DNA from: Balneolales bacterium
Lineage (GTDB): Bacteria > Bacteroidota > Rhodothermia > Balneolales > Natronogracilivirgulaceae
DNA: 46,521 nucleotides
Reading direction: 5' to 3'
Assembly: GCA_007120385.1 (NCBI GenBank)
Contig: SKNT01000013.1
Location: 1-46,521 of the forward strand
A model generated the notes under the pieces. That model was not told where the DNA came from. It was given only the letters and a program-made list of their open reading frames with translations, and searched no databases. This document shows, piece after piece, positions 1 through 46,521 of this stretch; the stretch's first letter is position 1, and each line of letters begins with the position of its first letter. The position numbers were made by a program, and so were the translations under genes.

Positions 1-2
1 GA

Positions 3-542
3 CACCTTTTCATTGATACGGCCCTGGGGCATCGCGCATACGAGGATACCGCCCTGCCCATTGAAATGGGCCAGACCATCTCGCAGCCCTTCACCGTTGC
101 AAAGCAGACCGAACTCATGGACGTGGAGTCCGGCGACAAAGTCCTGGAAATAGGGACCGGATCGGGATATCAGGCAGCCATTCTGTGCGAAATGGGCGCG
201 AAGGTGTTCAGCATCGAAAGGCATCATCAGCTTTACGACCGCTCACGCGAAATTCTCAATAAACTCGGTTACCGTCCCACCCTGAAATGCGGGGACGGCA
301 CCCTGGGGTGGTCGGCCTACGCACCGTACATGGCTATTGTGGTCACCGCCGGAGCGCCGGTCGTTCCCGAAACCCTCAAGTCGCAGCTCGATATGGGCGG
401 ACGCCTGGTCGTGCCTGTCGGCGATGAGGAGAAGCAGGTCATGTACCGGATCACACGGCTGGGTGAGGATGATTTTGAAGAAGAGAAATTCTCTATATTC
501 AAGTTTGTACCGCTGATCGGCCGGCAGGGCTGGAGCATGTAA
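3..542 (+). CDS. pcm: Protein-L-isoaspartate O-methyltransferase, 5' end cut by window
   Basis: This repair enzyme uses S-adenosylmethionine to methylate abnormal L-isoaspartyl residues in damaged proteins in the cytoplasm. The open frame runs in from the window edge: residues HLFIDTALGHRAYEDTALPI precede the first visible ATG at 66, and this is family sequence, so the ATG at 66 is internal and the true start lies upstream. Family hallmarks are the block GQTISQP straight after LPI, the SAM-binding loop VLEIGTGSGYQAAIL (around 141-185), the acidic ribose-binding IE that follows, and the C-terminal FVPLIGRQGW. About 179 residues are visible of a family usually 205-220 long, so only a few dozen are missing. 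The gene ends 22 nt before the next gene on the same strand and could be co-transcribed with it. Confidence 0.95.
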   Translation, partial: HLFIDTALGHRAYEDTALPIEMGQTISQPFTVAKQTELMDVESGDKVLEIGTGSGYQAAILCEMGAKVFSIERHHQLYDRSREILNKLGYRPTLKCGDGTLGWSAYAPYMAIVVTAGAPVVPETLKSQLDMGGRLVVPVGDEEKQVMYRITRLGEDDFEEEKFSIFKFVPLIGRQGWSM

Positions 543-564
543 TCCTATTTCGCATTGGCCTGAA

Positions 565-1599
565 TTGAGTACATCATCCAGAAATTCAAACCCGGAAAGT
601 GACGGACGCACCGTGGAAGCAGTTCCCCAAACAGCCACGGGCAAACCCCGAAGAAAACTGATCACCCGGCGCCGGCTGCTGCCGCTCGTCGGACTGGCCC
701 TTTTCATTCTGGCCATCCATGTTCTGCAGAACGAAATCCAGCAGTTCAGCTGGAACACCTTCAAAGGCCACGTCCTCCTCATCCCCAATCATCAGCTGCT
801 ACTGGCCCTTGCTGCAACCACAACCGGGTACCTGATCCTCACTTTTTACGACAAGCTGGCTCTCCTGCATTTCGGCATACGGCTTCCCTGGAGAAGGATC
901 GCGAAAGCCTCGTTTCTCGGATTCGCCTTCAGCCACAACATCACCCCGTCGCTGCTGGTTGGCGGAACCGTGCGCTACCGCATCTATTCCACATATGGCA
1001 TCAGCGGATTCGACGTCACAAGAGTTGTGGGGTTTTGCGCCGTGACCCTCTTTCTCGGATTCATGGCACTTGGTGGCGTTGTGTTTGCGGCTACACCCGT
1101 CCGCCTGCCGGATGGGCTGGACTGGCCCCTTCCCAATCTGCAGGTACTTGGATGGATATTCATACTGCTCACGGCAATCTACCTGATTTTATGTCGCAAT
1201 ATCAGGGCGACGATCGCCTTCCGGGGAAAAATATTCCAGCTACCCACCCTGCCTTTGGCGACCGGACAGCTGATCGTCCCGTCACTGGACCTTATCGCAT
1301 CCTCCCTTATTCTCTACCTGCTGCTTCCACCCATTCCTGGACTCACCTATCCCCTGTTCCTGGCCATCTATCTGATCAGTTTCGTAGGAGGGATCCTCAG
1401 CCAGGTTCCCGGCGGGCTGGGAGTTATCGAAACCATCATGGTGCTTATGCTGGGAGCTTTTATCGACTCCGCACAGATCCTCAGCGCCGTTCTGGTCTTC
1501 CGCCTCTACTATTTCATTGCTCCGCTGCTTACGGCCGCGGTGCTGCTGGCCGTACACGAGATCCGTCAGCGCCGTAAAGCCAGACGGTTGGCCCCCTAG
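565..1599 (+). CDS. YbhN/MprF-type flippase-like integral membrane protein (PF03706/UPF0104)
   Basis: A polytopic membrane protein of 344 residues. It matches the transmembrane domain that forms the N-terminal lipid-flippase half of MprF (lysylphosphatidylglycerol synthase) and stand-alone YbhN proteins. Visible signatures are an early HNITPSLLVGGTVRYR block (around residues 120-136) and the SQVPGGLGVIE block (around 277-287), both typical of the family. The MprF-type aminoacyl-transferase domain is absent, so lipid lysinylation is unlikely. A role in moving or sensing a lipid or polyprenyl-linked substrate is inference. The start is a TTG without a convincing ribosome site. A GTG at 613 is an alternative and would shorten the basic, Arg/Lys-rich N-terminus. 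The 3' end overlaps the convergent DUF4835 gene by 4 nt. Confidence 0.85.
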   Translation: MSTSSRNSNPESDGRTVEAVPQTATGKPRRKLITRRRLLPLVGLALFILAIHVLQNEIQQFSWNTFKGHVLLIPNHQLLLALAATTTGYLILTFYDKLALLHFGIRLPWRRIAKASFLGFAFSHNITPSLLVGGTVRYRIYSTYGISGFDVTRVVGFCAVTLFLGFMALGGVVFAATPVRLPDGLDWPLPNLQVLGWIFILLTAIYLILCRNIRATIAFRGKIFQLPTLPLATGQLIVPSLDLIASSLILYLLLPPIPGLTYPLFLAIYLISFVGGILSQVPGGLGVIETIMVLMLGAFIDSAQILSAVLVFRLYYFIAPLLTAAVLLAVHEIRQRRKARRLAP

Positions 1600-2489
1600 C
1601 GCTGCAGTCGCTCGTATTCGGAGATCCGGCTGTCATCAATCGTGATGAGCAAGTTGTAGGCCTCCAGCCGGCGTTCCGTATCGGCATCCATGAAGATGGC
1701 CCGAAATTCGCGGTGTTTGGCGGAAAAGAGCAGGTCGAAGGGATAGCGGGCCGTGGTTCGGCGCTGCGCCTGGTGGATCATCTGAAATGCCTCAAGAATA
1801 TTGTCGCGGGACCGGTCAGGGTCCTGAGTGAACAGATCGAGTCCGTGGCGATGATACAGGTAGAGCGCCCTGCGGAAATCCTCGTAATCCGGATTGAGCA
1901 GCTGGGTTATCAGGTCGCTGCGGCTTCGTCGCGACCCGGCTGTCGTCCATCCAGCGCCGGAGCTCTCGCCCATGTCGGCCAGCCGGCGGGCGTTCCTGAA
2001 AAACTCCTCGCCGCCAAGCTCGGAAAATGTATCGTAGTCGTACCCGAGAATCAAATTGGCGTAGAAATCAAGCACGGTGGCGAGGGGATCGTACTGGTAG
2101 GCGTCAAAAAGCAGATTGTGGTTGGGTCCGAATTCGAACACCCAGTTGTTGTCGGTGATGATGAGCACCGGTGTAATCTGCAGGGTGTTGTGGATCGGAC
2201 GCTCCGAAGATAAAAGCATGGTGGTGGTAAACTGCCGCTCGTCCACCGAGTTGATGACGATCTGCATGTTGATACGGATCCGCTCAATCTCCTGAAAACG
2301 GTCGTCGGTCCAGGTATTCGTTTCCAGGTACTCCTTGATCATGGGGCCGAGCTGGTTCAGATACTCGTAATCGGTCGTGCTGATCTGGGCCGTGTTGATA
2401 TCCACTGAAACGTCAAAAACCTGAGTCGACAGGACCCTGCCCGGCAGCATCAGTATAAAAAGCAACAAAATGACGATAAAAAAACGCAT
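1596..2489 (-). CDS. DUF4835 family secreted protein
   Basis: A 297-residue protein with a clear Sec signal peptide (residues 1-21, hydrophobic FFIVILLLFILMLPG). The mature part matches the Bacteroidota DUF4835 family. Features I associate with it are a beta-rich N-terminal half with an NMQIVINS-type strand, a central YxPLATVLDFYANLILGYDYDTF-like segment (around residues 133-154) that includes the signature 'LDFYANLILGYDYD', and a helical C-terminal half ending in ...ISEYERLQR. The family is found in Bacteroidota and relatives, predicted periplasmic or outer-membrane associated, with no established function that I know of. In other genomes it often lies near coaBC and recN; neither is visible here. 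The upstream 140 nt is a divergent promoter region shared with the PorV-like gene. Confidence 0.85.
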   Translation of the reverse strand: MRFFIVILLLFILMLPGRVLSTQVFDVSVDINTAQISTTDYEYLNQLGPMIKEYLETNTWTDDRFQEIERIRINMQIVINSVDERQFTTTMLLSSERPIHNTLQITPVLIITDNNWVFEFGPNHNLLFDAYQYDPLATVLDFYANLILGYDYDTFSELGGEEFFRNARRLADMGESSGAGWTTAGSRRSRSDLITQLLNPDYEDFRRALYLYHRHGLDLFTQDPDRSRDNILEAFQMIHQAQRRTTARYPFDLLFSAKHREFRAIFMDADTERRLEAYNLLITIDDSRISEYERLQR

Positions 2490-2629
2490 GAAGTTTTCGC
2501 CGGTTTGTGAGGTCTGTTGAAAGGATTCCGGGTTTCGCCGGTCTGACGGGTATCAGGCAGCGAGGGCCCCTGTTTACTCAAGGGATGCCGTCATCTGCAT
2601 AATATAACGCCTGCTTTTGGCAAAATTGC

Positions 2630-3502
2630 ATGAAAAAAATCATCCGGATTTCCACCTCACTTTCACGTGCCTGCAATGCGTTGCGGATGCTGTTTTCATT
2701 GATGCTCGTCGCGGCAGTATCTGCACCGGTGAAGGGCCAATGGACCATGGGCGCCCGATCCATTGCCATGGGACAGGCACACACGGCGCTGGATGACGAC
2801 ACCTGGGCGGCATTCCACAATCCGGCTGCACTGCCAGGGGAAAAACCCGTGCTTGGGTTCTTTTCAATCCGTTACTACGGACTCAGGGAACTTGAAGATC
2901 ATGCCGTGACCATATCTGTGCCCGGACCCGGTTTCCTTCGGACGGATAAAAGCAAGATGGCACTTGCCGCCGGCATCCATACTTATGGATTTGACCTCTA
3001 TCGCGAGACGCGCGCCCGGCTGGGCGCAGCCGCGGGGTTTGACCGTTTCCGAATCGGCCTGAGTGCCAGCTATGTCCACATCCGGATTGAAGGATACGGA
3101 TCTCGTGGCTCCCCGGTATTCGATGCCGGGATTGTCGCCGGTCTTTCGGACTCCTTCCGTGTAGGATACCGGATATCACATCTGCTGCAAACGGACTCCG
3201 GAAAGATGGAAACAGACCTGCATCCGGCAGAAATGGCCGGCGGCATATCATGGAACGGCATCGGTGGTCTTCTGATCACGGCCGACCTGGTCAAGGACAG
3301 CCTGCATCCGTTATCGCTGCGGACGGGAGCCGAAGTGGAAATGCCCGGCCGGCTCTTTCTGCGAGCCGGTTGGACCTCACGGCCTTTCACATGGTCCGCC
3401 GGTGCAGGTCTGCACCTGAGCAAAATCCGGGGAAATCTGGCCGTTCAAAAACATGACGTGCTGGGACTCAGTCCCGGCATTGACTTCCAGCTCGTCTTAT
3501 AA
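2630..3502 (+). CDS. PorV/PorQ-like outer-membrane beta-barrel protein
   Basis: A 290-residue protein with an N-terminal signal peptide (to about residue 36, ending VKGQ). Straight after it comes the block GARSIAMGQAHTALDDDTWA followed by NPAAL, the hallmark opening of the PorV/PorQ and UPF0164 barrel group. There it forms an inward-folded N-terminal strand before a FadL-like barrel. The rest alternates short amphipathic strands and Gly-rich turns. PorV is the shuttle of the type IX secretion system, but this copy is shorter than PorV proper (about 390 residues) and no other T9SS gene or C-terminal sorting domain is visible. I call only the fold, not the function. The next gene follows 45 nt downstream on the same strand, so the two are probably co-expressed. 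Confidence 0.75.
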   Translation: MKKIIRISTSLSRACNALRMLFSLMLVAAVSAPVKGQWTMGARSIAMGQAHTALDDDTWAAFHNPAALPGEKPVLGFFSIRYYGLRELEDHAVTISVPGPGFLRTDKSKMALAAGIHTYGFDLYRETRARLGAAAGFDRFRIGLSASYVHIRIEGYGSRGSPVFDAGIVAGLSDSFRVGYRISHLLQTDSGKMETDLHPAEMAGGISWNGIGGLLITADLVKDSLHPLSLRTGAEVEMPGRLFLRAGWTSRPFTWSAGAGLHLSKIRGNLAVQKHDVLGLSPGIDFQLVL

Positions 3503-3547
3503 CGCCACCCGGAACCCTCAATAACAAATCGCACCTTTGGCACAGTT

Positions 3548-5800
3548 ATGAATTTCCGAATGAAAGCACATCAACTGCCGGGTCCCGATAACAGGGCCGT
3601 GATTCCGGGATGGGGACCATTTCCATCTTCTCAAACCGGTAGCACGGTAAAGAGATGCATACCATTACTTCCACATCTACTGCCGTATCTGATGGGTGCA
3701 TTCATTTGCTTTGGCGTACTGAACTGGCCCGAAACCGGTATATCGCAGGACAGGAGGACCGGCGGTGCACCGGATCACGGGGAATTGATCCAACACTTCT
3801 CACTGGCACTGGATCCGGAGGATTTTGAGAGTTCGGAGGATTGGGAAACATATATCCAGGAACTGCTGGATCTGTTTCCGGTTGACCTCAACACCGCTGC
3901 CCGAAGTGACCTGCTGCTTGTTCCGGGCATGACACAAAGGCGGGCGGATGCCATCATTTCCTTCAGATCCGGCCGGCTGTTCCACAGTGTTGATGAACTT
4001 GCAAACGTTCCGGGAATCGGACCGGTTGCGGTTGAAACACTTCGGCCCTGGATTACCGTCCGCCCCCGGCGCAATCGGCGCGGTATACGGGCAAGGGACA
4101 TGGGTGTCCAGCAGTTCTTTCGCTATCAGCAATCTTTTCCGGCAGCGGCCGGGTACCAGCCATCTGAGGATGAGCCGGCACACTATCCCGGAACTCCTGC
4201 ACGGCTTTATCACAGGCAAACCATCGCAACCGCCGCGTTATCAGCGAATCTGACCCAGGTAAAACTCCCCGGAGAACCCTACCAGGCACTTCATGGATTT
4301 GATTTCACCTCGGCACATCTGAGTTATCAGGGTGAGAGGTTCGTCCGAAGAGCAGTCATCGGTGATTACAGTGCCAGATTCGGGCAGGGACTGGTACTCT
4401 GGAGCAACGCTTCATTTGGCAAAGGCGGACCGGCCCATGCCGCGCCCTACCGGCGCTCTCAGGGCATACGGCCATACGGTTCATCCGGACAGATCCGCTT
4501 TTTTCGCGGGGCCGCAGTAGAAGCGTCCATACCGCTTCCACCCTTTTTATCAAACGGCGGCAATGAATTGTCCATGACTGTCATCCATTCCACCCGGCAC
4601 CGCTCAGCCGTGGAGGTCAACGGTGATACCATCCGCCCGCCAACCAGCAGTCCGTTCCACCGTACCGGGACGGAACGGGCAAGACGAAATAACGTGCGGG
4701 AGACGGTACAGGGTGGCAACCTGTCCTGGATCCACACTCGCCACAGATTTGGATTCACCTGGGTTAGTTACGGACTGAGCCGTCCGGTCAAGCCCCATTC
4801 AGTTTCATCCCCTTTTTCAGGAAGAAGCCACAGGGCTTTTGGGGTGGATGGAGCCTTCCTGCTTGGAAGCACCCGCCTGTTCGCGGAACATGCATGGCGC
4901 AGGGAATGGGGAAATGATCCGGGTCCGGTTCGGCATGGGGATTTGGATCAAATCAAACACGGCCGAAGTGCCTGGATTGCAGGAGCAATGGGCTCCTATA
5001 AGTCCGGCGCGGAATGGGTTATTGCCATCCGCAAGTACCGTCCCGGATACTGGACGGAGTATGCCAGCGGTTTCGGGGAGGGCGCCGGCGTCCCGTCCAA
5101 CCAGTCCGGCTGGTATGCGGGGTACCGGCTAAGGCCCGCCGGCGGAATGCAGGTATCCGGCTTTCTTGACAGGTTCCATTTTCCCGTGCCTGCACGCGGC
5201 CAAACACGTCCAGGCAGCGGCTGGGAGGCCATGGTCCAGATTCAATACCGGCAGCGTCCCGGCCTGGAATATCAGGCCGGCCTGCGATTCAAGGAACGTC
5301 CCACTGAATATGAAACCCTGGATGATTTTCACCGGAGGCAGCGAATAACAGGCAAATCAGAAAGATTCAGCGGACGCTTTCAATTGAACTGGCAGATGCA
5401 TCCCCGCTTTTTTCTGCGATCCCGCTACGACACGGTGTTTCATTCGTCGACAGGCGGGGTTGAAAACCGGGGAGGCGCCGTGAGCAAAACCGTCCGCTGG
5501 CAGCAATCCGGAAAACTGCGATTTGACCTCGGATGGACCCTTTTTGATACCGACGACTTCAGTTCGCGTCTGTATCAGTATGAATTCGACCTGTCACAGG
5601 TAATGACCTCCCGCATGCTCTACGGGTTGGGCCGCAGTTCCTATGCCGTTGTACGATGGCAGCCGTTCACATGGATTCTTGCAGAACTGAAATATGCGCG
5701 AATCCGGTTTTTCGACCGGCCCGCGGTCGGTTCGGGACATGACCAAACCCCAGGACCTGTCCGTTCAGAGCTGGGTATGCAGTTGCGGCTTTCCTACTGA
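3548..5800 (+). CDS. Helix-hairpin-helix domain fused to predicted outer-membrane beta-barrel
   Basis: A 750-residue exported protein. The N-terminus has a long polar lead of about 38 residues and then a hydrophobic segment (around 39-60, PLLPHLLPYLMGAFICFGVL), compatible with a long signal peptide. Residues 112-170 form a ComEA-like tandem helix-hairpin-helix: VDLNTAARSDLLLVPGM then VPGIGPVAVETL, with the LNTA...L..(I/V)PG(I/M)G pattern of DNA-binding HhH modules. From about 195 to the end the sequence is aromatic- and Gly-rich with alternating strands, ending in LGMQLRLSY, like an outer-membrane barrel with a terminal aromatic residue. HhH modules usually bind DNA non-specifically, and ComEA does so in the periplasm during transformation. 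A DNA-uptake role is inference. The 3' end overlaps the convergent membrane-protein gene by 7 nt. Confidence 0.75.
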   Translation: MNFRMKAHQLPGPDNRAVIPGWGPFPSSQTGSTVKRCIPLLPHLLPYLMGAFICFGVLNWPETGISQDRRTGGAPDHGELIQHFSLALDPEDFESSEDWETYIQELLDLFPVDLNTAARSDLLLVPGMTQRRADAIISFRSGRLFHSVDELANVPGIGPVAVETLRPWITVRPRRNRRGIRARDMGVQQFFRYQQSFPAAAGYQPSEDEPAHYPGTPARLYHRQTIATAALSANLTQVKLPGEPYQALHGFDFTSAHLSYQGERFVRRAVIGDYSARFGQGLVLWSNASFGKGGPAHAAPYRRSQGIRPYGSSGQIRFFRGAAVEASIPLPPFLSNGGNELSMTVIHSTRHRSAVEVNGDTIRPPTSSPFHRTGTERARRNNVRETVQGGNLSWIHTRHRFGFTWVSYGLSRPVKPHSVSSPFSGRSHRAFGVDGAFLLGSTRLFAEHAWRREWGNDPGPVRHGDLDQIKHGRSAWIAGAMGSYKSGAEWVIAIRKYRPGYWTEYASGFGEGAGVPSNQSGWYAGYRLRPAGGMQVSGFLDRFHFPVPARGQTRPGSGWEAMVQIQYRQRPGLEYQAGLRFKERPTEYETLDDFHRRQRITGKSERFSGRFQLNWQMHPRFFLRSRYDTVFHSSTGGVENRGGAVSKTVRWQQSGKLRFDLGWTLFDTDDFSSRLYQYEFDLSQVMTSRMLYGLGRSSYAVVRWQPFTWILAELKYARIRFFDRPAVGSGHDQTPGPVRSELGMQLRLSY

Positions 5801-6294
5801 CGGTCTCCAAGCGAAAAAAACAGGATGCCAAAGGAAGCGGCAAGTACCATATAGTGCTGAAAAAGCGGAATGAGGTGCAGCACCATGACATTCGCATGGC
5901 CTGCAATGGCAGCTGAAAACAAAGCGACAATAAAAGCACCGAAATGCAATACCAGAAGCATCAAATAAAATCGCATATGCGCAGCTGAAAGCAGCATTAA
6001 AGTAAAAAAGACAAAAAAGACCAGCCCTCCGGGAACGGCCAGTACGACCGCCAGGCCGGCATCGGCACTCTGAAGCAGCGTGCCGGTTCCGACATCATCC
6101 GGCTGCACCTGGATCGCCGCACCGCTGCCATACAGCATCTTCAGCAGCGGGACCATGACATACTCATTGAGCAAGACGCGTACCGGACGTATCACATAGA
6201 CATAGAGTGGAGCAATGGCCAAGACGCAGACCGGATGATACCAGCGATAGCGTTTCTTCAGAATCCCTGCCAGGTTTTTGATCATCCTGTCCAA
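5794..6294 (-). CDS. Small polytopic membrane protein, third gene of the exosortase operon
   Basis: A 166-residue protein I cannot assign to a named family. It has four likely membrane segments (around 20-37, 82-103, 107-130 and 138-161), with a basic N-terminus (KKRYR) and a short, more polar stretch between the first and second. That stretch (around 55-80, including QVQPDDVG) would lie on the extracytoplasmic side if the N-terminus is inside. It starts 18 nt after the exosortase stop codon, so it is almost certainly co-translated with it. Bacteroidota exosortases often have a small membrane partner gene next to them; that this is such a partner is inference from position. No catalytic motif is visible. 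Confidence 0.7.
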   Translation of the reverse strand: MDRMIKNLAGILKKRYRWYHPVCVLAIAPLYVYVIRPVRVLLNEYVMVPLLKMLYGSGAAIQVQPDDVGTGTLLQSADAGLAVVLAVPGGLVFFVFFTLMLLSAAHMRFYLMLLVLHFGAFIVALFSAAIAGHANVMVLHLIPLFQHYMVLAASFGILFFSLGDRQ

Positions 6295-6312
6295 ACATCC
6301 TCCACAAAAAAC

Positions 6313-6981
6313 TCAATCCGTTTCTGTTGTCCTATCTGCACTTTCACCACTGTCACTGCCCGATTTTTTACCGCTGCCCGGTTTGCTGTCACTGTCCGAG
6401 GAGTTGTCAATACCCGGTGTACTGTGATAGTCAGCTATTGCGCCGACATCGTCGCTGCTATCCGCCGGCCGGATTCTGTTGCTTCCACGCAGTGCCCATA
6501 CCGCCCAGAGTGCAAACACTACCAGATAAAAAATCAGATTGAACGTATAGTCATGAATGACCTGAAATCCGGGATACCAGTGATACTGCACAATGGCCAG
6601 CAGATAGATGCGGGCTACATTGACCAGGTAGATTATCAGGATTCCGGTCGGTATGAACATCCACCGTTTGACAGCACTGCCCGGATAGGCAATGACAAAC
6701 CCCACGAAAAGTCCGACAGTCTCAATTCCATTGCATCCGTCAATGATTTCAAGGCCGTTTGACAGTCCGATACCCACGATCCGGTCAAAAGCGAACACAT
6801 CGTAGCCGGTGAGCTGCAACAATGTTGCTGTAACACCGACAATATTGCGGGAGATTAATTCATCGAGCCTTCCGTCGGGCAGCAGCCAAAAATGGTATAC
6901 CAGGTACCAGAGTACATAAACCGCCAATGCTTTTATCACAAAAAGCACTGGTTCCCGGTAATTCTCTTTAATAGAGTTCAT
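6313..6981 (-). CDS. Exosortase/archaeosortase-family membrane cysteine protease-transpeptidase
   Basis: A 222-residue integral membrane protein with the three catalytic residues of the exosortase/archaeosortase family in the usual order: Cys83 in DGCNGIE, Arg124 in NVARI, and His143 in IHDYTFN, each at the end of or just after a hydrophobic segment. Characterised members cleave a C-terminal sorting signal (PEP-CTERM, PGF-CTERM or similar) on exported proteins and attach or release the protein at the surface. The core ends near residue 166. A tail of about 55 residues follows that is rich in Ser, Asp and Gly (SSDSDSKPGSGKKSGSDSGE), which is unusual. The gene lies between an UpxY-like antiterminator (38 nt upstream) and a small membrane protein (18 nt downstream). 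No clear sorting substrate is visible nearby. Confidence 0.87.
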   Translation of the reverse strand: MNSIKENYREPVLFVIKALAVYVLWYLVYHFWLLPDGRLDELISRNIVGVTATLLQLTGYDVFAFDRIVGIGLSNGLEIIDGCNGIETVGLFVGFVIAYPGSAVKRWMFIPTGILIIYLVNVARIYLLAIVQYHWYPGFQVIHDYTFNLIFYLVVFALWAVWALRGSNRIRPADSSDDVGAIADYHSTPGIDNSSDSDSKPGSGKKSGSDSGESADRTTETD

Positions 6982-7019
6982 TCATGTTCATATTGGTTAT
7001 CTGTTCAGGAAGCGGGCCC

Positions 7020-7529
7020 TCACACTTCACGGGGTCCGATTTTTTCGACATAGGCAGCCGGAACCTCAACCAGAATCACGTGATGCAGCTGTTCCAGTTC
7101 CAGGCAGACCCTTTTCTTGCCCCTCCAGTTAATCCACCTGCCCTGGCTGCCCTTCAGAGGACCTTGCATCACTCTCACCACATCCCCCCTGGCATAACTC
7201 CGTTCCCTGATATCAAAGGCATCCGGACCAATAAGAATCTTTCGGATGACGTCAATCTGCTCGTCGCGGATCACAGCCGGTGCGCCGTTGAAATGAACCG
7301 TCCTGGCTACTCCATCTGTTTGCACGGCATGATACAGATCCTTTTGCTCCGCGTGGATAAAAACATAGCTGTTGAACAGCGGAACTTCCACCTTCTTCTT
7401 GCGGTCACTCCACTGCCTGACCACTGTCTGCATAGGCAGCCAGACCTCATAACCGGCTTCTTCAAGCCGAACCGCCACTTTTTTTTCAAACCTGGGCCGG
7501 GTATAAAGTGCATACCAGCTGAGACTCAT
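7020..7529 (-). CDS. UpxY/RfaH-type NusG-paralogue transcription antiterminator
   Basis: A 169-residue specialised NusG paralogue. The NGN domain is seen in SWYALYTRPRFEKKVA (residues 4-19), with the PLFNSYVFIHA core (50-60). The C-terminal KOW domain starts at ARGDVVRVMQGPLKGSQG (113-130). Members such as UpxY of Bacteroides and RfaH act on one or a few long operons, usually for capsule or surface polysaccharide, by riding RNA polymerase and suppressing termination or pausing. Here it is the first gene of a three-gene minus-strand operon with an exosortase and a membrane protein, so it probably controls that operon or a distant polysaccharide locus. That target is inference; no glycosyltransferase genes are present in this window. 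Confidence 0.87.
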   Translation of the reverse strand: MSLSWYALYTRPRFEKKVAVRLEEAGYEVWLPMQTVVRQWSDRKKKVEVPLFNSYVFIHAEQKDLYHAVQTDGVARTVHFNGAPAVIRDEQIDVIRKILIGPDAFDIRERSYARGDVVRVMQGPLKGSQGRWINWRGKKRVCLELEQLHHVILVEVPAAYVEKIGPREV

Positions 7530-7773
7530 AGATCGCCTGTAATGATATTTAGAAGCATTTGATTAAAAGCCTTGAAAAGACCGACAATTCGAACTGCTTT
7601 AATATCTCAAGTTGACTGCAAAGATACCAGAGCACAATATTTCATTCACGGGATTTATACCGGAACCGGCGAAGAATCAACACTGTAGTTTCATCTTGGC
7701 CGGCATTGGTGTATCTTGAGAAGATTTTAGAGGTCCTGTTAACCGTAATCAAGTTTTACTCGAAATCTGTCTT
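7530..7773 (+). other. Divergent intergenic region between antiterminator operon and metG
   Basis: This 244-nt region is more AT-rich than its flanks and must hold promoters for both directions. On the plus strand TTTC (7689-7692) and TATCTTGA (7712-7719), 19 nt apart, resemble the Bacteroidota TTTG / TAnnTTTG promoter with three mismatches. I see no convincing promoter for the minus strand, no T-box or other leader RNA for metG, and no strong terminator hairpin. Confidence 0.35.
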
Positions 7774-9801
7774 ATGGGCAAACGAACGCTTGTGACTTCC
7801 GCCCTTCCCTATGCCAACGGCCCCATTCACCTGGGACACCTTGCCGGCGCCTACCTCCCGGCCGATTTTTATGTCAGGTACAAGCGAATGCGCGGCGAGG
7901 ATGTGGTCTTTATCTGCGGTTCCGATGAACACGGTGTACCCATAACCATCGCCGCCGACAAGGAAGGTGTCACTCCGCAGGATATTGTGGACCGCTTCCA
8001 CGAAATGAACAAGAAGACTTTTGAGGAATTCGGCATTTCTTTCGACTATTTCGGACGGACCAGCTCCGCTGTGCATCACGAAACCTCGCAGGATTTCTTC
8101 CGTGTCCTGAACGAAAAAGGCGTATTCAAGAAAAAAGCCGAAACCCAGCTATATGACGAGAAAGCCGGGATGTTTTTGCCTGACCGTTACGTCAAGGGCA
8201 CTTGTCCGCACTGCAGCTACGCCGAGGCCTTTGGCGATCAGTGTGAAAAATGCGGGACATCGCTTTCACCGTCAGACCTCATCGAACCCAGAAGCATGGT
8301 CACCGGTGAAAAGCCCGTCTACAAGCAAACCGAGCACTGGTTCCTGCCGCTCGGCGACTTCCAGAACGATCTTCAGGCATGGCTTGATAAAACCGAGAAC
8401 TGGAAACCCAACGTCATGGGCCAGGTCAAAAGCTGGCTGAACCAGGGCCTTGGCGACCGGGCCGTGACCCGCGATCTCACCTGGGGTGTTCCCGTACCGG
8501 TTGAGGGCTTCGATGGAAAAGTACTCTACGTCTGGTTTGACGCCCCCATCGGGTATATTTCTGCCACAAAAGAGTGGGCCGAACTAAGAGGCGAACCCGG
8601 GCTCTGGGAAAAATACTGGCGGGACCAGGAGTGCGACCTGATCCATTTCATCGGCAAGGACAACATCGTTTTCCACTGCATCATGTTCCCGGCCGTGCTT
8701 ATGTCCTACGATGGCTACATCCTCCCGAAAAATGTGCCCGCCAACGAATTTCTCAATCTGGAGGGACAGAAACTCTCGACGTCCCGCGGCTGGGCGGTAT
8801 GGGTCCATGAGTATCTGAAGGATTTTGAGCCGGACCTGCTGCGCTATGTGCTCGGCACCGGCCTGCCTGAAACAAAGGATGCCGATTTCTCCTGGAAGTA
8901 CTACCAGGATCACGTCAACGGCGAACTGGCCGATATTTTCGGCAATTTCGTATTCCGGACCCTCTCATTCACCAGCAAGAACTTTGACGGCCGGATTCCC
9001 GTTGCCGGACAGCTGACCAATGAGGACCGCGCCGTTTTGGGAGAGATTACCCGTCTGAAAGATGAAATTGCAGCATGCTACGAGACCTTCCGTTTCCGTG
9101 AGGCGATCCAGAAAAGCATGAACCTGGCGCGTGCCGGCAACAAGTACTTTACCGAGATGGAGCCCTGGCATCTTCGCAAGTCCGATCCCGGGCGTTGCGG
9201 CACGGTGCTGAACGTCTGCTGCCAGATAACGGCAGCCCTCTCGGTCCTGTTCGATCCGGTCACTCCCGATGCCTGCCGCAAACTGCGCGAAACGCTCGGT
9301 ATCAGCAAAGCCGGCTGGGACGATATCACAGAGAATACTCTGCAGGCCGGCAGCCCGTTTAACAAGGGTGACATCCTTTTCAAGAAGATCGAGGATGAAG
9401 CCATTGAAGCGCAGCGTCAGAAACTCGAGGATCAGACCCGTGCGCAGGAATCTTCGCAACCGACCCTGGAACCGATCAAGAATACCATAACCTACGAGGA
9501 TTTCGTCAAGCTGGACATGCGTATCGGTGAGATACTCACCGCCGAGCGGGTACCGAAATCCGACAAGCTGCTCAAGCTCAAGGTAGATATCGGGCTTGAA
9601 AAGCGCACCATCATGGCCGGTATCGCACAGCATTTCGATCCTGAAGAGTTGCCCGGAAAAAAGGTCACTGTAGTTGCCAATCTCAAACCCCGTAAAATGA
9701 TGGGTGTTCCGAGTGAGGGAATGGTCCTCATGGCTGAAACGCCAGAGGGACAATTCATGTTCATCACATCTGAAGCCAATAACGGGAGCACCGTTTCGTA
9801 A
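7774..9801 (+). CDS. metG: Methionyl-tRNA synthetase with C-terminal tRNA-binding domain
   Basis: This cytoplasmic enzyme charges tRNA-Met and initiator tRNA with methionine. It is 675 residues, the usual size for the long bacterial form. The class I HIGH signature appears as HLGH at residues 19-22 within LPYANGPIHLGHLAGAYLPA. A zinc knuckle has Cys144, Cys147, Cys157 and Cys160. The KMSKS loop is KLSTS at 333-337, a variant common in this branch. A linker leads to a C-terminal EMAPII/Trbp111-like tRNA-binding domain from about residue 576 (DFVKLDMRIGEI through PRKMMGVPSEGM), which dimerises and improves tRNA affinity. The ATG at 7774 sits just before the conserved KRTLVTSALPYANG start of the family, so the start is secure. 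The following gene begins 50 nt downstream. Confidence 0.98.
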   Translation: MGKRTLVTSALPYANGPIHLGHLAGAYLPADFYVRYKRMRGEDVVFICGSDEHGVPITIAADKEGVTPQDIVDRFHEMNKKTFEEFGISFDYFGRTSSAVHHETSQDFFRVLNEKGVFKKKAETQLYDEKAGMFLPDRYVKGTCPHCSYAEAFGDQCEKCGTSLSPSDLIEPRSMVTGEKPVYKQTEHWFLPLGDFQNDLQAWLDKTENWKPNVMGQVKSWLNQGLGDRAVTRDLTWGVPVPVEGFDGKVLYVWFDAPIGYISATKEWAELRGEPGLWEKYWRDQECDLIHFIGKDNIVFHCIMFPAVLMSYDGYILPKNVPANEFLNLEGQKLSTSRGWAVWVHEYLKDFEPDLLRYVLGTGLPETKDADFSWKYYQDHVNGELADIFGNFVFRTLSFTSKNFDGRIPVAGQLTNEDRAVLGEITRLKDEIAACYETFRFREAIQKSMNLARAGNKYFTEMEPWHLRKSDPGRCGTVLNVCCQITAALSVLFDPVTPDACRKLRETLGISKAGWDDITENTLQAGSPFNKGDILFKKIEDEAIEAQRQKLEDQTRAQESSQPTLEPIKNTITYEDFVKLDMRIGEILTAERVPKSDKLLKLKVDIGLEKRTIMAGIAQHFDPEELPGKKVTVVANLKPRKMMGVPSEGMVLMAETPEGQFMFITSEANNGSTVS

Positions 9802-9851
9802 ATGGCTCACATGGCAATTTGTTTATCACGCAGCAAGCAGGAGTAACATAA

Positions 9852-11870
9852 GTGTTTCGCAACGGAGACCGGGAAACCGGTCACATTACCGCCGTATTAC
9901 AACCCTGGGGCGTCCGGCAGGATAAGCACAGGTGCACCTTCCGTCTCTATTGTCCCCGGGCTGCAAACGTTGAGCTCGTGCTGTTTGAAAGCTACAGGCA
10001 GCTGAAAGGGCAGCATCATCCGATGGACAGGTACCCGGACGGCAGCTGGGTCCTTGAACTGCCCGGTGACCAGACCGGCAAATACTATGGTTACCGCGTG
10101 GAGCACCATTCCGATGAACCCGGACTGCTCAAACCGCCCCCCCTGCTGGCCGATCCGTGGTCCACGCAGATCACTTCCGTCAATCACTACCAGCAGCTGC
10201 CGAAGAGCAGAATCCCCGGTCCCAACATCTTTGACTGGCAGGGCGACACGTTTGTGATACCGCCCGAGCAGCGCGACCTGATCATCTACGAAGTTCATGT
10301 CAAGGACCTGACCGTGCACCCATCCGCCGGCGCCCGCAGCCCCGGCACCTATACCGGTTTTGTCGAAAAAGATATCACCGGCGGCATTTCCCATTTGAAA
10401 CGGCTTGGCGTTAATGCCGTGGAGCTGCTTCCACTGCAAAAATTTGCCGCTTTTGAACCCCCGTTTGAGCAGGAGACCCCGGAAGGATTCCGCAACACCT
10501 GGAATCCCTACAGCCGTAACTACTGGGGATACATGACCAGTTTCTTCCTTGCTCCGGAAACCATGTATGCATCCAACGGAAACAGCAAGGCCGGTGTCTT
10601 CACTGGCGACCCGGTCACGGCAGCCCGTGAACTCAAGTACATGATCAGGGAACTGCACCGGGAGGGCATCACCGTGATCATGGATGTGGTCTACAATCAC
10701 ATATCGCAATATGACCAGAATCCGCTGATGTATCTGGACAGGAACGGGTTTTTCCGCACCGACGAGCAGGGCAGGCTTACCAATCACAGCGGCTGCGGCA
10801 ATGATCTGCGCACGGAATCACCACACATCCGTGAACTGATCATCTCCTCCGTGAAATGGTGGATGCAGGAGTACCATATCGACGGCTTCCGGTTTGACCT
10901 GGCCAACCTTATCGACCGCCAGACCATTGCCGAGATACGTGAAGAGGCGCAGAAGATTAATCCGAATGTGCTGCTGATTGCCGAACCGTGGGGCGGCGGA
11001 TACGATCCCACCGGCTTCTCCGGACACGGATGGAGTGCCTGGAACGATCAGATCCGCAACGGCGTCAAGGGCATCGACCCCATCCACACCCCCGGATTCA
11101 TTTTCGGAAAATGGCATTACGAGTCGAATCGCGAGTCGCTGGAAAACTACATACGGGGAACCCTGCTGCATCTGTCCAACGGGCGTTTCCACCATCAGGA
11201 ACATGCGCTGAACTATCTGGAATCCCACGATGGCTACACGCTCGGTGACTTCATTCGAATAGCCCTTGACCAGGGCAAGGCTGACACCGTTTTCAAGAAC
11301 AAAAAAACGCTGATCCCGCTCAATGAACAGGAAATGAAGTGCGCCCGGCTCGCCGCGCTTTTTCTTCTGACGGCCCAGGGTATTCCCATGATCCACTCCG
11401 GCCAGGAATGGGGTCGCTCGAAGTGGATTGTCCCGGAGAACCCGCGCGACCCGAACACCGGAAAACTGGACCACAACAGCTACGAAAAGGACAACGCGAC
11501 CAACTATCTGGACTTCACGGAAATCGAGGCCAATGCCAGCCTGTTTGAGTATTACCGAAACCTTATCAGGCTGAGAATGGAAAACCCGCAGCTGCGCCTG
11601 GCTGAGCCGCACGAAATCCACTTCCACCAGTACGAAGATGCGCTGCACATCACATTTGATATCCACAGCAAGCATCAGCCCGGACAGCGGATGCTTGTCA
11701 GCCTCAACGGCAATTCAGAAAACGAGTATACGGTCACCCTCCCGGAAGGACGCTGGGAGCAAGTTGCCGATGCAACCGAAGTCTATCCGGAGAATCCCCT
11801 TCCCGTGAACGGCCCGGAAGTCCCGGTTCCGCCGACTTCCGGCATCATTCTCAGGCAGCTGCTTTCCTGA
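9852..11870 (+). CDS. GlgX/isoamylase-type glycogen debranching enzyme (GH13)
   Basis: A 672-residue alpha-amylase-superfamily enzyme that likely hydrolyses alpha-1,6 branches of glycogen or limit dextrins. The N-terminal CBM48-like domain (about 1-115) includes the AANVELVLFE strand. The catalytic barrel shows region I MDVVYNH, region II IDGFRFDLA with nucleophile Asp349, region III IAEPWGGG with acid/base Glu378, and region IV ESHDG with Asp460. The NYWGY block in the barrel is typical of isoamylase/GlgX/TreX enzymes, and the pullulanase YNWGY block is absent. Debranching is therefore more likely than amylase or pullulanase activity, but substrate is inferred. There is no signal peptide, so it is cytoplasmic. 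The start is GTG, supported by CAGGAG (9838-9843) 8 nt upstream. No glycogen synthase or phosphorylase genes are adjacent. Confidence 0.88.
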   Translation: MFRNGDRETGHITAVLQPWGVRQDKHRCTFRLYCPRAANVELVLFESYRQLKGQHHPMDRYPDGSWVLELPGDQTGKYYGYRVEHHSDEPGLLKPPPLLADPWSTQITSVNHYQQLPKSRIPGPNIFDWQGDTFVIPPEQRDLIIYEVHVKDLTVHPSAGARSPGTYTGFVEKDITGGISHLKRLGVNAVELLPLQKFAAFEPPFEQETPEGFRNTWNPYSRNYWGYMTSFFLAPETMYASNGNSKAGVFTGDPVTAARELKYMIRELHREGITVIMDVVYNHISQYDQNPLMYLDRNGFFRTDEQGRLTNHSGCGNDLRTESPHIRELIISSVKWWMQEYHIDGFRFDLANLIDRQTIAEIREEAQKINPNVLLIAEPWGGGYDPTGFSGHGWSAWNDQIRNGVKGIDPIHTPGFIFGKWHYESNRESLENYIRGTLLHLSNGRFHHQEHALNYLESHDGYTLGDFIRIALDQGKADTVFKNKKTLIPLNEQEMKCARLAALFLLTAQGIPMIHSGQEWGRSKWIVPENPRDPNTGKLDHNSYEKDNATNYLDFTEIEANASLFEYYRNLIRLRMENPQLRLAEPHEIHFHQYEDALHITFDIHSKHQPGQRMLVSLNGNSENEYTVTLPEGRWEQVADATEVYPENPLPVNGPEVPVPPTSGIILRQLLS

Positions 11871-11998
11871 AACCGGCTGGTGACTTGTTTAACCGTCATT
11901 TTGCGGTTGCTCTTGAACCGGTGTTGCAGTATACTCTGTGCTTACCTCGCTTACCTTCCTGAAGGCAAGGATATTGCAGGACGTAAACGGAGAATAAA

Positions 11999-13357
11999 TT
12001 GGCAGAACATAGGACTGAAAGAGGTAACTGGAATTCCAAGCTGGGATTTGTGCTTGCGGCGGCCGGTTCGGCTGTCGGATTGGGGAACATATGGGGGTTC
12101 CCGACGCAGGTGGCCGAGAACGGCGGCGCCTCTTTTATTCTCATATACCTGATCTGCTGTTTTGCAGTAGGCCTTCCCGTGATGATCGCCGAATTTGCCA
12201 TTGGCCGCCACACCCGCCGGAACCCCGTCGGCGCATTCAAAAAACTTGGAAGCGGCTGGTTTCCTCCACTCATCGGGTTGTGGGGGGTCTTGTGCGGTGT
12301 GATGATCCTCTCCTTCTACCTGGTCGTTGCCGGCTGGACCTTCGGCTTTGTTTTCGAGGAAATCTTCTACTTTTCCGGTCTCACCGCCGCATCAGGATGG
12401 GTTGCCGATCTCGGAAACGGTTTCAAAAACGCTATTTTTACCGTTCTTTTCATGCTTGCCACCATCGCCATCATCACCGGTGGGGTCAGCAACGGCATCG
12501 AGCGCGCCACAAAAACCATGATGCCCATCCTGATCGCGGTGCTCATCATCATGATCTTTTACGTGTTCACCTTCCGGGGCAGCATGGACGGGCTGCGGCT
12601 GTACCTTCTCCCGGATTTCTCAGCCATTAATACCAACCTGGTCTTCGCGGCCCTCGGACAGGCCTTCTTTTCACTTTCCCTGGGCATGGGCGCCCTGCTG
12701 ACCTACGGCTCCTACTTGAAGAAGAACCAGAACATCGTGGAATCGGCCACTTATGTAACCCTGGCAGACGTTGGAATCGCCTTCCTGGCAGGCCTGTTGA
12801 TTATCCCCGCCATGTTTGTGGCCCAGTACAGCGGCATCACCATCATGGATGATGAGGGGCGTCTTTTTGCCAGCACCACCCTGGTATTTGACGTGCTGCC
12901 AAACCTGTTCAAATCCATGGGCGGCTTCTTCGGCCTGCTTTTCGGCACCTCCTTCTTCATACTGCTGAGCATGGCGGCCCTCACATCCACCATTTCATTG
13001 CTGGAAGTGCCCGTATCCTATATTATCGACGAACACAAGGTACCCCGGAAAAAAGCGGCTGCGGGTGTCGGTGGACTGGTGATGCTTTTTGCCGTTATCA
13101 TCTCCTTCAACATCAATCTCATTGATGTTCTGGCGACCATTTTCAACAACGTGGGACTGCCGCTGGGCGGACTCATGCTCTGCGTCTTCCTGGCATGGTT
13201 CTGGAAGTCGGAAAACGCAATGGACGAGATCCGGCACGGTTTTGAGGACATGGACCGGGGCTTTTTCCCGAAGATTTGGCCCATTTTCGTCAAGTATATC
13301 TGTCCCCTGCTGATCGCCCTTGTACTCATCACTACGCTGTACAACCTGATTACCTGA
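11999..13357 (+). CDS. Sodium-dependent transporter, neurotransmitter:sodium symporter (NSS/SNF) family
   Basis: A 452-residue membrane transporter with the LeuT fold. The first helix carries the family signature GFVLAAAGSAVGLGNIWGFP (residues 17-36) followed by ENGGASF, the unwound segment that binds Na+ and substrate. About eleven or twelve hydrophobic segments follow, slightly fewer residues than LeuT. Bacterial members import amino acids or related small molecules driven by sodium, so an amino-acid substrate is likely but cannot be named. The TTG start is supported by GGAGA (11989-11993) 5 nt upstream and by the conserved N-terminal WNSKLGF close behind it. It is separated from the upstream debranching enzyme by 128 nt, and functional linkage to neighbours is not evident. 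Confidence 0.93.
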   Translation: MAEHRTERGNWNSKLGFVLAAAGSAVGLGNIWGFPTQVAENGGASFILIYLICCFAVGLPVMIAEFAIGRHTRRNPVGAFKKLGSGWFPPLIGLWGVLCGVMILSFYLVVAGWTFGFVFEEIFYFSGLTAASGWVADLGNGFKNAIFTVLFMLATIAIITGGVSNGIERATKTMMPILIAVLIIMIFYVFTFRGSMDGLRLYLLPDFSAINTNLVFAALGQAFFSLSLGMGALLTYGSYLKKNQNIVESATYVTLADVGIAFLAGLLIIPAMFVAQYSGITIMDDEGRLFASTTLVFDVLPNLFKSMGGFFGLLFGTSFFILLSMAALTSTISLLEVPVSYIIDEHKVPRKKAAAGVGGLVMLFAVIISFNINLIDVLATIFNNVGLPLGGLMLCVFLAWFWKSENAMDEIRHGFEDMDRGFFPKIWPIFVKYICPLLIALVLITTLYNLIT

Positions 13358-13413
13358 CCTTCAGGCCGGCTTGCCACCCATCAGGATGCCTTGCCTGCAT
13401 ACTCCGCAACAAA

Positions 13414-13445
13414 TTTGTCTGAAAGCTGCAACAGTGGTATTTTTG
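13414..13445 (+). promoter_or_regulatory. Bacteroidota-type promoter for efp-acc operon
   Basis: TTTG (13414-13417) and TATTTTTG (13438-13445) match the Bacteroidota primary-sigma consensus TTTG / TAnnTTTG exactly, with 20 nt between them. The site lies 34 nt before the efp ATG and in the 122-nt gap that opens the six-gene run. The match is seen directly; activity is inferred. Confidence 0.6.
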
Positions 13446-13479
13446 GTTCCTCTATCATAACCAATTGTTACCAATCCAT

Positions 13480-14052
13480 ATGCCTAAAATAACCACATCC
13501 GATTTTCGCAACGGACTTACCATCATGATCAATGGTGACATCTACAGCATTACCGAGTTCCAGCATGTAAAGCCCGGCAAGGGCGGCGCTTTTGTGCGGA
13601 CCAAGCTCAAGGGGGTTGTAAGCGGAAAAGTACTTGACAAAACCTTCCGTGCCGGCGAATCGGTGGAGGCCGTCCGCGTAGAACGCCGGCCCTACCAATT
13701 CATCTACCGCGAGGGGGATATCTACCACTTCATGCACAGGGAAACCTATGAACAGATCCCTGTCCCGCAGGAAAAACTGGATCGTCCTGATTTCTTGAAA
13801 GAGAACCAGAACGTGCAGATAGTGGTTCGTGCTGAAAACGATGAAATCCTGTTCACCGAACTTCCGGACCACGTGATTCTGAAAGTTTCGGAAACCGAAC
13901 CGGGTGTGAAAGGAGACACCGCTCAGGGCGGCTCAAAATCAGCCAAACTGGAAACCGGTGCCACCATCCAGGTACCGTTATTTATCAACCAGGGAGACCT
14001 GGTCAAGGTAAATTCCAAGGAAGGCGCTTATCTGGAACGAGTTAAACTCTAA
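13480..14052 (+). CDS. efp: Translation elongation factor P
   Basis: EF-P binds ribosomes stalled at polyproline stretches and promotes peptide-bond formation. The product is 190 residues, the normal length, with three beta domains: KOW-like N-terminal, OB and C-terminal OB (ending [17 protein letters not shown]). The tip lysine that is modified in many bacteria is Lys34 in KPGKGGAF, at the same residue number as in E. coli. The ATG at 13480 is chosen because it gives the canonical [12 protein letters not shown] start; an upstream in-frame TTG at 13465 adds five non-conserved residues. It is followed 13 nt later by accB, an arrangement found in many bacteria. No EpmA/EpmB-type modification genes are in the window. 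Confidence 0.97.
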
Positions 14053-14065
14053 AATTGGAACCATA

Positions 14066-14578
14066 ATGGATTTGAAAACCATAAGGAACCTTCTCAAGCT
14101 CATAGCTGAAAACGAGGTCAATGAAGTTGAGATCGAAGAAGGGGATTTTAAAATCAGGGTTAAGAAGCGTCCCGATACCTTCATGAGAGAAGGATCGGGA
14201 TCCATGTACATGGGGAGCCAGCAACCCCAGGAGTACCATCTTCCCGGCAACCCGCCATCTGCGGCACCGGCGGCTTCCGCTGCTTCTCCCGCATCCGCCC
14301 AGGATGCTCCTGCCGGCACCGCCCCGGGCGACGACAAGTTTGTAACCGTGCGCTCCCCGATCGTGGGTACTTTCTACCGTTCACCATCCCCGGAATCCGA
14401 ATTCTTCGTAAACGTTGGTGACACGGTCTCCAAAGGGAATGTCCTGTGCATCATTGAAGCCATGAAAATCATGAATGAGATCGAGTCGGAGTACTCCGGC
14501 AAAATCGTGAAGATACTGGCTGAAAATTCACAACCCGTGGAATTTGACCAGCCGCTCTTTCTCATCGATCCATCCTGA
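14066..14578 (+). CDS. accB: Biotin carboxyl carrier protein of acetyl-CoA carboxylase
   Basis: This is the carrier subunit that shuttles the carboxyl group on biotin between biotin carboxylase and carboxyltransferase in the first committed step of fatty-acid synthesis. The 170-residue product has the conserved N-terminal helix ([20 protein letters not shown]), a Pro/Ala-rich flexible linker (about 50-88), and the C-terminal biotinyl domain with EAMKIMNEI, in which Lys134 is the biotinylation site. The thumb-type segment SPESEFF before VGDTV is also seen. It lies between efp and accC with gaps of 13 and 8 nt, consistent with co-translation and stoichiometric assembly with AccC. The carboxyltransferase genes accA/accD are not in the window. 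Confidence 0.97.
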
Positions 14579-14586
14579 CCTGCACC

Positions 14587-15939
<1,353 letters not shown>

Positions 15940-15951
15940 AACAAAACCATT

Positions 15952-16332
15952 ATGAAGCATCCCAAAGAACTCAAATACACACGTGAACACGAGTGGATTC
16001 GCGACAACGGAGATGGAACTGTGACTGTCGGCATCACCGATTTTGCACAGAACGAACTCGGCGATATCGTTTTTGTTGAAATCGACAAAGTTGGGGAGTC
16101 GGTGGACAAGGACGGCACATTTGGCACCGTAGAAGCCGTCAAGACGGTTTCCGAGCTTTACATGCCGGTCAGCGGTGAAATCCTTGAGTGGAACGAGGCG
16201 CTGGAAGACGAGCCGGAACTGATCAACGAGGATCCCTACGGAAAAGGATGGATGATCAAGATCAAAATGAGTGATCCCGCCCAGCTTGAAGAGCTCCTTT
16301 CGGTGGATGATTACACGGAAATTATTGCCTGA
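15952..16332 (+). CDS. gcvH: Glycine cleavage system H protein
   Basis: A lipoyl carrier protein of 126 residues that carries the aminomethyl intermediate between the P, T and L components of the glycine cleavage system. The lipoylation site is Lys64 in TVEAVKTVSELYMPVSGE, matching the family pattern ESVKA.S..Y.P.SG. The N-terminal YTREHEWI and the ITDFAQNELGDIVFVE block are diagnostic. It begins 12 nt after accC, so a biotinyl and a lipoyl carrier are expressed together. No gcvP or gcvT is present here, so those must lie elsewhere. H proteins can also serve as the lipoyl relay for other 2-oxoacid dehydrogenases in some bacteria, but that is only a possibility. Confidence 0.96.
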   Translation: MKHPKELKYTREHEWIRDNGDGTVTVGITDFAQNELGDIVFVEIDKVGESVDKDGTFGTVEAVKTVSELYMPVSGEILEWNEALEDEPELINEDPYGKGWMIKIKMSDPAQLEELLSVDDYTEIIA

Positions 16333-16368
16333 TTACGATAACCTCTCTGACCGAAGGGTCCCTGCCGA

Positions 16369-17919
16369 ATGATCAAACCTGAAAATGAATGGATCCTGAT
16401 CCTGGATTACGGCTCCCAATACAATCAACTGATTGCCCGCCGGGTGCGTGAAAGCCAGGTCTACTGTGAAATACATCCGTTTAATGTCGATCTGCAACAA
16501 TTCGACTCGCGTCCGCCTTCCGGGGTGATCCTGTCGGGCGGACCCATGAGCGTCAACGACCCGGATGCCCCGGAACTCAACCCCGCCATCTTTGATCTGA
16601 ATGTGCCGGTACTTGGCATCTGTTACGGGCTTCAGATCATGACGCATTCGCTTTCGCCCGGTTCGGTTGCCGATGCGGAAAAGCGCGAATTCGGTCGGGC
16701 CCGCATATCCGTGATCAAGCGCAACGATCTTTTTTCCGGCCTGCCGGACAACAGCATTGTATGGATGAGCCACGGCGACCATATCGTCAATCTGCCAGAC
16801 CGGTTTGACGTGATCGCCCGGACCGATAATGCACCGGTGGCTGCCGTCAAGGAGACCACGAGGCCCGTATACGGAGTCCAGTTCCATCCCGAAGTGGTCC
16901 ACACCGAATACGGGCGCCAAATGTTGCACAATTTTGTCCGGAACATCTGCGGACTGAAAGGCATCTGGACCCCCGGCTCCTTCATTGAAAGCACCGTGGA
17001 GCAGATCCGCGAGACCGTGGGTGAAGGAAGCGTTGTCTGCGGGCTTTCCGGCGGGGTGGACTCTACCGTTGCCGCCACGCTTATTCACAGGGCCATCGGT
17101 GACCGGCTCTTGTGTGTATTTGTCAACAATGGCGTTCTGAGAAAAAACGAGTTTGAGGATGTTCAGCGGCTTTACACCGAAAAGCTGAAGCTGCCCGTGA
17201 AGGCCGTGGACGCATCCACCCAGTTCCTGGATCGCCTGGAAGGGATCAGCGATCCCGAAAAAAAGCGTAAAGTCATCGGCAACACGTTCATTGATGTTTT
17301 TGATGAGGCGATTTCGGATGACGACCGGTTCACCCACCTGGCGCAAGGCACCCTGTACCCGGACGTGATCGAAAGCGTCTCCTTCCGGGGGCCGTCGGTC
17401 ACCATCAAGTCGCATCATAATGTGGGCGGCCTTCCCGAAAAGATGAATTTAAAGCTTCTGGAGCCGCTCCGTGAGCTGTTCAAGGACGAGGTGCGCAGTG
17501 TGGGCCTGGCCCTGGACATCCCCAAGGATTTCATCAACCGGCATCCCTTTCCCGGTCCCGGGCTCTCCATCCGGATTCTTTCCGATGTCACCAGGGAGAA
17601 AGTCCGGCTGCTCCAGGACGCCGATGCCATCTTCACAGAAGAGCTGCGTACGCAGAACCTGTATGATTCGGTTTGGCAGGCGCTGGTAGTGCTTCTTCCG
17701 GTGCAAAGTGTGGGCGTAATGGGTGATGAGCGGACCTATGAATACGTTGTGGGACTGCGGGCCGTTACCAGTGTTGACGGTATGACTGCCGACTGGGCTC
17801 ATCTACCGTATGAATTTTTGAGCAGTGTATCCAACCGGATCATCAATGAGGTAAAGGGCATCAACCGGGTGGTGTATGATATCAGTTCCAAACCGCCGGC
17901 TACGATCGAATGGGAATAG
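16369..17919 (+). CDS. guaA: GMP synthase (glutamine-hydrolysing)
   Basis: This enzyme converts XMP to GMP in purine synthesis, using ATP and ammonia from glutamine. The 516-residue protein has the class I glutamine amidotransferase domain first: nucleophile Cys85 in LGICYGLQ, with His173 and Glu175 in QFHPEV. It then has the ATP pyrophosphatase domain with the P-loop [12 protein letters not shown] (from residue 225) and the C-terminal dimerisation domain ending [16 protein letters not shown], the canonical family end. The gap to gcvH is 36 nt, consistent with read-through from the efp-acc operon. Nothing appears truncated or altered. Confidence 0.98.
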
Positions 17920-17962
17920 GTATCATGCGGGTCGCTGCTGTAATATTAAATTAAAAACACTG

Positions 17963-19924
17963 ATGAACGCATACTCTCGCAACGTTTTTTCCCAAAACGT
18001 AATTTCCCGGATGACCCTGGCCTTCCTCCTGTCGCTGGCCTTGACATTTGCATCGGCTGGATTGGCGGCTGAAGCGACATCCGCACAGGAAGTCAACGGT
18101 CCGGGTGACACCGCGGTCCCGCAGGAACGGGACACCGAAAACGGAGCCGATGAAACGGACGATCTCTTTGACCGTGCACTGGGATTCTACCGGGAGTCGC
18201 AGTACGATTCGGCGTCGTTGCTTTTTTCCCGGATCGACACACCGGAAGCCCGGCTTTTTGCCGGCAAAAGCTATTTTGCAACCAGCAACTACCCTCTCGC
18301 CCGCAACAGTCTGCGAAAGCTGACGCGGAACGACGACCCCCGGTTTTTTGATGAAGCGCGCTACACTTTGGCGCTCACCGGGTTTCAGACACGCCAGTTT
18401 GGCAACAGTCTGGACCTGCTGTACAACCTCAAATCGCGTCCCGCCTACCAGAACCTGCACCGCGATGCCGACCGGCTGTACCAGCAAATCATGGGATACC
18501 TGACAACCGAACAGCGTAAACTTGCATTCCTTCAGAGTGAAAATCCGAGGGTGCAGCTTGACCTGCTTCGTTTCGGCCTGGACCATATGAGCCGTGCCGA
18601 GGCCAGGCAGCTTTTTGATGCTCTCCATCCCTATTTTGAAGCAACGGTGGACACAAATATCCTGGCGGCGGTTCAACGGCGCATCCAGGGACTCCCGACA
18701 CGCAGCGGTGCTGCCTATGGAAAAGCTCCATCCGGCATAGTTTACAACGTCGGCGTCCTGTTGCCGGCAGCCGAACCCGGATCCCCCGAGTGGCTGGTCT
18801 CACGCTCGCTTTATCATGGATACCTATTGGCGGCCGAGGAGTTCAACCGCTCCCAGGACGACAAGCTTGTCCGGCTCCATCACATGGAGACCTCGGACAC
18901 ATCGCTCACCCTGGAAGCCGCCATGGCCAGACTTGCCTGGCAGTACCATGCCGATGCGGTTATCGGCCCGCTCTTCTCCGATGCCGCCTACCGCATCCGT
19001 GACCTGGCCGAGTATTACCAGATCCCCGTGATCCCGCCTCTGGCCAATGCCGATACCATCAACATCAGCAATCCCTTCCTTTACCAGGTCAATCCGACTT
19101 TTGAAGCACGCGGACGTGCGATGGCCAACTTTGCCGTCACGCAGCTGAAACTGGACACCCTGGCGGTGATCACACAAAGCAATCAGCCGGTGGCCAGGGA
19201 AGCCCGTGAGTTCCGCAATGAAGCTGAGCGGCTCGGAGCCACCGTAATCCACTATTTCAGTGAGGATTTTGAAGCCCGGGCCTTCGAAGTGGGGCATATC
19301 ACCCCTCTTTTTGCAGGAAACCGGCGACTCGTCGAGCGGTACTTCGACGATGAGGACTTCGAGCTGATCCCTGTGAAAGGCCTCTATATTTCCGTTACGG
19401 GCGGAGGCTCGGAGCAGCTGATCGACCTGATACTGAACGATCTTCAGGCCTTCCGAAGCAGCATCACCATCCTCGGCAATGAAGAGATGGCCCACATAGA
19501 TATCGACGACACCCGCCGGCGCCAGTTCGACATCTACTACAGCAGTTTCTTCCATCAGAATGACGACAACAGGGATGCCTACCACTTCCGGAACAACTTC
19601 CAGGCACTGGCCGGATACCGTCCCGACAATTTCGCCCATCTGGGCTACGATGTGGCCGGCTTCCTTTTCCACTCTATAAGCGATTTCGAAAACCCGGCGC
19701 GTATCAAGCAGAAGCTGCGCAGCCGTCCAAGATACGAGGGAGTCATCACCAGCATCGACTTCCGGGGGACTCACATAAATCAGCACCTGCATTTCCTATA
19801 TATCGAGCGTGACGGCGCCGTATTATTCGAATTTCCTGAAGAGGAAGTAGATGATGCGGAAGCGGACACGGATAACGACGAGGTTCCGGGCCCGGATCCG
19901 GATGTGGACCCGGAAGGGTTGTAA
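17963..19924 (+). CDS. Secreted TPR-like plus periplasmic-binding-fold protein (LpoA/LivJ-like)
   Basis: A 653-residue exported protein. The ATG at 17963 is preferred because it gives a proper signal peptide (residues 1-36, basic start then TLAFLLSLALTFASAGLAA). An in-frame upstream ATG at 17876 lies inside guaA and adds a polar leader. Residues about 60-210 look like tetratricopeptide-type helices (FDRALGFYRESQYDSASLLF; FAGKSYFATSNYPLA). From about 250 to 620 comes a type I periplasmic-binding fold: YNVGVLLP, the DAVIGPLFSD core, IPVIPPLANAD, and FAHLGYDVAGFLFHSI near the end. The same TPR plus binding-protein layout occurs in LpoA, the activator of penicillin-binding protein 1A, and in LivJ-like receptors. 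Either role is possible. The C-terminal tail is very acidic. It follows guaA by 43 nt. Confidence 0.75.
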   Translation: MNAYSRNVFSQNVISRMTLAFLLSLALTFASAGLAAEATSAQEVNGPGDTAVPQERDTENGADETDDLFDRALGFYRESQYDSASLLFSRIDTPEARLFAGKSYFATSNYPLARNSLRKLTRNDDPRFFDEARYTLALTGFQTRQFGNSLDLLYNLKSRPAYQNLHRDADRLYQQIMGYLTTEQRKLAFLQSENPRVQLDLLRFGLDHMSRAEARQLFDALHPYFEATVDTNILAAVQRRIQGLPTRSGAAYGKAPSGIVYNVGVLLPAAEPGSPEWLVSRSLYHGYLLAAEEFNRSQDDKLVRLHHMETSDTSLTLEAAMARLAWQYHADAVIGPLFSDAAYRIRDLAEYYQIPVIPPLANADTINISNPFLYQVNPTFEARGRAMANFAVTQLKLDTLAVITQSNQPVAREAREFRNEAERLGATVIHYFSEDFEARAFEVGHITPLFAGNRRLVERYFDDEDFELIPVKGLYISVTGGGSEQLIDLILNDLQAFRSSITILGNEEMAHIDIDDTRRRQFDIYYSSFFHQNDDNRDAYHFRNNFQALAGYRPDNFAHLGYDVAGFLFHSISDFENPARIKQKLRSRPRYEGVITSIDFRGTHINQHLHFLYIERDGAVLFEFPEEEVDDAEADTDNDEVPGPDPDVDPEGL

Positions 19925-19941
19925 TGGAACTGTAACCCAGT

Positions 19942-20532
19942 CTATTTACGCTTGAGCGGCAGTCTGGAAAACAGACCCAGGCTTTTCTGAGGGAAGAAAC
20001 CCTCACTAACCGAACGCACATCTTCAATGGATATGAAGGCCTTGGGCATCTTTTCATTGATGATCTGGATCATGCGTTGCAAATCCTTGCGTTTGATAAC
20101 ACTCAGGATGAGCCGCACCTGTCCGCTGACACCGCTGGCCGACACTGATGTGACCCCGAAGTCGTTCTCCTTGAGGTATTCGATCAGATCGGTGGCATCC
20201 TCGGCCGTAATGGTCCGCACACAGAGCAGCCCCATGGCAATCTTGCCTTCCAGGTAGATGCCGATATAGTTGCCGGCTGCAAAACCTGCCGCATAGGCAA
20301 TGTACAGACCCATATTGGTCAGGCTCTGGAAGATTTGTCCCATTGCCAGAAGCCAGATTAGCGCCTCCACAAAACCGATTGCGGGTGCCAGAACTTTCAT
20401 GCTGCGCGATACGAAAATAATCCGCAGGGTGCCCAGCGTCACATCCACCACGCGGGCGGCAAAAATCATCAGCGGAAGAATCAGGTAGTTGAACCAGTCA
20501 AAATCAGCCGAAATTAACTCCAGGAGTGCCAT
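19942..20532 (-). CDS. UPF0316 membrane protein (DUF5698 plus DUF2179)
   Basis: A 196-residue protein with three N-terminal membrane segments and a soluble C-terminal domain. The membrane part contains ARVVDVTLGTLRIIFVSR followed by a GFVEALIWLLA segment, the hallmark of DUF5698. The C-terminal part (about 105-175) is DUF2179-like: LCVRTITAEDATDLIEYL and VSASGVSGQVRLILSVIKRKD. That domain is shared with YitT-type proteins and may sense a small ligand, but no function is established. The ATG at 20532 is chosen; a TTG at 20541 three codons upstream is also open. It converges on the LpoA-like gene with a 17-nt gap. Confidence 0.88.
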   Translation of the reverse strand: MALLELISADFDWFNYLILPLMIFAARVVDVTLGTLRIIFVSRSMKVLAPAIGFVEALIWLLAMGQIFQSLTNMGLYIAYAAGFAAGNYIGIYLEGKIAMGLLCVRTITAEDATDLIEYLKENDFGVTSVSASGVSGQVRLILSVIKRKDLQRMIQIINEKMPKAFISIEDVRSVSEGFFPQKSLGLFSRLPLKRK

Positions 20533-20569
20533 CGATACCAACCAGATAGTGTTGAAATATTTGTATCCC

Positions 20570-20577
20570 CAAAATTA
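20570..20577 (-). promoter_or_regulatory. Possible -7 box for the UPF0316 gene
   Basis: On the minus strand TAATTTTG matches the Bacteroidota TAnnTTTG element exactly, 37 nt upstream of the ATG at 20532. No clear TTTG is seen at the expected spacing, so this is a weak call. Confidence 0.3.
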
Positions 20578-20644
20578 CCCTTTATTCTTGAAGGAATTGC
20601 GAATTTCATCTGTTTATAATTTTTGATTCAAATCGTCAGATAGA

Positions 20645-20700
20645 ATGTCCATGACAATTATAATCATGCGACTGTGTGTCCGGGCTACGGTCATGGACAT
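20645..20700. repeat. 11-bp perfect inverted repeat in 252-nt intergenic gap
   Basis: ATGTCCATGAC (20645-20655) and its exact reverse complement GTCATGGACAT (20690-20700) flank a 34-nt spacer. Two further ATGTCC copies follow at 20759 and 20767. It lies upstream of the UPF0316 gene and downstream of mltG, both on the minus strand. It could be an operator, an mRNA-end stem or a small-RNA structure. No T-run follows either arm, so a simple Rho-independent terminator is unlikely. Confidence 0.6.
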
Positions 20701-20721
20701 AGCACTAAGTGACCTTCGGTT

Positions 20722-20756
20722 CATGTGATAATAATTAATAATTCGGGCGTCACATG
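20722..20756. repeat. Second inverted repeat, 7-bp arms
   Basis: CATGTGA (20722-20728) and TCACATG (20750-20756) are exact reverse complements with a 21-nt, AT-rich spacer that contains the near-palindromic ATAATAATTAATAATT. It lies 22 nt right of the 11-bp repeat, between it and the mltG stop codon. Together they make the gap unusually rich in dyad symmetry. Confidence 0.45.
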
Positions 20757-20793
20757 CAATGTCCTCATGTCCCTTCAGCTGCACATTGCCTAC

Positions 20794-21903
20794 TTACTGC
20801 TCCCCCCCGCCTGTTTCATCACGCTGCGCCTCCTGGCGCAACGCTTCTTCACGCTCCAGCTCGTCCCTGATTCGCCGCTGTTCGCGCAGCCAGTCGGTCC
20901 ACTCCCTGCTTTTCCTGCGATGCTCTGCATAGGTTTGGGAAAAAGCGTGCCGCCCGTCAGGTGAGGCTACCATGTACATGTAGTTGTGGTCCTCAGGGAA
21001 AAGTGCCGCACGGATGGAGGATAAGGATGGATTGGTTATGGGTCCGGGAGGAAGACCATGAATCCGGTAAGTGTTGTACGGATGGTCGATGCGGTAATCG
21101 GCATATACCAGCCGGCTTCGCTCACCTTTTGCATAGTTGACGGTCGGGTCGGCCTGCAAGCGCCACCGGCGGTTCAGGCGGTTCCAGTACAGCCCACTGA
21201 TGGCCGGTTTTTCATCATCAAAGCGCGCCTCCCACTCTATGATGGAAGCGAGCGTGGTGATCTCGTCCACACTCCGCCCCAACTCCTGCATCCTTCCAGC
21301 ATAGGGTTCCACTACCCTTGCATCAAACTCCGAAAGGAGCCTTTCCAGCAGCCGGTGCGGGGTGGAGGTCCAGAAGACCTCGTATGAGTCGGGAAGAATG
21401 CGCCCATACAGCAGATGAGCCTCAATGCCATACCGGTTCAGCAGGCTGGTGTCACGCATCGCTTCCGCCAGATCGTGCGCTTCAAACTGCATCTGCAAGG
21501 CAATTCGCTGTTTCAGGGCATCCTTGGATGCTCCCGGCGGAATTCGCAGCATCAAGGGATCCTGAAGCCCCATGGCCAGTTTCGTGAAAAAGTCCGGATA
21601 CCCAACCGGCTCACCAAACACGTAGCGGCCCTGATTGAAGCGCCTCCACCCCAGAATGCCCGACGCCCAACGGAGTTCATCGGCCCGGAACTCGAATCCA
21701 TGTTCATCCATGAGTTCAATCAGTTCATCAAGGCCGATCGTCTCGTGGATCAGCAGCACCGTATCCCCTGGCGGGACGATTGCGGAGTCACCCTCGAGGC
21801 GCCAGGTCCTTGAAACAAAGACCAGCAGAATAGACAGCAGCAGCGCCAAAGCGGCGATGCCCCACTCTCTTGCTCGCAGGTGGTTGAATTTGGCTATGCT
21901 CAT
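20794..21903 (-). CDS. mltG: Endolytic murein transglycosylase MltG (YceG-like)
   Basis: An inner-membrane enzyme that cleaves nascent glycan strands in peptidoglycan and so helps set chain length. The 369-residue product has one N-terminal membrane anchor (about 14-31), a LysM-like subdomain, and the YceG catalytic domain. In the catalytic block LASIIEWEARFDDE the likely catalytic residue is Glu223, followed by SGLYWNRLNRRWRLQADPTV and the substrate-cleft region YNTYRIHGLPPGPITNPS. The end has a Glu/Arg-rich tail of about 30 residues. It is the last gene of a minus-strand run, 28 nt after the DUF308-like gene. Its neighbours are envelope proteins, which fits a cell-wall role for the cluster. 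Confidence 0.95.
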   Translation of the reverse strand: MSIAKFNHLRAREWGIAALALLLSILLVFVSRTWRLEGDSAIVPPGDTVLLIHETIGLDELIELMDEHGFEFRADELRWASGILGWRRFNQGRYVFGEPVGYPDFFTKLAMGLQDPLMLRIPPGASKDALKQRIALQMQFEAHDLAEAMRDTSLLNRYGIEAHLLYGRILPDSYEVFWTSTPHRLLERLLSEFDARVVEPYAGRMQELGRSVDEITTLASIIEWEARFDDEKPAISGLYWNRLNRRWRLQADPTVNYAKGERSRLVYADYRIDHPYNTYRIHGLPPGPITNPSLSSIRAALFPEDHNYMYMVASPDGRHAFSQTYAEHRRKSREWTDWLREQRRIRDELEREEALRQEAQRDETGGGEQ

Positions 21904-21931
21904 GGGTATCTGCAGGAAGGTAATGCCGTTG

Positions 21932-22396
21932 CTAGTAGACTTCGATGATTTCCTCGTCTTTCTTGCGTGACTGGATCATGGCAAAAACAGATGTAAAACC
22001 GTAAAGCAGCAGAAATGCCGCCACAATTATGGAGATGATATCCGGAAATGCCAGCAGCAGCGCCGCCGCCAGCAACGGGATCGCTGCCAGGCCAAAACCG
22101 CCGCTCAAGAGCGAACCAAGTCCTATCACTAAAAGAAAAAAAGCAAAGAAGTAAGGTATAAACGTAGGATAAATGAAAATGAATATGCCGGTGACAATGG
22201 AAGCCGCTACCAGGAAGGAAGGGGCGCGGAACAGCAGCGATAGGATGCCGGTGGCAATGAGGTAGCTTCCAAGAATGTAGTAGAGGGAATCAGGCCAGAG
22301 CAGAATCAGAATCCCGGTCAGAATGGCCAGTATGGAGTGAACAACCCGGCGCTTTCCCGGATTGTTCTGCATGATGACATGTATGTGTGTGGCCAT
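21932..22396 (-). CDS. HdeD/DUF308-like small membrane protein
   Basis: A 154-residue hydrophobic protein with about six short membrane segments in a repeating pattern. Pairs such as ILAILTGILILLWPDSLYYI and ASIVTGIFIFIYPTFI show the 'GI.i...P' repeat seen in HdeD/DUF308 proteins. The C-terminus is charged and cytoplasmic-looking (QSRKKDEEIIEVY). Function is unknown; HdeD of E. coli is linked to acid resistance, but that should not be transferred here. It lies 29 nt after the beta-propeller gene and 28 nt before mltG, so it is probably co-transcribed with both. A second in-frame ATG eight codons in is an alternative start. Confidence 0.7.
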   Translation of the reverse strand: MATHIHVIMQNNPGKRRVVHSILAILTGILILLWPDSLYYILGSYLIATGILSLLFRAPSFLVAASIVTGIFIFIYPTFIPYFFAFFLLVIGLGSLLSGGFGLAAIPLLAAALLLAFPDIISIIVAAFLLLYGFTSVFAMIQSRKKDEEIIEVY

Positions 22397-22425
22397 TTCC
22401 TTGTATTATTTGCGACGCGATTGGT

Positions 22426-23277
22426 TCAGGGATTGAGGTTCCAAAAATACAAAGAACTGCGGGTCAATAGAAACACCCGGTTGCCGTCGCCGGCCACATC
22501 GCGCAATGGTTCGGTGAATCCCTCCGGCTTCAGGTTGCCGATGTGCTCGCCGGACATGGTGAACAGGTGGACAACCCGGCCGGAAAGCACCCAAATGACA
22601 CCATCTATGATACGGACCCGCGACAGCTCGGGAAACGTGCCGATAGCTGCCAGCCCCCGTCCCGCATCCGTGAGCACATTCAGCTTGCCACTGCCCGGAT
22701 CCGCGACAAAGAGGGATTCGCTGTAATAGATCAGCCGTTCCGGTGATGTCATGTCAGCCAGCTCAAAATGCTGCAAATAGGCACCGTTGGCGTTGAAATG
22801 GTAGATCCTTTGCTGCTGTGCGTCCAGTACGAACAGTTCCCCGAACTCATTGCTGGCGACGTCTGCCGGCTGAAATGACGCGGCTCCGGAAACCCATGAC
22901 GGAACCGATATGCTTCGCATGTACGTAAGTTCCTCATCCAGCAGGGTCACCTCGCCGGATGCCTGGCTGACCACCGCCGTGTATGTATCCATGACGAGCG
23001 TCAGACCGTCCGGCTCCTCCATCCCCGGCACCAGCACGTCCGGGGTCACGGCGGCACTGTCCACCAGGAATGTATAGAGATTGCCGGACCCCGCATCTGT
23101 GATGAAAAGCGTTCCATCCGTTCGCAGTTCAGCTGATCGGGCGTCCATAAACTCCCATTGCAGTTCCCTGGACGGTATCAGGAGCGTGTCCGGTTCCGGC
23201 TGCCCGTTCGCCGGCATCGGCGGCTGCACCAGCAGCAGCGGACACAGTGTCAAAATCCCTTTAATCCCTATTCCCAT
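22426..23277 (-). CDS. Secreted NHL/six-bladed beta-propeller-like protein
   Basis: A 283-residue exported protein with a signal peptide (residues 1-25, IKGILTLCPLLLVQPPMPANG). The mature part shows repeated beta-propeller blade motifs with the D-(A/P)-G-(S)-G-x-(L/V) turn: FITDAGSGNLYTF, FVLDAQQQRIYHF, FVADPGSGKLNVL. They are spaced about 40-60 residues apart, as in NHL/SMP-30-type propellers. It has no recognisable catalytic site, so a binding or scaffold role at the envelope is likely. Its start overlaps the end of the Ig-like lipoprotein gene by 10 nt (23268-23277), implying translational coupling. Confidence 0.72.
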   Translation of the reverse strand: MGIGIKGILTLCPLLLVQPPMPANGQPEPDTLLIPSRELQWEFMDARSAELRTDGTLFITDAGSGNLYTFLVDSAAVTPDVLVPGMEEPDGLTLVMDTYTAVVSQASGEVTLLDEELTYMRSISVPSWVSGAASFQPADVASNEFGELFVLDAQQQRIYHFNANGAYLQHFELADMTSPERLIYYSESLFVADPGSGKLNVLTDAGRGLAAIGTFPELSRVRIIDGVIWVLSGRVVHLFTMSGEHIGNLKPEGFTEPLRDVAGDGNRVFLLTRSSLYFWNLNP

Positions 23278-24902
23278 TCCACAAAGACTTGACCGGTCAA
23301 ACCACGCTCAACCGGCACGTTTCTCTGTATAAAGTAATGGCCCGGCGGACGGAAGGGGTCCACCCTTCCCGGATCCCACTCCCTGGTTCCATCCCGCATT
23401 TCGTGCACAATAAGCAGATATCGTCCGGCGGGCACCCGAGCGAATTCCGTCTCACCCTGGAAAACCCGGTCGCGAATGGTCTCCCCCTGCTGGTCGATCA
23501 GCCGGGCGCGGTGACGGGTGGTATCGGTCCTGGGTGATTCCACGCGAATGTCCAGGGCACCCAGTTCATCCTCAAACAGGATCCTGGGCCGTATCGTCTC
23601 GCGCTCCATGCGGTTCTCATCCCACACGCGGATCTCGTAGTTCTCTCCGCGCCGCCACTCCCCATCCGGGTTTATGATCAGGAACTGGTCGCGGATCTGC
23701 GCATGAGGCCATGGCCGGTGCACCCGCTCGCTTTCCACAAGGACCAGCGAATCCAGCACCATTGGCGAATCATCGAGCAGCTTGGCATAGCGGATTACAA
23801 TCGGCTCATCCGGAGGCACGCCAAACCGGCTTTCGTTGGAGATGTAGCGTGCCCAGGTGGTGTCGGGTTCATCGGAACCGGGAAATGGCTCGATGTCGAA
23901 ATCGGCCGAATTCCCGGCAGCGTCTGTGATCCCTGTCATTTCAATGTGATACACGGCACCGTCGGGCAGCGGATCACGCGCCTGGGCATACAGGATGTTG
24001 GGGTTCTCAGAGTCCACAAAAAGAGGTACCGCATCGGTAGCATGGGTATGGTCTTCGTGAAAAACGGAAATTGCGGCATCATCCCCGATTGTCACATCCT
24101 CACTGAAGCGGAGCCGGAGCCGGACATCGGAAAGCATGCCCACCGCCTGAAGCAGCGGCGCTGTGGTATCGGCACGAATGACGAACAACTTGCCCAGATC
24201 CGCCTCTCCGCCCCTTTCCAGAACCAGGGTGTCGGACGGGAAGGGCTGTGCCGCTTCCCGCTCACGGTCCCAGCGCCGGTTGCGGTTGCGGTCATCCAGC
24301 CAGAACGCCTTGTATTTGCCCTCCCGGAGATACTGGAACTGAACATGACCGGAGGTATCCGACTCACCCACGTAATTTGCCCCGACGGACAAATCCACCG
24401 GATAGCGGTACAGCACCACCCGCTCACCCTCCCTGCCCTTGCCGGTTTTTGCATCGCGGACCCGTGCCGTAATAGACCCATCGTCAATATCCGGTCCCGT
24501 GGAAACGGCCAGCTGAAAAGGTGAGGGGATGCGGTTGTTGCGGGTATCGGCCAGCCCGGTACCCAGGGTGAAGATGATGGTGGTTGTGTCGGGCAGGGGA
24601 TCCTGGAACCGGACCGTTGCCGTGCGCCTGCGCCAGCTGATCTCGTAGCGGATGTTCAGATCGGGCTCCATGCGGAAAGCATCACGGAAACTGTTTCGGT
24701 TGATGTACTTGGAAAAGTGGAAACGGATGCGGTCTCCATCAAACATGGTGGTTCCCGGGGCGGGCTCGGTCTCCTCGATCTCCGGCGGTGTGCGGTCGGC
24801 CGGACCGCCGGTCGGCTGCGTCGGTGTGGCGCACTGGGATACCAGGATCAGCAGGAAAATGACTGCAAAAACTGGAATCCAGCGGGTTATTATCGGATGC
24901 AT
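23268..24902 (-). CDS. Lipoprotein with N-terminal bacterial Ig-like domain (Big_5/SbsA-like)
   Basis: A 544-residue lipoprotein. The ATG at 24902 is preferred over the longer open frame because it places MHPIITRWIPVFAVIFLLILVSQC at the N-terminus, a signal peptide ending in a lipobox-like LVSQC, with Cys24 as lipid-anchor site. After it comes ATPTQPTGGPADRTPPEI, the stereotyped start of Bacteroidota Ig-like lipoproteins, and an SbsA-type domain with RIRFHFSKYINRNSF. A carboxypeptidase-regulatory-like segment (TARVRDAKTGKGREGERVVLYR, then YKAFWLDDRNRNRRWD) and further beta domains follow. The start overlaps the upstream gene's stop by 1 nt (TGATG). Function is unknown; an outer-membrane or periplasmic structural role is inferred. 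Confidence 0.83.
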   Translation of the reverse strand: MHPIITRWIPVFAVIFLLILVSQCATPTQPTGGPADRTPPEIEETEPAPGTTMFDGDRIRFHFSKYINRNSFRDAFRMEPDLNIRYEISWRRRTATVRFQDPLPDTTTIIFTLGTGLADTRNNRIPSPFQLAVSTGPDIDDGSITARVRDAKTGKGREGERVVLYRYPVDLSVGANYVGESDTSGHVQFQYLREGKYKAFWLDDRNRNRRWDREREAAQPFPSDTLVLERGGEADLGKLFVIRADTTAPLLQAVGMLSDVRLRLRFSEDVTIGDDAAISVFHEDHTHATDAVPLFVDSENPNILYAQARDPLPDGAVYHIEMTGITDAAGNSADFDIEPFPGSDEPDTTWARYISNESRFGVPPDEPIVIRYAKLLDDSPMVLDSLVLVESERVHRPWPHAQIRDQFLIINPDGEWRRGENYEIRVWDENRMERETIRPRILFEDELGALDIRVESPRTDTTRHRARLIDQQGETIRDRVFQGETEFARVPAGRYLLIVHEMRDGTREWDPGRVDPFRPPGHYFIQRNVPVERGLTGQVFVEWE

Positions 24903-25552
24903 CAGCTGCGGACGTTGTATAGCAGGTAAATTGTTACGGCAATGGCGCCGGTGATCACGGCCGGTTCGGCAATCCGCCGAATAAAGGAGCCACGGCCAGT
25001 TCTCCTTTGCTGCTGAAATGCGGCCGGCGGCCATGTTCCGGTCACGTCAGGCACAAGTTCCGTGGGAATCTCATCCTCCCGGACAAACGAAGATTGCCAT
25101 GTATTTTGTATCTCCCGGTCCTCATCCAGCCAGGAAAAATAGAGCGTGGAACGGATGGTCCGCCTGCTCACACCCCCGCGCATTTCTTCCAGGATGTTGT
25201 CCGGTTCCCACTGTATCCGGATGGAATGCCGGCCTTCGGCATCCGCAGCTATCCTCATGCCGCCGGAAATCAGGCCCTGGTGGATGTGCGCACGCACTCC
25301 CGGAGGCACGGCCATATCCATATAGACCGGCTGTGGGATTGCCGCCGTACCGGTCCCTGCCGGGCGCACGGCACCGTCCGCATCCACCCATTTCAATATG
25401 ATGCGTATGGTCTCGTCGGCAGCCATGATCTCGTTGGCGGCTACTGCAGAATCGTCCGATGACGGAGCTGACTTCGCGGAGGGTCCTGAGGACCAGGTCC
25501 GCACCGGGAAGATCAATGCCATAACAATTATAATCAATATTTTATGCTTCAT
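24902..25552 (-). CDS. Secreted protein with C-terminal membrane anchor, family not recognised
   Basis: A 216-residue protein I cannot assign to a family. It has an N-terminal signal peptide (residues 1-22, ILIIIVMALIFPVRTWSSG), a soluble region of about 160 residues, and a single C-terminal hydrophobic segment (about 193-212, PAVITGAIAVTIYLLYN) preceded by Arg-rich FIRRIAE and followed by only VRS. This layout (basic-hydrophobic-short tail) could be a plain C-terminal anchor or resemble sorting signals. The central part has alternating beta strands such as GRHSIRIQWEPDN and STLYFSWLDED. It is the first gene of the minus-strand run leading to mltG and overlaps the next gene by 1 nt, so it is likely expressed with the Ig-like lipoprotein as a pair. 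Confidence 0.7.
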   Translation of the reverse strand: MKHKILIIIVMALIFPVRTWSSGPSAKSAPSSDDSAVAANEIMAADETIRIILKWVDADGAVRPAGTGTAAIPQPVYMDMAVPPGVRAHIHQGLISGGMRIAADAEGRHSIRIQWEPDNILEEMRGGVSRRTIRSTLYFSWLDEDREIQNTWQSSFVREDEIPTELVPDVTGTWPPAAFQQQRRTGRGSFIRRIAEPAVITGAIAVTIYLLYNVRS

Positions 25553-25593
25553 ACGGGCAGATATTCAGTACCATTGCTAAAACTTTTCACAAT

Positions 25594-25633
25594 ATAGGCC
25601 AAGATGTTTTGAATTACGAACGTGCCGGCCTAT
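25594..25633. repeat. 7-bp inverted repeat between the mltG cluster and pncB
   Basis: ATAGGCC (25594-25600) and GGCCTAT (25627-25633) are exact reverse complements with a 26-nt spacer, in a 162-nt divergent promoter region. It may be a regulator site for either side. There is no poly-T. Confidence 0.35.
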
Positions 25634-25714
25634 GTTACAGGTGATAAATCCAAACTGCAAAAAAACCTTTAAAATCGCACCTGCGGCCTGTTATCTCCAT
25701 TTGTAACGGATGTT

Positions 25715-27184
25715 ATGAGTTTGCACGAAATCCCGAATCCCGCTCTCTACACCGATCTGTACCAGCTCACCATGAGCCAGGGGTTCTTCAGGAACGGGAT
25801 GCACAAAAAACACGCCTGTTTTGACTTTTTCTTCAGGAAGGCCCCGTTTTCCGGTGAGTTTGTCGTTTTTGCCGGACTGGACGATCTGCTTTCCGTGCTG
25901 GAACAATACCGTTTCCTGGACGATGAAATTGACTGGCTGCGGGAACAGGGGTTTAAGGATGATTTTTGCAAATATCTTGCCGGTTTCACCTTTGACGGCA
26001 GCATCCGGTCGGTGCGCGAGGGTGAGGTGGTCTTTCCCGGAGAGCCCGTGCTGTCCGTATCGGGATCCCTTGTTTCCTGCCAGCTGGTGGAAACGCTGCT
26101 GCTGAACATCCTCAACTTCCAGTCGCTGATAGCCACCAAAGCACGCCGGCTTCGCCTTGTCGCAGGAGACTGCAAGCTGGTGGATTTCGGTCTTCGCAGG
26201 GGCCAGGGTTCGGGTTCCGTGGCCGCCTCCCGGGCTGCTGCCATTGGCGGCTTCGACGCCACTTCCAACGTCCTTGCCGGAAAACGCTACGGCATTCCCG
26301 TTTCCGGTACCATGGCCCACTCCTGGATCCAGTGCTTTGAAAACGAGCTGGAGGCATTCCGGACGTATGCCCGGCTCTACCCCGACGCCACGATCCTGCT
26401 TGTGGATACTTACGACACCATCGGCTCCGGTCTTCCGAATGCCATAACGGTTGCTCGGGATCTTGAGAAGCAGGGCCATCACCTGGTTGGCATACGCCTT
26501 GACAGCGGAAACCCGCTAACCCTTTCACGCAAGGCAAGGGCCATGCTGGACGATGCCGGTCTTGGCCATGTCGCCATTGTCGTTTCGGACCAGCTCGACG
26601 AAGAGCGCATCGCCGACCTGCTGGAGAAAAAAGCCCCCATCGATTTTTTCGGGGTGGGAACCCGGCTCATCACCGGCCATCCTGACGGTGCCCTCGGCGG
26701 CGTCTACAAAATATGTGATCTGGACGGACAGCCGAGCATGAAGTACACGGACGAAAAATCCAAACGCAGCCTGCCCGGAATCAAGGAGGTGTACAGGGAG
26801 TCTGGTAGTGATGGAAGGTTCCTTCGTGATGTGGTCCGGCTCACGAAACCGTACGGATCCACCCGGCCGGTTGCCGGAAAAAACGACGACCCGGCTTCAG
26901 TAATGCGCGGCGGCAGTGGTACAGGAAGCGTCATCGTCAGAAGTACAGAAAACGTCAGCGGCACCGGATCAGACTTTGAAATGGAAAGCGAGAGCATACG
27001 CGAGGTCGTGATGGAAAACGGAAAAGCACTCGGCCGCATCACCGGCATTCCGGAGATTTCCCGGTTCAGTTCGTCGCGAATCGACCGTCTGCCCGAGCAG
27101 ACCAGGCGGCTGGTGCGTCCTGAACGCTTTGAAGTGGCACTGGACAAATCGCTTGTCTCACTGATGGAACACCTAAAGTATTGA
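25715..27184 (+). CDS. pncB: Nicotinate phosphoribosyltransferase
   Basis: This is the salvage enzyme that makes nicotinate mononucleotide from nicotinate and PRPP, feeding NAD synthesis. The 489-residue product has the N-terminal DLYQLTMSQGFFRNG and a glycine-rich DFGLRRGQGSGSVAASRAA block. Next comes SGTMAHSWI, whose His is the conserved active-site residue of the family, then VGIRLDSGNP and the phosphate-binding FGVGTRLITG. A stretch near the C-terminus (about 380-435) is Ser/Gly/Asp-rich low complexity (GGSGTGSVIVRSTENVSGTGSD). It appears to be an insertion relative to the compact bacterial enzyme. The downstream pncA gene provides nicotinate from nicotinamide, so the two are a functional pair (117-nt gap). 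Confidence 0.95.
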   Translation: MSLHEIPNPALYTDLYQLTMSQGFFRNGMHKKHACFDFFFRKAPFSGEFVVFAGLDDLLSVLEQYRFLDDEIDWLREQGFKDDFCKYLAGFTFDGSIRSVREGEVVFPGEPVLSVSGSLVSCQLVETLLLNILNFQSLIATKARRLRLVAGDCKLVDFGLRRGQGSGSVAASRAAAIGGFDATSNVLAGKRYGIPVSGTMAHSWIQCFENELEAFRTYARLYPDATILLVDTYDTIGSGLPNAITVARDLEKQGHHLVGIRLDSGNPLTLSRKARAMLDDAGLGHVAIVVSDQLDEERIADLLEKKAPIDFFGVGTRLITGHPDGALGGVYKICDLDGQPSMKYTDEKSKRSLPGIKEVYRESGSDGRFLRDVVRLTKPYGSTRPVAGKNDDPASVMRGGSGTGSVIVRSTENVSGTGSDFEMESESIREVVMENGKALGRITGIPEISRFSSSRIDRLPEQTRRLVRPERFEVALDKSLVSLMEHLKY

Positions 27185-27301
27185 TTCTAATAGAATTCAT
27201 TTTTTCTATGTACCTTGCACACGGCAGAAAAATGCAAACCAGATCATGGCGAGATCCGTTATTATTTGTCAAAGAACTAATCGAAACAAACCCTGGCAGT
27301 C

Positions 27302-27922
27302 ATGGATGCACTTTTGGTGGTTGATGTTCAAAATGATTTTTGTCCCGGAGGCGCCCTTGCCGTCCCGGACGGAGACCAGGTTGTGCCAGTAATCAACCGG
27401 CTTGCCGGCCTGTTCGAAGTGGTGTTGCACACCCAGGACTGGCATCCTGCGGGACACCACTCTTTTGCCTCATCTCACGAGGGCAAAAAACCGTACGATG
27501 TAATACAAATGGACTATGGCACCCAGGTACTCTGGCCGGACCATTGCATCCAGGGAACCACCGGTTCGCGCTTTCACTCCGAGTTGAACGTCACCCCGAG
27601 CCAGCTTGTCCTGCGAAAGGGTTTTCGCCGTGAAATCGACTCTTATTCCGCTTTTTTCGAAAACGATCACAAGACAGTCACGGGCCTGAGCGGTTACCTC
27701 CAAAACAGAGGAATCAGCAAGCTTTATGTGACTGGATTGGCAGCAGATTTTTGCGTAAAATGGACTGTTTTGGATGCCATAAAAGAAGGCTTCCATGTCA
27801 ATGTGGTTGAAGATGCTGTCCGCGGAATTGACCTGGACGGTTCGCTTGAACAGGCTTGGCAGGAAATGCTCGGAGCAGGTGCCCGGAAAATCTCCTCCGA
27901 AACCCTTTTGCATCGTAAGTAG
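27302..27922 (+). CDS. pncA: Nicotinamidase
   Basis: Hydrolyses nicotinamide to nicotinate and ammonia, the step before PncB in NAD salvage. The 206-residue product carries the isochorismatase-fold catalytic triad: Asp8 in VVDVQNDF, Lys106 in LRKGF, and Cys151 in LAADFCVKW. Metal-ligand candidates are Asp46, His48 and His53 in DWHPAGHHSF, and His81 in WPDHC. These match the Asp-His-His-His arrangement of the known nicotinamidases. Length is normal. The start at 27302 gives the conserved DALLVVDVQNDF N-terminus. It could also act on pyrazinamide, as homologues do. Confidence 0.95.
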   Translation: MDALLVVDVQNDFCPGGALAVPDGDQVVPVINRLAGLFEVVLHTQDWHPAGHHSFASSHEGKKPYDVIQMDYGTQVLWPDHCIQGTTGSRFHSELNVTPSQLVLRKGFRREIDSYSAFFENDHKTVTGLSGYLQNRGISKLYVTGLAADFCVKWTVLDAIKEGFHVNVVEDAVRGIDLDGSLEQAWQEMLGAGARKISSETLLHRK

Positions 27923-28001
27923 CACCCATCGGGAGGATACAGATGCTCCCGACAATTCACCCGGACACAAAGATGAGATTACCTGATTTGAAACAAACAG
28001 C

Positions 28002-29126
28002 ATGAAAAATTTTGATGTCATCATTGCAGGCGGTGGACTGGCCGGACTCGCAACAGCAGCACAGCTTGTTGAGAAAAACAAAAACCTGAAGGTGCTGGTC
28101 TATGAAGCAAAACAGATCGGGGAGGGTGCCTCCGGGGTGCCCGCAGGGATGGTCAATCCCGCAACCGGTCAGCGTGCCCGGATGGTCTGGAATGCCGAAG
28201 CCTGTTTCAGAATGCTGGAGAAGCGTCTGGAGCAGCTCTCCGCCTTGTCCAACACCATTCTGAAGTATCAGAACGGAGTTCTGCGACCGGCAATCGACGA
28301 GAATCTGGCAGAAAACTTCCGCCTGTCGCTGAAAAACACAAACTGGCCGAAGGGCTGGGTCGAATGGCTTGAACCGAAGCAGATACAGCAGCTAATACCC
28401 CAGCTGAAGGAGAACTCAGGTGGTCTTTTCATTAAGAAGGGCAAAGTAGTCCGCACTCCGGAGTACCTGAATGCCTATGTCCGCTATCTTGAAGACAGCG
28501 GAGTCACTTTTGTATTTGGCGGACCATATGCCATCGACAACCGTGAAGGATGGACATTGAAAAACCGAAAAAATGCATTCAATGCACCTTTTCTCGTTAT
28601 GGCAACAGGACACAAGGCAAAAGAAAACAAGCTCTGGTCCGACCTGCCGCTGAATGCCGTCAAGGGACAGCTTGCAATCTACCACTGCCCTGAAACGGTG
28701 AGCCATCTGCCGGCAGTGTCGGCATACGGTTACCTGGCACCGATCGATGACCACAAGATTGCCGTTGGCAGCACATACGAGCACCACTTCCATGATGAAA
28801 ATCCGGATTCCCAGGGAGCCGGACTCCTTGACCAAAAGCTGCAGGAAATGCTTCCCGGTCTGTATCCAAAATGTCAGCGCATCGGACAGTGGTCGGGCAT
28901 ACGTGTCACAACCCCCGACCGGCTGCCTGTAGCCGGCGAACATTTTGAGAGGAAAGGCCTTTACATCTTCACCGGCCTCGGCTCAAAAGGCCTGCTCTAC
29001 TCGGAGTTTATCGCATCCCATCTTGCAATGCATATCACCGAGAAGAAGGAGTTGCCGTACGAGATTTCCCTCTACCGTTTTTCACGCATGGAGGAACTGC
29101 GTGAAAAAGCCCGGGAGGAAAACTAA
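28002..29126 (+). CDS. DAO-family FAD-dependent oxidoreductase
   Basis: A 374-residue cytoplasmic flavoprotein. The N-terminal Rossmann motif is IIAGGGLAGLATAAQL (residues 8-22) with the acidic ribose-binding Glu35 in VYEAKQ. A second conserved block is EGASGVPAGMVNP (41-53), which resembles MnmC-type and glycine/D-amino-acid oxidase-type domains. The C-terminal FAD-contact region includes GIRVTTPDRLPVAGEHF and TGLGSKGLLYSEF. It could be a D-amino-acid dehydrogenase, glycine oxidase or an MnmC C-domain homologue, but the substrate cannot be read from sequence. It is 79 nt after pncA, perhaps in the same transcript. Confidence 0.88.
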   Translation: MKNFDVIIAGGGLAGLATAAQLVEKNKNLKVLVYEAKQIGEGASGVPAGMVNPATGQRARMVWNAEACFRMLEKRLEQLSALSNTILKYQNGVLRPAIDENLAENFRLSLKNTNWPKGWVEWLEPKQIQQLIPQLKENSGGLFIKKGKVVRTPEYLNAYVRYLEDSGVTFVFGGPYAIDNREGWTLKNRKNAFNAPFLVMATGHKAKENKLWSDLPLNAVKGQLAIYHCPETVSHLPAVSAYGYLAPIDDHKIAVGSTYEHHFHDENPDSQGAGLLDQKLQEMLPGLYPKCQRIGQWSGIRVTTPDRLPVAGEHFERKGLYIFTGLGSKGLLYSEFIASHLAMHITEKKELPYEISLYRFSRMEELREKAREEN

Positions 29127-29229
29127 CCGCAAAGCCACCGCTCACGCAGAAAGATCTTTGACAGGGTTGAAACTCCCGGTATGCGACGGTCGGGCTCAAA
29201 GGCCCGGAAAGACTTGTTGAGTTGACATC

Positions 29230-30783
29230 TCAGAACCGGAACACAAGCCCGCTCCAGGCAGCAGACAGGTTCATTCCCCCTCTCGTGGAGGACGGTGTGG
29301 TCATGGCACCGAAGGAAAATTCGAAATTCTTGAAATCCAGTCCGGTTCCGGCGGACAGGTTGACTCCGGAATAACCGCCTGCCCTCATCCCGATACGTAC
29401 CGGCCAGACTCTCAGGACGCGATACTCCGCCCCCAATGCAGTGTAGAACCTGCGGCTGTTGACTCCGCGGTTGTTCGTGCCTTTTCCTATATCGAGCATG
29501 ATCCCGAGCCGTCCCATGGTCAGCGATCCGCCGGCATGGATCATTGGGGTGAGACCCACCCGGTGGCTGTTCACATCGCGCGGAACAAAATTCCCGTAAA
29601 TATCGCTGCCGATACTGTCTTCCAGTACATAATCCAGATAGTTCGAAAAGTCACCGTCAAATTCTTCGTCAATATATTCGAAATCGACGTTCAAGCCCTC
29701 CCATAGAAAAGTATCCCTTGCCCTGAAATCACCGGCATTCCTGCTGAATCTAATTCCGCCCAAGTCTGTAATTGCCAGGGAGGCCCGGAGAATCTGAGGG
29801 CCGGTACCGATGACCGGCAGGGATACATCCGTCATATACCATTCAAAGGTGGCGCCGAGATCCATGCCGAATCCGGTTCCCTTATGACCCCCGAGATCCG
29901 AGAAGGAGTCGTCATCCAGAAAATCATCCAGTACCGCATCCTTGTTTCCCCGGATGCGACGCTCCTCGTAAAAGGCCGTCAGATCACCGGTCAGGTTGCC
30001 TGTTGTGAGAATGTAGTACTCAAAATCATGGACAACGGTCGATTCAAGATCCCGGCCGGACACCTGGAGTTGAGATTCCAGTCCCATTTTGACGTAACCC
30101 AAGCCAAAAAGAATTTTGGGTGCGGCTCCGGCAAATACACGCATCGACCCGGGAGCATGATCATCGCTGTTGCGCCAGACTTCCATGGCAAAGCCGAACG
30201 ACAACTCCCACATGCCCAGCAGCTCGGTTGAGAAGTCCACTTTCCTGGGATCCCCGAAAACCTCGCTGTTGAGACCGGTGAGCACAAGTTCAAACATGCC
30301 CTTGCTCATTCCCGCGTTTCCGAGGGTTCGCGCCCTGGCGGCCACACTGAAGGCCATGTCATCCCTTCGGTAACTGGCACCGAGTGGTACGAGATCCACA
30401 CCAAACCCGGCTCTGGATGCGGAATGAGCGCTGCTGCCGAACCATTCGTCCGAAATCTGAAGCGCTCTTTGGGTGTCGATGGTTTGACCTTTTGTGAAAT
30501 GCTCGTTGTACAGTTTGATTTTGACCAGGCTGCCACCGGCTGAAGAATGGACCCCGCCTATGATGCCGAAGTTGACCCGCGTATCGTGATCGGAGATCAT
30601 GAGATTGGCAGGGTTTACAAAATTGGCGTGATAACCGGTGATGTAGGAGCTTCCGCCACCGCCAAGCGCCGTGCTGATCGAAGTACTGTGGAGTGCCTGG
30701 GCAAGTGTGCTGTCCACCGATGCCGCCGATAACAGAATGGTTATAGAGACAGAAATTATGTGATTTTTAAATAATCGGGTCAT
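29230..30783 (-). CDS. DUF5723-like secreted outer-membrane protein
   Basis: A 517-residue protein with a signal peptide (residues 1-28, ITILLSAASVDSTLAQA). The mature N-terminus, STALGGGGSSYITGYHANFVNPANLM, carries the G...A..NPAN pattern shared by DUF5723 and other Bacteroidota barrel proteins. The rest is alternating strands with Asp/Gly-rich turns, and the C-terminus ends in an aromatic residue (GLVFRF), as expected for a beta-barrel handled by the BAM complex. It starts 13 nt after the 1077-codon lipoprotein gene ends, so the two are co-translated. A functional role is not known. A complex of lipoprotein and barrel at the outer membrane is the natural inference. Confidence 0.75.
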   Translation of the reverse strand: MTRLFKNHIISVSITILLSAASVDSTLAQALHSTSISTALGGGGSSYITGYHANFVNPANLMISDHDTRVNFGIIGGVHSSAGGSLVKIKLYNEHFTKGQTIDTQRALQISDEWFGSSAHSASRAGFGVDLVPLGASYRRDDMAFSVAARARTLGNAGMSKGMFELVLTGLNSEVFGDPRKVDFSTELLGMWELSFGFAMEVWRNSDDHAPGSMRVFAGAAPKILFGLGYVKMGLESQLQVSGRDLESTVVHDFEYYILTTGNLTGDLTAFYEERRIRGNKDAVLDDFLDDDSFSDLGGHKGTGFGMDLGATFEWYMTDVSLPVIGTGPQILRASLAITDLGGIRFSRNAGDFRARDTFLWEGLNVDFEYIDEEFDGDFSNYLDYVLEDSIGSDIYGNFVPRDVNSHRVGLTPMIHAGGSLTMGRLGIMLDIGKGTNNRGVNSRRFYTALGAEYRVLRVWPVRIGMRAGGYSGVNLSAGTGLDFKNFEFSFGAMTTPSSTRGGMNLSAAWSGLVFRF

Positions 30784-30796
30784 GGCCGTATTAAAT

Positions 30797-33700
30797 TCAA
30801 TTCACCTTGACGGAAATTTTAAAGTTGGCATTCACACTCAGGCTGATGAAATCATCGGCCCTGACCTTGACTTCCCCGGAGAGGTCGTCTCTACTGGTGG
30901 CAAGTTCTCCAATCAACCTGATGTAGCGAGACCGGTTCAGGTAATCAAGCTGCTCCCCGGTTAGCCGGATCTCCGTCATATCGCTTCTCGGGTGCTGGAC
31001 AAACCTGGTTACGGTGTTTACTTCGGCAGCGGATAAAGAGAATGTAACCGGGTCAACCGGTTGTCCCCCGGTAGTGGCAACCACCTGCTCGTTTGCGTCC
31101 AGGAATTCCAGCGTCATCCCTGCATCGAATGGAAGGCCGTTTTCATAGGAAATATAAAGGATGGCTTCGGTGATCTTCAGGTCGTCTTCCCGGTCCGGCA
31201 GATCCGAAAGGTCTGCAGAAAACGTTTCCTCTATCGCCGCCGGCTCTCCCTCTGCCGTTGAAAGATTGATCGGAATGTCAATCCCCATGCGGGAATCGAA
31301 AACCACCGGATTGATAACGAATCCCTCCTCTTCTTCCTTGTTTATGACAATGTTTCCAACAAACCGTATCTCCACGGGCAGATTGCTCAGGAAGGCCTCG
31401 ACATTGGTCGTTTCTGAATCAAACCGGATCACCTGATTGCGGATGACCTCTCCCATGTTCTGCGCCGGTTCCATCTTGAATGCGACAAGGTCTGAGCGTG
31501 GAATCTGTGCGCCGCGCATGTAGAGATTGCCATAGTCGTCGCCGGGTCCAACTTCCCGGACTGTTCCCGGTTTTCCGGAAAGGAACACTTTCTCACCCCT
31601 GTCATTGACCCCCAGGATGGCTCCAATGACGGTTCCCCTGACCCCCAGGTTGGTATCATAGATCAGGTCGAAAGAGGGGTTCACCAGATGCAAACCCGAC
31701 AGACGCTCGGAAAGCTCTTGCAGATCCTCGAGCTGGGTCACTTCCGCTTCGTTGTCGTTGAAAAGATCTACGATTCCGTCGTCGCCGTCATCATCCCCCA
31801 GAAACTCCACTCGTTTCCGTACCTCTCCTACAGCCGCGCGGATATTCAAATCCTGAATATCCAGAGAAGCGGAAAACCTCTCGGAAGCGTGAACCGTACG
31901 GATCGTATCGGCTCCACTGGCATTCCTGGTGTTTTCCGTTACCGCCACCAGGTGGTAGACCAGAAGATTGTCCGGTGCGTAGATCCGCACATTATCAAGA
32001 GAGGTGCTGAATGCGGGCTGCGGTCTCGTATCCGAACTTCTTCGAATACGGTTGCTGCCGGTCAATGCTATCCAGAGTGAATCTCCGGGCAGGTACATTC
32101 CACTACCGTCCCGGTCAGTCCGGATCCCCGGAAAGGAGACAATCAGGGTATCGATATCCAAATCAATTTCATTGACAATGTCTTGAATTCTGAGCAAACC
32201 GCTTTCGATCTCGATAAAATGGCCTCCTCGAGTCATGCGGAAGTCCTCATCATCCATCTCCACCTCCCCGGTTACGGTAAAACGCTGTGGTTTCAGGACC
32301 GATGATGCCGAACTGAGCGTTGCCGACCCTTCCATTACCGTCACGATCAGATCCGAGGAGCGAACAGTTGCCGGTTCCGTGGATCCGGGCGAGGAAGCGA
32401 TGCCGGTATAGGAGATCCGGTTGGATATTCCGGCCTGTTCCAGCGGGACGGTCACGATTCGGGTTTCAAGGGGCGGTATCGTAATATTGCTGATTTCGGC
32501 GATATCCGAACTCATTGCAAAAAAACGACCGGTGTTCTTGGCAGTGAACGCTTCTGCATTGAACAGTGTGAGGTGATCAATTACCAGCGGGACTTCGCTC
32601 CGGTTGCTGAATTCCAGTTGCAGTTCGCCTTCTTCCACCTCGGCATTCACAAAGTCCCCCTCCACATTCCTGGTATCCTCCAGCAGAATATCCTCCTGCG
32701 GGTCGATGTCAGACCGCACTTCCGTAAATTTCAATTCCGATGTGCGGGAAGTGATCAGGAAGAACTGGTTTCTTTCAAGGGTGAGACCGCCTCCTCCAGG
32801 CGTGCCCATGCTTACCTCATAGGTAATCTCCCTTGTGAGCTTCTGTCCGCCAAGATCCACGATCACACCGGCCGTCTCATCAGCTGAAAGGCTGGTGGCG
32901 CCGGGCCGGGTCAAATTGGCCAGCTCCTTAGGTTCATCGAGGACTTCACCATCGGAATTGAAAAGCGTGATGCGCGGCATGGAGGAAAGAGTACTGTCCC
33001 TGAGCTCCAAAGGAGTGTTGTTGATCATGATCAACTCGAGCTGGTATGCTTCTCCCGGACCGGGTTGTCCGGAGACCATGGCATAATCAAAATTCGGGTT
33101 GGATGAGTTGATGGGCTCGATTTCCGGGCGCAGGACCTGGGCTTTGATGTTGCCGGTTGCGCTTCGTGCCACCAGGTTTTCCTCTATGGAAATTATCCTC
33201 AGTTCGCCGGGTTCATCCGCCATATTCTGAGCCTGCCACTGAATTTGCAGCTCAAGGGCCAGATCGATCTCCAACCGGTCCCCCGGTTGAAAGTACACAA
33301 CGGCTTCAGCAGTCTGACCATGGGCAACGGAGCCGAATTCCACCGTATGGCCAACGGCAACCGGTGCCGAATTTGCGTTACTGAGCAATGTGACCGCCAG
33401 ATCCTGGATGTCAAAACCAAGTTCGTTTGTTATTACGAAGCGCACCCCTCCACTCTCTAATTCAGCCTGGTCGAAATCTCGCGGCTCCAGTGTAATAGCA
33501 ACCGAATGGGCGGCAGGACCAGGGACAGGCGTACCCTGACCGAAGCCACCGGCATCCAAACCTGTGGCCGCTTCGAAATCCGCCGAACCCGACGCATCAA
33601 ATTCAATCTCAAAAACGCCTACCTCCATGGCCTCATCTTCCATCTCCTCCGGTTCACCGCTAATCACTCCGATTTCCGATTCAAACGTGGAAGAAAAATT

Positions 33701-34030
33701 GTCAATTTCGAGGTTGCCGATTTCGCTCTCGATTCCGGTCTCCGAAACATCTGCTTCGGGGATGACTTCATCAAGGGAGCCAATTTCGAAATCCACGGAT
33801 GTCGATAAAAAGACCAGGCGGTCGGCACCAACCTGAAACAGATCCCTGAAGTTCTCACTCGTGGTATCAATGATCGCACCTTTTCCGTCACCAATAAGCT
33901 GATAATTGGTTTTTTTTATCAGCGGGATATCATATGACTGCTGAAGGTTGAAGTCCGGGCTGGACGGGCGTTCACATGAAAAGACGGCCACCAAGAGTGC
34001 AGCGGCAACTGCCATCCGTGTAATTTTCAT
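30797..34030 (-). CDS. Large surface or periplasmic lipoprotein, family not recognised
   Basis: A 1077-residue lipoprotein. The signal peptide MKITRMAVAAALLVAVFSC ends in a plausible lipobox with Cys19. The mature part opens with ERPSSPDFNLQQSYDIPLIKK-like sequence, then a very acidic segment (about 75-180: many Glu/Asp and repeated 'EIG' strand motifs such as VDFEIGSLD and ESEIGNLEID). The remainder is almost all beta-rich, with recurrent strands of the type 'L..TREITYEVSM' and no catalytic motif I can see. Large beta-sandwich surface proteins of this kind occur in Bacteroidota, but I do not know a named family. It is the first gene of a minus-strand pair with the DUF5723-like barrel. Confidence 0.72.
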   Translation of the reverse strand: MKITRMAVAAALLVAVFSCERPSSPDFNLQQSYDIPLIKKTNYQLIGDGKGAIIDTTSENFRDLFQVGADRLVFLSTSVDFEIGSLDEVIPEADVSETGIESEIGNLEIDNFSSTFESEIGVISGEPEEMEDEAMEVGVFEIEFDASGSADFEAATGLDAGGFGQGTPVPGPAAHSVAITLEPRDFDQAELESGGVRFVITNELGFDIQDLAVTLLSNANSAPVAVGHTVEFGSVAHGQTAEAVVYFQPGDRLEIDLALELQIQWQAQNMADEPGELRIISIEENLVARSATGNIKAQVLRPEIEPINSSNPNFDYAMVSGQPGPGEAYQLELIMINNTPLELRDSTLSSMPRITLFNSDGEVLDEPKELANLTRPGATSLSADETAGVIVDLGGQKLTREITYEVSMGTPGGGGLTLERNQFFLITSRTSELKFTEVRSDIDPQEDILLEDTRNVEGDFVNAEVEEGELQLEFSNRSEVPLVIDHLTLFNAEAFTAKNTGRFFAMSSDIAEISNITIPPLETRIVTVPLEQAGISNRISYTGIASSPGSTEPATVRSSDLIVTVMEGSATLSSASSVLKPQRFTVTGEVEMDDEDFRMTRGGHFIEIESGLLRIQDIVNEIDLDIDTLIVSFPGIRTDRDGSGMYLPGDSLWIALTGSNRIRRSSDTRPQPAFSTSLDNVRIYAPDNLLVYHLVAVTENTRNASGADTIRTVHASERFSASLDIQDLNIRAAVGEVRKRVEFLGDDDGDDGIVDLFNDNEAEVTQLEDLQELSERLSGLHLVNPSFDLIYDTNLGVRGTVIGAILGVNDRGEKVFLSGKPGTVREVGPGDDYGNLYMRGAQIPRSDLVAFKMEPAQNMGEVIRNQVIRFDSETTNVEAFLSNLPVEIRFVGNIVINKEEEEGFVINPVVFDSRMGIDIPINLSTAEGEPAAIEETFSADLSDLPDREDDLKITEAILYISYENGLPFDAGMTLEFLDANEQVVATTGGQPVDPVTFSLSAAEVNTVTRFVQHPRSDMTEIRLTGEQLDYLNRSRYIRLIGELATSRDDLSGEVKVRADDFISLSVNANFKISVKVN

Positions 34031-34336
34031 GACCTGGGGGGTGTAAATACTTGTAGATTGTTAGCTAACTTAACCAGCTGCAACAAGATTTGCGGCGATC
34101 TTTTCTAAAAAAAGAAACTGAGCAAACTGATGACCGGCAATCGAATAATACCATATCCACTGATAATATCCGGAAATAATATACTGCAGATGTAACGTGT
34201 ATGACTTATTGCCAATGTAATCAGTTTTTTTGCGATAACAATGCTTTTTTATCTGCTCGTTTCGGCTTTGGCATGGTACCGAAAACTGTGTTTTTTTGCA
34301 GCGGCGTGACCCGGAAGCGGTGACACTGGCAGGGAG
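34031..34336 (-). other. 306-nt intergenic gap between lipoprotein gene and tRNA-Ser
   Basis: This region is AT-rich, with several homopolymer runs (TTTTTTT and AAAAAAA) and a 10-bp perfect palindrome GTTAGCTAAC at 34060-34069, about 30 nt before the lipoprotein ATG. No convincing reading frame or RNA gene is seen. It should carry the promoter for the lipoprotein operon, but no clear TTTG / TAnnTTTG pair is visible. No good terminator for the tRNA gene could be found. Confidence 0.4.
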
Positions 34337-34424
34337 CGGAGAGAGAGGGATTCGAACCCTCGGTACCCGGTTAGGGTACACTCGCTTTCCAGGCGAGCCC
34401 GTTCGACCACTCCGGCATCTCTCC
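34337..34424 (-). tRNA. tRNA-Ser(GGA)
   Basis: On the minus strand an 88-nt class II tRNA folds cleanly. The acceptor stem is GGAGAGA with TCTCTCC and discriminator G. The D arm has GGTCGAACGGG, and the anticodon stem CTCGC/GCGAG encloses loop CTGGAAA with anticodon GGA, reading UCC and UCU. A long variable arm (TACCC/GGGTA) and the T arm GAGGG-TTCGAAT-CCCTC complete it. The long variable arm confirms serine. The 3' CCA is not encoded (CTC follows), so it is added after transcription. Confidence 0.97.
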
Positions 34425-34451
34425 GTATCGTGTCAGACCTGGGTCAACAGG

Positions 34452-34490
34452 GTTGCTAATATATGACAATTAGCGTGTCGTAGCAACACG
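34452..34490. repeat. Overlapping, mutually exclusive inverted repeats
   Basis: GTTGCTA (34452-34458) pairs with TAGCAAC (34481-34487). Alternatively GCTAA (34455-34459) pairs with TTAGC (34470-34474), and CGTGT (34474-34478) with ACACG (34486-34490). The first pairing excludes the other two. It lies about 30 nt upstream of the tRNA-Ser gene and about 240 nt upstream of the giant operon. It could be an operator or a switchable RNA element, or chance. Confidence 0.4.
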
Positions 34491-34668
34491 AATTGACAGT
34501 TCCACATGCATCGCTCATTCATCCGGCTGCCATTCGGAAACCGGTTGCAGGCCAGATTCATGATGCAGGAACGGCAAACAGGGATGAAACATCAAACCGG
34601 GATCATCTCATCACAATCATCCGATTTTTTTTATTACCTGACAAAAAAACCATTGCATTATTCCAAGC

Positions 34669-34699
34669 CTTGTTTTAGATTGCTTTGCGCTTATATTTC
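34669..34699 (+). promoter_or_regulatory. Possible Bacteroidota-type promoter for giant-gene operon
   Basis: CTTG (34669-34672) and TATATTTC (34692-34699) are 19 nt apart and match TTTG / TAnnTTTG in 3 of 4 and 7 of 8 positions. The site is 32 nt before the first TTG start. The position and spacing are good; the match is imperfect. Confidence 0.4.
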
Positions 34700-34731
34700 T
34701 GTTTGTTAGGGATTTACAAGAACTGCAAGGT

Positions 34732-37700
34732 TTGATATTGAATCGTCCGCACCTCAATCTTAAACGCATCCGCTTACGGCCAACAGGCCAGATGCCGGTC
34801 AGCAGCAGCCCCGCAGAAATTTTCAGCGCAGAGGGCAACTTCCGACTGTCACGCCGTGACATGATCACAGCAATGGCCCTGATGGGATCCATCCCTGTGC
34901 TTCGCTCTATCGGCACAACCTGGCTGGGCAGCATCCGTCTGGAAAGATCCAAAGGGATGGCCACTTTCCATTTCAAGGGAAAGGCAAGGTGGACCATAGA
35001 TGTCAAACGATTCACCGGCAGGCCGAGGCTCGAAATCCATCGCAAGAACAAAGAAATTATCCTTGGACTTTATGGCGCATTTTATCCGGGAACACATATA
35101 CCTGCGGGGTTCACCTGCCGGTTGAAGCCGACGTTCAGCGGCTGGAAAATGACAATGATAACTGATACGGGAATCAATGCTGCCGTGTCATTTGAACAAT
35201 GGCTGCTCGGCCTGAGTCGATTATCCGGCCTGCTGCCAAAAAAAGTGGATGTCACCCAACCGGCGAACAAATTTCAGGTTAGCATCCCTGCCGGGTCCAT
35301 TCACTCTCTTACTGCCGGATGGATACATTCATTCGGAAACGGCATAAAACTTGCCATTGCTCTGGGAGGTTTCGGGTTCGTCTCAAACGGCATAACCATC
35401 AGACCGCCTCCTGATGATCTCCAATCCCTGTTCCTCCGGCCTCCTTCACGCCGCTCAGTCGTTTCTTTCAACAGTCCTGAGGCATACATCAGCGTCAAAA
35501 CAAAACCATCAAGAGACAGGCAAGGTTTCTCCATTGCAAATACCCGGTTTGACCATCTCACCGTAGAACTTGGTGAAAGCACGCGCAAAAACCAAAGAAC
35601 GGCAATCCTGGCCAAGGCAGACCTGATAGATGAGCCGGCGCTCATCCATCCCTCCCCGGTATTGAAAGATGCCTCAGGAGGTGCAATACGTTTTTCGGCC
35701 AGCAAGCTGACCTACGCTGCTGAATTTACTGCCAATGGAAGCCATGAGCTGGTATTGGCATCAGCTGCCGAACAGATTCACTGGACCTATTGCGGTGATG
35801 AGGGGATGATGCTTGGATGCAGCGGGTATGGCGATGACATGGAATTTGAGATCAGGAATGCCGAGCTGGTGCGAACCAGCTGCAAGGCCATGCTGCTGGG
35901 CACCATGCTGCCCCCGGCCGGCGCCAGGGTCATCACGCAGCCGGTGCTTTTGCCGGAACCCGTTCCCATTACCGTCAACTTTGACCATTCCCTGAAACAA
36001 GGACGAAAGAGGGCATCGGGCAACGAAATCCGGATATCATTGCCCGGAGATAAACCGCCCACATTACGGTTGAGCAATCCAACCGTTGAATTGATCCGTC
36101 CCGATGACCTGGTCGTGCAGCGGTTTGAATTTGTGAACATGGCCTTCCGTGGTGAAGGCGGTGACCGCGTCATCACAGCAACATCCGGAACTCCTTACAT
36201 GATCGTCTGGCATCAGCCTCAGAATATAGGAGAAGAAGCCTTCTACGAGCATGCACCCAACCTGGATTTGAGCAAGGCCGATGAGTCCGATCCCGACCTG
36301 TCGGATGATGTTGACAAAACCGTACCCTATCCCCCGCCTGTCAATGCGCGGTATGCCGGACCCAGCCGCGTGGTCTACAAGGTGCCTCCGGGCACAAACA
36401 TCCAGTACCGCCTTGAAGATCTGCTGGAAGCGTGCCGCACTTTTGAGATGAATGTTGCTCCCACGGCGCTCCCGCCCCCTGCAGAGCTCTCCGGGTTGCA
36501 TTTCACAGGAAATCTGGCACCCCCTGTAACGGTCACGGCCATTGATCAGATGAGGCAGACAAGCCGGTCCGCACAGCGCCTGCCGAATGAAACAAACTGG
36601 AACTTCATTGCCCGAATGGCTGAAAGCCCTGCGCTCAGGGGTGCCATCAGCGTGACGGAGGGCATCAAAACCATTCCCGCTCCCGGCGAACAGCGTGTAG
36701 ATGCCTCACAGCTCATTCGGGCGCAGCGGGATATCAGTCTCTCACGGCACTCCATGATCACTGCCGATGCCGTTCAGCCCATACATCAGATCGGCCAGAT
36801 TGCAACAATACTCCCACCGGTTCCCTCTCCTCCCGGACCCAATGAAACGGCAATCGAAGCTCCCTATCGTCTGATTGTTTCTCCCAACCGTTTGAACGGA
36901 TGGGCGCATCGCATGGACCCCGGTCAGTCGCAGAAAACAGGGCGCATCGAACTCTGGCACTCCCGGCTCGGAATGCGCCGGCCGGATGGTACTATCGATG
37001 AGAGGCAGCGTTGGGGCCGAACGCTCCGGGCCATCTGGTACACCGATCCACTTACGGATGACTTCAAAAGCAATTCACAAAGCGAGCTGGTGCACGAACA
37101 CAACCCGTTCCGGATGTCGCTTGACTGGTTCGACCGTCATAACCTGGTGCACCTGACCTCCAACTTCAGGCTCAACGATCCCGATGGGGGCAGCTACCTG
37201 CCGCGACCTGTTGACGTAAACCAATTCATGCTCAGCTCACTCGGGGCATGGATGAACGTGCGCGGTGCGTGGGATGTGCTCCCGTCAAATCTCACCGTAG
37301 AAGAGTGGCTGCACCGGGGCACGCTTGGCCGGGACCATTACGTCAAGGTGGTATATGCCGGCAATCTGTTCCCCTTCGGACACCGGGCATCACTGGTCAA
37401 GGTTACGGAACGCAAGTTTGAACCCATGCCGGGGCAGCCCTCCGTAAAAGTGGCCTACCTGAGGCAGCGCATGTTCATCATCGTCCGCGAACCCGTCATC
37501 GTCCAGGCATTGGGCAGCACCCCCGATGACCGGAAAATGCCATTCAAGAGCATCCGGATCACCACCCGGGCAACGCCCATACTTGACGATCCCGGCAACA
37601 GCGATTACGATGACAGAAAGCAGTCGTTGTTCTGGCCGCAGGTTAACGGCAAGGATTTTCATTTTAACATGACCTTGGAGGATGTCGAAGGCGGCCTGCA

Positions 37701-39834
37701 TGAAGTTACCATGCCCCTGGCGTTTGTGGGAAAGGAGATTCTGGACGCAGAAGCGGCCCAGTCGCCGACTCCCCTTCCTCAGCTGATCACCGATTTCAAT
37801 GAAGGTCAGGTCGAGGCCCGCCGCAAACGTCCGTTCGGCGGACAAATGGTCTCCTTTGCTCCGGCCACAACCCCCGGCGATACCGCCTTTGAAACGGCCA
37901 ATGTTGAATTCCACACCGTCCAGAAAACCGCCCACCCATTCTTTGCTCCTGTTTTGAACTCGGCTGATATTGAGGCGCCGGCTGTATCACAGCTTACAGG
38001 CAGCGACCAGTCGGGCATCCGGTACAGTGAGCGCTATCTCTCGAACGGATTCACTTCGGGAGCCGGCAGTTCCAATGCCGGCGAAATTTTCCTGGATCTG
38101 CTCTCTCCTCAGGACTTCAACGTGGAAGGCCAGGGCGACAAGGCCGGCGGATTGGTCCAGCCAAATATGAGCATAACCGCTTTCTCCCGTAAATCGGGAA
38201 CTGTGGGCGGCGACTCGGACACCTTTGCTGATGGAAATTTCGATCCGGAAAAATACTTTGGCGGCGGCGATGACGTGCCGCAGGATCTTAAGAGTGCCTT
38301 CTCCCCAAAACTGTTCGGAGTCATAGACCTCTGGAATATCCTGGAGTCGGCCGGCATCGACCTGCCCGGCAAGGCACCCCGGTTTGTCACCGAATCGCTT
38401 AATGTGATCGAGAAGCTGATCAATGAAACCGGAAGGCTCCATCAGCTTACACAAACGCTTCCTCCCGGTTCCATTGCCGCACTGAACGACCTTCAAAACG
38501 CGGCAGATCAGCTGCTGGCCACTTTTCAATCTGCGGTCAGCAATCCCGGAACGTTCTCGGCAGCCACGTTGCAGAATCAGCTTCAGGCAGCCGTGACTGC
38601 ACTGGGCAATGCGGAGACGCAGCTAGCCGGTACTACAGCACTAAGCGAAAGTCTGCGCCGTGAGGCATTGTACACGGTTGCCTCGGTGAGTCAACTCATC
38701 GACGCCCCCGCAAAGATCACATCCATCCTGGAAGAATTTCAAAATTTCATACAGGCCATTGAGATGGCCCGGGAGATGCGGGTCCGCCTGGAGTGGAAAC
38801 CCGACATCAGGCAGTGGCCTCAATCCAACCCGGTCTTCATTCCATCCATTGAAGGTGTTGGCGACGGCTCTTTTGTGCTGGCCGTGGAATTGAACGCCAA
38901 CCAGGGAAGCAGCAATGGCTCGGGCGGACAGTCCTTCGAAGTGCTCTGCTGCCTTGACAACTTCACCATCAACCTGATCGGCGAAAAGACGTTTGTCAAG
39001 GTCTTTTTCAACAAGATGGCCTTTTCGGTCCGGACCGGGAAAAAGCCGGCCATCGACATCGATTTTCGCGGACTCGAATTTGCCGGTCCGCTGGCCTTTG
39101 TGGAGCGGTTGCGCGCCCTGATTCCGCTCGACGGTTTCAGCGATCCCCCGTATGTGAATGTGGATACCGGCGGTATTGAAGCCGGGTTCACTTTTGAGAT
39201 TCCAACCGTTGGATTGGGCATCATCACCCTCCAGAACGTGGTGCTTGGTGCAAAGACCAACATTCCGTTCATCGGTGATCCACTGAGCATCGGCTTCCAC
39301 TTCAATACCCGGGAAACCCCCTGCACTATAACGGTTTATGGAATCGGAGGAGGCGCCTTTGTCGGCGTGGCTGTCAACATGCGCGGCCTGCAGATTGTGG
39401 AAGCAGCCATTGAGTTCGGCGGGTCGGTCGCGTTCAACGTAGCAGTTGCCAGCGGCAGCGTCCACATCATGGCCGGCATCTATTTCAAGATGGAAAAACT
39501 TGGGGATGTCGTTGAGATCACATTAACCGGCTATCTGCGCATCGGCGGCAAGGTAACGGTCATTGCGCTCATCGGCATCTCAATAGAGCTGCGGATGGAG
39601 CTCTCGTACATCGCCACAGGCCTTTTCGGCAAGGTGAGGGGAAAGGCGTCCCTGGAGGTGAAGGTAAAGGTAGTCTTTTTCTCCATCGGGGTAACCATAA
39701 CCGTTGAGCGGCAGTTTGCCGCCACGAACAATGACCCGACGTATCTCGACGCCATGGGACATTCATACTACGATCCCGTCCTCCTTGTGGATGTGGATCC
39801 ATGGGAACAGTACTGCACCGCCTATGCGGAATAA
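34732..39834 (+). CDS. Giant protein 1 (1700 codons), Tat-like leader, uncharacterised family
   Basis: A very large protein without a named family known to me. Near the N-terminus a twin-arginine motif, LSRRDMITAMALMGSIPVL (Arg41, Arg42), suggests Tat export, although the hydrophobic core is short. Conserved-looking blocks are YRLIVSPNRLNGWAHR (about 714-729), GRIELWHSRLGMRR, and HYVKVVYAGNLFPFGHRASL (about 869-888) with VTERKF. A helical segment (about 1225-1355, e.g. AALNDLQNAADQLLATF) separates this from a C-terminal domain (about 1480-1690). That domain has long regular beta strands such as LSIGFHFNTRETPCTITVYG and KASLEVKVKVVFFSIGVTIT, ending ...WEQYCTAYAE. From memory these blocks occur in large uncharacterised proteins of Actinobacteria and others. 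Start is TTG at 34732; TTG 34738 is better spaced from AAGG at 34727, and ATG 34792 is another option. Confidence 0.75.
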   Translation: MILNRPHLNLKRIRLRPTGQMPVSSSPAEIFSAEGNFRLSRRDMITAMALMGSIPVLRSIGTTWLGSIRLERSKGMATFHFKGKARWTIDVKRFTGRPRLEIHRKNKEIILGLYGAFYPGTHIPAGFTCRLKPTFSGWKMTMITDTGINAAVSFEQWLLGLSRLSGLLPKKVDVTQPANKFQVSIPAGSIHSLTAGWIHSFGNGIKLAIALGGFGFVSNGITIRPPPDDLQSLFLRPPSRRSVVSFNSPEAYISVKTKPSRDRQGFSIANTRFDHLTVELGESTRKNQRTAILAKADLIDEPALIHPSPVLKDASGGAIRFSASKLTYAAEFTANGSHELVLASAAEQIHWTYCGDEGMMLGCSGYGDDMEFEIRNAELVRTSCKAMLLGTMLPPAGARVITQPVLLPEPVPITVNFDHSLKQGRKRASGNEIRISLPGDKPPTLRLSNPTVELIRPDDLVVQRFEFVNMAFRGEGGDRVITATSGTPYMIVWHQPQNIGEEAFYEHAPNLDLSKADESDPDLSDDVDKTVPYPPPVNARYAGPSRVVYKVPPGTNIQYRLEDLLEACRTFEMNVAPTALPPPAELSGLHFTGNLAPPVTVTAIDQMRQTSRSAQRLPNETNWNFIARMAESPALRGAISVTEGIKTIPAPGEQRVDASQLIRAQRDISLSRHSMITADAVQPIHQIGQIATILPPVPSPPGPNETAIEAPYRLIVSPNRLNGWAHRMDPGQSQKTGRIELWHSRLGMRRPDGTIDERQRWGRTLRAIWYTDPLTDDFKSNSQSELVHEHNPFRMSLDWFDRHNLVHLTSNFRLNDPDGGSYLPRPVDVNQFMLSSLGAWMNVRGAWDVLPSNLTVEEWLHRGTLGRDHYVKVVYAGNLFPFGHRASLVKVTERKFEPMPGQPSVKVAYLRQRMFIIVREPVIVQALGSTPDDRKMPFKSIRITTRATPILDDPGNSDYDDRKQSLFWPQVNGKDFHFNMTLEDVEGGLHEVTMPLAFVGKEILDAEAAQSPTPLPQLITDFNEGQVEARRKRPFGGQMVSFAPATTPGDTAFETANVEFHTVQKTAHPFFAPVLNSADIEAPAVSQLTGSDQSGIRYSERYLSNGFTSGAGSSNAGEIFLDLLSPQDFNVEGQGDKAGGLVQPNMSITAFSRKSGTVGGDSDTFADGNFDPEKYFGGGDDVPQDLKSAFSPKLFGVIDLWNILESAGIDLPGKAPRFVTESLNVIEKLINETGRLHQLTQTLPPGSIAALNDLQNAADQLLATFQSAVSNPGTFSAATLQNQLQAAVTALGNAETQLAGTTALSESLRREALYTVASVSQLIDAPAKITSILEEFQNFIQAIEMAREMRVRLEWKPDIRQWPQSNPVFIPSIEGVGDGSFVLAVELNANQGSSNGSGGQSFEVLCCLDNFTINLIGEKTFVKVFFNKMAFSVRTGKKPAIDIDFRGLEFAGPLAFVERLRALIPLDGFSDPPYVNVDTGGIEAGFTFEIPTVGLGIITLQNVVLGAKTNIPFIGDPLSIGFHFNTRETPCTITVYGIGGGAFVGVAVNMRGLQIVEAAIEFGGSVAFNVAVASGSVHIMAGIYFKMEKLGDVVEITLTGYLRIGGKVTVIALIGISIELRMELSYIATGLFGKVRGKASLEVKVKVVFFSIGVTITVERQFAATNNDPTYLDAMGHSYYDPVLLVDVDPWEQYCTAYAE

Positions 39835-39855
39835 AACCAATCGGGAGTTCAACAT

Positions 39856-42800
39856 TTGCCATCACAAGAATTCATACTGACTGCCCTGCCCAAAACCCCG
39901 GAAAACTGGACAGCCGGGAACGGGCTTTACGTTTCAGGCCATTTTGCCCCGAGACTGAGCAACGGCACTCAACTGGGTCAGTTCACCGGATTCACCGCCG
40001 GCGGCATGTCCTGGCCTGAGACGGTATCCGGTCTGACTTTTTCCGTCAACCTGAATGGCACCGACCATCCGGCCGAAGTGGTCTCCGAGCCCGATCCAAC
40101 TCTCTGGAACCATCTTTTCAGCGACGCCACCCCGGTTCAATCCCACGAACTTCCCGACCGCAAGGATTTACGGATCCGGTCTTTCCCGATCCTCAATCTC
40201 TATGATCAGCTAAAAGAACTGTATGAGTTCACGGCAGAAGAATCTCCCGAAGAGTTCATCCCCGTCCGTCATCGCCACCATCCCAGAAGGGTATTCGATA
40301 CCCGCTCATCCATTCTCCTCGACAACCTGGTCAACAGCGCCGGCATTCTGGCCGATGATGTGACCTACAGGCGGCTGGATGGTATCGTGACCGGGTTCAT
40401 GTCCGGACCGACGCCCTACATTACCCCGGAGAATATAAATCAGATTGCACAAGCAGCATCGGTCAGCCCGCTGGCCGTGCAGTTCCATATGCTTCAGCGC
40501 TTCTACAACCGTCCGCGCCTGCAGATTTCACCTCCGCCCAAGCTGCCTGAAATTGATTTCCACACCATGCTGGGCATCCTCGAAGATTACCCGGTTCTGC
40601 TGCGAAAACTCGGCGTTGTGGTGGATCTCAGGATTACCCCCGGCGATCTCCCATCCGACGGTTTTGTCTCCGTAACTATCGATGGCGATATCGGTGGTCC
40701 CGTCACATCGATGCGAACCCGGTACGAGTACGACGCTGCTGGCTCCCTGTTTGTGTGCAGAGGGGGCGACGGTAACGCGGCGGATGTGCGCAGCGGACGG
40801 CTTCGCCTTGACAACCCCGACCGGTACCGTTTGATCCAGGTCGATGCCGACAGCATGACAATGAAGGCCATCAACCTTGTCGGGAACCTCTGGCTGCGAA
40901 ACAACCAGCACGTGGGCAGCAACTACGCTTCCCCGCAATCCGAGAGCCTTCCAGCCCTAAAAACGGCCGGACTTGCAGTCGTCAAACCCATGAACGTGCA
41001 GGTGATTCACCAGGGCTTTTTAACGGCACATACCCTGAACGTGCTGTACATGGCAAACGAGCCGCCGGAGGCCTACCAGCACCTGAGGTTCGAAGACGTG
41101 CTGCAGGGGTATATTGTGGATATATATGACGAAGAGCGGCAATCCTGGTATTCGCTCTGCCGGCGGAGAGGAAGGTACCGGATCGGGGCACCTCCGGCCG
41201 ACCTGATGGAGGACGATGAGGGATTTGTGGCCGATTCGGTGATCACCAAAAATGCCGACGGACTGGAAGATGACCTCTATGTCCATGATGCAGTATTTCA
41301 GTGGGATGGATGGAGTCTTGTGGCTGAAAAACCGGGCAACACCATCATCCCGGATGAGGTGGCGGATGACGCGGAACCGGGTTCACTTTCTCACGGCTAT
41401 GAACGATCGGGCAGAGTAAAGCAGACTCCACCGGTTGATTTTCCCCTGGAGGCTCATTTCATTCCCCAGCCAGGATCCCTGCCAAAATTGCGGTACGGGC
41501 GACGCTATCGCATCCGGGCGCGTGCCGTTGACATTGCCGGGAATGCCATCCCGCTGAGACCAGCATCCGGGGACATGGCGCATGCTTCCAACCCGGTGCG
41601 TTTCGGCCGTTTTGAGCCGGTTCTCCCCCCTGCCATTTTGTTGCGGACCCGGCTCACGGAGGGTGAATCTGCCGAGCGGATGGTTATTCGCAGTAATTAT
41701 GATATGACCGCACAGGAGTATGGCAGCAATCCGGATGTGCAGCAGGCCATTTCTGCTTATGGACACGCCTATCTTCCAAACAATCAGCGCCACTTTGCAC
41801 CGGCAAAGACGGCCCAGATCACCGCAGAGATGCACGGGGAGTTTGACGAAGCGATCGGCAAGGGGCAGAATATCCAATCCTGGTTCCATATTGCCGTTAA
41901 AGAGCGGGGTACGTTCCTTGACCCCATGATCGTGGATACGAGTACCGGCCAGGTCACCATCCCTGCCGAGGGGATGGAATTGATTACCCCGTCAAATCTT
42001 CCGCCTGACATCGAACCCGTACAAAGCCTCGAAGACCTGAATCCGGGTGATTCCCTGGCCACGGGACAATATGTGCTTCACAACACCGATCAGGTGCGCC
42101 TGCCCTACCTGCCCGATCCGCTGGCAGGAACAGCCGCATTCCGCGGCTTGCCGGGCGCAGAAGATGACTCGGTTCTCGTCTCCTTCAACCTTGATTTTCC
42201 AGATGCGGAACCATTCCGTGTCGTGATCCTGGAAGGCGATGGCCCACCGCAATTCCAGGCCAATGATCCGGAGTACGGTCCGCGTGTACTCCGCGTCTAC
42301 TTGAAAAAAGCCGAAATTGTAAAGGTTCGTCTGAGTGCGTCATTGAGGGAAGAAGACCTGCAGAAAATGGGGATATGGCACTGGCTGAGCGAGAAAGGCA
42401 TCGGCAGCGGAAAACTGTCGCAGCTCCGGAGCCTGATACTCCGCGGCCGCCACTGGATGTTCACACCATCCAGAGAGCTGGTGCTGGTCCATGCCGTGCA
42501 GCAGCCGCTCGAAGTGGCGGCGTTCAACACCCTTGCTGCGTCAAAACTGCAGATCGGCGACACCTTTGCCCGGCTTTCAGGCAGTTTCAAATTCCACTGC
42601 AAGAGTACCGGACGGCTCGATTTCCTGGCGGTATGGGATGAACCATTCGATGATCCAACAAGACCGCTGCCTCAGGATGGTATCGAAGGAAGGGAAGCCA
42701 TCCACAAGGAAGGGCGGGTTCTGGAAATGCCGATCGAGCCTTTCTACCAGGACATTGACACGCTCAGCTTCCCTGTAAACGTGAACAGCATCCCTGGCTA

Positions 42801-44079
42801 TCCGTATCCCAAACAGGCTCAGGCAGAATTCTACGAACATGACTTCGGGGACACCAAACACCGGCGCGTGCAGTACCTGCTCAATGCCACTACCCGGTTC
42901 AGAGACTATTTCCCACCTGAAATTTACGAAAAATCCGACCAGATCAGCCGGAATGGTCCGCACAGGGAAATCAGCGTGCCGAACTCAGCGCGTCCGGATG
43001 CGCCCAGGGTGCTTTACGTAATTCCAACATTCGGATGGGAGCGCGAGCATGTGGCCGGCGGAAATGTAAGCCGTCGCTGCGGTGGCGGGCTGCGTGTCTA
43101 CCTTGACAGGCCCTGGTACTCCTCCGGTGAGGGGGAACTGCTCGGGGTGGTAATGGCCGGTTCGGCGCCGTCTCCAGGCATGGGACTTGCCGCGCCGGCA
43201 ACGCCCGCCCTGCCACAGCTCGGCCCGCTTCAGTTTGCCGCTCAGGGTTTCACTCCCGACAACCCGCTCCGCCTGCTTACCACCCAGTGCGGTGTGGATC
43301 CCATCTGGAAAAGTGAGGAAACACCTTCGAACCTCAACATATCCCATTTTCCGGATGCGGGACGGACGCAGGACGGATTGACTTTTGAGGAGGTGGAAGG
43401 ACTGTATGCCTCTGTGGCTGGACATGAGGTCCATTTTGATGAGGAGCGTGGTCTCTGGTACAGCGACATCGTGGTGGATTTGGGCCAGAGCTACTATCCG
43501 TTCATTCGGCTGGCTCTGGCAAGATACCAGCCCGAGTCCATTGCCAACGCCCACTTATCCCGCATTGTGCTGGCTGACTTCATACAACCCGCTCCTGACA
43601 GAACCGCCGCCGTCATGCGTCCGACGGCATCCGAGATCCGGGTGATGGTCTCGGGTGGATTCGGCCTGAACAAGATATCAACGGGTTTCGGCCTCAATCC
43701 GATCGGACAGCAAGGTCAGGATCCGATTCGATTAACCCACCGGGTAGTGGCAACCCTGGAACAGCGTAATCTGGGTTCCCTCGATGCCTGGCTTCCGTCT
43801 GCCGATCAGTTTACGGAAGTAGAGCTTCCTCCGGTACAGCAATACGGTGCCCGGATGTTGTGGATGACCACCTTTTCACTTGATCCTCCCGACAAGGACG
43901 ACACCATTATTGCCGCACCGGTAACCGAGAAAGAGTACCGGGTAGTGGTCAAGGAGTACGAAATGCTGCCGGCGGATCAGGCCCCACAACTTGACACAAC
44001 CACAACCATCAGCCCAAACATTGGCAGGCGGATTGTATATGCGGATGCCATGGAAGTTCCGCCCGCCCGGCAACTTTGA
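39856..44079 (+). CDS. Giant protein 2 (1407 codons), uncharacterised partner of giant protein 1
   Basis: A 1407-residue protein with no signal peptide or membrane segment that I can see. The N-terminal block FILTALPKTPE...GLYVSGHFAPRLS with a following SWPETVSGLTFSVNL is a pattern I recall from large uncharacterised proteins in actinobacteria (LTALP...VSPRLS...WP..L..L.FSV). Other notable blocks are RYRIRARAVDIAGNAIPL (about 549-566), ERMVIRSNYDMTAQEYG (about 607-623) and HFAPAKTAQITAEMHGEFDE (about 646-665). The TTG start is supported by GGGAG (39843-39847) 8 nt upstream. It follows giant gene 1 by 21 nt and is followed 1 nt after its stop codon by the outer-membrane gene, so the three are coupled. 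The N-terminal SQEFILTALP start argues against a missed upstream leader. Confidence 0.75.
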   Translation: MPSQEFILTALPKTPENWTAGNGLYVSGHFAPRLSNGTQLGQFTGFTAGGMSWPETVSGLTFSVNLNGTDHPAEVVSEPDPTLWNHLFSDATPVQSHELPDRKDLRIRSFPILNLYDQLKELYEFTAEESPEEFIPVRHRHHPRRVFDTRSSILLDNLVNSAGILADDVTYRRLDGIVTGFMSGPTPYITPENINQIAQAASVSPLAVQFHMLQRFYNRPRLQISPPPKLPEIDFHTMLGILEDYPVLLRKLGVVVDLRITPGDLPSDGFVSVTIDGDIGGPVTSMRTRYEYDAAGSLFVCRGGDGNAADVRSGRLRLDNPDRYRLIQVDADSMTMKAINLVGNLWLRNNQHVGSNYASPQSESLPALKTAGLAVVKPMNVQVIHQGFLTAHTLNVLYMANEPPEAYQHLRFEDVLQGYIVDIYDEERQSWYSLCRRRGRYRIGAPPADLMEDDEGFVADSVITKNADGLEDDLYVHDAVFQWDGWSLVAEKPGNTIIPDEVADDAEPGSLSHGYERSGRVKQTPPVDFPLEAHFIPQPGSLPKLRYGRRYRIRARAVDIAGNAIPLRPASGDMAHASNPVRFGRFEPVLPPAILLRTRLTEGESAERMVIRSNYDMTAQEYGSNPDVQQAISAYGHAYLPNNQRHFAPAKTAQITAEMHGEFDEAIGKGQNIQSWFHIAVKERGTFLDPMIVDTSTGQVTIPAEGMELITPSNLPPDIEPVQSLEDLNPGDSLATGQYVLHNTDQVRLPYLPDPLAGTAAFRGLPGAEDDSVLVSFNLDFPDAEPFRVVILEGDGPPQFQANDPEYGPRVLRVYLKKAEIVKVRLSASLREEDLQKMGIWHWLSEKGIGSGKLSQLRSLILRGRHWMFTPSRELVLVHAVQQPLEVAAFNTLAASKLQIGDTFARLSGSFKFHCKSTGRLDFLAVWDEPFDDPTRPLPQDGIEGREAIHKEGRVLEMPIEPFYQDIDTLSFPVNVNSIPGYPYPKQAQAEFYEHDFGDTKHRRVQYLLNATTRFRDYFPPEIYEKSDQISRNGPHREISVPNSARPDAPRVLYVIPTFGWEREHVAGGNVSRRCGGGLRVYLDRPWYSSGEGELLGVVMAGSAPSPGMGLAAPATPALPQLGPLQFAAQGFTPDNPLRLLTTQCGVDPIWKSEETPSNLNISHFPDAGRTQDGLTFEEVEGLYASVAGHEVHFDEERGLWYSDIVVDLGQSYYPFIRLALARYQPESIANAHLSRIVLADFIQPAPDRTAAVMRPTASEIRVMVSGGFGLNKISTGFGLNPIGQQGQDPIRLTHRVVATLEQRNLGSLDAWLPSADQFTEVELPPVQQYGARMLWMTTFSLDPPDKDDTIIAAPVTEKEYRVVVKEYEMLPADQAPQLDTTTTISPNIGRRIVYADAMEVPPARQL

Positions 44080-44080
44080 G

Positions 44081-45991
44081 ATGCACGATCAATTCACATA
44101 CCGGCAACCGATTCTGGTTTTGCTCTTTGCTGCTGGGTGCCTGCTCTGTGCAGATCCGGCTGCAGCGCGCCAGGACCAAAACACCAGCCGGCCGATCCAG
44201 CTGATCTACGGCGGATACCACAAGATGTATTTCGAAACTGCCAACCGCCAGCATTTCGGATCCTTGCACCCGCTGACACTCATGCGATGGGAACTGCAGC
44301 CAACCGTCAGCGCCTATGGCATCCCGCTTTCCATGAACCTTTTCTACACCACCGAAGACAACAACCCCGGCGGAAACGCCGGACAGTTCCGGTTCGGGCT
44401 GAGCCTGAGCAGCGACCAGCTGGAACGAACGCTGAGAGATCGCATACAGAATGAGATGCATCAGTCGGAACAAAAGCTGATGGATTACCAGCCGTCCGTG
44501 ATGTCGGAAGCAGATCGATCCCAAATTTCAGACCGGATGAACCAGCTGACCGACCTTCAGCACAACCTGGATGTCTCCACCGGCCGTCTTGATCAGCTGC
44601 AGCACCTTGGTCTGATCAATTCCACGGAAAGACTTGCCATGCGATTCCCGATGCTGGGTATCGGGTCAGCATATCCGCAGTATTCACGGTTTGTAATGCA
44701 GGGGGTCACGGTGAGCGGCTTTCATGTTGAATTTATTCCCGGAAGAGTTTTTCTGGGCACAAATATCGGTAGAGTCAGGAATCCCGTTGGAGCGCCCGGA
44801 TTCTCAGGTTTTGGTGCTTTTGATAATGATCGCAAACTTTATGCCGGTCGTATCGGGTACGGGCGCCCGTTTGGGCGGCATGTACACCTGATGGGTGTAC
44901 TGGTTGACGAATCACATGATGCGCCTTTCAATGAAAATGCGTCAGACAGACATCCTCAAATGAAGAATTTCATTACCGGCCTGAAATTCCGGATGGGTGC
45001 CATTCGCGACAGGCTGGACCTGCAGGGCGAACTGGCTGTCTCATTCCTTACAAGGGACACGCATGCGCCGGAGATTGTCAATGACGACATAGGCAGCATT
45101 CCCCTGCTTTCATCCCTCATCCAACCCAACATCAGCAGTTCGGGGGATGTGTCCGGCATGCTGGATGCCACGCTCCGCCTGCCGGGACCGGGGACCAGGC
45201 TGCGTGCCGGAATTCAATATATAGGTCCCGGTTACATAAATCTGGCCTCTCCCTCCCTGCGAAATGACCTTATCGAATACCTTGGGGGAATCGAACAGTT
45301 GTTTATCCGGCGGCAGGTGACCATCAGTGCGAATTTTCGAACCGATCGCAACAATCTGGACAATCTGAAAAGTTTCACCCGCACCGCAACCCGGTACGAT
45401 CTGCAACTGGCTTTGAATTTCCGGGATTTGCCCTGGGTCAGACTGCAATACATTCCCATCCAACAGAAAAACAAGGCCCGTGACCAGACTAACGGAAGTG
45501 TCGGCGAGTTTACCTACAATACAACTGTTTTAAATGCCATCAGCGGCTACTCGGTGCCGGTCGGTACACTGATGAGCACTACCACAGTCAACGTCTCAGG
45601 TCAGTTCACTAGCACCGACCTGCACAATGCCGATGCTACTTCATTCCTGATCGGCCTGAATCAGAATATCGGTTTCGGGAATGCCAGTGTAAATGCAGGC
45701 TACCAGCGCTTTTCCTTTACCCGGCTGGAGAGCACAATGGTCCGCAACGACGTCACCCTTGGGGGTACCATTCGCATTCTCGGTATCTGGCTGCATGAAA
45801 CCGGATTGAGAAATTCTTCTGGCAGAGATCAGGTTCGTGCAACCGGCCTTTGGTACAGAACGTCCATCCCGATTCGGTATCTGGGACTGTTTGAACTCAT
45901 GGTCGACCACAACCGGTTTACCAACTCCATGTTTTCGGACAGTGCATTCAGCCAGGCCAAATTCAGCGCTTCCTTAACCCGGTCATGGTGA
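44081..45991 (+). CDS. Outer-membrane beta-barrel protein with periplasmic coiled-coil insert
   Basis: A 636-residue exported protein. The ATG at 44081 is preferred because it gives MHDQFTYRQPILVLLFAAGC...AAARQ as signal peptide, and the upstream open frame lies inside giant gene 2. The signal contains LLFAAGC, which could also be read as a lipobox (Cys at about 20), so lipidation is possible. Residues about 110-180 form a charged helical region with heptad character (RTLRDRIQNEMHQSEQKLM; DRMNQLTDLQHNLDVSTGRL). From about 190 to the end alternating amphipathic strands form a probable barrel ending ASLTRSW, with an aromatic terminal residue. The start lies 1 nt after the giant gene 2 stop codon, indicating translational coupling. 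I do not recognise the family; it may be a TonB-independent porin-like channel or anchor for the giant proteins. Confidence 0.75.
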   Translation: MHDQFTYRQPILVLLFAAGCLLCADPAAARQDQNTSRPIQLIYGGYHKMYFETANRQHFGSLHPLTLMRWELQPTVSAYGIPLSMNLFYTTEDNNPGGNAGQFRFGLSLSSDQLERTLRDRIQNEMHQSEQKLMDYQPSVMSEADRSQISDRMNQLTDLQHNLDVSTGRLDQLQHLGLINSTERLAMRFPMLGIGSAYPQYSRFVMQGVTVSGFHVEFIPGRVFLGTNIGRVRNPVGAPGFSGFGAFDNDRKLYAGRIGYGRPFGRHVHLMGVLVDESHDAPFNENASDRHPQMKNFITGLKFRMGAIRDRLDLQGELAVSFLTRDTHAPEIVNDDIGSIPLLSSLIQPNISSSGDVSGMLDATLRLPGPGTRLRAGIQYIGPGYINLASPSLRNDLIEYLGGIEQLFIRRQVTISANFRTDRNNLDNLKSFTRTATRYDLQLALNFRDLPWVRLQYIPIQQKNKARDQTNGSVGEFTYNTTVLNAISGYSVPVGTLMSTTTVNVSGQFTSTDLHNADATSFLIGLNQNIGFGNASVNAGYQRFSFTRLESTMVRNDVTLGGTIRILGIWLHETGLRNSSGRDQVRATGLWYRTSIPIRYLGLFELMVDHNRFTNSMFSDSAFSQAKFSASLTRSW

Positions 45992-46018
45992 TCACATTCC
46001 CTGCTTGAAAAAACACAT

Positions 46019-46521
46019 ATGAATAGCCCCGCAAACATACTGATACCCTTTCTGACCGTGTTGTTCCTTATTCCGGCAACCCGGGTGAATTCGCAGGACA
46101 TTGTGATTACCCGCATCATGCCGCCTGCAGCCAACCAGCTCAGTGCAGCAGACCTGTGGCAGGTGGAGCTGACAAACCTGTCGAGCTCGCCGCTGGAGGT
46201 GTACATGATTGGCACAGTGGAACTTGAGGGGTCGGGACTTATAATCGAAGCCCGTTCAGCCGTCTTTCCGATCATGCCAGGATTGAACCGTCTCACTGGA
46301 ATGGAAGTACAGCCTGTGCGAGTCAGTTATGTCTCATCACGATACCGTGATGCGGTCTTTCGAACCGGTAATTTTCCTGCGGGAAATTATACCCTTTGCG
46401 CTACGGCACATGATGCCGGAAGCGGTCGGGAACTGGGACGAGACTGCCTGTTTCAGGTCGTACAGCCCTTTTCACCGCCTCAGCTTGTTTCACCCGTCAA
46501 CGATATGGTTGTCCAACAGCC
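46019..46521 (+). CDS. Secreted protein with fibronectin/Ig-like beta features, 3' end cut by window
   Basis: The ATG at 46019 opens a frame that runs past the window end; about 167 residues are visible. The N-terminus MNSPANILIPFLTVLFLIPATRVNSQ is a signal peptide with cleavage near NSQ-DI. The visible mature part is a beta-rich domain with two cysteines, in NYTLCATAHDAGSG and GRDCLFQVVQP. The pattern 'FPAGNYTLC...G..LG..C' followed by PPQLVSPVND is one I recall from Bacteroidota secreted proteins that precede fibronectin-III-like modules. It starts 27 nt after the outer-membrane gene, so it belongs to the same operon. The rest of the operon lies outside this window. Confidence 0.78.
   Translation, partial: MNSPANILIPFLTVLFLIPATRVNSQDIVITRIMPPAANQLSAADLWQVELTNLSSSPLEVYMIGTVELEGSGLIIEARSAVFPIMPGLNRLTGMEVQPVRVSYVSSRYRDAVFRTGNFPAGNYTLCATAHDAGSGRELGRDCLFQVVQPFSPPQLVSPVNDMVVQQ

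Follow-up and report, generated by a model that had tools for sequence, protein, structure and literature searches.

A strictly co-inherited pair of giant proteins with a twin-arginine leader and envelope-type operon partners in a Balneolales bacterium

The stretch of DNA analysed here (hereafter the window, 46,521 nt) makes up an entire contig (C177) in a draft Balneolales genome (2.96 Mb, 91% complete). It carries two giant genes whose families are always inherited together, giant 1 first, as a transcription-unit-like pair present in at least 16 phyla. At this locus giant 1 bears the signal of a Tat-exported protein, and the pair shares its operon with a barrel-type protein and a Sec-secreted Fn3-like protein. 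We read the two giants as an obligate two-protein extracytoplasmic assembly with a structural or capture role, docked to the outer membrane. This reading is given barely less than an even chance, and the function is untested.

The operon and its sequence families

The operon is a run of four + strand genes separated by 21, 1 and 27 nt, in agreement with the spacing and the giant sizes given by the first-pass annotation. Giant 1 (34732..39834) and giant 2 (39856..44079, 21 nt further on) both open with a TTG start and encode proteins of 1700 aa (186 kDa) and 1407 aa (156 kDa), respectively. A single nucleotide separates giant 2 from the gene of a barrel-type outer-membrane protein (44081..45991, +, 636 aa), which is followed after 27 nt by that of a secreted Fn3/Ig-like adaptor-type protein with a Sec signal (46019..46521, +, ATG at 46019), truncated by the contig end. 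The mechanically picked reading frame of the barrel gene opens further upstream, at 43991, and ATG 44081 was taken as the start; starts picked in this way may conceal or create leaders in high-GC genomes. The window shows 167 residues of the fourth protein, homologues of which have 206-993 aa, the fourth gene in the sister loci L029 and L030 encoding 331-332 aa. The label 'TANFOR', considered for this secreted protein, found no match in NCBIfam and was dropped. Directly upstream of the operon, and outside the module, lies a tRNA-Ser(gga) gene (34336..34424, - strand), which also stands upstream of the giants in L029, the sister genome, and may mark an old integration site. Divergently from the operon, positions 29230-34030 (- strand) encode a DUF5723 protein and a putative lipoprotein of 1077 aa, which adjoin the giant operon in L029 too.

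None of the four operon genes is covered by a Pfam or NCBIfam family. Searches of Pfam, NCBIfam, PHROGs, PADLOC and PDB sequences with the giants returned no more than coiled-coil or generic beta-sandwich noise: PHROGs yielded only a coiled-coil match to giant 1 (E 2.5e-4), and the PADLOC models of known anti-phage defence systems matched neither protein. With Foldseek, no BFVD entry matched giant 1 below 1e-3, and no whole-protein fold match to either giant was found in PDB or BFVD. Neither giant therefore matches, in these libraries, a known family with an assigned function, and the earlier description of a module of unknown function stands. A literature search likewise returned no paper on the giants, only general ones on Tat, Ig-like and A2M proteins, and none on DUF6603. 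Members of the giant 1 family have roughly 1000-3300 residues and those of the giant 2 family 1230-1900, with about 30-40% identity across phyla. The sequence blocks that the first-pass annotation had named as shared (ELWHSRLG, FPFGHRASLVKVTERKF, ERMVIRSN and RARAVDIAGN) sit in the most conserved columns of the alignments.

DUF6603 (PF20248) was suggested by eye as the parent of the giant 1 C-terminal domain; its members are also giants, with a glycine-rich amphipathic C-terminal beta region and operons containing further giants. Profiles do not support the relationship, as the DUF6603 profile has no Pfam match in the giants, the window's own genome is negative and the profile comparison (hhalign) is not significant (E about 0.05-0.13). 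The DUF6603 giants at L169:3411-14645, L170:201-13026 and L171:1-14224, which share their operons with other large proteins, one of them beside a subtilase, are a separate, uncharacterised multi-giant system.

Co-inheritance and distribution of the two giants

In 297 genomes sampled evenly from the phylum and searched with profiles, strong matches (E < 1e-100) to giant 1 and to giant 2 occurred in the same 13 genomes, and the remaining 284 had neither; these counts leave out a few weak coiled-coil or distant matches. Across 87 loci from many phyla the distance from the end of giant 1 to giant 2 was -13 to +121 nt, with a median of 18. The arrangement is not due to chance: order and spacing recur in these loci and the presence of the two giants is identical in all the sampled genomes. 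Eight giant 2 genes counted as unpaired: six are truncated by contig ends, and a seventh (L051) belongs to a rhizobial pair that is adjacent by annotation. The last (L115) was considered as an exception to co-occurrence and rejected, its genome holding two giant 1 genes elsewhere. Pairwise distances in the two families are correlated (r = 0.86, permuted maximum 0.18), although much of this is expected from shared ancestry alone. Independent scattering of the two genes, which would have undone the module proposed by the first-pass annotation, is thus not observed: the giants are inseparable, and the third genes that accompany them recur only in the Bacteroidota/Chlorobiota group.

Some loci depart from the usual layout. 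A divergent pair of 1760 and 1401 aa (L168:8849-18357, genome G095), of which the second protein matches giant 2 (E 7e-9) and the first has no giant 1 match, is possibly a remote branch. A 2115-aa protein (L167:3-6347, G250) combines the giant 1 C-terminal domain (E 2e-33) with another N-terminal part and has no adjoining giant 2. In Achromobacter pulmonis (L104:1-10100), the full giant 1 gene is preceded by two truncated tandem copies of its 5' part, with identical 300-nt repeats between the copies.

A scan of named genomes found 279 stretches encoding relatives of giant 2, and the best 80 of these 279 loci fall into 16 named phyla. The pair is found in Actinomycetota, as the first-pass annotation had stated, and in Pseudomonadota, Acidobacteriota, Chloroflexota, Cyanobacteriota, Bacillota, Myxococcota, Armatimonadota and Verrucomicrobiota among others, with plasmid copies as well. 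In the genome collection, the closest named relatives of the window are Balneolales/Balneolaceae MAGs (74-84% identity in giant 2). Plasmid-borne pairs were identified in Streptomyces, Rhizobium, Cupriavidus and Diaphorobacter. Moreover, plasmids of Sinorhizobium, Rhizobium, Agrobacterium and Ruegeria, most of them typed conjugative, carry expanded pairs of 2277-3311 and 1560-1899 aa (both genes intact), giant 2 of the Agrobacterium pair being annotated as two genes. Horizontal transfer of the pair is likely because the giant 2 tree, built by a quick method on the existing alignment, mixes phyla (28 phylum changes over 57 tips); mis-binned contigs could account for single cases. The pairs of a Geobacter (L060) and a Cyanobium (L118) are 72-73% identical across phyla and are joined in this tree, a likeness that reflects either a recent transfer or a mis-assigned contig. 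An origin from phages or contractile injection systems (eCIS) was rejected, since searches of viral contigs and phage genomes yielded no copy of the pair and PHROGs gave nothing other than the coiled-coil match.

The leader of giant 1 and the export of the pair

The leader of giant 1, which the first-pass annotation had not named, is of the twin-arginine (Tat) type (LSRRDMITAMALMGSIPVL, residues 39-57). Within the leader region (34732..34926, +), a conserved N-terminal 'LNL..(I/L)R' motif precedes SRRDM (residues 40-44), which is followed by a hydrophobic stretch (SRRDMITAMALMGSIPVL), and TatC is encoded in the same genome (E 1.4e-59). A Tat-like leader was detected in 34 of the 77 giant 1 proteins with a visible 5' end, in 28 of 1031 neighbouring genes (a background of 2.7%) and in none of 88 giant 2 proteins. 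The test was a simple pattern rather than a trained predictor, and there are no localisation or expression data. It overlooked four loci where the motif is present by eye (L051, L105, L142 and L161), and in L074, one of the 34, it matched an upstream false start, the real motif following. The 43 giant 1 proteins without a detectable leader include those of most Actinomycetota, beta-proteobacteria, Paenibacillus and Chlorobium-type genomes, which means that not every pair need be exported. The leader state changes only five times on the tree, and the Tat leader is therefore a property of clades. Giant 2 has no leader, nor a hidden one, since a homologue is confidently modelled from residue 1 (pLDDT 95), its N-terminus being a beta strand.

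A Tat signal on giant 1 and none on giant 2 suggests that the two are co-exported as a folded complex, an inference from sequence patterns alone. Such hitch-hiker export is established for other complexes (PMC4273604). The hitch-hikers PaoABC and FdnGH (PMC4273604, PMC13186574) likewise combine one signal-bearing subunit with a leaderless partner encoded by an adjacent gene; unlike the present pair, they are cofactor enzymes, the largest named having 142 kDa, against 186 plus 156 kDa and no recognised cofactor domain here. Size is the main difficulty for a Tat route. A 2026 review (PMC13186574) cites FdnGH, with 142 kDa, as one of the largest Tat substrates known, and substrates of up to 150 kDa are reported (PMC6708511); giant 1 alone has 186 kDa, the pair 342 kDa, and the rhizobial plasmid pairs exceed 500 kDa by length. 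An AxA cleavage site is present in only about a third of the giant 1 leaders, and its absence from that of the window allows giant 1 to be, possibly, an uncleaved membrane anchor.

A Tat leader on giant 1 is likewise seen in the expanded pairs of rhizobia, Agrobacterium and Ruegeria. On plasmid pC of Sinorhizobium meliloti (NZ_CP141215.1), a tatA gene of 55 aa (L051:24856-25023; Pfam TatA_B_E, E 2.4e-9) starts 50 nt after giant 2 of an expanded pair (3052 and 1766 aa); it is flanked by virB-type conjugation genes on one side and a relaxase gene on the other. Four other expanded pairs (L052, L210, L211 and L212) have the leader on giant 1, and no tatA was seen beside them. A parallel is offered by RSP/RSP2, large Ig-like (Big) proteins of IncHI plasmids (PMC6764697, PMC8730810), which are likewise two giant, exported proteins of the beta-sandwich type carried by conjugative plasmids, as are the expanded homologues of the present pair, and of which the second needs the first to appear outside the cell. 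However, no shared sequence family was found (Pfam is empty for the giants), the Big proteins leave through the conjugation secretion machinery and not, as inferred here, through Tat, and the present pair, which spans phyla, lies mostly on chromosomes.

Envelope partners, predicted folds and possible function

The barrel protein has a Sec-type signal, a helical stretch at about residues 115-175 and a C-terminal aromatic 'TRSW'. Nearly all full-length members of its family have a signal-like N-terminus and a terminal W, and a distant member weakly matches Pfam barrel families; the fold was not modelled. As recurrent third genes beside the giants, Fn3-like proteins occur in 17 loci and barrels in 11 besides the window, all in the Bacteroidota/Chlorobiota group. 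In the 297 phylum genomes both families are far commoner than the giants (barrel 123, Fn3-like 93), and the Fn3-like protein of Kapabacteria-like genomes bears RCC1 propeller repeats. Ten of the 13 giant-bearing phylum genomes have adjoining barrel and Fn3-like genes (split over two contigs in G231), and all ten have a Tat leader on giant 1; the other three, of Chlorobium type, have neither the two genes beside the giants nor the leader. The exact probability of this split is 1/286, uncorrected for relatedness. Neither the barrel nor the secreted protein belongs to the universal giant module. The earlier proposal that the module is plugged into a Gram-negative envelope is supported in this form: the pair is pan-bacterial, and the barrel and secreted families are those of Bacteroidota, where they also occur without giants.

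The combination of barrel and Fn3-like domain is widespread in Bacteroidota (L196-L204, in genomes G159, G255, G195, G235, G287, G215, G131, G127 and G150), fused in one reading frame in some genomes and beside proteins of 1600-4053 aa in others, the barrel subfamily and the Fn3-like domain having no covering Pfam family. The fusions are found in L196-L201; in L202-L204 the Fn3-like domain makes up the N-terminal part of 2000-4000-aa proteins, and the barrel gene adjoins. That the two are fused or neighbouring elsewhere suggests that barrel and Fn3-like protein cooperate. The families in L202-L204 are the same as those of the third and fourth genes of the window. The difference is that in those loci a protein of 1995-4053 aa carries the fused Fn3-like domain, whereas the window version is short and the payload is a separate two-giant pair.

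Giant 1 consists of the Tat-type leader, an N-terminal accessory domain (about residues 76-450), a conserved core (about 450-1170), a helical/coiled-coil region (about 1180-1345) and a C-terminal beta domain (about 1350-1665). The long form seen in the window has the 400-residue N-terminal domain, and a short form begins at the conserved core. AlphaFold2 models were made for homologues, with family alignments: a giant 1 from an Aminicenantes bacterium (L064, 1124 aa) had a mean pLDDT of 81, mostly above 90 in its core (60-660), and the first 1200 residues of a giant 2 from Geobacter sp. UBA698 reached 88.5. In the former, long strands form a meander in the C-terminal domain, and the last seven of these strands are mostly strongly amphipathic, as judged from the model and strand alternation. 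By the same evidence and the beta moment this domain was placed in the window at about residues 1432-1665 (39024..39726, +), with z = 4.9 for the moment of residues 1530-1665. Giant 2 is rich in beta-sandwich domains.

The preference of the first-pass annotation for a structural over a catalytic role remains an inference, as dozens of invariant polar residues could serve an unrecognised chemistry. The pair could be a very large enzyme, such as a heterodimeric hydrolase or transferase, which Tat would export in the folded state on account of a need for cytoplasmic assembly or a cofactor. Tens of W, H, D, E and R residues are invariant in both giants, and cofactor enzymes are often Tat-exported, but no enzyme family, motif or fold was matched in the searched libraries and no metabolic third gene recurs, which leaves this explanation unlikely without removing it.

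Similarly unlikely is a trans-envelope carrier of lipids or other hydrophobic ligands, TamB/TamA- or LptD-like, in which giant 1 would be anchored by its uncleaved Tat signal, the amphipathic C-terminal sheet would hold hydrophobic molecules and the barrel would form the outer-membrane end. The strong hydrophobic/polar alternation of the C-terminal strands, the barrel in the same operon, the leader without an AxA site and weak Foldseek matches of giant 1 to MTP, ApoB-100, LptD and porins would all suit such a carrier. The TM-scores of these matches are nevertheless below about 0.12 by query length, the core modelled at 60-660 is no beta groove, and pairs that lack barrel and leader exist in Actinomycetota and Gram-positive Paenibacillus.

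An effector against competitors or hosts, with the giants assembling like Tc or other pore-formers and the C-terminal strands entering the target membrane, would account for the patchy, horizontally transferred distribution, conjugative plasmids included, as well as for giant leaderless partners and membrane-like amphipathic strands. We consider it improbable: the C-terminus is a conserved end and not a variable payload, neither a Pfam toxin domain nor an immunity-like third gene was found, many members have a Tat leader, and most are single-copy and chromosomal.

Finally, a periplasmic protease-trapping or quality-control complex, with giant 2 as a thioester-less (type II) bacterial alpha-2-macroglobulin-like protein, is very improbable, since the top Foldseek matches of giant 2, to alpha-2-macroglobulins and complement C3, have TM-scores of 0.06-0.10 and reflect local likeness between generic tandem beta-sandwiches (the best alpha-2-macroglobulin match, with E 5e-7, TM 0.08 and rmsd > 30 A, does not share the global fold), and no Pfam MG or A2M domain was found in the window giant 2 or 13 relatives. 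MagD (PMC5764988), a type II protein, provides a periplasmic multi-protein precedent and resembles giant 2 in its large size, tandem beta-sandwiches, operon partners and weak fold similarity; it differs in the MG/A2M domains that the giants lack, in a global TM-score of about 0.1 or less and in the identity of the partners. A thioester alpha-2-macroglobulin was rejected for giant 2, the CxEQ motif being absent.

We therefore return to the extracytoplasmic two-giant assembly. Its most likely inferred step is that the giants fold and bind each other in the cytoplasm and that the Tat signal of giant 1 exports the complex, giant 2 hitch-hiking. Next in likelihood, the leader of giant 1, lacking a cleavage site, may keep this protein tethered to the inner membrane, and, third, the Fn3-like protein and the barrel of Bacteroidota-type genomes would dock the complex at or through the outer membrane, where it would replace the covalently fused giant served by the same barrel elsewhere. 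These export, tethering and docking steps are inferred, with moderate support. That the giants bind each other, and that they bind the barrel, is an inference as well, for which there is no complex prediction and no direct functional evidence. The last and least likely step is that the mature complex would serve, as a large beta-rich device, for structure, adhesion or capture. Such a job is considered the likeliest because the proteins are beta-rich, have no recognisable enzyme domains and lie in a surface-type operon; resting on fold class and the lack of known enzyme domains, it has little support.

Taken jointly, these elements would make up a machine of two giants, not described before, that is pan-bacterial and horizontally mobile, folds in the cytoplasm and leaves through Tat as a heterodimer of ~340 kDa, and that in Bacteroidota replaced the fused giant of a widespread barrel/adaptor surface system; we regard this combined reading as tentative and somewhat doubtful, including its heterodimer of more than twice the size of the largest Tat cargo named in the cited reviews. 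If true, the Tat part would open a long-standing question to direct test, namely how large a folded complex the Tat translocase moves, and whether the tatA beside the Sinorhizobium pair helps. The two strictly co-inherited giant families are without a name, a domain model or a solved relative, and the barrel and Fn3-like families define a modular Bacteroidota envelope platform that is fitted with different giant payloads.
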